DNA of 41,432 nt from Prochloraceae cyanobacterium (GTDB lineage Bacteria; Cyanobacteriota; Cyanobacteriia; Cyanobacteriales; JASJDA01). Each line of letters starts with the position of its first letter. Positions within the stretch are counted from its first letter, which is position 1. Below the pieces are notes generated by a model. It had not been told where the DNA came from. It did no database searches and saw only the letters and a list, made by a program, of their open reading frames with translations. A program made the position numbers and the translations under genes. Of the stretch, positions 1-41,432 are shown one piece after another. The stretch spans positions 1-41,432 of the forward strand of contig JASJDA010000049.1 in NCBI GenBank assembly GCA_030065755.1. Reading direction: 5' to 3'.

Positions 1-1
1 T

Positions 2-469
2 TTTTTTGAAGAGGTTCGCAACCCTTTACTGCGAGAAGCGGTGGAATCGCGTCTGGAACTACATACAGTAGTTGCAGCCCTACGCCGCCGTCAGCGGTGG
101 GATAGCGCTCCTCCAAGTGGAGAAATTTGGGGTTACGGTCGTTGGGTAAGCTACATTGAAAGCTACTGGACGGAACCAGGATTCCGCCTGGAAGGGGTGT
201 TTCCCTGGGTATTGGAAGCAAATCGCCTCTTGAATGCCAACGAATCGGTAGAGCTGGAGCGCCTACTGTTTGAGGCAGTTTGGAACAAACTAGGTCGTTT
301 GGGAGCAGGGCATTACTTCGATTTTGAAGCGGTAGTCATTTACGTATTGCGCTGGAACTTAGTCGATCGCTGGAGCCGCTACCAAGGAGAAGAGGCGGTC
401 AAGCGATTTAGGACGCTGCTTGACTCAGGAATAGAAAAATTTACGAATGTGTTTGCAGGAATGTCGTAA
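2..469 (+). CDS. DUF2764-family V-type ATPase accessory subunit (5' end outside window)
   Basis: The reading frame is open from the first bases of the window, so the 5' part of the gene lies outside; the GTG at 41 is only an internal codon. The visible 155 residues are rich in aromatic and charged residues, for example WGYGRWVSYIESYWTEPGF and HYFDFEAVVIYVLRWNLVDRW. This resembles the C-terminal half of DUF2764 proteins. That family sits just upstream of the A subunit in bacterial V/A-ATPase operons of the E-DUF2764-A-B-D-I-K type, where it is thought to act as the subunit C-like stalk component. The stop codon is 2 nt before the ATG of the A subunit, so the two are probably translationally coupled. 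Family assignment rests on resemblance and position. Confidence 0.75.
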   Translation, partial: FFEEVRNPLLREAVESRLELHTVVAALRRRQRWDSAPPSGEIWGYGRWVSYIESYWTEPGFRLEGVFPWVLEANRLLNANESVELERLLFEAVWNKLGRLGAGHYFDFEAVVIYVLRWNLVDRWSRYQGEEAVKRFRTLLDSGIEKFTNVFAGMS

Positions 470-471
470 TT

Positions 472-2289
472 ATGGCTCAAGTGTTCAATCCGGCGAAAAT
501 TGTCGCCGTTCAGGAAGATCTCGTCACTATTGAAATGGCGCAGACTGCCCCGCGCCCTTTGGTCAAGAATGAAGTGATTTATATCTGTCCTCAGCGGCAC
601 AGTGGAAGTCGCGCGGAAAAACTGAAAGCTGAGGTCTTGCGGGTGCGGGGGCGGATCGCTGATGCCCAGGTCTTTGAAAGTACCAGGGGCGTAGGTATCG
701 GCGATCCGGTGGAGCAGAGCGGCCAGATGCTTTCTGTCACCTTGGGACCTGGCTTATTGAGTCAGGTCTATGACGGCTTGCAAAATCCCCTGGCGGAACT
801 AGCTTCAGGCTTCGGCAATTTTCTTCCTCGCGGGGCCTACGCGCCAGCCTTAAACCAGGAGAAAAAATGGTCCTTTGTCCCCACCGCCAAGATGGGCGAT
901 CGCCTCAAAGCTGGGGATCCCATTGGTACCGTTCAGGAAGGTCGCTTCACCCACAAAATCTCGATTCCCTTCAACGAGCCAGGAGAAGTGAAGTTAGAAT
1001 ACATTAAGCAAGGAAGCGTAACGGTTAACGAACCGATTGCTCGCATTGAGGATGCCAGTGGCAGAGAACGCTCTCTCACCCTCTGCCAAGAATGGCCAGT
1101 ACGTCGCCCGCTGCCAGAGCAACTTTTGGAAAAGAGATTCTGCCAACGGCTCTATCCAGAAGAGCCGATGATTACTACTCAGCGCATTATCGATACATTC
1201 CTCCCCATTGCCCGAGGGGGAACAGGCTGTATTCCTGGGCCTTTTGGAGCGGGCAAAACCGTGCTGCAAAATCTGATCTCCCGACATTCCGCAGTGGATA
1301 TTGTGATTGTAGTCGCTTGCGGAGAACGGGCGGGCGAGGTGGTGGAAACCATTACCGAGTTTCCGAAACTTAACGATCCCAAGACTGGGGGCTCCCTTAT
1401 AGATCGCACAATTATCATCTGCAATACTTCATCCATGCCCGTGGCCGCCCGCGAAGCGTCAATCTATACCGGCATAACTTTGGGAGAATACTACCGCCAA
1501 ATGGGCTACAATGTACTTCTAATTGCTGATTCCACCTCTCGCTGGGCGCAAGCAATGCGGGAAACTTCTGGGCGACTAGAAGAAATTCCTGGAGAAGAAG
1601 CCTTTCCTGCTTATTTAGATTCTTCGATCAAAGGGGTTTACGAGCGTGCTGGAATTATTCAAACTAACGACGGCAGCGTGGGCAGCTTGACTATGATTGG
1701 CACTGTTTCTCCCGCTGGAGGTAACTTTGAGGAACCTGTAACCCAATCGACCCTGAGTACGGTTAAGACCTTCTTGGGGCTGAGTGCCCAGCGCGCCTAC
1801 AAACGCTTTTATCCTGCCGTCGATATTTTGATTTCTTGGTCGCGCTACTTGAAACAACTGTCAGACTGGTTTGAGAAAAATGTTGCCCCTGGTTGGGTCG
1901 AGAGCGTTCAGAGTATGATCGACTTGCTCAAAAGAGGTGACAGCATTTACCAGATGATGCAGGTTACGGGGGAGGAAGGGGTCACTCTAGAGGACTTTAT
2001 CACCTACCAAAAATCCCTGTTACTAGACATGGTTTATCTGCAGCAGGATGCTTTCGACGAAGTGGATGCTAGTGTGCCACTGGAACGACAGAAAAAAAGC
2101 TTTGGACTGGTATACAATCTAGTTAACCGGCAGTACCAATTCCAGGACAAAAAGTCTGCCCGCGATTATTTTACTCGCCTGACAGGACTATTCAAAAACT
2201 TTAACTATTCCCGAGAAGATTCTCCCGAGTACACTAGTTATCTCAAACAGATTCAGCAGCTGGCAGATTCAGCAACTCGTCTCTTGTAA
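472..2289 (+). CDS. atpA: V/A-type ATP synthase catalytic subunit A
   Basis: Catalytic A subunit of a membrane-associated V/A-type rotary ATPase, 605 aa, the normal length for the family (about 580-600). The N-terminal beta barrel and the A-specific non-homologous insert precede the P-loop GPFGAGKT at residues 256-263. The GER-containing segment (VACGERAGEVVETITEF), the SRWAQAMRE segment and a full C-terminal helical domain follow. The sequence looks intact and functional. It follows the DUF2764 gene by 2 nt. Oddly, subunits B, D, I and K, which normally follow A directly, are absent: the next 500 bases hold a hairpin and a MITE-like element and then an unrelated DevB gene. The operon is therefore interrupted or rearranged here. 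A/V-type rather than F-type identity is clear from the insert and length. Confidence 0.95.
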   Translation: MAQVFNPAKIVAVQEDLVTIEMAQTAPRPLVKNEVIYICPQRHSGSRAEKLKAEVLRVRGRIADAQVFESTRGVGIGDPVEQSGQMLSVTLGPGLLSQVYDGLQNPLAELASGFGNFLPRGAYAPALNQEKKWSFVPTAKMGDRLKAGDPIGTVQEGRFTHKISIPFNEPGEVKLEYIKQGSVTVNEPIARIEDASGRERSLTLCQEWPVRRPLPEQLLEKRFCQRLYPEEPMITTQRIIDTFLPIARGGTGCIPGPFGAGKTVLQNLISRHSAVDIVIVVACGERAGEVVETITEFPKLNDPKTGGSLIDRTIIICNTSSMPVAAREASIYTGITLGEYYRQMGYNVLLIADSTSRWAQAMRETSGRLEEIPGEEAFPAYLDSSIKGVYERAGIIQTNDGSVGSLTMIGTVSPAGGNFEEPVTQSTLSTVKTFLGLSAQRAYKRFYPAVDILISWSRYLKQLSDWFEKNVAPGWVESVQSMIDLLKRGDSIYQMMQVTGEEGVTLEDFITYQKSLLLDMVYLQQDAFDEVDASVPLERQKKSFGLVYNLVNRQYQFQDKKSARDYFTRLTGLFKNFNYSREDSPEYTSYLKQIQQLADSATRLL

Positions 2290-2337
2290 GCAGGGTAAAC
2301 GCATCTCAGCAATTCTCATTTGGGAAAAATCAGAATT

Positions 2338-2364
2338 TAGTTCTCTTGCATTCATAGAGAACTA
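2338..2364 (+). terminator. Terminator-like hairpin after the ATPase subunit A gene
   Basis: Perfect 9-bp stem TAGTTCTCT/AGAGAACTA with a 9-nt loop, about 50 nt after the stop codon of the A subunit, followed by AATTTTA. The T run is short, so this is either a weak intrinsic terminator or an mRNA-stabilising hairpin. Confidence 0.45.
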
Positions 2365-2425
2365 ATTTTAAGGCTTCATTATTATAATCATAGATATAAT
2401 TGCCTGTTGTTTTAAAATTTTATAC

Positions 2426-2622
2426 AACGTGAGTTCGATGAAGTCAGAAGATCTGTAATCAAAAGTAGTTGCGGGTATAACGATACGCCCTGCGCGATGC
2501 AATCAAATTATGCAACTAAACCGTTTAGTAAGCAAAAAGGGGGGGCTATACCGATGCGCTTTGCGGAGGTATAGCCCCAACTACCTTTGATTCCAACCTT
2601 TTTGCTTCGTCGAACTCACGTT
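2426..2622. mobile_element. MITE-like palindromic element (~197 bp)
   Basis: The ends are inverted repeats: AACGTGAGTTCGATGAAG at 2426-2443 and its reverse complement at 2605-2622, matching at 17 of 18 positions. Similarity continues inward (AATCAAAAGTAGTTG against AATCAAAGGTAGTTG on the other strand), so the element is one long imperfect palindrome. Inside are a smaller hairpin (GGGGCTATACC...GGTATAGCCCC, about 2546-2579) and the palindrome ACTAAACCGTTTAGT. There is no coding capacity and no clear target duplication was found. It lies between the truncated ATPase operon and devB. Confidence 0.6.
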
Positions 2623-2795
2623 AACTTAGCGGCATTCACCAAAATCGACAAAACTGTTCCCCGTTTCCCATTCCCTCGTTGACAGAAGCGAAAACATGAC
2701 CTTAGTCATTAAGTATGTATGACTTTTGGCTCTTGGTTAAAAATTTTTTTTGCTCTATTTTATGTGTACAAGCTTTCAACGAGTCCAAATCAATC

Positions 2796-3989
2796 ATGGC
2801 TAATTCTAGAAATGCTTTGGCAAAAATTGGCTACTATATCCCCCATAGTATTTTTGTTATATCTCTTCTGAGTCTAGTTCCTGGTTGTGCCGGATCTTCT
2901 GAGGCAAAATCAGAAGCCTCAGCTCAGATACTGATTCCTGCTCGAACTGTAGTTGCTCTAGGTCGCTTGATTCCTAAAGGAGAAGTAATTAAGCTATCGG
3001 TACCCAATGCTGAAGACAGCCGCGTCAATCAAATTTTTGTTACAGAAGGTGACTGGGTTAAAGCAGGTCAGACGATCGCTATTCTTCAGGGTAATGAAAG
3101 CAGACAAAGAGATTTAGAAGAAGCTCAAAAAAACGTTGAATATTACCGTGCTAAGTTGGAACAGATTAGGTCTGGAGATGCTAAACAAGCCGAAATTGCC
3201 GCTCAACGGTCTAATATTGCTAGGCTAGAAGCTCAACTTCGTCACCAAACAGAAGAAAGACTTGCGGCGATCGCCTCTTCTGAAGCCGAACTTCGTCAAG
3301 CTCAATTAACTTACGATCGCAAATATTCCCTGGCTGAGCAAGGAGCAATTTCTAAAGAAGAACGAGATCTAGCAAACGAAGATCTAGAAACTACTAAAGC
3401 TTTACTTCAACAAAGAACAGCTCAGCTAGATAATACAGTACAAACCCTCACAGAACAGATAGCCGAAGAAAAACAAAATTTAGCAACACTTCAAGAGGTA
3501 CGTCCTGTAGATATCCGAGTTGCTAGAGCTGAGTTAGAAAGAGCTATGGTAAGTGTGGAGAAGAGAAAAGCTGACCTAGAAGATACTAAGGTAAAAGTTC
3601 CCGTTAGCGGACAAATTTTGCGCATTAACACCCGCGTTGGCGAACAAGTTAATACACAGCAAGGGATAGTAGAACTCGGACAGACAAACCAAATGTACGC
3701 TATTGCTGAGATTTACGAAACCGAAATTAACAAAGTTCGCTTAGGACAGGGAGCCAGGATCGCTAGCGAATATGGCGGTTTTGAAGGTCAAGTTCGCGGT
3801 ACAGTCGAGCATATTGGCTTGCAAGTCGGTCAAAGAAAGCTCACGGATGGCTCTTCTAACCCCACTACAGATGAAAATACCCGCGTTGTAGAAGTTAAAA
3901 TTCGCGTCAATTCTGAAGATAATTCCAAAGTTGCTAGTCTGACTAATATGCAAGTACGGGTCAATATCGATCTTTCTTCTAAAAAATGA
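2796..3989 (+). CDS. devB: DevB-type HlyD-family membrane fusion lipoprotein
   Basis: Periplasmic adaptor of a DevBCA-type ABC exporter, which in cyanobacteria moves glycolipids or other lipophilic products across the envelope with a TolC-like outer membrane protein. The chosen start (ATG at 2796) gives a hydrophobic leader ending in the lipobox-like VPGC. The longer frame back to 2715 adds 27 residues with no such logic. Next comes a lipoyl/biotinyl-like half (ALGRLIPKGEVIKLSVPN...VNQIFVTEGDWVKAGQTI), then a long coiled-coil hairpin (roughly residues 75-250, rich in E, Q, A and R), then the second lipoyl half and a beta-barrel region. Partner genes devC (permease) and devA (ATPase), which normally follow, are missing; a broken GNAT gene overlaps the stop instead. 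It could work with partners elsewhere, and a glycolipid-exporter adaptor near a predicted glycolipid cluster is suggestive only. Confidence 0.8.
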   Translation: MANSRNALAKIGYYIPHSIFVISLLSLVPGCAGSSEAKSEASAQILIPARTVVALGRLIPKGEVIKLSVPNAEDSRVNQIFVTEGDWVKAGQTIAILQGNESRQRDLEEAQKNVEYYRAKLEQIRSGDAKQAEIAAQRSNIARLEAQLRHQTEERLAAIASSEAELRQAQLTYDRKYSLAEQGAISKEERDLANEDLETTKALLQQRTAQLDNTVQTLTEQIAEEKQNLATLQEVRPVDIRVARAELERAMVSVEKRKADLEDTKVKVPVSGQILRINTRVGEQVNTQQGIVELGQTNQMYAIAEIYETEINKVRLGQGARIASEYGGFEGQVRGTVEHIGLQVGQRKLTDGSSNPTTDENTRVVEVKIRVNSEDNSKVASLTNMQVRVNIDLSSKK

Positions 3990-4162
3990 TAGAAATTCAG
4001 CCAATAGGATCGCATCAAATTGAACGAGTAAAAAGCATTATTTTAGAAGTTTGTCAAGAGATATTTGAGGTTTCTGAAATAGTAATTCAGCAGTACGACG
4101 ATATGTCTGACATAGTTCAAGAAGTCAGAAGTCAGAAGTCAGAAGTCAGAAGTAGCAATTAG
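3986..4162 (+). pseudogene. Truncated GNAT acetyltransferase (N-terminal ~45 residues)
   Basis: The ATG overlaps the devB stop (ATGA). The first ~45 residues (MIEIQPIGSHQIERVKSI..., then QQYDDMSD) look like the start of a GNAT N-acetyltransferase. The frame then runs into tandem AGAAGTCAG repeats that encode a meaningless tail and stop at 58 aa. The acetyl-CoA-binding part is missing, so the gene is broken by repeat insertion or deletion. Confidence 0.6.
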
Positions 4163-4315
4163 TGGGAGATTGAAACTCGCCACTAATTGTAGACCACTAA
4201 ATCAAAGATTATAGTGGGGGTTTTAAACCCCGATTTGAAGTCCAAAAATAGAAAGTCAAAAACAAAAATTATTGCTAAAAAAACTTCTGACTTCTGACTT
4301 CCTATTTCTGACTTC
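4121..4315. repeat. Inverted clusters of the nonamer GAAGTCAGA
   Basis: The left cluster (4121-4155) has four-plus direct copies of GAAGTCAGA. The right cluster (about 4283-4315) carries the reverse complement (ACTTCTGACTTCTGACTTC and CTGACTTC), so the two can pair. Between them are two further small palindromes: CAATTAGTGG...CCACTAATTG, and GGGGTTTTAAACCCC. The cluster occupies the convergent space between devB/GNAT (plus strand) and the MFS gene (minus strand), and destroyed the GNAT gene. Confidence 0.7.
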
Positions 4316-4376
4316 AAGCGAAGCGGTAAAATAAAAGTTAATTTCCCCATGGTTTCAAGTTAGTATTCCTGTTATT

Positions 4377-5666
4377 TTATTTTTTTATTGGATAAAAACT
4401 AAAGAACCAGGCAGATGCTAAAGCAAAAAGTCCTGCTACAGGAAAAGCCAGTTGTACTCCCCACGGTTGTTCTGGTGTTTTACCCAACATTAGGATTAGA
4501 CCTGCCAACATAGCCCCCAAACCGATACTGCTTTCCGCCAATAGGCCTCTAGTCCCAAAATAAATGGCTTCTCGTCGCAATCCAGTCTGCTTGGCATCTT
4601 CGTCAATCAAATCAGGTAGCATTGCATTTGGCAGAATAAAAAAACCTGCCAATCCTAAACCACTTAAAAATAGTAAAACTAACCAAGGTAGTAAAGCATC
4701 TTCAAATAAAATTGGGCAAATCCCTATTGCCAGAAGTCCACAACCAAACCAAATCATCGAAAGTTGAAAAATGCGTCGCTTCCCCCAATACTTTGCTAAA
4801 AGGTTCACTAGAGGCAATCCCATAGCTGAGCTTCCTAATACAACTGCATTTATGACTGCTCCAAAGCTAATATCTCTATTGAGTAGTGCTACTGCTAGAA
4901 AAGTAGGGCAAATGGTTAAGATGCTAACCGTAACCCATGCACAAGTAATACCTGAGCTATAGCTTCTAAATGATGGGTTATGCCATGCTAATCGCAAAGA
5001 TTTCCAGAAAGTCAGATATTTCTTTTCAACTGGTACTAATTCTTCTGTAACGGCCAAAGGCATTAACAATGTTACAAAACCTATACCTCCAATAATACTT
5101 GCCATTTTGGAAAACCCAAATTGAGAAGTTAGCCATGGCGAACAAATTCCTCCAATAGCTGTTCCCAAAAGAGAAAAAACTGCAATCAGTGTAGAAAGAT
5201 TTACTCTTTCTTTTGGAGTTCTTGCGAGATCTGGTATCCAAGCTAGGTAAGGAACAAAATAGATAGCTAGTGCTAGATAAAACAAGCATAGTATTCCGAT
5301 TAGGTAAACAAAATTGCCAATGGGAACAGAATTTAGAGGGGGAGTAAAGAGCAAAATAAAACAGAATACCAATGGCATAATTCCCACAGCAACAAAAGGT
5401 CGCCTTCGTCCCCAACGACTCGACAATCGATCTGAAAAATGTCCAACAAGAGGCTGAGCGATCGCCCCAAAAACTCGGTTCATAAAAATTGCTGAGCCAA
5501 CTAAAGCCGATGAAACGAGCAAGGGCAGATTGTTCTCATTAGGCACTCCTGGATCGTAACGATATATCAGCATGGTTAACGAGGTATTTATGACTAAATA
5601 TATTCCGAAGCACCCCATTGCATATTTGATTAGTCTAAGCATTTTATTATTTCTAATAGTTACCAA
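4377..5666 (-). CDS. MFS transporter, GPH/sugar-symporter-like
   Basis: A 429-aa polytopic membrane protein with about 12 hydrophobic segments. The N-terminal half carries the MFS loop 2-3 signature in the form GHFSDRLSSRWGRRRPF, characteristic of the glycoside-pentoside-hexuronide (GPH) branch; RREAIYFGTRGLLAE is also typical of that branch. It is the last gene of the minus-strand operon, 55 bp after the glycosyltransferase. In this setting it most likely exports or flips the (glycosylated) product, although GPH proteins are classically sugar:cation importers. Substrate cannot be read from the sequence. No strong terminator was seen; the convergent repeat cluster follows its 3' end. Confidence 0.75.
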   Translation of the reverse strand: MVTIRNNKMLRLIKYAMGCFGIYLVINTSLTMLIYRYDPGVPNENNLPLLVSSALVGSAIFMNRVFGAIAQPLVGHFSDRLSSRWGRRRPFVAVGIMPLVFCFILLFTPPLNSVPIGNFVYLIGILCLFYLALAIYFVPYLAWIPDLARTPKERVNLSTLIAVFSLLGTAIGGICSPWLTSQFGFSKMASIIGGIGFVTLLMPLAVTEELVPVEKKYLTFWKSLRLAWHNPSFRSYSSGITCAWVTVSILTICPTFLAVALLNRDISFGAVINAVVLGSSAMGLPLVNLLAKYWGKRRIFQLSMIWFGCGLLAIGICPILFEDALLPWLVLLFLSGLGLAGFFILPNAMLPDLIDEDAKQTGLRREAIYFGTRGLLAESSIGLGAMLAGLILMLGKTPEQPWGVQLAFPVAGLFALASAWFFSFYPIKK

Positions 5667-5721
5667 ATGATTGATCTGGTTTTACATTTTTTTTAAGCAC
5701 TTAACTGTATTTACAGAATTA

Positions 5722-6840
5722 TCAAGAGGTTGTAGATAATATTTTCCCCAAGATATCTACAACCTCAAACACTCCTTGATTATTAATTGCAGCAGCGTTT
5801 TCCTGATAGCGGACTAAGTTTTTTGGTTCGATTAGCTTTGCAATAGCTCGATCAATTTCCCTGAAATTACGGACTACAATACCAAGATTATTTTTTTCAA
5901 TCCACTTAACGTTGGATAGTTCTTGCAACATTGTTGAAGAATTGCACTCTGTAACTACTGGCAGATTCATCACTGTAGCTTCTCTGGTACTTAAACCAGG
6001 TTTGCCAATCAAAAAATCAGACAGATGCATGTAGTAGGGAATTTCAGTGGTAAAAGTTTCAACGAATTTGGGAAACCTAGCCTTGGTAAAGCGCAGGGTA
6101 CTTGCTAGTTTTTCATTGCATCCACAGATGAAAATAAGTTGTAGATTCAGAGATGATTGCTCTAGACACTTTGCTATATCGAGCATAACCTTTGAACCTC
6201 GGCTACCAAATGATACCAAACCAGTGGGCAAATCTGTATCTAGACCCAAGTACTTTCTTTCGAGTCTGCGGTCAACAGTAATGGGTTTGTAGAATCGAGG
6301 ATGAATTATCCTGCCTGAGTTGCGGAAAATTCTGTCCTCCTGAATACCTAGGGATAGCGCTTCTTCAACTGCTTTCTCAGTGTGACATATTAGGAATTGC
6401 TTTTTATGATCTATCCAGTAGCCAGGATAACTATCAACAAAATCACCTTCAACCGTAAGAAAGGGAATAGCTGGCAAAGCTCTCTGCAAACTTTCGCATA
6501 GTTGTTTGTTCACAAATGGCATCAATGAAACCACCAGATCTGGTTTTTGATGATTCCAGTAGTTTTTCAAACGGGCTAACCAAGCAGATCGCGACCACTG
6601 AATTTTTTGCCTAAACAAAGGAACTGTTAACGGCCAATATATTCTTGTCCAGCCTTGCTTAAGAATGAAATTATTATAATAATCTTCGATCCATTTTGCT
6701 CCTACAATATCCTTATAAAAGTTAACGATGTGGACTTCCCATGGTAGTTGTCTTTGCTCAATAACTTCTTGTAAAGCATTGGCAGAGCTGCGATGTCCTC
6801 CTCCAGCATCAGTAATCATTAGATATATTTTTTTTTTCAT
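5722..6840 (-). CDS. GT28-family glycosyltransferase, MGDG synthase-like
   Basis: 372 aa, a two-domain GT-B enzyme. The N-terminal domain starts MKKKIYLMITDAGGGHRSSA, with the glycine-rich GGGHRS motif of plant-type MGDG synthases (Pfam MGDG_synth). The C-terminal domain has GLVSFGSRGSKVMLDIAK and the nucleotide-sugar site IGKPGLSTREA. Relatives (plant MGD1, bacterial diglucosyl-diacylglycerol synthases, MurG) transfer a hexose from a nucleotide sugar to a lipid or glycerolipid hydroxyl at the membrane face. Cyanobacterial thylakoid galactolipid is normally started by a GT2-type glucosyltransferase (MgdA), so this enzyme is unlikely to be the housekeeping one. It follows the terminal megasynthase by 104 bp in the same operon, and I infer that it glycosylates the released acyl-glycerol. 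The sugar donor is not predictable by eye. Confidence 0.82.
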   Translation of the reverse strand: MKKKIYLMITDAGGGHRSSANALQEVIEQRQLPWEVHIVNFYKDIVGAKWIEDYYNNFILKQGWTRIYWPLTVPLFRQKIQWSRSAWLARLKNYWNHQKPDLVVSLMPFVNKQLCESLQRALPAIPFLTVEGDFVDSYPGYWIDHKKQFLICHTEKAVEEALSLGIQEDRIFRNSGRIIHPRFYKPITVDRRLERKYLGLDTDLPTGLVSFGSRGSKVMLDIAKCLEQSSLNLQLIFICGCNEKLASTLRFTKARFPKFVETFTTEIPYYMHLSDFLIGKPGLSTREATVMNLPVVTECNSSTMLQELSNVKWIEKNNLGIVVRNFREIDRAIAKLIEPKNLVRYQENAAAINNQGVFEVVDILGKILSTTS

Positions 6841-6944
6841 TTTTTAAAGTCTCCAGTAATTAAATATCATTGAGGATTGGGGAAAAGGTTATTGGAACTC
6901 CCAGTTTGACAAAAGCGTTCCACGAGCGCGATCACTCATTACAG

Positions 6945-9900
6945 TCACAGAAACCCTTTACTAATTAGGTAAGAAAAGTAGGTGTCTAGGAGATTCTTGA
7001 TAGAGGGACAAACAAGATCAGTGGCAGCTAGATAATTTAGGGTGTGCTGGCAGTCAAATTTGGGTCTTTGTCCGAGAGTTTCAAACAAAGTCACTCCTTC
7101 AAATATTTGCTCAAAAAAGAGGGGTAATAGTGGATACAAAGGATTTGAATCAGAAGAGAAAGAAAGATTTACTAGCTCCTGTTGCCATTGTTTGTAGGAA
7201 ATCCGCTCAAGGGGGTAGCCATAGGCACAAATCCATTCCGCCATCTGATTCAAGGACACTATTTGGGAATTAACCAAGTGAAAGACTTGCCCTAAGGATT
7301 TTGATTGCTGTGAAAGATAAAAAATGGATTGAGCTACATAATCGACAGGCACCATTTCCACCCAACCGTCTACAAAAGGTATTTTTCCAAGTTGAATTGT
7401 TCCTCGGAGAATGCGACATATAGCATCATCTGTATTCCATTCTCCTGTGTTACTGTGTCCGGTTATGGCACCTGGTCGGTAGATGCAAACGGGAAGACCT
7501 CGCTCACGTGCGATCGCCACTAACTTTTCCGCTACCCATTTGCTCTGAGCGTATCCTCCATAAACCGTTTCACCAGGAGGCAACTGGTCTGTTTCTTTTA
7601 CCACTTCGACATTCGCGTAGTCTACTGAGTCAAAAACTGCCACCGTAGAAATAAAATGTACTGGTTTTACTTTGGTTTGAGAAGCCAATCGTAGAACTTC
7701 TTGAGTACCTAGAACATTGGCGGCTTTAAGTTTGGAGTAAGGGTAAGTAAAGTTGACAAATGCTCCATTATGATAAACTACATCAATGCGATCGCTTAAT
7801 TCTTGAAACTCTTCGGATGAAAGACCCAGAAGTGGTAATGACAAATCTCCCGGTATCGGAAAGATTCGACTACTGAAATCCTTTTCCCAAATTTGGTAGC
7901 CCTCCAGATTTTTCTGAATCTTCTGCTGAGCTGCTTCAGGATTTGGAGAACGGACTAGGCAGTAAATCTTTGCTTGAGTCTGTTGTAGGAGTTCCCGAAG
8001 TAAGAAAGCACCTAGAAATCCAGTAGCTCCAGTCAAGAAAATTGCTTCTGGTTTAATCAGTTGGGTTGATTCCCATTTTGTATCGGGAGTAATTGCTGGG
8101 TCTAAAATAGCTTCAGCATCCAAATCGATGAATGAGCTGGTAGTCTCAATAGCTTCCTCTCCCCGTTGGATAGCCTCAATGGATTGAGCTAATTCTGCCA
8201 CAGTGGAAACATTGAGTAATTCATTCAGTGGTAACTCTACTTGGAAAGCTTTCCGTACCTGAGACATTAGTTGCACTGCTAACAGAGAATTACCTCCCAG
8301 GTCAAAGAAATTGTCTTTTGTGCCTACTTGTTCCAGGCGCAGTATTTTAGCCCATAGATCGACTAATTGCTTCTCCGTATCAGTATTAGGCGGAATAAAG
8401 GGATGTTGTCCCTCAAGGCGATCTCGAAGATATCCGCTCCGCGGTGCGCGTTTCTGTGATTCAATCGCCAGGGAAATTTGCTCGACATCATATAATTGGT
8501 TAGCAATGCGATTAATTAGGATAGATTTAGACTTGATTGGAGCGATCTGTGTTGACTGATGAACTGGTAAATCTTCTTGAGAATTAGTTGGTTGTGGATT
8601 GTAAGCGATCACTTTACAAAAACTGCTGGGAATCACAAAGTTGCAGCCATCTGTCCCCGATTTCTCAAATTGCCCTACCACACTGTTGAGAAAATCTAAG
8701 AGCGGTTGATTTTTCGCAGTCGGTTTGTAAGTAATAACCACCTTACCAAGACCATCGTCAATAGCAATGGCACCCAACTTAGCCAGCATCTGATGTTCCA
8801 CACCTCTGCCTAACACTCGACAACTGAGCAAAAATGTATCTACTTCTAAGATGTCTCCCTTGAAAGCAAAAATTATCGCTCCAACTAAACCATAATCGCC
8901 AAATCGGTCTTTTACATTTACCACGAGGCAGGTGTGTTTCTCTGACTGGCATATGCTTTGGATTTGGCTTTCTGAACGACGAATAGTAGTAGCGTTAAAC
9001 TGATTCGTCCGCTCAGTGAGTTGAGAAACTCTAGAGATTTGATGGGATGCCATTTCCGTAATTTGAACCTGGAGGTTCAAACTCTTGATAAATTCCCTCA
9101 AGGTCAAAGATTGCTGACGCAATTGCTGTCGCTTGACATTTTGCTGATAATGTAATGTTCTTTGCTTGTCTTCCTTGGTGATTTTTAGACGATCAAAAGC
9201 CCAAATATGCTGTAAAAATCTGGGGATAGTATCTGCGTCTTCTGGCAGTTGCAATGTCAAAACCTCCGGATAGTTCGCTTTAACTTCAGCACATTCAACT
9301 GGGTTGTCATCAATGAAAATAAAGCTATCAAGTCCTAGTTGTAATTCTTGGGATATAGATTTCAGGTTTTCTGACTTAGATTGCCAGTTAATCCGCCAGG
9401 AAACTAAATGTTCCCGCTTGAGTAACATATCTTGACGTTGCTCGAATACTTGCAAAACATCATCTTGATTATTTTTGCTGCACAGGCATAGGAGCATACC
9501 ACTATCCTGCTGTGCAACCATAAATTTCTGAAGTGCTTGGTAGGCTGGAGTTATCGCAATTCCATTTGCTCCATCTTCGCCACAAATCCCTTGCCACAGA
9601 GTACGATCGCAGTCGAGAACTATTACTTTGTAAGGGTTTTGGCGAATGGCGTGGATTTTGCGAGCAATGGTAGTTCCCAAGGCCGTAAAGAAAAGTGGTG
9701 TGAAGGGAATGTGACCGAGTTTATCCCCGTGAGAGTCGTAGAATGTTTCAACTGGGTAGGTGGTAGCTAACTCAGTTGTAGTTACCACATACACTCCACT
9801 GACATCAGCTAATTCCACTACTAATTTTGCTTCCATTTTTTGCAGAAATGGAGCACGTTTTTCCGAAGCAATGGTGCTCGGTGAAGCTGGACACACACAA

Positions 9901-12842
9901 AGTAGGTGGGGGATGGTTGTGCGGACTGCTGCTGTCTTGAATGCTTGTATCAGTTTTTGTACATTCTGCTCTATTTGCTGGGCAAAATTAGCTGATGCAA
10001 TTCCATCTTCTTCAAACCTTACCCAATCTTCAAAGCGCACCAAGACAATATTAACGCCCTGTTTGTTTTGAGCTAGCAAGCTATCAGAAGCTAAGAGTTG
10101 TTGGAATACTTGATTATAAGGAGCAAACTCCATCTGCCAGTTTAAATCCAATTCTTGTAGCCAAAAATCTAAAGAATCTGCAACTGGTTCAGTGGTGAAA
10201 GTGGCTGTAATAGCTACCTTAGGAATTGTTACAGTCTCTAAATTCTCTTCTTTTGTCGTGGTTGGTTGAACTTTCTCTAAATTGATTTTAAATTCTAGTT
10301 CTGGAGTTAATTGGAATTGAGTTAGTTGGGTTTGTGGAGACTGAACGCACTGCTCTAGAATTAAGCAATAGGAATTAATTAGTGCTTCAATTGTATCTTC
10401 ATTGAATAAATCTGGGTTATACTCAAATATTCCTCGTAATTCTTCATCTGACTCTGATATTATTAAAAATAAATCTACATCTGTTGTTGCTCTTGTAGCT
10501 TCCCAAATCGGTATCAAGTTCAGATTAGGAGTGCAGATGCTACTAATTTGTTTTCCCAAAAAGCTAAACAAAACCTGAAATAGGCTGTGATTTTCCCGAC
10601 TGCGTTGCAGTTTCGTAGCTTCAACCACCTTCCCCAATGGTATATTTTTGTGATTGTAGGCTGTCAATATGACTTCGCGCACTCGTTGCAACAATTCTTC
10701 AAAGGAGGGATTACCTGATAAATCATTTCGCAGGAGAATTGGGTAAGCAAAAAAACCAATTAGGGATTGCAGTTGAGGGTGAAACCGTCCTGAAGTGGGA
10801 GAGCCAACAACAATGTCTGTTTGTTTGCAACACTTATGTAGTAAAATTTCTAATGCTGTTAGCAGCGTCATGAAAGGAGTCACTTCATGTTCTTCGCTCA
10901 GTTGTTTTAGATAAGACCAGACATTGGCAGGTACTTTAAAGAATTTATGTGCTCCTCGGTAACTGGGAATTACGGGTCTGGGATGGTCAAGAGGTAATTT
11001 TAGTGGTGAAACCCCATCGAGTTGCTTACTCCAGTAAGTTAATCCTGCATCAAGCATTTCTCCTTGTAGCCACTTTCGTTGCCAAACAGCAAAGTCCCCA
11101 TACTGGATATTTAATTCTGGTAGTGGAGATTCCTTACCTTGGTAAAATGCTTCATACAGCGTTGCAAGTTCTTGAATGAATAGATTGACTGATTTCCCAT
11201 CACTAATAGCGTGATGAATTCTCAGCAACAGTACATGCTCAAAATCATCAAGTTGCAGGAGTTTAAAATCAAACAAGGGCTCCCTTTCTAGATTGAAGGG
11301 TTTTTGTGCTTCTTTCTCAACAAATTCCTGGATAGCGGCAGTTTTCTCGCTCAGATTTAAGCCAAGTAAATTTAACTTATCCAAGGTGATATTAATCTGG
11401 GGTACAATAACTTGAACTAGGGAACCTTCAATTATTGTAAAATTAGTCCGCAAGGCTTCATGACGACGTATTATTTCATTGAGACTGCTTTGTAATATCC
11501 CCATGTTCAATTCACCCTTTAACCAAATTGCTTGAGTGATGTTATGAACTGCACCATTGGGAATGAACTGAGCTGCAGCCCAGAGACGTTCTTGTTCGAA
11601 GGATAACGGTAAATTTTCATCTCGTGAGATAGGTACTAGGGCTATGAAATTACTGTTTATATTCTTATTGCTCTGCTTTGTGGGTTCAGATTTTACTGTT
11701 TCTAATAATAAATTTTCAGCATTTTCTAAAGATATTTCTCCTGTTCTCAGCAGAGATAATATTTCTTCGGTATTTTGACCATTATCGATTTTATTTTTAT
11801 CAATAGCTTTTTCTTCTACCACTTGAGCAGTACTTTCTAGCAATACTTTCTCTGCATTATCTAAGGAAATATCACCCGATTGTAATTTATGTAATACCTC
11901 TTCTTGGGTACTCATTTGTTCTTGATTTTTTAGCATTTTTTGTCTCACAGTCGATTGTTCGTTGTTCTTTTCTGATACTGGAGACACTTGCTTTTGAATA
12001 TTTCCTGATTCATTTGACAATATTTGACTCAAATTATGTGGCTTTTGACTAATAGTTGTTTCACTAAAAAAAATCTCAATTTTATTTGCGACTTCTGGTT
12101 GATGAAAGGTTATTTCATGCATATCTAGTTCTTGATTGACAACTTCTGGTAATTTTTCTCTAATTACCGAAGTTAAATGTTTTTTTAAAGTTACTAGAGA
12201 TAATCTAGGTTTTTTTGCTATTTCATTTGCCAAACTATAAGCATAGTTCAGCACATCTTTTCTTGGTACAACTGGAAAAGTAATACCGCGTTTGGCTAAT
12301 TCTTCCCCTCGATAGTTTTGGGCAGTATACATCATTTCTTGTCCTAAGACAGAACCTAATTTTGCAGGTACAACGAACGTACATCCGAATCCAGGCGTGA
12401 AACCATACTTCATAAAATTAGTTGTGTAAATACTTTCTTGACTTAACACAACTAAATCTGCATATAAACCAAACACTAAACCACCACCAATTCCATGACC
12501 TTGCATAGCTGCAATGACTGGTATTTTACAATCTAATAATATTCTGAAAAAATTAAACTCATTAAATTTAATTTCTCTTTGATGAATTTTTATTAATTCT
12601 TCCTTTGTACCTCCCGATGCAAAATAATTTCCATATCCTGTTAGAATAACTACTCTATAGTTATTGTTGTGAGCAACTTTATCAAAACATTTATATAATC
12701 CTTCAATTAGTCCAGGGGAAAAGGTATTGCGGGTTTCTTCATCTTTCATCGTAATTTGAACGACACCATTGCGCAACTCCACCAGTTGTACCACCTCGGT
12801 ATTGCTCTTTGCTGAGTTCATATTAATATTTAGGCTTGCCAT
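6945..12842 (-). CDS. ECH2 - C - FkbH - PCP - thioester reductase megasynthase
   Basis: 1965 aa. (1) Residues 1-260: crotonase of ECH2 type (GHGIGGGLVFG), the decarboxylase of beta-branching cassettes. (2) 300-390: linker with two copies of a helical motif (LQSGDISLDNAEKVLLES and LRTGEISLENAENLLLET). (3) ~410-845: condensation domain with intact HHAISDG (543-549). (4) ~880-1415: FkbH-like region with HAD motif DCDRTLWQG (1077-1085), which in the family dephosphorylates and loads 1,3-bisphosphoglycerate as glyceryl thioester, plus its GNAT-like C-terminal part. (5) ~1485-1560: PCP, LGGNSL with Ser1519. (6) ~1600-1965: short-chain reductase release domain with GATGFLG (1605-1611) and YAQSK (Tyr1764, Lys1768). 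There is no adenylation domain: FkbH occupies its place. Also absent is the ER domain that follows ECH2 in CurF and JamJ. The ATG overlaps the ECH1 stop by 13 nt. Confidence 0.93.
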   Translation of the reverse strand: MASLNINMNSAKSNTEVVQLVELRNGVVQITMKDEETRNTFSPGLIEGLYKCFDKVAHNNNYRVVILTGYGNYFASGGTKEELIKIHQREIKFNEFNFFRILLDCKIPVIAAMQGHGIGGGLVFGLYADLVVLSQESIYTTNFMKYGFTPGFGCTFVVPAKLGSVLGQEMMYTAQNYRGEELAKRGITFPVVPRKDVLNYAYSLANEIAKKPRLSLVTLKKHLTSVIREKLPEVVNQELDMHEITFHQPEVANKIEIFFSETTISQKPHNLSQILSNESGNIQKQVSPVSEKNNEQSTVRQKMLKNQEQMSTQEEVLHKLQSGDISLDNAEKVLLESTAQVVEEKAIDKNKIDNGQNTEEILSLLRTGEISLENAENLLLETVKSEPTKQSNKNINSNFIALVPISRDENLPLSFEQERLWAAAQFIPNGAVHNITQAIWLKGELNMGILQSSLNEIIRRHEALRTNFTIIEGSLVQVIVPQINITLDKLNLLGLNLSEKTAAIQEFVEKEAQKPFNLEREPLFDFKLLQLDDFEHVLLLRIHHAISDGKSVNLFIQELATLYEAFYQGKESPLPELNIQYGDFAVWQRKWLQGEMLDAGLTYWSKQLDGVSPLKLPLDHPRPVIPSYRGAHKFFKVPANVWSYLKQLSEEHEVTPFMTLLTALEILLHKCCKQTDIVVGSPTSGRFHPQLQSLIGFFAYPILLRNDLSGNPSFEELLQRVREVILTAYNHKNIPLGKVVEATKLQRSRENHSLFQVLFSFLGKQISSICTPNLNLIPIWEATRATTDVDLFLIISESDEELRGIFEYNPDLFNEDTIEALINSYCLILEQCVQSPQTQLTQFQLTPELEFKINLEKVQPTTTKEENLETVTIPKVAITATFTTEPVADSLDFWLQELDLNWQMEFAPYNQVFQQLLASDSLLAQNKQGVNIVLVRFEDWVRFEEDGIASANFAQQIEQNVQKLIQAFKTAAVRTTIPHLLCVCPASPSTIASEKRAPFLQKMEAKLVVELADVSGVYVVTTTELATTYPVETFYDSHGDKLGHIPFTPLFFTALGTTIARKIHAIRQNPYKVIVLDCDRTLWQGICGEDGANGIAITPAYQALQKFMVAQQDSGMLLCLCSKNNQDDVLQVFEQRQDMLLKREHLVSWRINWQSKSENLKSISQELQLGLDSFIFIDDNPVECAEVKANYPEVLTLQLPEDADTIPRFLQHIWAFDRLKITKEDKQRTLHYQQNVKRQQLRQQSLTLREFIKSLNLQVQITEMASHQISRVSQLTERTNQFNATTIRRSESQIQSICQSEKHTCLVVNVKDRFGDYGLVGAIIFAFKGDILEVDTFLLSCRVLGRGVEHQMLAKLGAIAIDDGLGKVVITYKPTAKNQPLLDFLNSVVGQFEKSGTDGCNFVIPSSFCKVIAYNPQPTNSQEDLPVHQSTQIAPIKSKSILINRIANQLYDVEQISLAIESQKRAPRSGYLRDRLEGQHPFIPPNTDTEKQLVDLWAKILRLEQVGTKDNFFDLGGNSLLAVQLMSQVRKAFQVELPLNELLNVSTVAELAQSIEAIQRGEEAIETTSSFIDLDAEAILDPAITPDTKWESTQLIKPEAIFLTGATGFLGAFLLRELLQQTQAKIYCLVRSPNPEAAQQKIQKNLEGYQIWEKDFSSRIFPIPGDLSLPLLGLSSEEFQELSDRIDVVYHNGAFVNFTYPYSKLKAANVLGTQEVLRLASQTKVKPVHFISTVAVFDSVDYANVEVVKETDQLPPGETVYGGYAQSKWVAEKLVAIARERGLPVCIYRPGAITGHSNTGEWNTDDAICRILRGTIQLGKIPFVDGWVEMVPVDYVAQSIFYLSQQSKSLGQVFHLVNSQIVSLNQMAEWICAYGYPLERISYKQWQQELVNLSFSSDSNPLYPLLPLFFEQIFEGVTLFETLGQRPKFDCQHTLNYLAATDLVCPSIKNLLDTYFSYLISKGFL

Positions 12843-13606
12843 GGAAATACCCCCTCTTTTTTAAAGCGTTTAATTTTTTCTTGAACAGTAAGATCGGCTA
12901 ACAAACTACAAACTTTGTTGACAGCTAAATCTTGAGTTTCTTGTTGAATAATCCATAACTGATTAATATAGTTTTTTAAATCCTTTACTCCAGATGAGGG
13001 TAAATACTTTAAACGCCGAATATATTGACCAATTAACTGATTAGTATTATTGCCATATTCATCAATTAAGCCCCAGTTATAAGCCTCTGATGCTGAGATT
13101 ACTTGAGTCGTTAGTGCTAAACGGTAGGCTTTTTGAAATCCCACTCGACGAATCAAAAATGGCAATACACAAGCTGGCAATAAACCAAATAATAGTTCTG
13201 ATAAAACAAAGGTGACAGTTTCATCTGCAATAACTAAATCACTTGCTGCTACCAAACCCACTCCCCCTGCTTGTACTTTGCCTCGTACAACTGACAAAAT
13301 CACTTTGCTACTTTGGGACATTTGTTTCAGGATGTTGTAGTAACCATGAGAACTCATTTTTGGATCTACCTGCTTTCCGTCTGCTACTTCTTGAAAATCC
13401 ATTCCTGTACAAAACACATCAGGTAGTCCTTCTAGGATCACCACTTTAACTTTTTCCTCGGCTTCAGCAGCTTGCAAAGCGGACAATAATTCTTGAGTCA
13501 GCTGAGTATTGATGCTATTGTTAGCTTCGGGCCGATATATCTGAATCCTTTGTACAGCATGTTGATGATTAATTTTTAGGGTTTGATAGTCCATAGCTAT
13601 ACCCAC
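12830..13606 (-). CDS. ECH1 enoyl-CoA hydratase-like dehydratase of beta-branching
   Basis: 258 aa crotonase-fold protein, family of CurE/JamI/PksH. It has the oxyanion-hole segments FCTGMDFQEV and GKVQAGGVGLVAASD. In these pathways ECH1 removes water from the HMG-type intermediate on the acceptor ACP, giving the 3-methylglutaconyl form that ECH2 then decarboxylates. The gene is sandwiched between the HMG synthase homologue and the ECH2 domain, the usual order. The frame can start at GTG 13606, overlapping the HMGS stop by 10 nt, or at ATG 13594, two bases after it; the ATG would give MDYQTLK as N-terminus. Assignment as ECH1 rather than ECH2 rests on stand-alone form, position and the separate ECH2-like domain next door. 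Confidence 0.88.
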   Translation of the reverse strand: MGIAMDYQTLKINHQHAVQRIQIYRPEANNSINTQLTQELLSALQAAEAEEKVKVVILEGLPDVFCTGMDFQEVADGKQVDPKMSSHGYYNILKQMSQSSKVILSVVRGKVQAGGVGLVAASDLVIADETVTFVLSELLFGLLPACVLPFLIRRVGFQKAYRLALTTQVISASEAYNWGLIDEYGNNTNQLIGQYIRRLKYLPSSGVKDLKNYINQLWIIQQETQDLAVNKVCSLLADLTVQEKIKRFKKEGVFPWQA

Positions 13607-14856
13607 TCATACTCCCGATGAAATTCCTTAATGGCTTTCAACACTAATCGACCTTTGCCTTCGATATGCTTCCAAACTCTTGGGAAGATTTGATAGTCTA
13701 AAGTCACATTTCGGGTACCAAAGGCAACTGCACTACTGTTTACGAGTAATTGCTCATATTCCTCTATACTTAAGGAATGGCGCTGTGCTAACTGTGTAGA
13801 AATACCGTATTGAGCTTGAATTTCCTTTCCTTCTGGAGTAACAACCCCACTATAAAATTCTGAACAACAACCAGAACCGTAGGAAAATAGACCAATGCGT
13901 CGAGGATTGGTAAATTCCCCGTTGTCAATGGTGCTAGCTAAAGATAAAAGTACCGTTGCTCCCATAATGTTGCCTACCTGTTGGCAATAGACTAATCCAG
14001 GCATCACCCGTCTCTGAAAGTCATTTTCAATCTCAACGGGTTTAGCCCTTTTAAACTTACGCATCATCTTCCTGTGAGCGCCTTTGACCATACCGCCAAA
14101 AGGTGTATGAAAACTCAAGTAATCAAAACTGTTTTGGTAGTCCGCTCTTTCTACCCTGTCTTGATAGTGGAGGTAAGCATTTTCGCAACAATCTAAGTAA
14201 GAAAGTAATGATAAGTCTGCATCTCCTGCTTCTGAATCTGGGGTTGGTCTGCAGGTATCCATTACTTCATAGCCATAGTAACCATTGCAACCCACATCTA
14301 CTTGAAAAATGTAAGGAACATCACTTACTAGAATAGCTACGGCTCCAGCACCACTACTAGCTTCAGCAAAAGAACAATCTTTCAGGCGGGCATCTCCCCC
14401 TTCGGTAACAAAAAACCGAGATATGTCAGTTGCGATCACTAAAGCCTTGGCTCCAGGAGATGTTTGGGACAAAACAAAATTCAATGCCATTTGAAAACCC
14501 GCAGTACCAGAGTAACAAGCTTGTTTAAGTTCAAACATACGGCAATTGCGACTTAATCCTAAATAATCATGAATATAGCTGCTGATAGATTTGCCAAAAT
14601 CTATGCCGGATTCGGTACAAGTAATCACCATTTCAATGCGCTGCTTGTCCGCATCATTTAAGCTGTCAACAATCGGCTTGGCTGCATTCACTGCATAAGA
14701 AACAGGATCCTCGTAAGGCATGGCGACTGTTTTCTCTTTCATCAGTAAATTGTCGAAGCGAGTTCTTTCTAATTGACGAGCTTCTGCTAATACTTGTACA
14801 TCTAGCTTTGCTGCTCCTCCATATACATTGAGAGCTTCAATCCCAACTTGTTGCAT
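13597..14856 (-). CDS. HMG-CoA synthase homologue of the beta-branching cassette
   Basis: 419 aa, the CurD/JamH/PksG type. It condenses acetyl-donor ACP (made by the decarboxylating KS) with the beta-ketoacyl chain on the acceptor ACP to give an HMG-like branch. The catalytic triad is visible: Glu82 in CTESGID, Cys114 in KQACYSG and His250 in FHTPFGG; the last two fall at the same positions as reported for CurD. KQACYSGTAG and FSYGSGCCSEFYSG are family hallmarks. It follows the KS0 gene by 44 bp and overlaps ECH1. Because it sits in a PKS operon with KS0 and two ECH genes, a role in mevalonate synthesis is very unlikely. Confidence 0.95.
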   Translation of the reverse strand: MQQVGIEALNVYGGAAKLDVQVLAEARQLERTRFDNLLMKEKTVAMPYEDPVSYAVNAAKPIVDSLNDADKQRIEMVITCTESGIDFGKSISSYIHDYLGLSRNCRMFELKQACYSGTAGFQMALNFVLSQTSPGAKALVIATDISRFFVTEGGDARLKDCSFAEASSGAGAVAILVSDVPYIFQVDVGCNGYYGYEVMDTCRPTPDSEAGDADLSLLSYLDCCENAYLHYQDRVERADYQNSFDYLSFHTPFGGMVKGAHRKMMRKFKRAKPVEIENDFQRRVMPGLVYCQQVGNIMGATVLLSLASTIDNGEFTNPRRIGLFSYGSGCCSEFYSGVVTPEGKEIQAQYGISTQLAQRHSLSIEEYEQLLVNSSAVAFGTRNVTLDYQIFPRVWKHIEGKGRLVLKAIKEFHREYEWV

Positions 14857-14900
14857 TAATTTACCTTCTAATTTAAGTATTTTTGGTTTTTCTGTTAGAA

Positions 14901-16139
14901 CTATTTTCCAATTACTAAAGCTGTATTAATACCTCCAAAAGCAAAACTATTACTTATGGCATATTTAATATCAGCTTCTTTGGCTGTTTCTTTGACCCAA
15001 TTGAATTTGGTATCAATGGGATTAACTAAGTTATTAGTAGGATGACAAAATCCCGCCTTCATTTGCAATAAAGTAGCAATGACCTCTACCACTCCAGCAG
15101 CAGTTAAACAGTGACCTGTTAGAGACTTTGTGGCATTGACTAAACAGTGGGATAGTCCTACAGATTTCAAAGCAGCTACTTCTGTTTTGTCACCTAAAGG
15201 AGAACTAGTGCCGTGGGTATTCACATAGTCAATCTGCTCTGGCTTTAACTCTGCCATAGCTAGAGCAGCATTCATGGCTCGTTCTTCCCCTTTTTGAGAT
15301 GGCTCAGGACTGCGGTTTCCATCTAAACCTAATCCCCAGCCAATGAGTTGTCCATGAGAAACTACTCCCCTTTGTTGAGCATGCTCGGCTTTTTCGAGGA
15401 CAACAACCCCACAACTTTCTCCATAAATAAAGCCATCATGGTCTCGATCAAATGGCCGACAAGCCAGATTAGGAGTATCGGCAAAACGCTCACTACCCAT
15501 AGCTCCTAAATTTTTCAATCCTTGACACTCCCATAGAGATATATCAAACAGAGGTCCAACTGCAATACTCACATCCGCAACCCCCAATTGAATTTGACGA
15601 GCTGCATGAATTAGGGCAATAGAGCCACCAGCAGAAGCCCCAGCTACGCTATAACCTTCTCCTTGAATGTGAAAACATTGAGACAGTAAACTTACCAAAT
15701 CGGTATCCCAAAAAGTCACTCCATAAGTTGGTCTTAAAAATTCAGGCTTATCAGCATAACGTTGCCAGATTTCTTCCTGATAACGTTGTTGGAAATTTGA
15801 CCCGCCTACTACAATGCCTACACGTTCAGGGTTTACTCCCCCAGAAGAAAGTTTTGCATCTTGCCAAGCTTCAGAAACAGCAATGGTTGCGATCTGGGTA
15901 CTCCATGAAGCCGTACGAAGTAAGTTACTATATTCAGGAAATAAAGATTTAGCCTCAATATCTGGAAGTTCTGCTCCCAGAAATGGTTTAAATCCCTGAC
16001 GCCCAGGTCGTTTGAGATAACCAAAATGCGTTTTTCCTGTAAATAGAGCTTCTTGAAAAGTGGCAATATTTTGACCAATTGAAGTAACAATGCCCATACC
16101 AGTTATCTCTATTCTTACTGGATCTGGACTAGATCCCAT
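14901..16139 (-). CDS. Decarboxylating ketosynthase (KS0) with Cys-to-Ser active site
   Basis: 412 aa stand-alone KAS of the CurC/JamG/PksF type. The nucleophile position reads SVAGASAGG, aligning with the STACTSG of condensing enzymes, so the catalytic Cys is Ser169. Both histidines remain: His309 in VNTHGTSSPLGD and His343 in SLTGHCLTAAG. Such enzymes do not condense; they decarboxylate malonyl-ACP to acetyl-ACP, supplying the two-carbon unit for the HMG synthase. The ATG lies inside the last codons of the upstream PKS gene (11-nt overlap), which suggests translational coupling. The likely substrate is malonyl on the third ACP of that PKS, since no separate donor ACP gene exists. Confidence 0.93.
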   Translation of the reverse strand: MGSSPDPVRIEITGMGIVTSIGQNIATFQEALFTGKTHFGYLKRPGRQGFKPFLGAELPDIEAKSLFPEYSNLLRTASWSTQIATIAVSEAWQDAKLSSGGVNPERVGIVVGGSNFQQRYQEEIWQRYADKPEFLRPTYGVTFWDTDLVSLLSQCFHIQGEGYSVAGASAGGSIALIHAARQIQLGVADVSIAVGPLFDISLWECQGLKNLGAMGSERFADTPNLACRPFDRDHDGFIYGESCGVVVLEKAEHAQQRGVVSHGQLIGWGLGLDGNRSPEPSQKGEERAMNAALAMAELKPEQIDYVNTHGTSSPLGDKTEVAALKSVGLSHCLVNATKSLTGHCLTAAGVVEVIATLLQMKAGFCHPTNNLVNPIDTKFNWVKETAKEADIKYAISNSFAFGGINTALVIGK

Positions 16140-19100
16140 GATTTACCTCTAACTTAGCTGCAAATAAATCAGCTAGTTCTCCAATATTCTTAGCTCCAGC
16201 TAATTCAATGAGTTGAATATGTAAATCTAACTCTTCCATAACCATCATAATAATTTCTGCCCTATTCATTGAATCAATCCCTAATTGTTGTAGGCTATCA
16301 GTAGGTTTTAGAGATACTTTTGCTAATTCTGGAACTATGTCATAAGTGTATTTTTTAATAAGTTCAATGATTGGATTATTTTTTATGCTAGATTCTTGTA
16401 AATCATTTTCAGCTTTACTTTGTTGTTTGATTTCTTGAATCATTTGCTTTGCTTCTTGAATAGTTAATTCATGATTTGCAACCTTATTCAGTATGGGACG
16501 TATTTTTTGCCTTATGTCCTCTTGTGATTCTTTAAGTAAATCCAGATTTTGTGGAGATTCTTCTGGAGAATATTGATTAACTTGAGATAATTCATTTCTA
16601 TTTTTAGAATAAATTTCTTCAGTGATGTATTTAGCTAAATCCCATAAGGTAGGATAATCATATAACTTGGTAGCTTTAATATTTAAATTGTAAGTTTGAT
16701 TTATGGTGGTTATCCATTCAACTCCAACGATAGAATCTAACCCTAAATCAATAAATTTCTGGTCTTCTTCTATTTCACTAATCTCTATATACAGGGCTTC
16801 TGCTAATTGTTGTTTTAAAAGCTCCTTGACTTCTAATAAGTTTACCTGAAAGTTATTTGATAGTTGTAAACTTTCTAAAGGTTGCTGATTTTGATTGCTG
16901 ATGTCAACTTCTGTTTGGGAGGATTTTTGGTGATTAACTTGGATATTTTGACCTGGGGTGGATAGGTTTTGAGCGATATATTCTGTCAACTTTAGTAAGG
17001 TCGGGTAGTCATACAATTTAGTTGCCTTAATGTTTAAATTGTAAATTTGATTTATGGTGGTTATCCATTCGACTCCCACAATAGAATCTAACCCTAAATC
17101 AATAAACTTCTGGTCTTCTTTGATTTCACTGATGTCTGCATACAAGGCTTCTGCCAGACTTTGCTTTAGGGTTTCTTTGATTTGAGCAAAATTAACATCT
17201 AAGTTATCTAATCTTGATATATTTGGTGTTTCAGCAATATTTTCTGAATTAAGATCTAAGTTATCTAGTTTTGATACACTTGGTGTTTCCGTAATCTTTT
17301 CAGATTCAACGGCAATATTTTTTGAATTAAGATCTAAGTTATTTAGTTTTGATACACTTGGTATTTTCGTGATATTTTCAGATTCAACGGCAATCCTTTC
17401 TGATAAGGTTTTTTTTAGATAAGGTATATCTCGTAAATAAGGGGATTTTAGCCCCTGTTTAATTGAACGTGAAACCATAACTAATACACTATCTTTATAG
17501 TAACGAGGTAATGTTTTATAGTATCTTGAATGCAATTGAGAATATTTTGATAATAAACCCAATCTTTCCTCGTCCACACGAGTGTCATAATCTACAAGTC
17601 TAATAACAAAAGCACGCCGCAACTTATGTAAACCTGGTTTTAAAGGAACCGATCTGTGTAATACATACTTATTAAAAAATAATACGTCTCCAACTTTATA
17701 CTCATCTTCTTCATAGTTATCTTGAATGGTGTAATCTATTGCTTCTTGCGTGATGTTATTAAGAATAGTATTAGCATTGGCTACATATTCATTCAAATCT
17801 CCTTTTGATTCATCCCATTTGATATTATTTCTTAAATGTAAATCATTAATAGTGTAATAAAAATGACCTGGAAAAGTTTTTGTAGATACATATTGCATAC
17901 CACCTCGATATTCTTTAGTGATTTCATCTAATGGTATCCAGATTGATGCTCCAAAATCTTCTGTTTTTGTAAAAGAAAATGAGCCAACTCCAACGTGCCA
18001 TGGGAATCTACTTTGATTAGGTTCAACTGAAAAAAGAGCATTGTGCATAATCACGATCTTTTTTCCAGTGATGTAATTTAAAAAAGGTAGCTTCCCTTTT
18101 ATTAATGAAGAAACAAAATCGTACTTTACCAAATCATAAGCAGGATATGTTGTATCAATGTCGTCATTTTTCGCTAGTTTTAGTGTTACTTTTTCTTTGG
18201 AAACATTGCTTTCACTTTTAGCACTTTCTAATGTTTCTTGAATTCTTTCTATTTCAGAGAAATTAAAGAAATTTTTAATTTGACAGTATCCTTTATTTTC
18301 ATACTCTCCTTTTAATTTATCGAGTTGTTCTCTGTCGATGAGTTTGAGTTCTTTTATTTTCTCTTTGTCATTTTCTAAAACAGACATTGTCTTTTGAGAG
18401 ACAACATCTTGCTGAGCTAATTGAAGAGGTTCCGAATCCACAGATTTAAACTTCAATTGAACTAATTGTCTTTTAGGTATTTGCTTTAGTGAAGAAGCTT
18501 TGGGGACAGACACTGAATCTAGATTTGATAATGTTATTTTTGGTGCCTCTAAGTTCTGGCTGTGTTTTTTCATTGAAACAAAGTCACTAGTTGATTTTTG
18601 CACTACCTTTAACCCATTTGGTTGAGCAGAGGGACGACTTTCAAGCTTTACTGATGCTACTTTTTTTTCTAAGTTAGACACTTCGGACACCCTATTTGGG
18701 GCGGGTTGAATATCTGTTATCCAATAACGCCGTCGTTGCCAAGGATATGTTGGTAATACCACTTTATTACGGGAATAATCTCCGTCAAACCCTAACCAAT
18801 CAACTTTGACTCCCCGCACATATAATTGTCCCAAACTTTGTAGCATTTGTTGCCAGTCTTCTCGACCAGAACGCAGAGAAGGCAACCAAACTCCTACATC
18901 GTCTGGCAAACACTGCCTTCCCATCCCTAACAAAATTGGTTTGGGTCCAATTTCTAGGAAGACTTCATAACCTTCTTGGTGCAAAGTCTCCATACTTTGG
19001 GCAAACTTGACTGGTTGGCGTACATGGTTTACCCAATAGCTGGCTGTAGCAATACTCTCGTCTGCTCTGGTACCAGTTACATTTGAGATCAGTGGAATCC

Positions 19101-21492
19101 GAGGTTGACTGTAGCTTATTTGATTGGTAATTGCTTTAAAGTCCGCCAACATCGGTTCCATTAAGGGGGAATGGAATGCGTGGGATACTTCTAACTGTTT
19201 TGTCTTGATTCCAAGTGATTTTAAACTGTCCCAAAGCTTACTAATGACTTCTCCTGAACCAGAAATGACAACACTTTCGGGTCCGTTGACGGCAGCTATT
19301 GCCACTTTTTCTGCGTATGGGGCAATCAGTTGATTTACTTTCGACTCTGATGCCATTACAGCTACCATCTCCCCTCCAGAAAGTAACTGCTCCATTAAAT
19401 GTCCCCGATAGGCAATCAGTTTTAATCCATCTTCTAAACTAAATACGCCTGCTATTGTTGCTGCTACATATTCTCCGACACTATGACCCATAACCACATC
19501 TGGTTGAATTCCCCAGGATTGCCATAACGAACCCAAGGCATATTCAATGGCAAATAGTGCTGGTTGAGTATAAGCAGTTTGGTTAATGAGATAACTGTTT
19601 GTTTCTTTACTATTTTCAGGATAAAGAATGTCTAAAATCGATTTTTCTAAATAAGATTGTAGAATTTGCTCGCACTGGTCTAAGGTTCGACGGAAGACAG
19701 GTTGCGTTTCATAAAGTTGTCTTCCCATATTCACATACTGAGAACCTTGTCCAGTAAACAAGAAGGCAATCTTAGGTGATTTACTATTACTAGAAAGTTC
19801 TGCAGAAAATACACCTAATGGTTCTTCTCTGGCACTAATTTTTACTAATTTATCAGCTAATTCTTGTTTGTCAGATGTAATAATCGCTAAACGATGGTTA
19901 AAGTGCGATCGCCCCGTATTGGCAGTAAAACAAATATCTGCGATCGCTGCTGTGGAATTATCAGCTAAAAATTCTTCATAAGATTGTACTAACTCTTGCA
20001 AAGCTTTTTCACATTTAGCAGATAAAGTTAATATATGGTGCGATCGCTCGGTTACTGGATCGATGTTGACTGTTAACTGTTGACTAATAACTGAAAAAGT
20101 TGCTTCTTCTAGGATGATGTGGACGTTTGTCCCACTCATCCCAAAAGTACTTACTCCAGCTAATCTTTTTTCTTCATTAGTTTCCCAGGGAATTAATTTA
20201 GTAGGAACTTTAACAGGTAACTTTTCCCAAGGTATATAAGGATTGGGATTTTTAAAATGTAGATGAGGCGCTATTTGTTGATTTTGCAATTGTAGAATAA
20301 CTTTAATCAAAGATGCAATCCCTGCTGCTGCTTCTAAATGACCAAAATTAGTTTTAACTGAAGCGATATTTAAAGGTCGTGTTGGTAAACGTTTTTCTCC
20401 TAAAATTTTTCCTAATGCTAAAACTTCAATTGGATCCCCTAAAGATGTTCCCGTGCCGTGAGTTTCTACATATTCGATTTCATGGGGTTGTACTTTAGCA
20501 TTTTTTAAAGCCTGTCGTAATACCAATTCTTGAGCAGAGCCATTAGGTGCTGTTAAACCATTACTTTTGCCATCATGATTAACGGCAGAACCTTTAACTA
20601 AAGCTAAAATATTATCACCATCTGCCATGGCATCAGATAATCTTTTTAAGACGATAACACCGCATCCTTCTCCTCTCACATAGCCATTCGCAGACTGATC
20701 GAAAGTTTTGCATCTTCCATCAGGCGCTAAGGCTTTTAACTTGGAAAAACCAATTGTAACTTCTGGGGAAAGCATCATATTTACTCCCCCTGCTAAAGCT
20801 AACTCAGATTCTCCTCGTCGTAAACTATGACAAGCTAAATCAACTGCTAATAAAGAAGATGAGCAACTGGTATCTAAGAAGAAAGCCGGTCCTTGTAATC
20901 CTAAAGTATAACTTAATCTTCCGGCGGCTATACTTCGAGCATTGCCTAAACTACTATAAGCATCAATGGTAGTGGGCTCAATGGATGGAATAGCTAATTT
21001 AGCATAATCTTCAAAACAGATACCCATAAAAACTCCTGTTGATGTGCCTTGGAGCTGATCGGGAGCTATTCCAGCATTTTCTAATGCTTCCCAACTAACT
21101 TCTAAGAGGAATCTTTGTTGAGGATCCATACTTATAGCTTCTCTGGGAGAAATGCCAAAAAATTGCGGCTCAAATTGCTCAACATCGTCCAAAAATCCGC
21201 CATATTTACTATACATTTTTCCTGCTACATCAGGATCGGAATCATAATATTGTTCCACATCCCATCTTTGAGGAGGAATTTCTGTAATAGCATCAACTCC
21301 TTTTTTTAACAGTTGCCAAAATTCTTCGGGATTTTTAACTCCCCTCGGAAAACGACATCCCATACCAATAATGGCAATAGGTTCACTCTTTTGCCGTTCT
21401 ACTTCTTCTAATTGAGTCCGTGCTTGTTTAAGAGCTTGGAGGATCCGTTTTGAGGAAGCTAGGGATTCATTTTGTTGCTCAACTTTCTTCAT
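16129..21492 (-). CDS. PKS: KS - AT - Fe/2OG halogenase - ACP - ACP - donor ACP
   Basis: 1787 aa from ATG 21492, chosen because it starts 1 nt after the upstream stop behind AGGAA; a frame from 21552 would overlap by 59 nt. KS 36-465: Cys210 (DTSCSS), His345, His385. AT 574-870: GHSVGE with Ser671 and HAFH (771-774), i.e. malonyl-specific. No KR, DH or ER. About 1050-1320: Fe(II)/2-oxoglutarate oxygenase fold with WHVG (His1166, Gly1168), distal His1279 and Arg1292/1293/1298. Gly in place of the metal-binding Asp is the halogenase hallmark, as in CurA and JamE. ACP1 (~1440-1507, Ser1470) and ACP2 (~1557-1624, Ser1587) share GLDSIVGVEW, with the Trp typical of beta-branching acceptor ACPs. ACP3 (~1708-1780, Ser1741, GIDSMNRAEI) resembles the acetyl-donor ACPs that are separate proteins elsewhere. 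Acts on the ACP-bound chain from the FAAL protein. Confidence 0.95.
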   Translation of the reverse strand: MKKVEQQNESLASSKRILQALKQARTQLEEVERQKSEPIAIIGMGCRFPRGVKNPEEFWQLLKKGVDAITEIPPQRWDVEQYYDSDPDVAGKMYSKYGGFLDDVEQFEPQFFGISPREAISMDPQQRFLLEVSWEALENAGIAPDQLQGTSTGVFMGICFEDYAKLAIPSIEPTTIDAYSSLGNARSIAAGRLSYTLGLQGPAFFLDTSCSSSLLAVDLACHSLRRGESELALAGGVNMMLSPEVTIGFSKLKALAPDGRCKTFDQSANGYVRGEGCGVIVLKRLSDAMADGDNILALVKGSAVNHDGKSNGLTAPNGSAQELVLRQALKNAKVQPHEIEYVETHGTGTSLGDPIEVLALGKILGEKRLPTRPLNIASVKTNFGHLEAAAGIASLIKVILQLQNQQIAPHLHFKNPNPYIPWEKLPVKVPTKLIPWETNEEKRLAGVSTFGMSGTNVHIILEEATFSVISQQLTVNIDPVTERSHHILTLSAKCEKALQELVQSYEEFLADNSTAAIADICFTANTGRSHFNHRLAIITSDKQELADKLVKISAREEPLGVFSAELSSNSKSPKIAFLFTGQGSQYVNMGRQLYETQPVFRRTLDQCEQILQSYLEKSILDILYPENSKETNSYLINQTAYTQPALFAIEYALGSLWQSWGIQPDVVMGHSVGEYVAATIAGVFSLEDGLKLIAYRGHLMEQLLSGGEMVAVMASESKVNQLIAPYAEKVAIAAVNGPESVVISGSGEVISKLWDSLKSLGIKTKQLEVSHAFHSPLMEPMLADFKAITNQISYSQPRIPLISNVTGTRADESIATASYWVNHVRQPVKFAQSMETLHQEGYEVFLEIGPKPILLGMGRQCLPDDVGVWLPSLRSGREDWQQMLQSLGQLYVRGVKVDWLGFDGDYSRNKVVLPTYPWQRRRYWITDIQPAPNRVSEVSNLEKKVASVKLESRPSAQPNGLKVVQKSTSDFVSMKKHSQNLEAPKITLSNLDSVSVPKASSLKQIPKRQLVQLKFKSVDSEPLQLAQQDVVSQKTMSVLENDKEKIKELKLIDREQLDKLKGEYENKGYCQIKNFFNFSEIERIQETLESAKSESNVSKEKVTLKLAKNDDIDTTYPAYDLVKYDFVSSLIKGKLPFLNYITGKKIVIMHNALFSVEPNQSRFPWHVGVGSFSFTKTEDFGASIWIPLDEITKEYRGGMQYVSTKTFPGHFYYTINDLHLRNNIKWDESKGDLNEYVANANTILNNITQEAIDYTIQDNYEEDEYKVGDVLFFNKYVLHRSVPLKPGLHKLRRAFVIRLVDYDTRVDEERLGLLSKYSQLHSRYYKTLPRYYKDSVLVMVSRSIKQGLKSPYLRDIPYLKKTLSERIAVESENITKIPSVSKLNNLDLNSKNIAVESEKITETPSVSKLDNLDLNSENIAETPNISRLDNLDVNFAQIKETLKQSLAEALYADISEIKEDQKFIDLGLDSIVGVEWITTINQIYNLNIKATKLYDYPTLLKLTEYIAQNLSTPGQNIQVNHQKSSQTEVDISNQNQQPLESLQLSNNFQVNLLEVKELLKQQLAEALYIEISEIEEDQKFIDLGLDSIVGVEWITTINQTYNLNIKATKLYDYPTLWDLAKYITEEIYSKNRNELSQVNQYSPEESPQNLDLLKESQEDIRQKIRPILNKVANHELTIQEAKQMIQEIKQQSKAENDLQESSIKNNPIIELIKKYTYDIVPELAKVSLKPTDSLQQLGIDSMNRAEIIMMVMEELDLHIQLIELAGAKNIGELADLFAAKLEVNHGI
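16621..17175 (-). repeat. Duplicated tandem acceptor-ACP segments
   Basis: ACP1 (16972-17175) and ACP2 (16621-16824) are near copies, differing at roughly 14 of 70 residues and identical over the core around the phosphopantetheine serine. They are linked by about 50 Q/N/S-rich residues. Duplicated acceptor ACPs are known to raise flux in beta-branching modules. Confidence 0.85.
17188..17391 (-). repeat. Three in-frame ~20-30-residue linker repeats
   Basis: Between the halogenase domain and ACP1 the protein carries three degenerate copies of a segment containing PSVSKLDNLDLNSENIA, with spacers such as VESEKITET (residues about 1368-1435). The DNA repeats as well (for example GATCTAAGTTAT plus TTTGATACACTTGGT on the plus strand). 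It looks like a flexible, slippage-prone linker rather than a fold. Confidence 0.7.
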
Positions 21493-21493
21493 G

Positions 21494-24400
21494 TTAATTT
21501 CCTGCCAATAAGTTTTCCAGTGCCAATAATTCTTCAGTAATGGATGTCTCAATTTGAGTTTCCAGAGGTTGTTCCAACTCTAATGCAGTATTCTTTGCCA
21601 CCTCCTGCTCAGAAGGTGAAGTTTTTAAATACTCCTCTTTTGTTTGCTTTTTACTAGCCAAGTATTGAGCCAAGGATTCTATAGTGGGAAAATTCCAGAG
21701 AATAGTTGCCTCCAAGGAAGTTTCTAGCCAATCTTCTAGGGCTTGTACTAACTCCACTGCCAAAACCGAATCCATGCCATAATCGGCAAAAGATGTTTGA
21801 CAAGCAATAGCGGAAGCCTCAATCCCTGGTTGTTTGGCTAACCATTTTTCTATCCAACTTCCAATCTCATCAGAACTATACACGCCATGATTTTCTAAAG
21901 GCTGAGAATCTTTATGTTCTATAACAACATCAGTTGTATCCTGGTAGTGATTCAACTCTACATCTGAATTTTTCTTTGATTTTACTGTAGGTGTTTGACG
22001 CAGAAATTCATCCAGTTCATGGTCTTCCCCAGCCAGGTTTTGTTCTAGATCGCCAATTTTTCCTGCGTAATTCCTTATTCGAGCAGTAATATCCTCAGCT
22101 TCAGATCCCACCATTTCTCCTGGTGTTCCCATTAGCACGAGCTGTATTTTTTGTTCAAGCTGCAATTCAACCCAAGTTGCAGTATTCTGCAAAGGTTCAG
22201 AGCTTAACTGCTTCAAATTTCGTTTCACGGCTGCTAATAGAATAGCCCAAGTTGCTAGTTCACCTGTACGAACATAAGTCCATCCTAAAGCGGTATGATT
22301 TTTCGAAAATCGGCTCTTATTTGTCAAGCGAACGCTGATTTCTTCTGTAGCATTTTTCAGACGTTCGGTCACTTCTGGAACTCCCAATGTCTCAGATAAG
22401 AATTGGGAAAGTTCTTCTCCTTTCTGAATCACACGAGAACCCAAAAACATACTGAGCGTTTCAGTGGGACCTTCAAAAATGCGAAGCAGTCTAGCATCAC
22501 GTAAAATTTGAGGAGCTATATTAGTCTCAATATAACCACGACCTCCCAGTAACTGAACCAAATGGTCTGCTGCTTGCCAGAAAAACTCAGGACCAAATAT
22601 CTTACAAGCAGTATAAATTTCTTCGGGAACCGAAATTCCCCGATCTAGGAATTGAGCAATAGTAAATACCAAAGTTTCCAAAGCCGTAATTGCTGAGGTT
22701 AGATCCCTTAAACGAACTAAAGTAACTGGGTTATCAAGTAAGCGACCAGTAGAAACATTACGACGCTCACTATAACGAAGCATCAACTGAGCACAGCGTT
22801 TCATTCCTCCCAGACTGATTACAGCTAGTCCCAAGCGACCAGACATCATAGCATCTTGGGCAACTTCCAGACCATTTCCCATTTCTCCTAGTAAATACTC
22901 TGAACTAACTGGAACATCGTCAAAGTAGATACTATTCTGAACCATGCCCCGCATCCCCATTGTCATTGCTTCAGGACCTTGGCGAAAACCCTTTGTTCCC
23001 TGACGCACAACAAAACCACTAATCCCTATGGGTTGATGATTAGCATCCAACATTTGAACGAAAACATTAGTTAAACTAGCCCATGAACCTGTACCAATCC
23101 ATATTTTTTGCCCTCTAAGTCGCCAAACCCCACTATTATCAGGATATGCAGTAGTTCCAATAGCTCTTGGGTTCGATCCTGCACCTGGTTCTGTAATAGC
23201 AAAAGCAGCTAACTCACGACCCTGAGCAATCAATGGTAAGAGTTCATCTCTGACAGAATCCTTGGCATACTTCATAATTGGACGAGTTCCCAGGATATGA
23301 TGAACACCTACAAAAGCAGCTAGGGTTAAATCAATCGCTCCTAACTGTTCAAATACCCGAAAAGTATCATAATAATTTAAACTTATCCCACCATATTGTT
23401 TTGGTACTTGCAAACCTAAAAGCCCACGGTTTCCAAAATCGAGAACAATATGAGGTGGAATGCAACGTCTTTCATCAATTAAGCGCGAGTTAATGCGTTC
23501 TGAGGCATAGTCACGCAACCATTTAAGCAGTTCATCAGCACGGGATTGGCTGGCTGCATCTTGGGTCGTTAATGGCTTGTTTCCATTTTTTTGAGTTGCC
23601 ATAAAGCTATTAGTTTTTTCAGTCAGATATTCATCTGGTTGCTGCTTAATATTTATTGGTTCCACTAACTCTTTTGCTGTCCACTCACCCACCAATTTTA
23701 GTTTTTTATCTAGCCAGTCCTGGCGACAAGCATGACGCTGAATTTTACCACTGGAAGTCTTAGGGATACTGGAAGTCTTAAGTAGTAATACTTCATAAAC
23801 CTTCAACTCATGCTCCATCCAGATGCCGTGACGAACGGCAGAGACAACCTCATTAACGTTCAGCTTTCGTAGGTAAGTTCGTTCCACTTCACAAGCTACC
23901 ACCAGACGCTCCTCTCCTTCGATTTCTGCAGAAAATGCAGCAAGACAATTACTTCGGAGAGCCCGATGACTGTTTTCAACAGTTAATTCAATGTCTTGGG
24001 GATAATAATTACGACCTCTAATGATAATTACGTCTTTTAGTCGCCCCGTAACAAACAATTCTCCATCTCTTAAAAAACCCAAATCTCCCGTACGTAAAAA
24101 AGGTCCTTCTCCTGTATCAGTAAGATAAGCTTGAAACGTTTCTTGTGTTGCTTCGGGATGATTCCAATACCCTAAAGTTACACTTGGACCGCTAACCCAA
24201 ATCTCTCCCACTTGGTTATCACAACAAGCGATACAGGAAAAAGGTTCTACTATAATCACTTTGAGATCCAAACAAGTTTGACCGCTACTCACTAAAATGC
24301 TTAAATCTGGGTCTTCTTTAGCTTTTACAACTGCTCGATTTTTTTCCAGTGCTATCTTAGAGACATTGCCAAAAATAGGCAATGCTCCTTTTCGACTCCC

Positions 24401-25429
24401 TGTTACGGCCACAGTAGACTCAGCAAGTCCATAGCAGGGTGCAAATGATTCTGCTTGGAAACCACACTCAGAAAATTTCTTTTGAAACTGCTCTAGAGTT
24501 TCCCATCTGAGCGGTTCGGCTCCATTAAAAGCCACCTTCCAACTACTCAGGTTAAGCCTTTCAACCTCTGAGACTGAGACTTTTTGAACGCATAAATCGT
24601 AGGCAAAATTTGGTCCGCCACTAGTATGAGCTTGGTAGCGAGAAATAGCTTGAAGCCAGCGGATGGGACGTTGCAAGAAAGCTACAGGGGACATAATGAT
24701 AGACTTGCTGCCAATAAACAGAGCTTGAATTGCATTTCCCAATCCCATGTCATGGTAAAGAGGTAGCCAGCTCACGTAAGTCGTTTCTTGAGAATGTTTG
24801 CTCAAGCTTTGGATCACTTGTTGATTGTGCAATAAATTTCCATGACTTACCATCACACCTTTTGGTGTTCCTGTCGAACCAGAAGTGTACTGCAGGAATG
24901 CTAATGTGTCGCCGTTCAATTTGGGCTCTTGCCACAAGGATGACTTTTCTATCGGAATAATATCTGTAGCTATATAATATAGACCAATTAATTCCCCGTT
25001 TTCGGCTAATCTTTCCTCTATATTCTTCGAAAGTGATTTAGTAGTCAGTACAACTTGAGCTTGGGCATCTTTCAAAATTGCCTCTAGCCGAGACATATTC
25101 TGATTCCGTCTTGGTGGATAAGCGGGAACCGCAACAACCCCTGCATATAAACAGCCAAAGAAAGCTTCAATAAAATCTAGACCCGATGGATACAACATCA
25201 AGGCTCTATCTCCAGGTTGACAAAAAGCTTGCAGGTAAGCTGCGATCACTCGTGCGCGTTGGTCTAACTGTTGATAAGTAAGATTAACTTCTTGAGTTTC
25301 GCCATCTTGCAGAAAAGTATAAGCAATCTGATGGGCTTGAGCCCGTGCTCTTTTTTTTAAAATATCAACTAAATTAAGAAAATTATTTGAACTAAAATCT
25401 AAACCCTTTTTATCTAAAGATAATGTCAT
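21494..25429 (-). CDS. FAAL - acyl-CoA dehydrogenase - ACP starter enzyme
   Basis: 1311 aa, first gene of the operon. Residues 1-590: fatty acyl-AMP ligase with TSGSTGTPKG (182-191), the YGLAESTVAV segment (334-343) and RTGDLGF; it adenylates a free fatty acid and passes it to an ACP, not CoA. Residues ~630-1115: acyl-CoA dehydrogenase fold with FAITEPGAGSNP, the GRLGLAVISLGGM helix and IFEGPTET, whose Glu986 is at the usual catalytic-base position. It would introduce a 2,3-double bond into the ACP-bound acyl chain using FAD. Residues ~1185-1260: ACP, YGMDSVLAVEL with Ser1221. The last ~40 residues (ETQIETSITEELLALENLLAG) are acidic and helical, like a C-terminal docking segment. Chain length is not readable. 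The PKS start follows the stop by 1 nt. Confidence 0.93.
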   Translation of the reverse strand: MTLSLDKKGLDFSSNNFLNLVDILKKRARAQAHQIAYTFLQDGETQEVNLTYQQLDQRARVIAAYLQAFCQPGDRALMLYPSGLDFIEAFFGCLYAGVVAVPAYPPRRNQNMSRLEAILKDAQAQVVLTTKSLSKNIEERLAENGELIGLYYIATDIIPIEKSSLWQEPKLNGDTLAFLQYTSGSTGTPKGVMVSHGNLLHNQQVIQSLSKHSQETTYVSWLPLYHDMGLGNAIQALFIGSKSIIMSPVAFLQRPIRWLQAISRYQAHTSGGPNFAYDLCVQKVSVSEVERLNLSSWKVAFNGAEPLRWETLEQFQKKFSECGFQAESFAPCYGLAESTVAVTGSRKGALPIFGNVSKIALEKNRAVVKAKEDPDLSILVSSGQTCLDLKVIIVEPFSCIACCDNQVGEIWVSGPSVTLGYWNHPEATQETFQAYLTDTGEGPFLRTGDLGFLRDGELFVTGRLKDVIIIRGRNYYPQDIELTVENSHRALRSNCLAAFSAEIEGEERLVVACEVERTYLRKLNVNEVVSAVRHGIWMEHELKVYEVLLLKTSSIPKTSSGKIQRHACRQDWLDKKLKLVGEWTAKELVEPINIKQQPDEYLTEKTNSFMATQKNGNKPLTTQDAASQSRADELLKWLRDYASERINSRLIDERRCIPPHIVLDFGNRGLLGLQVPKQYGGISLNYYDTFRVFEQLGAIDLTLAAFVGVHHILGTRPIMKYAKDSVRDELLPLIAQGRELAAFAITEPGAGSNPRAIGTTAYPDNSGVWRLRGQKIWIGTGSWASLTNVFVQMLDANHQPIGISGFVVRQGTKGFRQGPEAMTMGMRGMVQNSIYFDDVPVSSEYLLGEMGNGLEVAQDAMMSGRLGLAVISLGGMKRCAQLMLRYSERRNVSTGRLLDNPVTLVRLRDLTSAITALETLVFTIAQFLDRGISVPEEIYTACKIFGPEFFWQAADHLVQLLGGRGYIETNIAPQILRDARLLRIFEGPTETLSMFLGSRVIQKGEELSQFLSETLGVPEVTERLKNATEEISVRLTNKSRFSKNHTALGWTYVRTGELATWAILLAAVKRNLKQLSSEPLQNTATWVELQLEQKIQLVLMGTPGEMVGSEAEDITARIRNYAGKIGDLEQNLAGEDHELDEFLRQTPTVKSKKNSDVELNHYQDTTDVVIEHKDSQPLENHGVYSSDEIGSWIEKWLAKQPGIEASAIACQTSFADYGMDSVLAVELVQALEDWLETSLEATILWNFPTIESLAQYLASKKQTKEEYLKTSPSEQEVAKNTALELEQPLETQIETSITEELLALENLLAGN

Positions 25430-25795
25430 TGATTTTATCTCTTAAGTAGCTTATTTTTTGCTATTAGCAATTAATACAATTTAGAGCTAATTCCGAAAGT
25501 AAATTAAAACTTTATCCGACAAAGATTGATTGTAGCAAGTTTACAAATCTATTTTCATAACAGCAAATTTTCTAAGTACTAGGAAAAATATCAATAGGTA
25601 TATATAAAAAAACACCAATTGAGAAAGCCATATTTTTTAGCTTTTTTATACTTTTGTTTTATTCGTTTTAGGAGGTATCGCACATAAAAAAAATAATCAA
25701 GTATTTATTTAATATTTTTTTTATAATTAAAAATACCCACTTTAATCATATTACTTTTAAAATAATATGTCAAGTAAAATAAATAACAAATTCGA

Positions 25796-25830
25796 ATAAT
25801 ATGAGAAATAATATGAGAAATAATATGAGG
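25796..25830. repeat. 12-bp direct repeat, three copies
   Basis: ATAATATGAGAA occurs twice in tandem followed by ATAATATGAGG, in the AT-rich leader region upstream of the FAAL gene. It could be a binding-site array or simple slippage. Confidence 0.55.
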
Positions 25831-25980
25831 TTTTTCTATTGACAAAAAACAAAAAATGAGGATCAATTGATTCTTATTATCAAATAGCCGTTTCAATTAC
25901 ATTAAATAAATACCAAAATAAGTTTATATAACTTAATATAAAATGTATTTGACAAAACTTTTCTTTTAAGTAGTCGTACA

Positions 25981-26060
25981 AAATTAATTGGACATTCTTG
26001 TTGCGGTAGGTTATCGACTACGCCGAGGGTTTTCGGTGATGAAGAATGTCCAATTTATTT
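25981..26060. mobile_element. 80-bp palindromic element (MITE-like)
   Basis: Terminal inverted repeats AAATTAATTGGACATTCTT (25981-25999) and, on the other strand, AAATAAATTGGACATTCTT (26042-26060) match at 18 of 19 positions and flank a ~42-bp core that itself contains CGCCGAGGGTTTTCGGTG. Non-coding. It has the same size and layout as the palindromes at 32391-32474 and 33493-33578, though different ends. Confidence 0.55.
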
Positions 26061-26131
26061 TGGACAGGTACTTATGAGAGTGTCTGATTGGATGGTTTTG
26101 AGGCTGATTGTACTGACTCATAGAGCCGCCG

Positions 26132-26278
26132 TTAATATTTATTAGCAATTTCGGTTGCCAATTCACTCATTTGTGAGGCTTTCTCTTCAGCGAGTCGAGC
26201 AATTTTTATAGAGCCTGGAGCCTCTAATGCCAAAAATGGTAATAAAGTTGGATGGAGCGAGCCTTCACTTTTCGTCAA
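26132..26278 (-). pseudogene. Unidentified ORF remnant (~48 codons)
   Basis: A minus-strand frame from TTG 26278 to TAA 26132 encodes a protein-like peptide including HPTLLPFLALEAPGSIKIAR and LAEEKASQMSELATEIANKY, with amphipathic helical composition. No start signal is obvious and a stop lies just upstream, so it looks like the C-terminal scrap of a larger gene. I do not recognise the family. Confidence 0.35.
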
Positions 26279-26370
26279 ATTTCACTCGCCACCACTACGC
26301 CATAGTTTTGTCGCTTTGAATGTTCACGACTTATTGAGAAATGCTATATTATTATAATTAAATAAAAAAC

Positions 26371-27570
26371 ATGAAGGACAATCAAAATAGTAATTTTATT
26401 GCCGAAAAAATTTTTTCTCTAATTCATCAATCCAACCTAGCTTATACAACATCTTGGGAAGATCCTAGGCTCGATCGTCTAGCTCTGAATTTAAAAGAAA
26501 ATGATACAATTTTGACAATCACGTCCGGAGGTTGTAATCCACTTGATTATGCACTAGACCGTCCTAAACACATTTATTCAGTTGATATCAATCCTCATCA
26601 AAATGCTCTTTTAGAGTTAAAACTAGCAGCTATACGTCAACTCAATTTCGACTCGTTTTTTGAACTCTTCGGTCGAGGTCATTTACCAAATTTCCCCGAG
26701 CTCTATCAATCGAAGCTGCGTTGTTTGCTTTCTCCTTGGGCTCAGAAATATTGGGATAAGCAAGGAAAAAGATTTTTCAATAGCAGAATTTCTTTCTACT
26801 TTCGCGGTAGCTCTGGACGGGTCATCCGTTTTGTTAATTACTTTACTAAAAATATCATTAAAAACCGTACTCAAATCGAACAACTTTTTGCTGCCAATAC
26901 AATTAACCAGCAAAAAGAAATTTACGACAAACACTTACGCCATACTTTAACTCCATTTTTGCGTCAATTATTTAGTAATAATTTAACATTGTGGCTGAAC
27001 TGCGTACCCCCTCAACAACGCCAGCAGGTAGAGCTAGATTTTGGATGCAGCATTGGTGAGGTTTACGGTCAGTGGCTTGAAGAGATGTTGACTCAAGTTC
27101 CAATTAAAGATAACTACTTTTGGAGAGTTTGTCTGTTTGGTGAATATACACCTGCTTGTTGTCCAGAATACTTAAAGCGGGACAACTTTGAAGCTCTCAA
27201 AGGAGGTTTAGTCGAGCGCATATCAGTTCACACCAACACTGTTGAGAACTTTGTGAGAGAAAATGATGTAACTATCTCCCATTTTGTCTTGCTCGATCAT
27301 ATGGATTGGTTAAGCAATTATCGGTATCGAGACTTAGAGTCAGAATGGCAAGCAATTGTAGAGAAAATAAATAAACAAGCTCGCATAATTTTTCGTAGTA
27401 TGTTGTCGGAAGTAGAATATCTCGATGACATTAATGTTCTTGTAAAAGGAGTCCGCCAACCTCTGAAAAATTTAATAACATACAACCAAAAACTGGCTCG
27501 AAAACTACATCAGCAAGATAGAACCCATATATACGGTAGCTTTTATATTGCAGATTTAACCATCGCCTGA
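26371..27570 (+). CDS. btaA: BtaA-type S-adenosylmethionine:diacylglycerol 3-amino-3-carboxypropyltransferase
   Basis: 399 aa, DUF3419/BtaA family. Hallmarks are YTTSWEDPRLDRLAL, the SAM-site region TSGGCNPLDYALDRP, SVDINPHQNALLELKLAA, and LLDHMDWLS near the C-terminus. BtaA moves the aminocarboxypropyl group of SAM to the free hydroxyl of diacylglycerol, forming the homoserine ether of betaine lipids (DGTS), at the membrane. The gene is complete and followed after 26 bp by a BtaB homologue. Betaine lipids are not standard cyanobacterial membrane lipids. Together with the neighbouring acyl-glycerol-forming megasynthase, this suggests that the acceptor may be a polyketide glycerol ester, which is inference. 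Ordinary DGTS synthesis is the alternative. Confidence 0.88.
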   Translation: MKDNQNSNFIAEKIFSLIHQSNLAYTTSWEDPRLDRLALNLKENDTILTITSGGCNPLDYALDRPKHIYSVDINPHQNALLELKLAAIRQLNFDSFFELFGRGHLPNFPELYQSKLRCLLSPWAQKYWDKQGKRFFNSRISFYFRGSSGRVIRFVNYFTKNIIKNRTQIEQLFAANTINQQKEIYDKHLRHTLTPFLRQLFSNNLTLWLNCVPPQQRQQVELDFGCSIGEVYGQWLEEMLTQVPIKDNYFWRVCLFGEYTPACCPEYLKRDNFEALKGGLVERISVHTNTVENFVRENDVTISHFVLLDHMDWLSNYRYRDLESEWQAIVEKINKQARIIFRSMLSEVEYLDDINVLVKGVRQPLKNLITYNQKLARKLHQQDRTHIYGSFYIADLTIA

Positions 27571-27596
27571 GTAGCTAGAAAAGAATCGAATATAGT

Positions 27597-28331
27597 ATGT
27601 CACTTGCAAATATTTTTGATAATCTAAAAGTAATTTACCATCTTGTTAAACCAAATAAAGGCAAGACTCATCAGGAAAGATTAGAAAATTTTTATAAAGA
27701 ACAAGCACAATATTATGATGCTTTTCGGAAAACTCTACTAAAAGGAAGAGAAGATTTATTCGAGTCCCTAGTTACCGATGCGGAAGGTATTTGGATTGAT
27801 ATGGGGGGTGGTACTGGAGCTAACTTTGAATGCATAGCCAAACAGCTAAATAAGTTCCAGAAAATTTATATTGTCGATCTATCTACTTCCTTATTAGAAA
27901 TAGCTCAACAACGGATCGCTAAAAATAAATGGAATAATGTCGAGACTATCGAAAGAGATGTTACTCAATTTGTTCCCTTAGAAGGGGCTGCGGATGTGGT
28001 CACATTTTCCTATTCTCTTTCTATGATGGAAAACTGGTTTGAGATAATCGATCGCGCATACCAACTACTCAAACCTGGAGGAGTAATTGGTGTAGTTGAT
28101 TTCTATGTATCGCGCAAACACCCAGAACCAGATTTTGTTTCTCACTCTTGGTTAACTCGTAACTTTTGGACGATCTGGTTTGCTACAGATAACGTATTTC
28201 TGTCTCCAGATCGTTTAGCCTACCTTCACTATCGCTTCGATAAGGTAACTCGTATCGAGAAGATGGCAAAATTATCTTTTCCCCCTGGTTTTAAAGCACC
28301 CTATTATTTATTTATTGGTCGCAAAAACTGA
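27597..28331 (+). CDS. btaB: BtaB-like N-methyltransferase
   Basis: 244 aa class I SAM methyltransferase. Motif I is WIDMGGGTGANFECIA, the acidic end of strand 2 is IYIVDLS and the post-motif region is LLKPGGVIGVVDFYVS. The N-terminal YKEQAQYYDAFRKTLLKGRE and the C-terminal PEPDFVSHSWLTRNFWTIWF segments are typical of BtaB, which trimethylates the homoserine amine of the BtaA product. It sits 26 bp after btaA and 29 bp before the next gene. If it alone performs all three methylations, the PEMT-like domain of the following gene would be redundant or act elsewhere. Confidence 0.83.
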   Translation: MSLANIFDNLKVIYHLVKPNKGKTHQERLENFYKEQAQYYDAFRKTLLKGREDLFESLVTDAEGIWIDMGGGTGANFECIAKQLNKFQKIYIVDLSTSLLEIAQQRIAKNKWNNVETIERDVTQFVPLEGAADVVTFSYSLSMMENWFEIIDRAYQLLKPGGVIGVVDFYVSRKHPEPDFVSHSWLTRNFWTIWFATDNVFLSPDRLAYLHYRFDKVTRIEKMAKLSFPPGFKAPYYLFIGRKN

Positions 28332-28360
28332 TTATAAACTATTAATTTAGAGGATATATT

Positions 28361-30172
28361 ATGAAAGATGCCCAAGAATCCAGTTTAACTCTCCCCAAAA
28401 AAAACGAAGGGCAAAACTGGGAAGCACTTCTCAATGCTTTTCTCGATTGTCATCAAAATCCCTTGAACCAGTCATTACATCTAATCAGTACACCACTGGG
28501 CTTGTGGGCTGTTTTATCTCTCATATCTCTGGGATCGAACTACGCTACTATCGCCATTGGTTCGCTGTATGTCTTGTCCTTATGGGGTAAACTGCCAACT
28601 AAAATCTGGATTAAAACGGCAACCGCAATCGTCATACTGGTCTATTTAGCGATCGCCATACATCCTAGCCTTGCGATTGCCTTACTAGCTTTGCCCGTAT
28701 CTTATGGACTGCAAGAATTAGCGCACTTAATTACAGGAGAGGTTACTTATCAAAGTACTTACATGGGTCAAGACAACTGGTTGTGGCAGTTTTTCGAGCA
28801 TAATTACTATCTACTCCCCTTGGTACTCGCCCCATTTACGAGCATCAACTTCTCTTTACTTACTTGTTTTGTTGCTCGCGATACAGTTATGGACACTAAG
28901 CTGAAGCTGGATCGCGACTTGCAGAATTTGGAAACAATTCGAGATTGGGTTGAGAGCGAACAACCACCAACTACTCACAGTAGCCACTGGTGGCTACATC
29001 AAATACCCTTACCAATTAAGGATGCTTGCGATCGAATTGCCCACTCTAAAGCTATCAAACAGATGTTTGAGGTCATATACAACGAGAGTGTCTATACGGT
29101 TGAGGTTATTGATGAGATGAACGAGATTTACGTTACTGGCCCCAAACAAGAATTAAACTCTGATGCCGTTTTTTACCTTGCTCACGTCGATGCGCCTTTC
29201 CTTTCGGTTTACCCCTTTGCAGCCGTGTTTCGCTGCATGGTAGCTGTAAATCCCAACGAGCGGGTACAGACTCACTTTCCCATGAAAGGAGTTATCTTTG
29301 AAGACCCTCAACCCTACACCCTTACCACTGGTGACATCCTCGCTTTTGACTATCTTCGTGAGTTACATTATATTACTTCAACATCTAGTGAAAACGAAGA
29401 GCATCCCCCCCGTATCAACCTCAAACTTCATTACTTAGTCTACCCAACCTGGCTGCGTACCTACGGCAAGATTCTGGGTCAACTGGCTAATTGGTACAAT
29501 ATGCAGGGACGTAAAGCTTTCCTGATGACTCTTACCCCCGATACACTCTCTGCTAAGATTTCGGCAGCTTCACTTCTAGCTTGGACAAAGATAGTAGAGT
29601 TTACCCACCGCTTTATTGGTGCAACGAATCTCGTCTATACTTTATTACTGGCTGCGATCGCTTTTTTATGGCAAAATGCCACAATTTTCCTGGCTGGCAC
29701 CAGTTTTATACATTATCTAATCTATATAGGAACTTTCTATTACCGAAAAAAAGTTTCTTACGGCACTTTTCTGCGTAATGCGGTCTTCTTCAAAAGCCTC
29801 GCTATGGGTCAGCTACTGTTTTGGTATATCTACTACTTTCAATTCGATCCCATTTCTCTTAGCCTCGTCGTAGTCGGCTACGGTCTGTCTTTTTTAGCTT
29901 ACTTCAGGCTCGGTTCTCTGCGCACCTATTTTGGTGTCGAGCTAGGCAAAGTTGCTCCCCAGCAAATCGATACTTTTCCCTATGGGACGATTCCACATCC
30001 GATGATTGTTGGCAACATTATCGGTCTAATAGGTTTGGAAATGCTCGAACCGCTTCGCGTTGCATTACCGTGGCTTGTTCCTTTACATATTGCATTTTAT
30101 CTGGTGCATTTAGTGCAAGAGATCTTAGATCTTCATGAAAACACAATAGCTTCTGTGATTCAAAAGAACTAG
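28361..30172 (+). CDS. Fusion membrane protein: DUF962/Mpo1-like - putative Fe/2OG-like domain - PEMT-like methyltransferase
   Basis: 603 aa, start behind GAGGATA. Residues 15-175 resemble DUF962/Mpo1 proteins: HQNPLNQSLHLISTPLG, several membrane segments, then conserved ELAHLITGE and FFEHN; yeast Mpo1 is an iron-dependent 2-hydroxy fatty acid dioxygenase. Residues ~235-390 form a soluble beta-rich region with HVD (275-277), TGDILAFDYLRELHYI (His336) and Arg351; this H-x-D, H (~60 later), R (+15) spacing fits an Fe(II)/2-oxoglutarate oxygenase, but I do not recognise the family. Residues ~405-600 have five or so membrane segments ending in RTYFGVELGKVAPQQIDTFP and YGTIPHPMIVGN, like phosphatidylethanolamine/isoprenylcysteine methyltransferases. 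The context (after btaA/btaB, 1 nt before an exporter) suggests acyl-chain or headgroup tailoring. The N- and C-terminal calls are moderately sure; the middle one is tentative. Confidence 0.6.
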   Translation: MKDAQESSLTLPKKNEGQNWEALLNAFLDCHQNPLNQSLHLISTPLGLWAVLSLISLGSNYATIAIGSLYVLSLWGKLPTKIWIKTATAIVILVYLAIAIHPSLAIALLALPVSYGLQELAHLITGEVTYQSTYMGQDNWLWQFFEHNYYLLPLVLAPFTSINFSLLTCFVARDTVMDTKLKLDRDLQNLETIRDWVESEQPPTTHSSHWWLHQIPLPIKDACDRIAHSKAIKQMFEVIYNESVYTVEVIDEMNEIYVTGPKQELNSDAVFYLAHVDAPFLSVYPFAAVFRCMVAVNPNERVQTHFPMKGVIFEDPQPYTLTTGDILAFDYLRELHYITSTSSENEEHPPRINLKLHYLVYPTWLRTYGKILGQLANWYNMQGRKAFLMTLTPDTLSAKISAASLLAWTKIVEFTHRFIGATNLVYTLLLAAIAFLWQNATIFLAGTSFIHYLIYIGTFYYRKKVSYGTFLRNAVFFKSLAMGQLLFWYIYYFQFDPISLSLVVVGYGLSFLAYFRLGSLRTYFGVELGKVAPQQIDTFPYGTIPHPMIVGNIIGLIGLEMLEPLRVALPWLVPLHIAFYLVHLVQEILDLHENTIASVIQKN

Positions 30173-31447
30173 ATGCCCACGTTTATTATCGTCTGGTTAG
30201 GACAAGTTGTATCTTTAATTGGCTCCGGACTTACAGGCTTTGTATTAGGGGTTTGGATCTATCAAACTACTGGCTCGGCGACACAGTTTTCCCTGATTTA
30301 TTTATTTACCGAACTACCCGCTATTTTAGTCGCTCCTGTGGCTGGAGTGATCGCAGATCGCTGGGATAGACGCTGGTTGATGATCCTCAGCGATACAGGT
30401 TCGGGACTTAGCACTTTGGCGATCGTTTTAATACTATGGCTGGGTAATTTACAAATCTGGCATATTTATCTAGCAATTGCACTAAGCTCGATTTGTCAGG
30501 GATTTCAGTGGCCCGCTTACTATGCTACTCCCACATTACTGGTTGCTAAAAAACATTTTGGTCGCGCTAACGGAATGATTCAGTTAGGTAAAGCAGCAGG
30601 ACAACTGTTCTCTCCTTTAGTGGCCGGGATTTTAATAAGTAAAATTCAAGTGCCTGGGGTGATTTTAATTGACTTTGCTACTTTCGGTTTAGCTGTGTTG
30701 ACTCTGCTGGTGATCCGATTTCCCAAACACCACAAGAGTAGCGAGGAAGAGACTAATCCCCCTATTTGGCAAGAAATTAGTTTTGCTTGGAACTACCTTT
30801 TAGAGCGTCCTGGTTTACTCATGATACTGACGTTTTTTGTTGTCACTAACTTCACTATTGGTTTAGTTCAGGTTTTGATTACCCCAATGGTGTTAGGTTT
30901 TACCAATGCCAAAATCCTCGGTCGAATATTATCCCTTGGTGGTAGTGGCTGGTTATTTGGTGCGATTCTTATGAGTGTTTGGGGAGGACCCAAAAAAAGA
31001 ATTTATGGAGTCTTTGGTTTCGAGCTACTTCTGGGACTCTCGATTTTAGTAGCAGGACTCAAACCATCATCACTCTTAATTACTATTGCTACTTTTACTT
31101 CCTTTTTTAGCATTCCCATAATTATCGGCTGCGCCAATGCTATCAGACAAGTTAAAGTGGCTCCAGAAATGCAAGGTCGCGTATTTGCCATGTGGGGGGC
31201 GATAGCTTGGTCTTCATTTCCTCTTGCTTATCTTGTTGCTGGTCCTTTATCTGATTACTTTTTCCAACCTCTACTTATGCAAGGAGGTCTACTGACTAAC
31301 AACATAGGAAGGTTGATTGGAGTTGGAGCAGGAAGAGGGATTGGTTTACTGTTTATTTTAGTAGGAATATTTATTATTCTAGCTACTATTGTTGCTTATC
31401 AATATCCCCGCATTCGCTTAGTAGAAGATGAATTACCCGATGCCTAA
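30173..31447 (+). CDS. MFS exporter (EntS/MFS_3-like)
   Basis: 424 aa, about 12 membrane segments. The N-terminal FIIVWLGQVVSLIGSGLTGF and the loop AGVIADRWDRRWLMILSD are typical of the MFS_3/EntS-like exporters found beside natural-product genes. The ATG directly abuts the stop of the previous gene, so it is the last gene of the btaA operon. Likely role: export or transbilayer movement of the lipid product; substrate unknown. No terminator was evident before the broken ParA frame. Confidence 0.8.
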   Translation: MPTFIIVWLGQVVSLIGSGLTGFVLGVWIYQTTGSATQFSLIYLFTELPAILVAPVAGVIADRWDRRWLMILSDTGSGLSTLAIVLILWLGNLQIWHIYLAIALSSICQGFQWPAYYATPTLLVAKKHFGRANGMIQLGKAAGQLFSPLVAGILISKIQVPGVILIDFATFGLAVLTLLVIRFPKHHKSSEEETNPPIWQEISFAWNYLLERPGLLMILTFFVVTNFTIGLVQVLITPMVLGFTNAKILGRILSLGGSGWLFGAILMSVWGGPKKRIYGVFGFELLLGLSILVAGLKPSSLLITIATFTSFFSIPIIIGCANAIRQVKVAPEMQGRVFAMWGAIAWSSFPLAYLVAGPLSDYFFQPLLMQGGLLTNNIGRLIGVGAGRGIGLLFILVGIFIILATIVAYQYPRIRLVEDELPDA

Positions 31448-31505
31448 ATTAATGTACTTTCTGCCATAAAATGACCAAAAAATTTTAGCTTATGTACCCT
31501 CGCCA

Positions 31506-31784
31506 GTTGTTGATTTGCTTGACTGTCCACCATCTTTAGGAATTCTCAGCTATATCAGCTTAGTTGCGGCTACTCATGTTCTCATTCCTATTCAAACTCA
31601 ATATAAAGCCCTCAAAGGAACTGAACTCTTACTCAAAACTATTGCTCGTGTTAAAGAACGTGCTAATCGCCGTTTAAAGATTGGAGGTATAATCCCCACT
31701 TTACATGATAGTCGTACTATTCAAGCCGAAATGAGTAAGAGGCGTTTAGCGGTATTTTCCACAGCCAAAGAGATCTCGTATTGA
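31506..31784 (+). pseudogene. ParA/Soj-type ATPase fragment
   Basis: The frame encodes the middle of a ParA partition ATPase: LLDCPPSLGILSYISLVAA, then IPIQTQYKALKGTELLLKTI and GGIIPTLHDSRTIQAEMSKR. The N-terminal Walker A region and the C-terminus are missing: homology starts at the Walker B-like DCPPSLG and ends at ~31760, before an unrelated tail. It is a remnant, perhaps of a plasmid or integrated element. Confidence 0.75.
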
Positions 31785-32070
31785 GTACAGCCGCGATAGG
31801 CTCGCAATAGCTTTCTCCAATCCATCTCAGAAAAAGCATAATTCAGTTCAAATTTCTCTAAATAAAGCTTGAAACTGGACTTTAGACTAAATCGCGATCG
31901 CGTAGCGCACGCAAAGCGTGACCGTGAGTTGACTAATGCGCTCAGCTTTCGCACGCAAAGCGTGATTGCGAACCTCACTTCTTTTTTATAAACTAAACCG
32001 TTCAGTTGTACCGGAGGGGGCGATGCCGATACGCAAGCGCATCGGCATCGGGCCAACTGCTTTTGACTGC

Positions 32071-32260
32071 GCCCATCGCGAGCTGACTGATGCGATCGCG
32101 AGTTGACCAATGCGATCGCGAGTTGACCAATGCGATCGCGAGTTGACCAATGCGATCGCGAGTTGACCAATGCGATCGCGAGTTGACCAATGCGATCGCG
32201 AGTTGACCAATGCGATCGGGACTTGAACAATGCGATCGGGACTTGAACAATGCGATCGGG
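32071..32260. repeat. 20-bp HIP1-containing minisatellite
   Basis: The unit TGCGATCGCGAGTTGACCAA is repeated six times perfectly (32091-32210), preceded by one degenerate copy and followed by two copies of the variant TGCGATCGGGACTTGAACAA and a half unit. Every perfect unit carries the GCGATCGC octamer. Open frames across it exist only because 20 bp repeats cycle through frames without stops. It is not a CRISPR: there are no unique spacers. Confidence 0.95.
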
Positions 32261-32390
32261 ATCAAAGGACGAGATAATAAATAAGATAAAATTGATTACT
32301 TATTAACAATCTTGACTAAATCTTTTCAAAAACTCCAACAATTTAGAAATAAAGTCTATCAACTATTAGGGCCAGCTCTGGGACTTTTTT

Positions 32391-32474
32391 ATTTTTAATA
32401 AGGAAGTCCTCATTAGTACTCAAGTTAAAAACGAAGCAGATAAGTTGTTGGAAAAGGACTTCCTTATTAAAAAT
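32391..32474. mobile_element. 84-bp palindromic element
   Basis: Perfect 20-bp terminal inverted repeats, ATTTTTAATAAGGAAGTCCT (32391-32410) and its complement (32455-32474), flank a 44-bp core. Non-coding, MITE-like. Its layout closely matches the 86-bp element at 33493-33578, whose ends read ATTTTTTATTAGGGAACCCTT, so the two are probably related families. Confidence 0.65.
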
Positions 32475-32505
32475 AATTTTTTCTAAAGACGGGACCTTTG
32501 AGTTA

Positions 32506-32670
32506 ATGGATGCTGTATTATTAACCCGAAAGGTATATTCTTTTGCTGAATTATCACTATCTCCAGTATTCAGAAGAAAATGGTGTAGCTTGTATGAAGC
32601 ACTTGATGATTGTCGTCCGAATCGCAGAAAATTAACCCAACTTTATTTTCAAGAAATACCTAAAAATAAA
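32506..32670 (+). pseudogene. DDE transposase N-terminal fragment
   Basis: The frame starts MDAVLLTRKVYSFAELSLSP and continues FRRKWCSLYEALDDCRPNRR, then LTQLYFQEIPKNKP. This looks like the N-terminus of a cyanobacterial IS701/IS4-like DDE transposase. It runs into the minisatellite arm at 32671 and stops at 32703, so the catalytic domain is lost. Confidence 0.55.
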
Positions 32671-32693
32671 CCAGGTGTAAATTTCTCGTTGAT

Positions 32694-32941
32694 GCGATCG
32701 TGACGGCAGAAGGGCGATCGTGACGATAGAAGAGCGATCGTGACGGCAGAAAGGCGATCGTGACGGCAGAAGAGCGATTCCCCTTGGTAGAAAAGCGATC
32801 GTGACGGCAGAAAAGCGATCGAGGCGGTAGAAAAGCGATCGTGACGGCAGAAAAGCGATCGAGGCGGTAGAAAAGCGATCGAGGCGGTAGAAAAGCGATC
32901 GTGACGGGAGAAAGGCGATCGAGGCGGGAGAAAGGCGATCG
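32694..32941. repeat. 20-bp minisatellite, left arm
   Basis: About 12 units of GCGATCGTGACGGCAGAAAA with variants (GCGATCGAGGCGGTAGAAAA, GCGATCGTGACGATAGAAGA) and one 21-bp unit at 32774 where the core is replaced by TTCCCCTTGG. The units are 20 bp long like the array at 32071-32260 but differ in sequence. Confidence 0.9.
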
Positions 32942-33047
32942 CTCCCGCGACGGTTACATAATGCGGTAATTTATAATAGCTTTGAAAACAAGTTCGCTCA
33001 AAGTAAGTTGAATAAAACAGATGGCTAAAATAGAAATTAAGATAAAA

Positions 33048-33261
33048 GGCTCTACCGAACCTAGCTTGCAAGTTACGCCACGATCGCCAGTATCAATCCA
33101 TTGATATAGAAGAGTTACAGGGTGGCGGGAGCGCAAGCGCTGCTGCAAGCAGTTCGCCTCATATAGATGTTAAATACAATAGAAAAATAACAAAACCTTT
33201 ACTGGACAAGAGTTATAGAGGCTAGTTTCTAACAGTTTGACAAGCTAGGTTCGGTAGAGCC
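33048..33261. mobile_element. 214-bp element with perfect 21-bp inverted ends
   Basis: GGCTCTACCGAACCTAGCTTG at 33048-33068 is exactly complementary to CAAGCTAGGTTCGGTAGAGCC at 33241-33261 once inverted. The interior has no intact frame. The right end is fused to the ISKra4-like frame, so this is either a nested MITE or the remains of an IS whose middle was deleted. Confidence 0.55.
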
Positions 33262-33480
33262 GAAAAAATTAGATGAACTTATTAATTATTTTCTCAAACA
33301 TAAAAGCTCAATTATCAATTATGAACTTCGCAAAAAAGCTAAGAAAACTATTGGTAGTGGTCGAATGGAGAAAGGTGTAGATTTGACTATTGGGAAGCGT
33401 CAAAAACATAAAGGTATGAGTTGGCGCTCTTTAGGTAGTCGAGCTTTAGCCATTCTTAAAGTAATTGAATTTAATGGGTC
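33239..33480 (+). pseudogene. ISKra4-family transposase C-terminal fragment
   Basis: The frame reads LDELINYFLKHKSSIINYEL, then KKTIGSGRMEKGVDLTIGKR and KGMSWRSLGSRALAILKVIE. GSGRMEK and GMSWR are typical of the C-terminal region of ISKra4-type transposases. The N-terminal part is gone and the 3' end is interrupted by the 86-bp palindrome at 33493. Confidence 0.7.
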
Positions 33481-33492
33481 AACAAAAAGTTC

Positions 33493-33578
33493 ATTTTTTA
33501 TTAGGGAACCCTTCTATGACCGATAACTTAATTGCGAAGAGACATAACTATAGGAAAAAGGGTTCCCTAATAAAAAAT
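33493..33578. mobile_element. 86-bp palindromic element
   Basis: Perfect 21-bp terminal inverted repeats, ATTTTTTATTAGGGAACCCTT (33493-33513) against its complement at 33558-33578, around a 44-bp core. It is inserted at the end of the ISKra4-like reading frame. Confidence 0.65.
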
Positions 33579-33710
33579 AAAAACATCTCTCGTCAGTGGC
33601 ATCAAACTTGGTTTCAACAAACTGTTTAACTATTAATTTCTAATTGACAATTTTCAATTAAATATTATTTTAATTATTAGCACAAAGGGCTAATAAACAG
33701 TTTGTCCTGC

Positions 33711-33882
33711 CCGTCTCGATCGCTTTTCTACCGTCCCGATCACTTTTCTACCGCCTCGATCGCTTTTCTACCGCCTCGATCACTTTTCTACCGCCTCGAT
33801 CGCTTTTCTAACGTCCCGATCGCTTTTCTACCGTCACGATCGCTCTTCTATCGTCACGATCGCCCTTCTGCCGTCACGATCG
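33711..33882. repeat. 20-bp minisatellite, right (inverted) arm
   Basis: About 8.5 units of the complement of the left array (CGATCGCTTTTCTACCGTCC, CGATCACTTTTCTACCGCCT and variants). The three outermost units match the left arm best. Confidence 0.9.
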
Positions 33883-33903
33883 CATCAACGAGAAATTTAC
33901 ACC

Positions 33904-34176
33904 TGGAACCTTTTTGAAAATAGCAATTCTGAGGTAATAGGATTATTAAATCTAGCCGATTGGTTGGGAGATGCTGCCAGTAAATTTCCTAGTAGTTGTG
34001 GCACTATAATTAGATGGCTTGATGAAATTATTTGTTACTTTAAAAATCGAACTACTCAGGGCATAGTCGAGGGAATTAATAATAAATTGAAATTAATAAA
34101 ACGTAAAGGGTTTGGGTTTAGAAACTTTGACCATTTTCGCGATCGAAGTTTATTGTCTTTCCACTTTAAGAGTTGA
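33904..34176 (+). pseudogene. ISL3-family transposase C-terminal fragment
   Basis: The open frame begins inside the inverted-repeat end and reads LADWLGDAASKFPSSCGTII, RWLDEIICYFKNRTTQGIVE and GINNKLKLIKRKGFGFRNFD. The RTTQGIVEGINNKLKLIKR segment is the ISL3/IS204 DDE C-terminal signature carrying the catalytic Glu. The N-terminal two-thirds are missing. Confidence 0.75.
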
Positions 34177-34451
34177 TTTGGCATAGCCAAATGCGATGAG
34201 CCAAATTTTGTTTTATTTTGACTGCGGTCTGGCTTCGCCAGCGCTACGCGACCGCTATCATTTTTGGCACAGAAAACTACATTTTAAAACTCACCAATTG
34301 ATATACAAATTCTTTAATTTGTCAATTAAATTAAGATGCGTTTACCCTGGCTTTTTTTTATAAAAGTTTTATGATATTCTGGTTCTAGGTAGTAATTCCT
34401 ATGTAGTCAAAAATTTCGGCTTTACTGAACCTAGATTTTTGAAAGGTTATT

Positions 34452-35894
34452 ATGGACAATAATGCGACTGCTAAAAACAATATAGACGATGTTACTGAAA
34501 TATTTTCACTACATGGGAATTACTACCCCTATAATGCTCCTGAAATCAACCTATCTAAAACCTCAACTAATTCAGAGTTTTGGAGGGTTTTGAAGCCATT
34601 TTCCCAAATTGACGAGGCGCATTTTCTCTCCTACAAATGGCAGGTAAAGGAGACAGTTTCTGGACTACAAGGGATTAAAAATTTTCTTCAATCTGTTGCT
34701 AGTGATGATTTCATTAAACAACTATTATTAGGTGTTCAACAGGCTCCAATGACGATAAGGTTGACACCTTATATTCTATCAAGAATAGATTGGTCAGACC
34801 CTGTTGGCGATCCTATTCGTCGGCAGTTTATTCCCTTAGCTGCCGAGTATGTTCGCGATCATCCGATGCTAAATCTTGATTCTCTAGCGGAGCAGAACGA
34901 TTCACCAGTTCCTGGACTAGTTCATCGGTATCCAGACAAAGCACTTTTCCTGGCTCAGTCAACTTGTCCTGTTTACTGTCGTTTCTGTACGAGAAGTTAT
35001 CTGATTGGTCAAGATACCGACACCGTAACAAAAGTCAAGTATCAAAACTCGACAAAACATTGGCGACATATCTTTGATTACCTCGAGACCCAATCGCAAA
35101 TTGAGGATATTGTGGTCAGTGGAGGCGACTGTTATCATCTTTCTCCACAGATGCTTGAATTTATTGGCGAGTCTCTACTTCCAATTCCCCATATTCGCCG
35201 TATTAGATTTGCCACTAAGGGATTAGCTGTCGAGCCGACCAAAATTCTGACGGATCATGCCTGGACAGATACACTCACTCGTATCGTTGACAGGGGGAGA
35301 AAAATAACAAAACATGTAGCCCTGCATACTCATTTTAATCATCCCAATGAGATCAGTTGGATTACTCAAAAGGCAGCCAATCGATTGTTTGAACGAGGGG
35401 TTACTGTGCGCAATCAAAGTGTGCTGATTCGTGGGGTAAATAACAATTCTGAAACTATGGTTTCTCTGGTTAAAAAACTAGCGGGAATGAACATACAGCC
35501 TTACTACGTATATCAACACGATCTGGTCAAAGGAGTTGAGAACTTGCGAACAGATCTATATACAAATATTTGGCTAGAGAAATGGGTACGTGGTATTACG
35601 GCTGGATTCTATACCCCCACCTTTGTGACTGACTGTCCAGGAGGAGGGGGAAAACGTGTTTCCTCTTCCTATGAATATTACAATCGCCAAACTGGAGTAA
35701 GCGTTTATATAGCCCCTTCTATTAAGCAAAATCGTGCTTTTTTATACTTCGATCCACTTCCCTATCTCAAAGAAGAAGTGCAAAAAGCATGGTTTAACCC
35801 GAAAGAAGCACAACAGTTCTGTGCAGAAGCATTGTCCCAAGTGAGCGGTCTGGCAACGGCTTGGAAAGATCACTATCTAGAGGCATTAGATTAG
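34452..35894 (+). CDS. kamA: KamA-family radical SAM aminomutase, probable lysine 2,3-aminomutase
   Basis: 480 aa cytosolic [4Fe-4S]/PLP enzyme. The radical-SAM cluster motif is CPVYCRFC (Cys172, Cys176, Cys179), followed by SGGD at 223-226. The PLP lysine is Lys401 in DCPGGGGK. Asp357 (YVYQHDLVKG) and Asp394 (FVTDCPGGGGK) lie 37 residues apart and 7 before the lysine, the same spacing as Asp293 and Asp330 of clostridial lysine 2,3-aminomutase, which hold the substrate epsilon-amino group. Glutamate 2,3-aminomutases carry Lys and Asn there, so lysine is favoured and the product would be beta-lysine. The gene heads a set with an EamA exporter (24 bp downstream) and an ATP-grasp ligase, and no AblB-like acetyltransferase follows. 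It lies just after the IS debris. Confidence 0.85.
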   Translation: MDNNATAKNNIDDVTEIFSLHGNYYPYNAPEINLSKTSTNSEFWRVLKPFSQIDEAHFLSYKWQVKETVSGLQGIKNFLQSVASDDFIKQLLLGVQQAPMTIRLTPYILSRIDWSDPVGDPIRRQFIPLAAEYVRDHPMLNLDSLAEQNDSPVPGLVHRYPDKALFLAQSTCPVYCRFCTRSYLIGQDTDTVTKVKYQNSTKHWRHIFDYLETQSQIEDIVVSGGDCYHLSPQMLEFIGESLLPIPHIRRIRFATKGLAVEPTKILTDHAWTDTLTRIVDRGRKITKHVALHTHFNHPNEISWITQKAANRLFERGVTVRNQSVLIRGVNNNSETMVSLVKKLAGMNIQPYYVYQHDLVKGVENLRTDLYTNIWLEKWVRGITAGFYTPTFVTDCPGGGGKRVSSSYEYYNRQTGVSVYIAPSIKQNRAFLYFDPLPYLKEEVQKAWFNPKEAQQFCAEALSQVSGLATAWKDHYLEALD

Positions 35895-35918
35895 ACCAAA
35901 ACAGTTAGAGGAGTACTA

Positions 35919-36872
35919 ATGAGATCAGGGTATTTTTGGTCATTTGCCGCAGCACTCAGCTTTGCTGGATATCTCGTGGTGGGGAAGATGTCAGAGAACG
36001 ACCTTGAACCAATTGTACTCGTTTTTTATCTCAGCTTATTAGCTTTCCTGATGGGTTTGCCCTTGGTGTGGATTAACAAAGTAACTATCCATAGTCGTTT
36101 GTTCAAAAGAGAAATTTCAAATGCTGGACTTTGGCTACATGTTATCTGCATCTTTTTGGCTATGTGGACTCTATGGCAAGGTGTAAGCTTCTTAAATCCT
36201 GCCACCGCCGTCATGATTGGTAGGACAGAGACTCTTTGGACGGTGTTGCTTGCTTGTTTGGTGTATAAGGAAAAGTTTTTACCTGTCTACCTCCTTGCCT
36301 TTGCGCTCACGTTACTCGGTCTCATCGTTATGAATGGGAATCTGGGTGATTTATCGGCAATATCTACAGCTTCTGGCAGTGGCATAGCCTATATCTTGTT
36401 GAGTTCTTTGTTTTTTGCGGTGGCAGAGATTTTTGCCAAAAAAGTCAGTAATGATATTCCACCCATTCGTTTTACTGTATATCGCAACGGCATCATTACC
36501 ATTATGGCGGGCGTAGTCTCAATGTTACTAGGACAAATACACTGGTTAGAGACTAGTCAGTGGCTGAATGTAACTTTAGCAGCATTGTTGGGGCCCTGCC
36601 TAGCACGTCTCTTTTATTTGCAGGCCTTGCAACGGCTAGAGCTAGTTAAGGCTACCCTGATTGGTGAGTTCGAGCCTGTACTCACAGCAATGGTATCTTT
36701 TTTCGTGCTCAGAGAAATTCCGAGGTTTGAAGAGTGGACTGGTGGTGGGTTGATAATAGCAGCTTGCTTACTTTTGATTCTCAATGTGCGTCTCGAAGAG
36801 TGGCTTAAGTTGAGTCGTCTCAAGAGGATAGAAGTAGATAAAAGGATAGAAGTAGATAAAAGGTTCGATTAA
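35919..36872 (+). CDS. EamA/DMT-family transporter
   Basis: 317 aa with ten hydrophobic segments in two EamA halves (SFAAALSFAGYLVVGKMSEN at the N-terminus; WGTxxx-like conserved loop VMIGRTETLWTVLLACLVYK). Such proteins export amino acids and metabolites across the inner membrane. Start ATG with GAGGAG about 7 nt upstream, 24 bp after kamA. The C-terminus carries two copies of an 18-bp direct repeat, AGGATAGAAGTAGATAAA (about 36826-36861), which add KRIEVDKRIEVDKRFD. Likely role: export of the product made by KamA and the ATP-grasp enzyme; this rests on context. Confidence 0.85.
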   Translation: MRSGYFWSFAAALSFAGYLVVGKMSENDLEPIVLVFYLSLLAFLMGLPLVWINKVTIHSRLFKREISNAGLWLHVICIFLAMWTLWQGVSFLNPATAVMIGRTETLWTVLLACLVYKEKFLPVYLLAFALTLLGLIVMNGNLGDLSAISTASGSGIAYILLSSLFFAVAEIFAKKVSNDIPPIRFTVYRNGIITIMAGVVSMLLGQIHWLETSQWLNVTLAALLGPCLARLFYLQALQRLELVKATLIGEFEPVLTAMVSFFVLREIPRFEEWTGGGLIIAACLLLILNVRLEEWLKLSRLKRIEVDKRIEVDKRFD

Positions 36873-37012
36873 TTAATTCATTAAAGAGTTACAAGAAGAC
36901 AAATCATCAGACCCACCAAAACCTACTGATTATAGTTCCTGAGCGATCGCCAATCTAAAAATCAATCTCTCAAATCAATATATAGTAATGCTTTTAGGTT
37001 GTTTGGCACTAG

Positions 37013-37096
37013 ATGACAGCTTCTCTAGCATTACGCCAATTGGCAGGTCATGCTTCTCCAGCCACCACTGCTAAATACGACCGTCGTGGTAATTGA
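37013..37096 (+). pseudogene. Tyrosine recombinase C-terminal scrap
   Basis: 27 codons encode LRQLAGHASPATTAKYDRRG, the final box of XerC/D-like recombinases (catalytic GH and Tyr). A stop codon lies directly upstream in frame. It sits in the ~295-bp gap between the EamA and ATP-grasp genes, which otherwise holds nothing recognisable apart from the ligase's ribosome binding site. Confidence 0.7.
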
Positions 37097-37167
37097 CAAA
37101 GCAGTAGTTTTCGTGATTTTTTGTCTGCAAATCTTGTGATATGCTACCTTAAAGTTTGGAGGTAGTT

Positions 37168-38541
37168 ATGTGGCCATCTCTCAATGGTTCGATCCCGCTT
37201 CTGTGTGTCGATAACATTTACGACTATTACAAAGACTTTTTAAGTCGTTATGAAAATCCGCAGGAAGGCAATGATTTCTATCAGAACTTGTGTACGAGGT
37301 TGATGTTTTATGGGGGATTGCCCAAGCTCGTAGTGTGCCAAAAAGCAGTTGTTCTCTATGACTACCTGCGAGAGCACTTAGGACTAGAAGGTTATACCTT
37401 TGTAATCCCCGACGAAATAGCTGGTGAGTCCACGGTGGAAAAAATCATTCAGTGTCCTGCTGCTCTCGAAAGAATTCTGACCTTTTCAGGAGTACAAAAA
37501 CAACTTCAAATTATCAGTTTTGCCTGCACTTCAGATATGTGGGATTTAGCCCAATACTTGGAAGAGAAATTTGATATCACTATTGTTTTGCCTGAGCTCC
37601 CTTCAAAGGAAAACCTCTGGATTCCCGATTATCTAAAGACAAAGCGGGGTTTTCGGTCTATAGCATCTACTACTTTTAGTCCTGAAGAGAAAGCTTTACC
37701 AGAGGGGTTCATTTGTCAAGATGAACAGGAAATGATTAGCGTCATCAAATGGTTTTTAGCTCAAAATAGACATTGCATCGTTAAGCCCGAGCGAGGAATA
37801 GAAGGACGAGGGATTCTTATCTTTGATGCCAATTATCCTTACAAAGAGGATGAAATAAGAGCCATCTTTGAGGAGCAAAAATATCTCTTTGCTGAAGAGC
37901 CGATTATTGTTGAACAAAGGATTCATCATGGTTCGAATAAGATATTAAGTCCCTCAGTCGAATATTATATCCCACCAAAGGGTCAGGGAGAGCCCGTGTT
38001 TACTTACCTGGTCAACCAAGTTTTTCACGAAGATGTTCGTTTTGTGGGAAATATAATCTCAAAAATTCAATATAGCGCACCTTGGTGTCCTTCCCTCCTG
38101 GAAAAAGGAGAGCGGCTAGCTAAGAAAGTCCAAGAGTTAGGATATGTAGGCTATATGGATATCGATTGTATAGTCGATGAAAACCACAACGTCTATTTTG
38201 TAGAAATAAACCCTCGTCGAACAGGCGGAACTCATATACATGAAATCGCTGTTCAGCTTTTTGGGGAGAATTACATTGAGGAAGTAACACTGATTAGCAA
38301 TGCTAATTTGAAAGTCCGAGGAATACAATCTTTCGAGGAACTTTATGCTGCAAGTATCGATCTTCTCTATGCTCCTCATCAGAAAAAACAAGGAATTATT
38401 ATCACAGAAGCGAATTTACTTTCCTCCTATGGGAAGATATCTGTCTTATCGATGGGAAAAGATGAGCAGGAAGCAACTGACTATCTGGTACAGTTCCAAG
38501 ACAGAATTAGTCAAAAATATGCTTTAAAATCCCATAAATAG
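37168..38541 (+). CDS. ATP-grasp ligase (amino acid/peptide ligase-like)
   Basis: 457 aa from ATG 37168, chosen because GGAGG lies 5-9 nt upstream; the frame can also be read from TTG 37156, but that codon overlaps this ribosome binding site. The N-terminal ~190 residues look like a pre-ATP-grasp domain (LVVCQKAVVLYDYLREHLG). The ATP-grasp fold follows: CIVKPERGIEGRGILIF (ATP lysine and glycine-rich loop), AEEPIIVEQRI, and the metal-binding end YMDIDCIVDE and VEINPRRTGGTH. Relatives join a carboxylate, activated as acyl phosphate, to an amine. The upstream KamA suggests that beta-lysine is one substrate, but the partner cannot be read. Resembles PGM1-like and L-amino-acid ligases only in general form. 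Confidence 0.78.
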   Translation: MWPSLNGSIPLLCVDNIYDYYKDFLSRYENPQEGNDFYQNLCTRLMFYGGLPKLVVCQKAVVLYDYLREHLGLEGYTFVIPDEIAGESTVEKIIQCPAALERILTFSGVQKQLQIISFACTSDMWDLAQYLEEKFDITIVLPELPSKENLWIPDYLKTKRGFRSIASTTFSPEEKALPEGFICQDEQEMISVIKWFLAQNRHCIVKPERGIEGRGILIFDANYPYKEDEIRAIFEEQKYLFAEEPIIVEQRIHHGSNKILSPSVEYYIPPKGQGEPVFTYLVNQVFHEDVRFVGNIISKIQYSAPWCPSLLEKGERLAKKVQELGYVGYMDIDCIVDENHNVYFVEINPRRTGGTHIHEIAVQLFGENYIEEVTLISNANLKVRGIQSFEELYAASIDLLYAPHQKKQGIIITEANLLSSYGKISVLSMGKDEQEATDYLVQFQDRISQKYALKSHK

Positions 38542-38618
38542 TAGTTGGTGTCTATGGTAGTGCATCAGACTTATGTGGGTTTGCTAGAATAGGGCGATCG
38601 TAAATATCATCAAAAACT

Positions 38619-38720
38619 ATGCAATGCCCTCTCTGCGGTAATTTCAAGACTCACAAACATGGTCAAACTTGCTGGACTTTAGGAAGGCGCTCGCCAAAAC
38701 GAGCTAAAATGCTTGTCTAG
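38619..38720 (+). pseudogene. IS1-family InsA-like zinc-finger fragment
   Basis: 33 codons beginning MQCPLCGNFKTHKHGQTCWT, the N-terminal zinc-finger start of IS1-type transposases (CPLCG...THKHG). The frame then loses similarity and stops. Confidence 0.6.
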
Positions 38721-38845
38721 TCTTGCTTGTACTTGAATTTAATCGGGGTTGTTAGCCCCAAACAAATCCGCGCTCGGCTTTATGGTCAACAAAGACTTCC
38801 TTATTGTTTTGTAACCAGCAACAAAAACGATAAGAAACACCGGTT

Positions 38846-39070
38846 AAAAATGCTTCTAACGTTTCACGAAAAGTTGTTAAAGGTTTATTAGCTAAAATTC
38901 CATTTCAGGTTCATCCCCATCAACTGCGTCATGCTTGTGGTTACTATTTAGCAGCCAAGGGACATGATATTAGAGCCATTCAGGATTATTTAGGGCATAA
39001 AAACATTCACCACACAATTTGCTATACTCAAATGTCACCTCAAAGGTTTGAAAACTTCTGGACAGATTAA
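38846..39070 (+). pseudogene. Tyrosine recombinase C-terminal fragment
   Basis: The frame reads AKIPFQVHPHQLRHACGYYL, then GHDIRAIQDYLGHKN and YTQMSPQRFENFWTD before TAA. The HxxR, GH and Tyr boxes of the catalytic domain are present; the first Arg, the Lys and the whole N-terminus are missing. It resembles the fim-type recombinases common in cyanobacterial genomes. Confidence 0.75.
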
Positions 39071-39190
39071 ATAATGGGACGAGCGCAAAATACCACGCAC
39101 TTCCAGATTTTCTAAACTAAACTGTACAGTATGAAAATGACCTTTGGGAAATTGGTGGTTAAGTACTCGTTCACTTGAATAAAAGATCCC

Positions 39191-39661
39191 GTGAAAAGTC
39201 AGTTATCCCAAGCAGTACGGATGAGTCGAGAAAATTACGACCCCCATTTGGGTACTCCTCTTTACGACCAAACTCTCGTACTACTAGGAACTGTCCTAGC
39301 CAAAGCCCAGGATTTTGCTGATAACGGGGTGACCGTAAGAACCGTTACTTTAATTATTACTGATGGTGCAGATGCTGGTTCTCTCCGCGCCGACGCGGAG
39401 ACCGTCGCTTCTGTAGTCCAAGATCTGTTGCGCTCAGAAAATCATATCATCGCCGCTATGGGAATCGACGACGGCGGTTGCACTGATTTCCGTCAAGTTT
39501 TTCAGCAAATGGGTATTAGGGATGAGTGGATTCTCACTCCTGTTAACAGCGATAGTGAGATTCGTAAAGCTTTTCAAGTCTTTTCTCAATCTGCCCTTAG
39601 AGTAAGTCAAAGCCGTACCAATTTTAACCAAACATTCGGAGGTGGCTTCAGCAATCCTTAA
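39191..39661 (+). pseudogene. Truncated von Willebrand factor A domain protein
   Basis: 156 codons from GTG. The later MIDAS elements are visible: the threonine loop GTPLYDQTLVLLGTVLA and LIITDGADAGS with its Asp. The first MIDAS motif (DxSxS) that opens a vWA domain is absent, and an in-frame stop lies 15 nt upstream, so the N-terminal part has been lost. A palindrome CTCCGCGCCGACGCGGAG (39383-39400) is inserted in frame as LRADAE. The C-terminus is Gly/Asn-rich. It may be non-functional, or it may be a fragment of a tellurite-resistance-type or cyanobacterial vWA protein. Confidence 0.55.
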
Positions 39662-39688
39662 AAAAATTATCTTAAAAATAAGACACGG

Positions 39689-39711
39689 GGGAGAGAACTG
39701 CGTCCTCTCCC
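39689..39711 (+). terminator. Possible hairpin terminator
   Basis: 7-bp stem GGGAGAG/CTCTCCC with a 9-nt loop, 28 nt after the vWA frame. No T tract follows, so it is weak. Confidence 0.3.
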
Positions 39712-39848
39712 TGCTCATAATAATGCCGAAATTGCTAATAGTTAGAATTTTTTTCACGTGCGTTGGAATCACTACTCGGCTTTCAAGATCTTGGAAATTG
39801 GGGTAAAGCTAAGGAAGCTACCATAAGTGCCAAATGGCTAAAACTCTA

Positions 39849-40556
39849 TCATACAGGGAACTTGAGCATCGCTTGTTCGTAAATCTCTTGAGCTTCCCCA
39901 ATACTCAATCGCGAATATACCTCCAAGGATTGTCGTGAAGAATGACCAGAATAAGGTTGAATTAGAGCATCATCAATGCCCTGTTTCTTTAACCAAGTTA
40001 GGAGAAAATGACGTAATTGATGGGGTGAAATTGGTTTAGATAGTCTCGCAGCTTCGGCATATTTAGCTAATATCTTATGAATTCCTCTGGTACTGTATTT
40101 TCGTTTCCAAGAAGATTCAAACAAATAAGTCGCCTTTTTTTGAGACATTTGCTCAACGTGCATCGCCAAAACTTCTTTAAATGAAACTGGGAAGGGAACA
40201 ATTCTGTCCTTTCCTCCTTTGCCGTCGTTAATGCGAATTTGACAACGCTGAAAATCGACATCCTCAATTTTGATATTGACTAACTCGCTGACTCGCACTC
40301 CTGTATAAAGTAGAGTCTTAATTATTACCATGTCCTGAACGTTTCTGGCTTGCCAAACTGCGTCATAGTAACGCTTGATTTCTTCTTCGGTAGGGATATT
40401 GGGTAACTTTTTTTGGGCTTTGGGGATTTCTACTTCTAATTCAGTCCGAAGGTGACGGAAAACACTTTTCAAATAGTTATAATCTGGTCGTTCCCCACGA
40501 AGATGTTTTGCTAACTGTTTGGCTTTCTTTTGGGCTGGAGTTCTCTGCATATTCAT
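39849..40556 (-). CDS. Tyrosine recombinase/integrase with short N-terminus
   Basis: 235 aa. The full catalytic set is present: Arg in [11 protein letters not shown], Lys in [16 protein letters not shown] in [10 protein letters not shown], and [12 protein letters not shown] with the distal His and nucleophile Tyr. The N-terminal part before the catalytic domain is only ~50 residues (typical XerC/D arm domain ~85-100), so DNA-clamp contacts may be reduced. The ATG directly follows the TAA of the Tn3-type transposase on the same strand. That is the arrangement expected of a cointegrate resolvase partner (TnpI-like), though it could also be an independent integrase. Confidence 0.8.
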
Positions 40557-41315
40557 TTAAGCCACCTGCTGCTCGATTTTCAATCTTTTGTTCATGTCCA
40601 AAGGGAAAATTCCGTAGGGATTAACATGACCGTAGATTAGTGGATTCAGAGCGCGTTTATCTTCTGTGGTCATCTGTGACGACCAATGAGATTCAGAAAG
40701 AACCGATTGCAGCATCAGAGTATTGACATAGACTAAACAAACTTGCAGCAGATGAAGAGAAAGCATGGATAAAACCTGCTCTGAACGCTGATTGCTGGAA
40801 AATTCACTACTTCTACCGTAGAAAATAAAGCTATTGGCACTATTCCAGTTTTCAACTACATTCAAACCTTCATGAATCTCGCGTCGTAAAGCTTCAGAAT
40901 GGAGATATTGGCAGAGAAAAATAGTTTTCAAGACTTTCCCTAACTCTCCCAAAGCTTGATAGGTAGGATGTTGAACATTAGCACGAGTAAATCTTCTCAA
41001 AATAGCTTCTGGCTCTGCCGTTCCCAATCTCAATGCTGTTGTATATTTAATTATCTGGTCGTATTGTTGGCGAATTAAATCCCAATTAATAGTGCGACTG
41101 AGAACAGGTTGCAGGTTGTGGTAGGCATCGTTGCTCCCTGCTAGTGGTCGATACAACTTTTGTCTTTTAATAGCTTTTAAGCGGGGCATTAATTGAAACC
41201 CCAACAGATGACAGAATGCAAAAGCCACTTCACTTTGTCCGTGACTATCCACAAAATTCTTTTTCACGCTCATTTCTGTATCGTGGCGCAGTACCCCGAG
41301 AGAAATATTGGACAA
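40557..41315 (-). pseudogene. Tn3-family transposase, C-terminal fragment
   Basis: The 252 codons end in a TAA directly before the integrase. They carry [29 protein letters not shown] (second catalytic Asp) and [20 protein letters not shown] (catalytic Glu), the last third of Tn3-type TnpA (normally ~950-1000 aa). The first ~16 residues of the frame no longer match, so the break lies near 41290. The remaining 5' part is not in the 117 bp left of the window, where a palindrome sits. Confidence 0.85.
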
Positions 41316-41378
41316 AGTAGGACAGTCTTTACCAGCTATAGGTTTGAAACTAAGAGTTTTTTCGTGAGGGGGGACAAA

Positions 41379-41432
41379 ATTACCCTCTTTTCAATACATA
41401 AGTACTAAAATACAAGTAAAAAAGAGGGTAAT
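41379..41432. repeat. 54-bp palindrome at the window end
   Basis: Perfect 13-bp inverted repeats, ATTACCCTCTTTT (41379-41391) and AAAAGAGGGTAAT (41420-41432), around 28 bp of AT-rich sequence. It lies upstream of the truncated Tn3 transposase and may be a small insertion or transposon-end remnant. The element may extend beyond the window. Confidence 0.5.

What the first reader, a model, noticed from the sequence alone, without database searches (positions are those of the whole stretch)
8500..10400. FkbH domain in the adenylation-domain position of a C-PCP-R module
Residues ~880-1415 of the terminal megasynthase are FkbH-like (DCDRTLWQG at 1077-1085), placed between an intact condensation domain (HHAISDG) and a PCP, with no A domain. 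FkbH proteins normally supply loading modules or free ACPs (methoxymalonate, tetronates). Here the glyceryl unit would be an internal extender whose only nucleophiles are hydroxyls, so the C domain would have to form an ester.
Basis: partly seen in the sequence, partly recalled or inferred. Interest (0 to 1): 0.9.

Follow-up and report, generated by a model that had tools for sequence, protein, structure and literature searches.

The report
Glycerate-loading ester-forming reductive termination module
A cyanobacterial assembly line that looks built to chlorinate a fatty-acid-derived chain ends in a unit that seems to load a three-carbon glycerate, join it to the chain through an ester and cut the product loose by reduction, a new combination of two known tricks that may make an unusual decorated glycerol lipid.

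Summary
P0001 (window 6945-12842, minus strand, 1965 aa) reads ECH2-C-FkbH-PCP-R. The FkbH part is complete (N-terminal NEX part, HAD phosphatase, GNAT-like acyltransferase; TIGR01686 319 bits, cut-off 147), sits where an A domain would, and there is no A domain. The ester inference is supported indirectly: internal C-FkbH-T modules whose C domain makes an ester are already described (vioprolide characterised; corramycin by analogy), and in trees this C domain falls in a strongly supported clade of cyanobacterial C domains nearly all followed by FkbH. So FkbH in the A position is not new.

Unusual is the combination: an intact C-FkbH-T followed by a reductase (malleicyprol BurF has only C-NEX-T-Red), fed by a curacin/jamaicamide-type chlorinating beta-branching cassette, with a glycerolipid-type glycosyltransferase in the same operon and the genome's only BtaA betaine-lipid gene divergently beside it. 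The C-FkbH-PCP-R order recurs in Nostoc punctiforme NIES-2108 and Niallia taxi, and split over two genes in Rhodococcus. I favour a decorated acyl ester of glycerol or glyceraldehyde; a gamma-hydroxymethyl butenolide is the main rival. New variant of a known kind; no biochemistry was done.

The parts
6945..12842 (-). P0001, 1965 aa: ECH2-linker-C-FkbH-PCP-R
12057..12797 (-). ECH2 decarboxylase domain (CurF-type)
   Evidence: PDB 2q2x CurF 325 bits
10278..11627 (-). Condensation domain, HHAISDG at 11196-11216
   Evidence: PF00668 E 3e-95; coordinates
9648..10232 (-). FkbH N-terminal NEX part
   Evidence: model matches 3slr; coordinates
9153..9638 (-). FkbH HAD phosphatase part, DCDRTLWQG at 9588-9614
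   Evidence: TIGR01686
8613..9152 (-). FkbH acyltransferase (GNAT-like) part, SCRVLGRGVE at 8796-8825
   Evidence: TIGR01686; GNAT fold matches
8163..8387 (-). PCP, GGNSL at 8283-8297
   Evidence: PF00550
6948..8057 (-). Thioester reductase R, TGATGFLG and YAQSK
   Evidence: TIGR01746 375.6 bits
12830..13606 (-). P0002 ECH1
   Evidence: NF005498 320 bits over cut-off 250
13597..14856 (-). P0003 HMG-CoA-synthase-like (HCS)
   Evidence: PF08540, PF01154
14901..16139 (-). P0004 discrete KS of the HCS cassette
   Evidence: NF005490 570 bits over cut-off 445
16129..21552 (-). P0005 KS-AT-halogenase-ACP-ACP-ACP; halogenase 17353-18372, last ACP of the discrete-ACP type 16147-16374
   Evidence: CurA 3nnf 564 bits; NF005502 99.7 bits over 79
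21494..25429 (-). P0006 FAAL-ACAD-ACP
   Evidence: PF00501, PF00441, PF02770, PF02771, PF00550
5722..6840 (-). P0007 glycosyltransferase of the MGDG-synthase / diacylglycerol glucosyltransferase type, 104 nt downstream of P0001
   Evidence: PF06925 29.5 bits over 25; PDB 4wyi E 1e-25
4377..5666 (-). P0008 GPH-type MFS transporter
   Evidence: PF13347 169 bits
26371..27570 (+). P0011 DUF3419/BtaA-like, divergent from the assembly line
   Evidence: PF11899 375 bits, profile 7-383 of 385
27597..28331 (+). P0012 SAM methyltransferase, possible BtaB role
   Evidence: PF08242 58 bits; role from position only
28361..30172 (+). P0010, C-terminal PEMT-like methyltransferase part
   Evidence: PF04191 29.1 bits over 25
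30173..31447 (+). P0013 MFS exporter
   Evidence: PF07690

Best explanation
The C-FkbH-PCP-R end of P0001 is a glycerate-loading, ester-forming, reductively releasing termination module. Proposed steps: (1) FAAL loads a fatty acid and the ACAD domain oxidises it; (2) KS-AT adds one malonate and the HCS cassette with the CurA-type halogenase installs a chlorinated beta-branch, most likely chlorovinyl because there is no ER; (3) FkbH takes a phosphoglyceryl group from 1,3-bisphosphoglycerate, dephosphorylates it and loads D-glycerate on the PCP; (4) the C domain transfers the chlorinated acyl chain to a glyceryl hydroxyl, forming an ester; (5) R reduces the glyceryl thioester, releasing an acyl ester of glyceraldehyde or, after four-electron reduction, an acylglycerol; (6) the remaining hydroxyl is glycosylated by P0007 and possibly etherified and methylated by the divergent BtaA/BtaB-like enzymes. 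Shown by sequence: domain content, order and catalytic motifs. Inferred: every chemical step. My estimates: steps 3-4 0.8, reductive release 0.85, acylglycerol-type end product 0.45. The score below is for steps 3-5 taken together, the end product left open.
For: Complete FkbH with all motifs and fold. The same C-FkbH-T build is reported to load glycerate and form an ester in vioprolide (PMC8949500; PMC10099666). The window C domain is in a clade of seven, six followed by FkbH, support 100/94 and 98/94 in two trees. BurF, C-NEX-T-Red, makes an ester then an aldehyde by its Red domain (PMC12304814). R motifs intact. C-FkbH-PCP-R recurs in L040 and L197. Halogenase and HCS cassette are curacin/jamaicamide type. 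P0007 is in the same operon and is closest to diacylglycerol glycosyltransferases.
Against: No loading, ester or product was measured. Ester- and amide-forming C domains cannot be told apart by the motif used, and my trees held no named reference C domains. FkbH-partnered C domains are not one clade overall. The bta genes are linked by position only, across a 941-base gap with an inverted repeat, and are absent from 14 chosen relatives. P0007 homologues also sit in a FAAL-PKS cluster where I detected no FkbH.
Confidence: 0.7

Rival explanations
1. BurF-like reductive butenolide: C acylates the glyceryl 2-OH, R makes the aldehyde, and the alpha-carbon of the acyl chain condenses with it to a 3-substituted 5-(hydroxymethyl)butenolide carrying the chlorovinyl chain; P0007 then glycosylates the hydroxymethyl. 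This shares steps 3-4 with the best explanation and differs in the fate of the aldehyde.
For: BurF does this with its own hydroxy acid (PMC12304814). A beta,gamma chlorovinyl thioester leaves an activated alpha-CH2. The Niallia cluster has no KR or DH before the same module, so it would feed a beta-ketoacyl chain.
Against: In N. punctiforme NIES-2108 DH and cMT precede the module, which would leave no alpha-CH2. The glycerolipid-type neighbours fit an acylglycerol at least as well. The esterified position is unknown.
Confidence: 0.3
2. The FkbH domain loads something other than glycerate, or no longer loads, and the C domain works on an acceptor supplied in trans.
For: Reduced forms exist: L037 has C-NEX-AT with no HAD domain, and BurF keeps only NEX and receives its acid from other proteins (PMC12304814).
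Against: All three FkbH parts and their motifs are intact and no other acceptor-loading domain is in the operon.
Confidence: 0.1
3. The divergent BtaA operon is an unrelated betaine-lipid island that happens to lie beside the cluster, and P0007 alone decorates the product.
For: BtaA-family genes occur in 19 of 146 sampled genomes of the phylum; the gap is 941 bases, AT-rich, with an inverted repeat; an integrase gene lies in the window; none of 14 chosen relatives has the family.
Against: It is the only such gene in the 8.46 Mb genome, and lipid-head-group type genes lie on both sides of the cluster.
Confidence: 0.5

Closest known systems
Vioprolide VioA (FAAL-ACP-C-FkbH-T), also proposed for corramycin
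   Same: FkbH in the A position after a C domain, with glycerate joined to a fatty acyl chain by an ester (PMC8949500, PMC10099666). Architecture also seen in two Myxococcaceae-family loci, L179 and L180.
   Different: Continues as an NRPS instead of a reductase; no chlorinating HCS cassette. The C domains of L179/L180 do not group with the window's.
Malleicyprol BurF terminal module (C-NEX-T-Red)
   Same: C domain forms an ester on a T-bound hydroxy acid and a reductase releases an aldehyde (PMC12304814).
   Different: BurF has only the NEX part and its acid is loaded by BurJ/BurH; the window keeps HAD and AT. Not compared by sequence here.
Curacin and jamaicamide HCS-halogenase cassettes
   Same: KS-AT-Hal-ACPs, KS, HCS, ECH1, ECH2 in the same order; CurA halogenase 564 bits, CurF ECH2 325 bits.
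   Different: No ER, no further PKS module; ECH2 is fused directly to C-FkbH-PCP-R, unlike the five other loci found.
C-FkbH-PCP-R modules of Nostoc punctiforme NIES-2108 (L040) and Niallia taxi pMEGANia (L197)
   Same: Same domain order; L040 FkbH 61%, R 52%, C 45% identical; L197 FkbH 45%.
   Different: Other upstream PKS parts; no chlorinating HCS cassette detected. No product is known to me for either.
Aeruginosin-type FkbH loading modules (suomilide, dysinosin)
   Same: FkbH loads glycerate on a PCP in cyanobacteria (PMC8609519, PMC13122637).
   Different: Loading modules, so no upstream C domain acylates the glyceryl unit.

Membership tests
FkbH-like glyceryl transferase/phosphatase | Match to the family model above its curated cut-off | tested here: met
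   TIGR01686 318.9 bits, cut-off 146.65
FkbH-like glyceryl transferase/phosphatase | HAD motif DxDxT, acidic motif and conserved acyltransferase cysteine | tested here: met
   DCDRT, IDDNP and SCRVLGRG present; invariant in 16 aligned domains except parts of the acidic motif
FkbH-like glyceryl transferase/phosphatase | Loads a glyceryl unit from 1,3-bisphosphoglycerate onto a carrier | not testable with these tools
   needs an enzyme assay
VioA-type C-FkbH-T module | C, FkbH and T in this order with no A domain | tested here: met
VioA-type C-FkbH-T module | C domain forms an ester with the glyceryl unit | not testable with these tools
   indirect support from clade membership only
VioA-type C-FkbH-T module | Common descent of the C domain with VioA-architecture C domains | tested here: not met
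   L179/L180 C domains fall apart from the window clade; they are long-branched, so this is of limited weight
BurF-type ester-plus-reductase module | C, T and terminal reductase with intact GxxGxxG and YxxxK motifs | tested here: met
   TGATGFLG and YAQSK
BurF-type ester-plus-reductase module | NEX part without HAD and AT; acid loaded in trans | tested here: not met
   HAD and AT are present
BurF-type ester-plus-reductase module | Aldehyde closes to a butenolide | not testable with these tools
   needs product analysis
Curacin/jamaicamide chlorinating HCS cassette | CurA-type halogenase with HxG metal motif, HCS, ECH1 and ECH2 | tested here: met
Curacin/jamaicamide chlorinating HCS cassette | ER domain after ECH2 | tested here: not met
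   linker of 143 residues with docking-like repeats instead
BtaA/BtaB betaine-lipid synthesis (neighbours) | Full-length DUF3419/BtaA match | tested here: met
   PF11899 375 bits, profile 7-383 of 385
BtaA/BtaB betaine-lipid synthesis (neighbours) | Acts on the assembly-line product | not testable with these tools
   position only

The most novel reading that the evidence does not exclude
A thiotemplate route to glycerolipids: FkbH-PCP-R supplies the glycerol backbone from glycolysis by loading glycerate, accepting a chlorinated acyl chain through an ester and reducing the carboxyl to the third glycerol carbon, so that diacylglycerol-type head-group enzymes (P0007, BtaA/BtaB) finish a glyco- or betaine-type natural product.
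Probability: 0.25. Interest if true: 0.85.

Novelty: new variant of a known kind. Interest (0 to 1): 0.6.

Why it matters
It joins two mechanisms so far described apart, glycerate esterification by C-FkbH-T and reductive release after ester formation, in one intact module; the BurF authors suggested that BurF may have lost such FkbH parts. It gives a testable system for C-domain ester formation on a hydroxy acid. If the product is an acylglycerol, it would be an assembly-line route to glycerolipids. The chlorination cassette predicts a chlorine isotope pattern that makes the metabolite searchable by MS.

Tried and rejected
Chance or frameshift artefact: rejected, one open frame with C, FkbH, PCP and R each over its cut-off. 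FkbH in the A position as categorically new: rejected from the literature and from other loci. Cyclopropane formation as in curacin: unlikely because no ER is present. Honaucin as the product: the literature look gave no link. AlphaFold of P0010 without an alignment: pLDDT 38, not used. A conserved bta-FkbH association: not found in 14 genomes. P0010 homologues: none in 166 other genomes of the order, none in plasmids. P0011 (BtaA-like) matched no solved structure. P0007 as proof of a glycerol acceptor: weakened by homologues in a FAAL-PKS cluster with a UDP-galactopyranose mutase gene. Regiochemistry of ECH2 from two aligned residues: suggestive only. Literature search for FkbH with glycerolipid gave no paper; the library holds only open-licence papers, so absence is weak. 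BurF was named but not fetched.

Full report
What is there. The window is one contig (C362) of an 8.46 Mb genome in 455 contigs. Its nearest relatives in the searches are cyanobacteria. Seven genes on the minus strand from 25429 down to 5722 overlap or lie at most 104 nt apart: P0006 FAAL-ACAD-ACP; P0005 KS-AT-halogenase-ACP-ACP-ACP; P0004 KS; P0003 HCS; P0002 ECH1; P0001 ECH2-C-FkbH-PCP-R; P0007 glycosyltransferase. P0008, a transporter, follows after 55 nt.

The observation. TIGR01686 matches residues 1072-1393 of P0001 with 318.9 bits against a cut-off of 146.65. DCDRTLWQG lies at 1077-1085 and HHAISDG at 543-549. Pfam finds C, PP-binding and NAD_binding_4 and no AMP-binding domain. The model of residues 870-1410 (mean pLDDT 89) aligns to 3slr over 341 residues at Z 32 and, in its C-terminal part, to GNAT acyltransferases at Z about 15-16. 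The DxDxT, TNQF, FGDYG and SCRVLGR motifs are kept.

The substrate line. The halogenase scores 564 bits against CurA 3nnf and keeps the HVG motif. It is rare: 1 of 386 genomes sampled across the phylum and 6 of 391 in the order, own genome included. ECH2 scores 325 bits against CurF. In the five other loci with this halogenase ECH2 leads into a further PKS module, with an ER-like stretch before it in four (the ER was recognised by reading the sequence, not by a profile). Here there is none, and the two ECH2 positions that I take to be CurF Y82 and K86 (from my knowledge of that structure and the alignment) are E and I; the other non-curacin loci also differ there. Jam ECH2 makes a beta,gamma-enoyl (chlorovinyl) product and Cur ECH2 an alpha,beta-enoyl product (PMC3252866). 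A chlorovinyl branch is therefore likely but inferred.

Ester formation. Vioprolide, cystomanamide and corramycin are described with FkbH in the A position, and for vioprolide the C domain is reported to form an ester with the glycerate (PMC8949500; PMC10099666). I found C-FkbH-PCP modules in several cyanobacteria with NRPS, TE or R partners, and C followed by FkbH in Bacteroidota, Paenibacillus, an Aminicenantes MAG and Myxococcaceae-family genomes. In two trees (89 and 72 rows) the window C domain lies in a clade of seven, six followed by FkbH and one (L055) by a non-canonical AMP-ligase region, support 100/94 and 98/94. Over all rows the FkbH-partnered C domains are clustered but not one clade: the starred branches force at least 6 and 5 label changes, so the pairing arose or was lost several times. 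The trees used C domains from the fetched loci and no named ester- or amide-forming reference set, so this supports a dedicated partner and does not prove ester chemistry.

Release. R keeps TGATGFLG and YAQSK. BurF, C-NEX-T-Red, forms an ester and then an aldehyde that closes to a butenolide; its authors suggest BurF may have lost the HAD and AT parts of FkbH (PMC12304814). The window module is such an arrangement with those parts intact. The C-FkbH-PCP-R order recurs in N. punctiforme NIES-2108 (L040) and, with a KS and carrier domain in front, on a Niallia taxi plasmid (L197); on a Rhodococcus plasmid C-FkbH and R lie on neighbouring genes (L198). Niallia would feed an unreduced beta-ketoacyl chain, which suits a butenolide; N. 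punctiforme has DH and cMT upstream, which does not.

Neighbours. P0007's best solved relative is MGDG synthase (E 1e-25), with a diacylglycerol glucosyltransferase second. The divergent operon starts with a full-length DUF3419/BtaA protein, 375 bits, the only one in the genome. 19 of 146 sampled genomes of the phylum have the family, none of 14 chosen relatives (same genus, or holding related modules or cassettes). BtaA transfers the aminocarboxypropyl group of SAM in betaine lipid synthesis (PMC10491745; its diacylglycerol acceptor is from my own knowledge). It is followed by a methyltransferase, a protein with a PEMT match (29.1 bits over 25) that has no homologue in 166 other genomes of the order, and an MFS exporter. 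Both flanks thus hold lipid-head-group type enzymes, which is why I prefer an acylglycerol-type product. The weak points: the link of the bta genes is by position, the gap holds an inverted repeat, P0007 homologues occur in a FAAL-PKS cluster without a detected FkbH, and no such genes lie among the N. punctiforme neighbours examined.

Verdict. A new variant of a known kind: VioA-like glycerate esterification fused to BurF-like reductive release behind a chlorinating HCS cassette. Shown: domain content, order, motifs, predicted fold, clade. Inferred: substrate, ester, reduction, product and the role of the neighbours.

Noticed in passing
L037:8218-14526 (minus): A cyanobacterial C-NEX-AT-PCP module with the HAD phosphatase part absent while the acyltransferase motifs remain, a reduced form different from BurF.
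   Followed up: partly
L047:4567-6468 and L151:4654-6555: A C domain close to the window's, followed by a NEX part that stops early; truncated gene or assembly break. The two loci look like the same contig (11121 bases).
   Followed up: partly
window 16147-16374: The third ACP of P0005 matches NF005502 (99.7 bits, cut-off 79), a family of discrete carrier proteins; the HCS donor ACP may be fused here rather than separate.
   Followed up: no
window 472-2289: Subunit A-like V/A-type ATPase gene in a stretch of GC about 0.50, against about 0.39 for the gene cluster.
   Followed up: no
window 39849-40556: Phage-type integrase (PF00589), so the region may be mobile.
   Followed up: no
window 25987-26053: Inverted repeat ATTGGACATTC...GAATGTCCAA in the AT-rich gap (GC 0.29) between the assembly line and the bta-like operon, possibly a mobile-element relic.
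   Followed up: no
L199:5102-26277: Nostoc sp. UHCC 0926 plasmid pn1: FAAL-PKS cluster with two P0007-like glycosyltransferases (57% and 46% identical), UDP-galactopyranose mutase, methyltransferase and an MFS gene; product unknown to me.
   Followed up: partly
L055:9779-20380: Symploca sp. SIO1C2: a C domain in the window's clade followed by a non-canonical AMP-ligase region rather than FkbH or a standard A domain.
   Followed up: partly
L197:8005-20797: Niallia taxi megaplasmid: compact cluster of TE, FAAL-PCP, AT, KS-PCP-C-FkbH-PCP-R and a ketopantoate-reductase-like gene.
   Followed up: partly

Follow-up and report, generated by a model that had tools for sequence, protein, structure and literature searches.

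A short jamaicamide-like assembly line of a cyanobacterium ends in a C-FkbH-PCP-R module that may release an acylglycerol

The window analysed here, a stretch of 41,432 nucleotides that forms one contig (G000:C362) of an 8.5-Mb cyanobacterial genome, contains a jamaicamide-like assembly line whose last gene encodes the domain order ECH2-C-FkbH-PCP-R. We propose that this line builds a glycerate ester, releases it reductively as a monoacylglycerol and then passes it on for transfer of a sugar, and we put the probability of this overall scheme at about 0.52. Glycerate esterification and reductive release are each known, and what would be new is their combination in one module. A literature search of incomplete coverage returned neither an FkbH domain coupled to reductive release to an acylglycerol nor such a molecule.

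The terminal gene (6945..12842, minus strand) codes for a protein of 1965 aa in a single open frame without stops, in which Pfam and NCBIfam profiles place ECH2 at aa 1-275, C at 410-850, FkbH at 1072-1393, PCP at 1492-1553 and R at 1601-1965; the domains, their motifs and order and the neighbours of the assembly line can be read directly from the window. The ECH2 domain of an HMGS cassette (12018..12842; PF00378, PRK07110), fused to the module, is 58-67% identical to ECH2 of the jamaicamide type. It is followed on the same strand by the condensation (C) domain (10293..11615; PF00668, E=3.3e-95), with an intact HHxxxDG motif in the form HHAISDG (11196-11216), by the FkbH glyceryl transferase/phosphatase region (8433..10010) and by the carrier domain (PCP, 8184..8369; PF00550, E=5.2e-16; GGNSL at aa 1516-1520). 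The core of the FkbH region (8664-9629) scores 318.9 bits with TIGR01686, for which the cut-off is 146.65, and is preceded by the usual N-terminal extension. In an alignment of 38 FkbH sequences, both Asp residues and the Thr of its DxDxT motif as well as the Cys of SCRxLGRG match at least 95% of the sequences.

The R domain, a terminal thioester reductase (6948..8042, minus strand), lies at the end of the protein, directly behind the PCP and the FkbH domain. The first-pass annotation had stated that it keeps GATGFLG and YAQSK, and both motifs were located, the former at aa 1605-1611 (8010-8030) and the latter at aa 1764-1768 (7539-7553). When the last ~365 residues were compared with TIGR01746, a score of 375.6 bits was obtained (cut-off 213.35), and the whole protein as query matched Pfam NAD_binding_4 in this region with E=1.2e-75. 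Alignment to the MxaA reductase (PDB 4U7W, E=4e-109) revealed 50% identity across 358 aligned residues, with GGYAQSKWVAEK of the R domain falling on the identical string of MxaA. A second string of the Y..SK type, YPYSK (within NFTYPYSK), was rejected as catalytic dyad; YAQSK aligns with the dyad of MxaA. The domain thus combines a score above the family cut-off with GxxGxxG and the S/T-Y-K residues, and no other protein of the host genome exceeds the TIGR01746 cut-off. As the Tyr essential for reduction is present, a non-redox R* domain is not expected here, and judging from its motifs the domain very probably acts in reductive release of some form.

D-glycerate is the unit used by FkbH domains. 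The O-acylated glyceryl thioester that had been assumed on the PCP proved to be the best-supported part of the scheme, and this premise is well founded on the intact FkbH motifs, on the HHAISDG motif and tree position of the C domain, and on the precedent of vioprolide and corramycin. In these two pathways, the joining of a fatty acid to glycerate through an ester bond has been linked to a FAAL-ACP-C-FkbH-T arrangement, and activation of D-3-phosphoglycerate has been demonstrated for the FkbH domain of vioprolide (PMC8949500; PMC10099666). The features of such a glycerate module are present in the window, namely a C domain directly before FkbH and T, a FAAL in the line and an intact HHxxxDG. 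A tree was built from 32 C domains, a small set that included no characterised ester-forming domain, and in it the C domain of the window fell within a group of seven with support of 100/99; five of these stand directly before FkbH, another precedes an A domain and the last lies in a probable remnant. This grouping supports, short of proof, an ester specificity of the window C domain. By sequence, the FkbH domain should load a glyceryl unit onto the PCP and the C domain, being of the kind that precedes FkbH, should acylate it on oxygen; by analogy with the characterised modules, an ester is very likely formed on the glyceryl thioester.

The chain to be transferred is predicted to come from five genes upstream on the same strand. 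These encode a FAAL-acyl-CoA dehydrogenase-ACP loading protein (21494..25429), a PKS with the domains KS-AT-halogenase-ACP-ACP-ACP(donor) (16129..21552), a decarboxylating KS whose active-site Cys is replaced by Ser (14901..16139; PRK07103, 569.7 bits), an HMG-CoA synthase (HMGS) homologue (13597..14856) and ECH1 (12830..13606; PRK07112, 320 bits). The halogenase domain is similar to CurA Hal (3NNF; E=5.7e-157) and carries HVG at the position where hydroxylases of the same family have HxD. With this Gly/Ala for Asp, the tandem ACPs, the donor ACP, the KS with Ser, HMGS, ECH1 and ECH2, the complete set of jamaicamide/curacin cassette features was found. The decarboxylating KS, halogenase, HMGS and ECH1 are 72-83% identical to their counterparts in a cluster of jamaicamide layout (G083) and in the clusters of G304 and G214. 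Tandem repeats of 57/78 bp occupy positions 17190-17403, in the part of the PKS gene that links the halogenase to the first ACP. From the identity of the cassette and the fusion of ECH2 to C-FkbH-PCP-R we infer that this is a short line of the jamaicamide type, predicted to make a once-extended, beta-branched and, according to the match to CurA Hal, probably chlorinated fatty acyl chain. Jamaicamide carries a vinyl chloride (PMC2799420), and by analogy a vinyl chloride is the likely form of the beta-branch because no enoyl reductase follows.

In the scheme that we propose, FAAL would load a fatty acid, the chain would be dehydrogenated and extended once, and the HMGS cassette together with the CurA-type halogenase would install the beta-branch, probably as a chlorovinyl group. 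The FkbH domain would dephosphorylate D-1,3-bisphosphoglycerate and load D-glyceryl onto the PCP, the C domain would transfer the chain to a hydroxyl of the glycerate to give an O-acyl-glyceryl thioester, and the R domain with NADPH would release this chain, most likely with four electrons, as a monoacylglycerol. Acylation at O3 would lead to 1-O-acyl-sn-glycerol, the new CH2OH being sn-3, and acylation at O2 to a 2-acylglycerol; the adjacent MGDG/UgtP-like glycosyltransferase would then most likely add a sugar to a free hydroxyl. Loading of glycerate, esterification, reduction and chlorination are deduced from known enzyme families, while the alcohol instead of the aldehyde, the choice of O3 or O2, the sugar transfer and any betaine head group are guesses. 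Reduction of D-glyceraldehyde 3-phosphate gives sn-glycerol 1-phosphate, and by the same stereochemical rule an acyl group on O3 of D-glycerate comes to lie at sn-1 and the C1 carbinol at sn-3. The sn-3 hydroxyl is the attachment point of the head groups of bacterial glycolipids and betaine lipids. Thus, with O3 acylated and C1 reduced, the R domain would create the very hydroxyl that bears the head group. For an open acylglycerol, i.e. the alcohol, as the released product we see about an even chance.

By sequence comparison, the C-FkbH-PCP-R order is a recurrent design and not an accident of this contig, as it was encountered in a second genome of the order and on a plasmid from another phylum, with a probable remnant in a third genome. 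Of 34 other FkbH loci that were read within this order, one (G383:C136:53774-58621) shares the C-FkbH-PCP-R arrangement, with 45, 55, 58 and 52% identity by domain to the window, and FAAL and HMGS-cassette genes lie near this module on the opposite strand. In G003:C318 (L104), a C domain of this kind precedes a fragment of an R domain, 35 residues long and 71% identical, and broken pieces of a FAAL, which makes this locus a probable decayed remnant of C-(FkbH-PCP)-R. The megaplasmid pMEGANia of Niallia taxi (Bacillota; NZ_CP102590.1, L115:7685-14707), whose record holds no annotated features at this place, carries one gene with the order KS-ACP-C-FkbH-PCP-R, which has no ketoreductase and is accompanied by separate AT and A-PCP genes. 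The FkbH search of the genome contigs returned no further C-FkbH-PCP-R. A lone gene for an HlyD-family adaptor lies near the cluster in the window (2715-3989), and an HlyD gene with 33% identity is found near the G383 cluster (L112).

The closest characterised module is the C-NEX-T-Red module of malleicyprol BurF, in which a hydroxy acid bound to the carrier is esterified and the ester is set free by reduction as an aldehyde, whereupon the beta-keto chain closes to a butenolide; its NEX domain is similar to the extension at the N-terminus of FkbH proteins (PMC12304814). The window module matches this order, here with a full FkbH. By the same logic, a two-electron release in the window would give 2-O-acyl-glyceraldehyde, the acyl alpha-carbon of which could close onto the aldehyde to a 5-(hydroxymethyl)butenolide, and the glycosyltransferase would use its CH2OH. 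The Niallia gene, since it lacks a ketoreductase, would supply the right donor for this chemistry, and we predict for it either a BurF-like butenolide or acyl-glycerol release. For the window we regard the closure as unlikely. In BurF it uses the acidic CH2 of a beta-ketoacyl ester, whereas the beta-carbon in the window is processed by HMGS, ECH1 and ECH2 and the position is much less acidic; when BurF was given mimics that have no beta-keto group, its aldehyde could be trapped in the open form (PMC12304814). Assignment to the class of BurF-type butenolide modules was therefore rejected, the HMGS/ECH cassette acting on a beta-carbon that this class leaves unprocessed, and an open product is favoured over a BurF-like closure. 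The relationship of the R domain to MxaA, which forms an alcohol, likewise argues against this route.

The same relationship bears on whether release halts at the acyl-glyceraldehyde, which would then be used as such or undergo reduction or oxidation by a further enzyme. The R domains known from nostocyclopeptide, saframycin and Lys2 do halt at the aldehyde, whereas the MxaA reductase is among those that yield a primary alcohol (PMC2835699). We consider a stop at the aldehyde rather doubtful, as MxaA is the closest characterised R domain and no separate aldehyde reductase was seen within 4377-31447. Together, the proximity to an alcohol-forming reductase and the presence of the Tyr required for reduction favour, as far as a sequence can tell, a four-electron over a two-electron outcome. 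Of the earlier prediction that the thioester is reduced to acyl-glyceraldehyde or monoacylglycerol, the reductive release is therefore supported, on the intact catalytic triad and the kinship to MxaA, and the open alcohol is favoured with the BurF-like closure as its rival. That the FkbH domain loads another three-carbon hydroxy acid, such as lactate, so that an acyl-propanediol and not an acylglycerol would result, is improbable: some FkbH domains are reported to load such units, and the one of bryostatin BryA is said to load lactate, but the window FkbH agrees in every catalytic column with 37 further domains of this family from cyanobacteria, and glycerate is the unit installed by all FkbH modules in the literature that we compared. 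Finally, the decayed relative in G003 might suggest a degenerate module, or one serving a larger line with parts elsewhere whose R domain releases something else, which is very improbable given that a single frame holds every domain intact and that the gene lies tightly against the cassette, in the expected order.

Returning to the monoacylglycerol as the preferred product, an MGDG/UgtP-like glycosyltransferase is encoded 104 bp downstream on the same strand (5722..6840; PF06925, PRK13609). It scores 29.5 with PF06925 (cut-off 25), 21.6 with GT28_C (22) and 71.9 with the UgtP equivalog (500), and it matches the UgtP profile PRK13609 over nearly the full length with E=4.6e-20, well under the cut-off of that model. 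No second member of its Pfam family is encoded in the host genome. When 100 related genomes and a plasmid collection were searched, all close relatives (56-57%) proved to lie inside FAAL-PKS clusters. These clusters belong to G066 and to a plasmid of Nostoc sp. UHCC 0926, and both contain a second, more distant glycosyltransferase copy a few kilobases away. This distribution makes the enzyme look like one of fatty-acyl polyketide pathways. No FkbH or R domain was seen in the FAAL-PKS clusters holding the homologues, so the glycosyltransferase need not act on an acylglycerol, which nevertheless is plausible. The two FAAL-PKS clusters with two MGDG-like glycosyltransferases each (L113:5102-26274 on Nostoc plasmid pn1, and L100/L101 in G066:C2) probably make a glycosylated fatty polyketide; in G066, a UDP-galactopyranose mutase gene adjoins the first glycosyltransferase. 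An MFS_2 transporter (4377..5666, minus strand; PF13347, E=1.8e-49) possibly belongs to the cluster in the window.

Beyond the FAAL gene, at a distance of 941 bp and in divergent orientation, lie genes for a DUF3419 (BtaA family) protein (26371..27570, plus strand; PF11899, E=6.7e-112) and a SAM methyltransferase that is BtaB-like by position (27597..28331, plus strand), a combination as in BtaA/BtaB pairs; membership of both in the cluster is uncertain. Betaine lipid synthases are found among the DUF3419 proteins: a gene of Microchloropsis annotated as DUF3419 has been identified by homology as betaine lipid synthase (PMC10685587). By family, a diacylglycerol-type glycosyltransferase and a BtaA/BtaB-like pair would be the kinds of enzyme that modify acylglycerols. 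Pairs with 50-62% identity occur in eight other cyanobacteria, and no PKS gene of the window kind was seen around them, which counts against a role of the pair in the scheme. Neither the glycosyltransferase nor a BtaA/BtaB pair was found around the G383 module or in the 23 kb around the Niallia gene. A PlsC-like acyltransferase before BtaA in other cyanobacteria was also considered and rejected, as the small genes upstream yielded no match of this kind. A distant type of DUF3419 (about 25%) is divergent to FAAL clusters at four loci (L062, L063, L066 and L068 in G277, G308, G311 and G364), with ACAD, KS-AT and C-A in the two clusters that were read further, which suggests that aminocarboxypropyl transferases have been recruited to lipopeptide-like pathways. 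The complete scheme, in which the acylglycerol receives a sugar or a betaine head group, is tentative.

Further features of the window were recorded. Positions 28361-30172 encode a protein of 603 aa that has a PEMT domain at its C-terminus, unassigned parts towards its N-terminus and a fold prediction of pLDDT 38; it was rejected as a cluster marker because its only relative in 376 genomes (G166, 86%, one in-frame TAG) has no Bta or PKS genes nearby. Three different 20-bp tandem-repeat arrays (32064-32258, 32694-32941 and 33711-33883; about 9, 12 and 9 copies) lie in a stretch devoid of convincing genes. A lysine 2,3-aminomutase-like radical SAM gene, an EamA transporter and an ATP-grasp gene follow in a row (34452-38541) and possibly form another small pathway, and the left end (472-2289) encodes a V-type ATP synthase subunit A, here in a cyanobacterium.

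The first-pass annotation had seen in the R domain a way to make the glycerol backbone of a lipid without glycerol-3-phosphate acyltransferases. This may hold for the line's own molecule and fails as a general route, since the host genome has a good PlsY (PF02660, 176 bits) and several PlsC-type acyltransferases, so that the line is no substitute for the synthesis of membrane lipids and would serve a specialised product. If the scheme is true, a lipid glycerol backbone is built from 1,3-bisphosphoglycerate on a carrier protein, glycerol-3-phosphate acyltransferases are bypassed for this product, and a chlorinated acylglycerol, glycolipid or betaine lipid is predicted in a cyanobacterium, with C-FkbH-PCP-R as a genomic signature present in at least two phyla. 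Its most far-reaching form, which we offer as a speculative suggestion, is a membrane-type glycerolipid made by an assembly line: a 1-O-(chlorovinyl acyl)-sn-glycerol with a backbone from 1,3-bisphosphoglycerate, an sn-3 hydroxyl made by the R domain, and a sugar (GT28-like) or homoserine-betaine (BtaA/BtaB) head.

Compared with known systems, the line shares with jamaicamide and curacin cassettes the KS-AT-Hal-tandem ACP arrangement, donor ACP, decarboxylating KS, HMGS, ECH1 and ECH2, but its donor ACP is fused to the PKS, and its ECH2 is fused to C-FkbH-PCP-R, where the line terminates, whereas ECH2 of jamaicamide-type clusters is fused to further PKS modules. With the starter modules of vioprolide and corramycin it has in common a FAAL-fed chain, a C domain, an FkbH domain instead of an A domain, a carrier and, as predicted, esterification of glycerate by the C domain; there the acyl-glyceryl thioester moves on to NRPS modules and a TE, whereas in the window R follows directly after the carrier and the chain is also PKS-extended and beta-branched. 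BurF resembles the module in its C-domain ester on a carrier-bound hydroxy acid, its FkbH-type N-terminal extension and its reductive release, and differs in lacking the phosphatase and transferase parts of FkbH, in using another hydroxy acid and in a beta-ketoacyl donor that allows closure. The R domain of MxaA (myxalamid) shares half of its residues, the same motifs and the terminal position behind a carrier domain, but its substrate is the thioester of an acyl-amino acid. Like MGDG synthase and UgtP, the neighbouring glycosyltransferase has an MGDG_synth Pfam domain above cut-off and a PRK13609 match across nearly the whole protein, although it stays far under the equivalog cut-offs and has its nearest relatives in FAAL-PKS clusters. 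The pair of DUF3419 protein and adjacent SAM methyltransferase, of putative function here, is arranged as in BtaA/BtaB betaine lipid synthesis; it shares about 28-33% identity with its S. meliloti counterparts and differs in standing beside a PKS.

Follow-up and report, generated by a model that had tools for sequence, protein, structure and literature searches.

Among described systems, the closest counterpart of the halogenase considered here is that of CurA from the curacin A pathway (PDB 3NNF, 3NNJ, 3NNL and 3NNM). The two share an HxG motif, a position between an AT domain and ACPs, and an associated β-branching cassette. Chlorination at the HMG branch carbon in the CurA system is summarised in the available text of two accounts (PMC3252866; PMC8407142). 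The jamaicamide pathway (JamE and JamF through JamJ), together with a genomic locus retrieved in this study (L060), offers a second parallel through its KS-AT-Hal-ACP module and fatty-acyl starter; the halogenase (Hal) of L060 is 78% identical to ours. Two further systems resemble other parts of the locus. For vioprolide, which involves a FAAL, an ester-forming C domain and FkbH, a fatty acyl group is proposed, in the available part of the source, to be esterified to FkbH-loaded glycerate (PMC8949500). Vioprolide then continues as a peptide, whereas the line described below places a reductase directly next and would act on a chlorinated, β-branched chain. Nostochlorosides are cyanobacterial chlorinated glycolipids whose ngl cluster includes a FAAL and a glycosyltransferase (PMC10849952), but the accessible sections of that report describe a CylC-type halogenase and an ether linkage, and mention no HMG cassette or FkbH module.

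The stretch of DNA analysed here, hereafter called the window, is a 41,432-nucleotide contig from a Prochloraceae cyanobacterium. Its halogenase feature lies on the minus strand, and the displayed plus-strand frame is full of stops. The encoding PKS gene is a single minus-strand open reading frame (16129-21552, counted from a TTG codon), although translation more likely begins at an ATG (21490-21492) that adjoins the stop codon of the gene upstream. In this protein Pfam recognises, besides a KS and an AT, three carrier proteins and a PhyH-like stretch. The KS (20098-21387) carries its active-site Cys, and the AT (18793-19782) has GHSVG and HAFH motifs, which we take to be of the malonyl type. 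The PhyH-like stretch is a full-length match to the CurA halogenase (phmmer; 3nnf, 3nnj, 3nnl and 3nnm; E = 1.7e-168), with 246 of 319 residues (77%) identical over the whole domain. A further PDB match, the 'biotin halogenase' BtnX (E = 2.6e-27), likewise reads WHVG.

This Fe(II)/2-oxoglutarate (2OG) domain spans 17386-18342 on the minus strand (319 amino acids, PKS residues 1071-1389 from the TTG). The first-pass annotation had located the feature, at 17530-18345, but its domain was slightly too short, since an end at 17530 leaves out some 48 residues of the C terminus. The H-V-G motif at 17989-17997 supplies the metal ligand His1186 (codon 17995-17997) and Gly1188 (17989-17991), which replaces the Asp/Glu ligand, and alignment places the distal metal ligand at His1299 (17656-17658). 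Counted from the ATG, these residues are His1166, Gly1168 and His1279. Arg1312 and Arg1318 (17599-17619) align with CurA Arg241 and Arg247, which we take to be the numbers of the 2OG/active-site arginines. The identity to CurA, the retained ligands and the location within a PKS all agree with the original proposal of an HxG halogenase of the CurA/JamE type, and the domain map bears out its placement between the AT and the ACPs. Judged by its sequence, the domain is almost certainly a mononuclear Fe(II)/2-oxoglutarate halogenase of this type, a kind already known.

The carrier proteins depart from those of the described systems. Acceptor ACP1 (16918-17157, minus strand) and acceptor ACP2 (16603-16842, minus strand) have an LGLDSIVGVEW segment in common, and the best match of ACP2 is a CurA ACP (2liu, 122 bits). 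The third ACP (16132-16407, minus strand) has CurB chains as its sole PDB matches (E = 1.3e-29) and scores above the cut-off of the NCBIfam ACP model NF005502. When the domains of the window were mapped on six fetched loci, five of them distinct because L006 and L062 overlap, a CurB-like ACP was found as a separate short ORF in four of the five (L060, L062/L006, L003 and L004), the frame being ambiguous in L005. The array therefore reads as two acceptor ACPs followed by a CurB-like donor ACP fused to the PKS, unlike curacin, where CurB is a separate protein, and unlike L060, which has three acceptor ACPs and a separate donor. The view that three tandem ACPs are present as in CurA/JamE does not survive this result; the claimed equality of order applies to KS-AT-Hal and the acceptor ACPs that follow, but not to the third ACP.

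When 84,980 genomes were scanned with a pattern, five CurA-type loci emerged, with Hal domains 76 to 83% identical to that of the window. Within the order, 5 of 388 genomes, the window's own included, encode Hal at 76 to 100% identity; such domains occur in 2 of 61 genomes in the family to which the Okeania genome belongs and are absent from the single other genome of the window's genus. L004 is curacin-like, given the 99% identity between its ECH2 and CurF. Gene order suggests that L060 and L062, which are 89% alike, are jamaicamide-like. In Okeania hirsuta (L003, 9947-11443) the halogenase lies outside the PKS: Hal and an ACP form an ORF of their own, located between HMGS and ECH1. The closest relative of the Hal domain (83%) occurs in a Calothrix MAG (L002, 9647-9892); there, KS-AT and Hal-ACP are separate same-frame ORFs divided by stops, and the contig ends after Hal. 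A thioester reductase from a Calothrix MAG (L029) belongs to another pathway, presumably one resembling that of heterocyst glycolipids.

A complete HMG (HCS) cassette with intact motifs, comprising the donor ACP, a Cys-less KS, HMGS, ECH1 and ECH2, is encoded on the minus strand. After the PKS, the latter four follow in this order, and several of the genes overlap briefly. The decarboxylating KS of the CurC/JamG type (14901-16139) scores above the cut-off of NF005490 and reads GASAGGS, its Cys being replaced, whereas the HMG-ACP synthase (HMGS; 13597-14856) has its Cys. The ECH1 dehydratase (12830-13606) scores above the cut-off of NCBIfam NF005498 and is 75 to 82% identical to the ECH1 proteins of relatives. 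Since a CurA/JamE-type halogenase adjoins this complete cassette, one would expect, by analogy, that the HMG branch carbon becomes chlorinated.

Which alkene would carry the chlorine depends on the ECH2 decarboxylase domain (12057-12842, minus strand). This domain keeps the catalytic His but, unlike CurF, lacks the catalytic Tyr82 and Lys86, with Glu and Ile at these columns. We take Tyr82 and Lys86 to be CurF residue numbers; the former agrees with the Tyr-to-Phe change seen in 2q35. Its identity is 57 to 61% to other cyanobacterial ECH2 domains and 55% to PksI, and several active-site segments (GIGGG, TPG.G..F.VP) match PksI, not the other cyanobacterial sequences. According to the available portion of one study, PksI employs a His-only mechanism and CurF requires the Lys (PMC7501309). 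The segments matching PksI, an α,β-type decarboxylase, make it quite conceivable that ECH2 yields an α,β-enoyl product, and hence a chloromethyl branch (an allylic chloride) in place of a vinyl chloride. However, the Lys-Phe loop is also common to the jamaicamide-like L060, and because the domain is 55 to 61% identical to all seven compared sequences, neither side is favoured by identity.

What follows ECH2 in the same protein departs from curacin and jamaicamide. Neither Pfam nor comparison with relatives reveals an ER domain after ECH2. Pfam places a zinc-type ER-like domain in the ECH2-KS interval of L004, L006 and L060, all three of the loci to which it was applied, and L005 has sequence similar to ER between ECH2 and KS; L003, like the window, lacks an ER in this interval. 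The window nevertheless keeps a linker (11643-12056, minus strand) with two copies of a repeat that relatives carry near the ER-KS junction. Where CurF continues with an ER and a PKS module, and L060 with ER-KS, the protein encoded here has neither and ends in C-FkbH-PCP-TR, followed by a glycosyltransferase. The likeness to the CurA/JamE pathways does not extend downstream of ECH2.

The motifs of this terminal line, all on the minus strand, are intact. The condensation (C) domain (10263-11642) has an HHxxxDG motif (HHAISDG). The FkbH domain (glyceryl transferase/phosphatase; 8658-9632) scores above cut-off (TIGR01686, 318.9 bits) and carries the DxDxT motif (DCDRT), with the carrier protein (PCP; 8163-8387, identified by domain search and motif) adjoining, as in a glyceryl-loading module. 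The thioester reductase (TR) release domain (6948-8057) also scores above cut-off (TIGR01746, 375.6 bits), and its best PDB match is MxaA (4u7w). From these sequence features we consider it very probable that the halogenase is part of a chlorinating β-branching cassette that feeds a C-FkbH-PCP-TR line.

The product of this line is probably an acyl-glyceryl compound, and a chlorinated acyl-glycerol is our reasoned prediction from the domains. It is unlikely that the line makes something else, such as an amide formed with a different acceptor or, should the C domain be silent, a hydroxyacyl aldehyde. No A domain is present, and the C-domain type is not proven by a tree: among 19 C domains, those adjacent to FkbH do not all fall in one clade. 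However, the catalytic motifs of C and FkbH are intact, and FkbH is the only loading domain in the protein.

The arrangement C-FkbH-PCP-TR also occurs outside the window. Homologs of FkbH (E ≤ 1e-40) are present in 47 of the order's 388 genomes, the window's own included. In 29 non-window FkbH loci, each with flanks of 1.5 kb, FkbH is preceded by a C domain and followed by a TR once, in L084 (L112 in its enlarged form). In four genomes with a CurA-type Hal, all other than that of L004, a C-FkbH-PCP-TR query matched no full unit. A search of 72,556 plasmid records yielded no place covering 80% of the whole ECH2-C-FkbH-PCP-TR protein and one single-piece match, which runs from C to TR and lies on a megaplasmid of Niallia taxi (L121, 8807-19710). 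The order there is FAAL-PCP, AT, KS-PCP-C-FkbH-PCP-TR, which may represent an acyl-glycerol line in Bacillota. A looser version of C-FkbH-PCP-TR is found on a Rhodococcus plasmid. Among CC-licensed PMC articles we found no description of the ECH2-C-FkbH-PCP-TR protein or its predicted product, which is weak evidence of absence.

The loss of ER bears on the fate of the chlorine. In curacin biosynthesis chlorination is cryptic, the chlorine being lost on cyclopropane formation, and the Hal, ECH1 and HMGS of the window belong to the same family as those of the curacin-like L004. A cryptic role here is nonetheless very improbable, as the ECH2 protein is devoid of ER and its ECH2 domain lacks the CurF Tyr82/Lys86 pair; with no ER in that protein, a curacin-type cyclopropane is not expected.

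The assignment as a halogenase rests on the alignment of the metal ligands. Twenty aligned relatives were obtained from 23 loci tried (three gave no alignment, and some rows are repeats of one gene). At the column of the WHVG Gly, 10 of the 20 have Gly and 10 have Asp; both His ligands and the first Arg are kept in all 20, and the second Arg in 19. The Gly is found in the window and all close relatives, whereas distant cyanobacterial relatives are HxD proteins with Asp at this position. The HVG motif is therefore not a chance occurrence because its Gly occupies the metal-ligand column, and the earlier statement that this Gly replaces the HxD carboxylate, with the distal His retained, holds. 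In comparisons with four relatives, the Hal domain gives dN of 0.08 to 0.14 and dS of 0.55 to 1.65 (dN/dS about 0.08-0.15); dS exceeds 1, near saturation, for three of the four, but the direction is still clear and shows that purifying selection acts on the domain. An AlphaFold2 model of the domain (six rows) had a mean pLDDT of 32.2, too low for use, and the solved CurA structure, at 77% identity, takes its place. That the domain is a hydroxylase or dead relative, as its HxD kin in distant cyanobacteria might suggest, is extremely improbable given the Gly in the ligand column, the conservation of every remaining ligand, the 77% identity to a characterised halogenase and a dN far below dS.

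A pathway can be proposed from the domain order; the domains, motifs and order are observed, and each reaction below is our reading of them. The starter protein (21494-25429, minus strand) consists of a FAAL, an acyl-CoA-dehydrogenase-like domain and an ACP. FAAL would activate a fatty acid onto its own ACP, and the dehydrogenase domain would form an α,β-alkene. The KS-AT would then add one malonate, giving a β-ketoacyl-ACP without ketoreduction. Decarboxylation by the Cys-less KS would leave an acetyl group on the fused donor ACP, and HMGS would add this acetyl to the β-ketoacyl chain. Hal would place chlorine on the branch carbon of the HMG-like intermediate while the two acceptor ACPs carry it. 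ECH1 would dehydrate the chlorinated intermediate, and ECH2 would decarboxylate it to a chlorovinylidene (vinyl chloride) or chloromethyl-enoyl (allylic chloride) branch. FkbH would load a glyceryl unit on the PCP, the C domain would pass the chain to the hydroxyl of glyceryl-PCP to form an ester, and the reductase would release an acyl-glyceraldehyde or acyl-glycerol.

Either released form may be glycosylated by the product of the adjoining glycosyltransferase gene (P0007; 5722-6840, minus strand). Assignment of this protein to the MGDG-synthase/diglucosyl-diacylglycerol-synthase family is weak: PF06925 (MGDG synthase) gives 29.5 bits, just above the cut-off of 25, and NF010135 (diglucosyl-diacylglycerol synthase) gives 71.9 bits, far below the cut-off of 500. 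Of the 388 genomes of the order, 20 encode homologs (E ≤ 1e-20), the window's own among them. A TR of at least 48% identity directly precedes the glycosyltransferase in 2 of 19 non-window loci (L100 and L105), and an ACP-TR terminus followed by a P0007 homolog is found in L113 and L114. Four of five enlarged glycosyltransferase regions contain KS-AT domains, and thus the P0007 family often lies within PKS clusters. Glycosylation of the acyl-glyceryl product is, in our estimate, a tentative proposal at best. A GPH-type transporter (4377-5666, minus strand; below the NCBIfam cut-off) is a possible exporter. In L113 (475-17643), an ORF below cut-off that is AurF-like, and presumably resembles the CylC halogenase family, is followed by two PKSs, the second ending in TR, and a P0007-like glycosyltransferase. 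This candidate halogenated glycolipid cluster may parallel that of the nostochlorosides, as far as the accessible sections describe it (PMC10849952).

The halogenase is thus of a known kind, and the β-branching assembly line around it is a new combination of parts. The locus adds to the small number of CurA-type halogenase loci one whose pathway ends in another way, and offers a test case for cassette rewiring in which the donor ACP is fused, the ER is lost but its linker kept, and ECH2 is joined to an NRPS-like ester-forming and reductive release line. It is conceivable, though somewhat less likely than not, that these genes form an assembly line producing a chlorinated, β-branched glycerolipid or glycoglycerolipid whose glycerol derives from the FkbH glyceryl unit and reductive release, not from glycerol-3-phosphate, and that C-FkbH-PCP-TR is a portable lipid-to-glycerol release module present in cyanobacteria and on a Bacillota megaplasmid. 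If true, this would be a glycerolipid route outside the usual glycerol-3-phosphate pathway.

Several other genes lie in the window. Divergent to the FAAL gene, on the plus strand (26371-28331), are genes for a DUF3419 protein and a methyltransferase, which resemble the BtaA/BtaB betaine-lipid pair. The pair was considered as a head-group source and set aside: it is kept in all six loci with a homolog of at least 50% identity, and none of these six regions (8.5 to 19 kb) matches any searched PKS/NRPS domain, so linkage to the cluster is not supported. A V/A-type ATPase subunit A is encoded at 472-2289 on the plus strand (NF003220, above cut-off); the F-type ATPase is usual in cyanobacteria. At 34452-38541, also on the plus strand, genes for a KamA-like radical SAM protein, an EamA transporter and an ATP-grasp protein stand in a row, possibly forming another small-molecule cluster.
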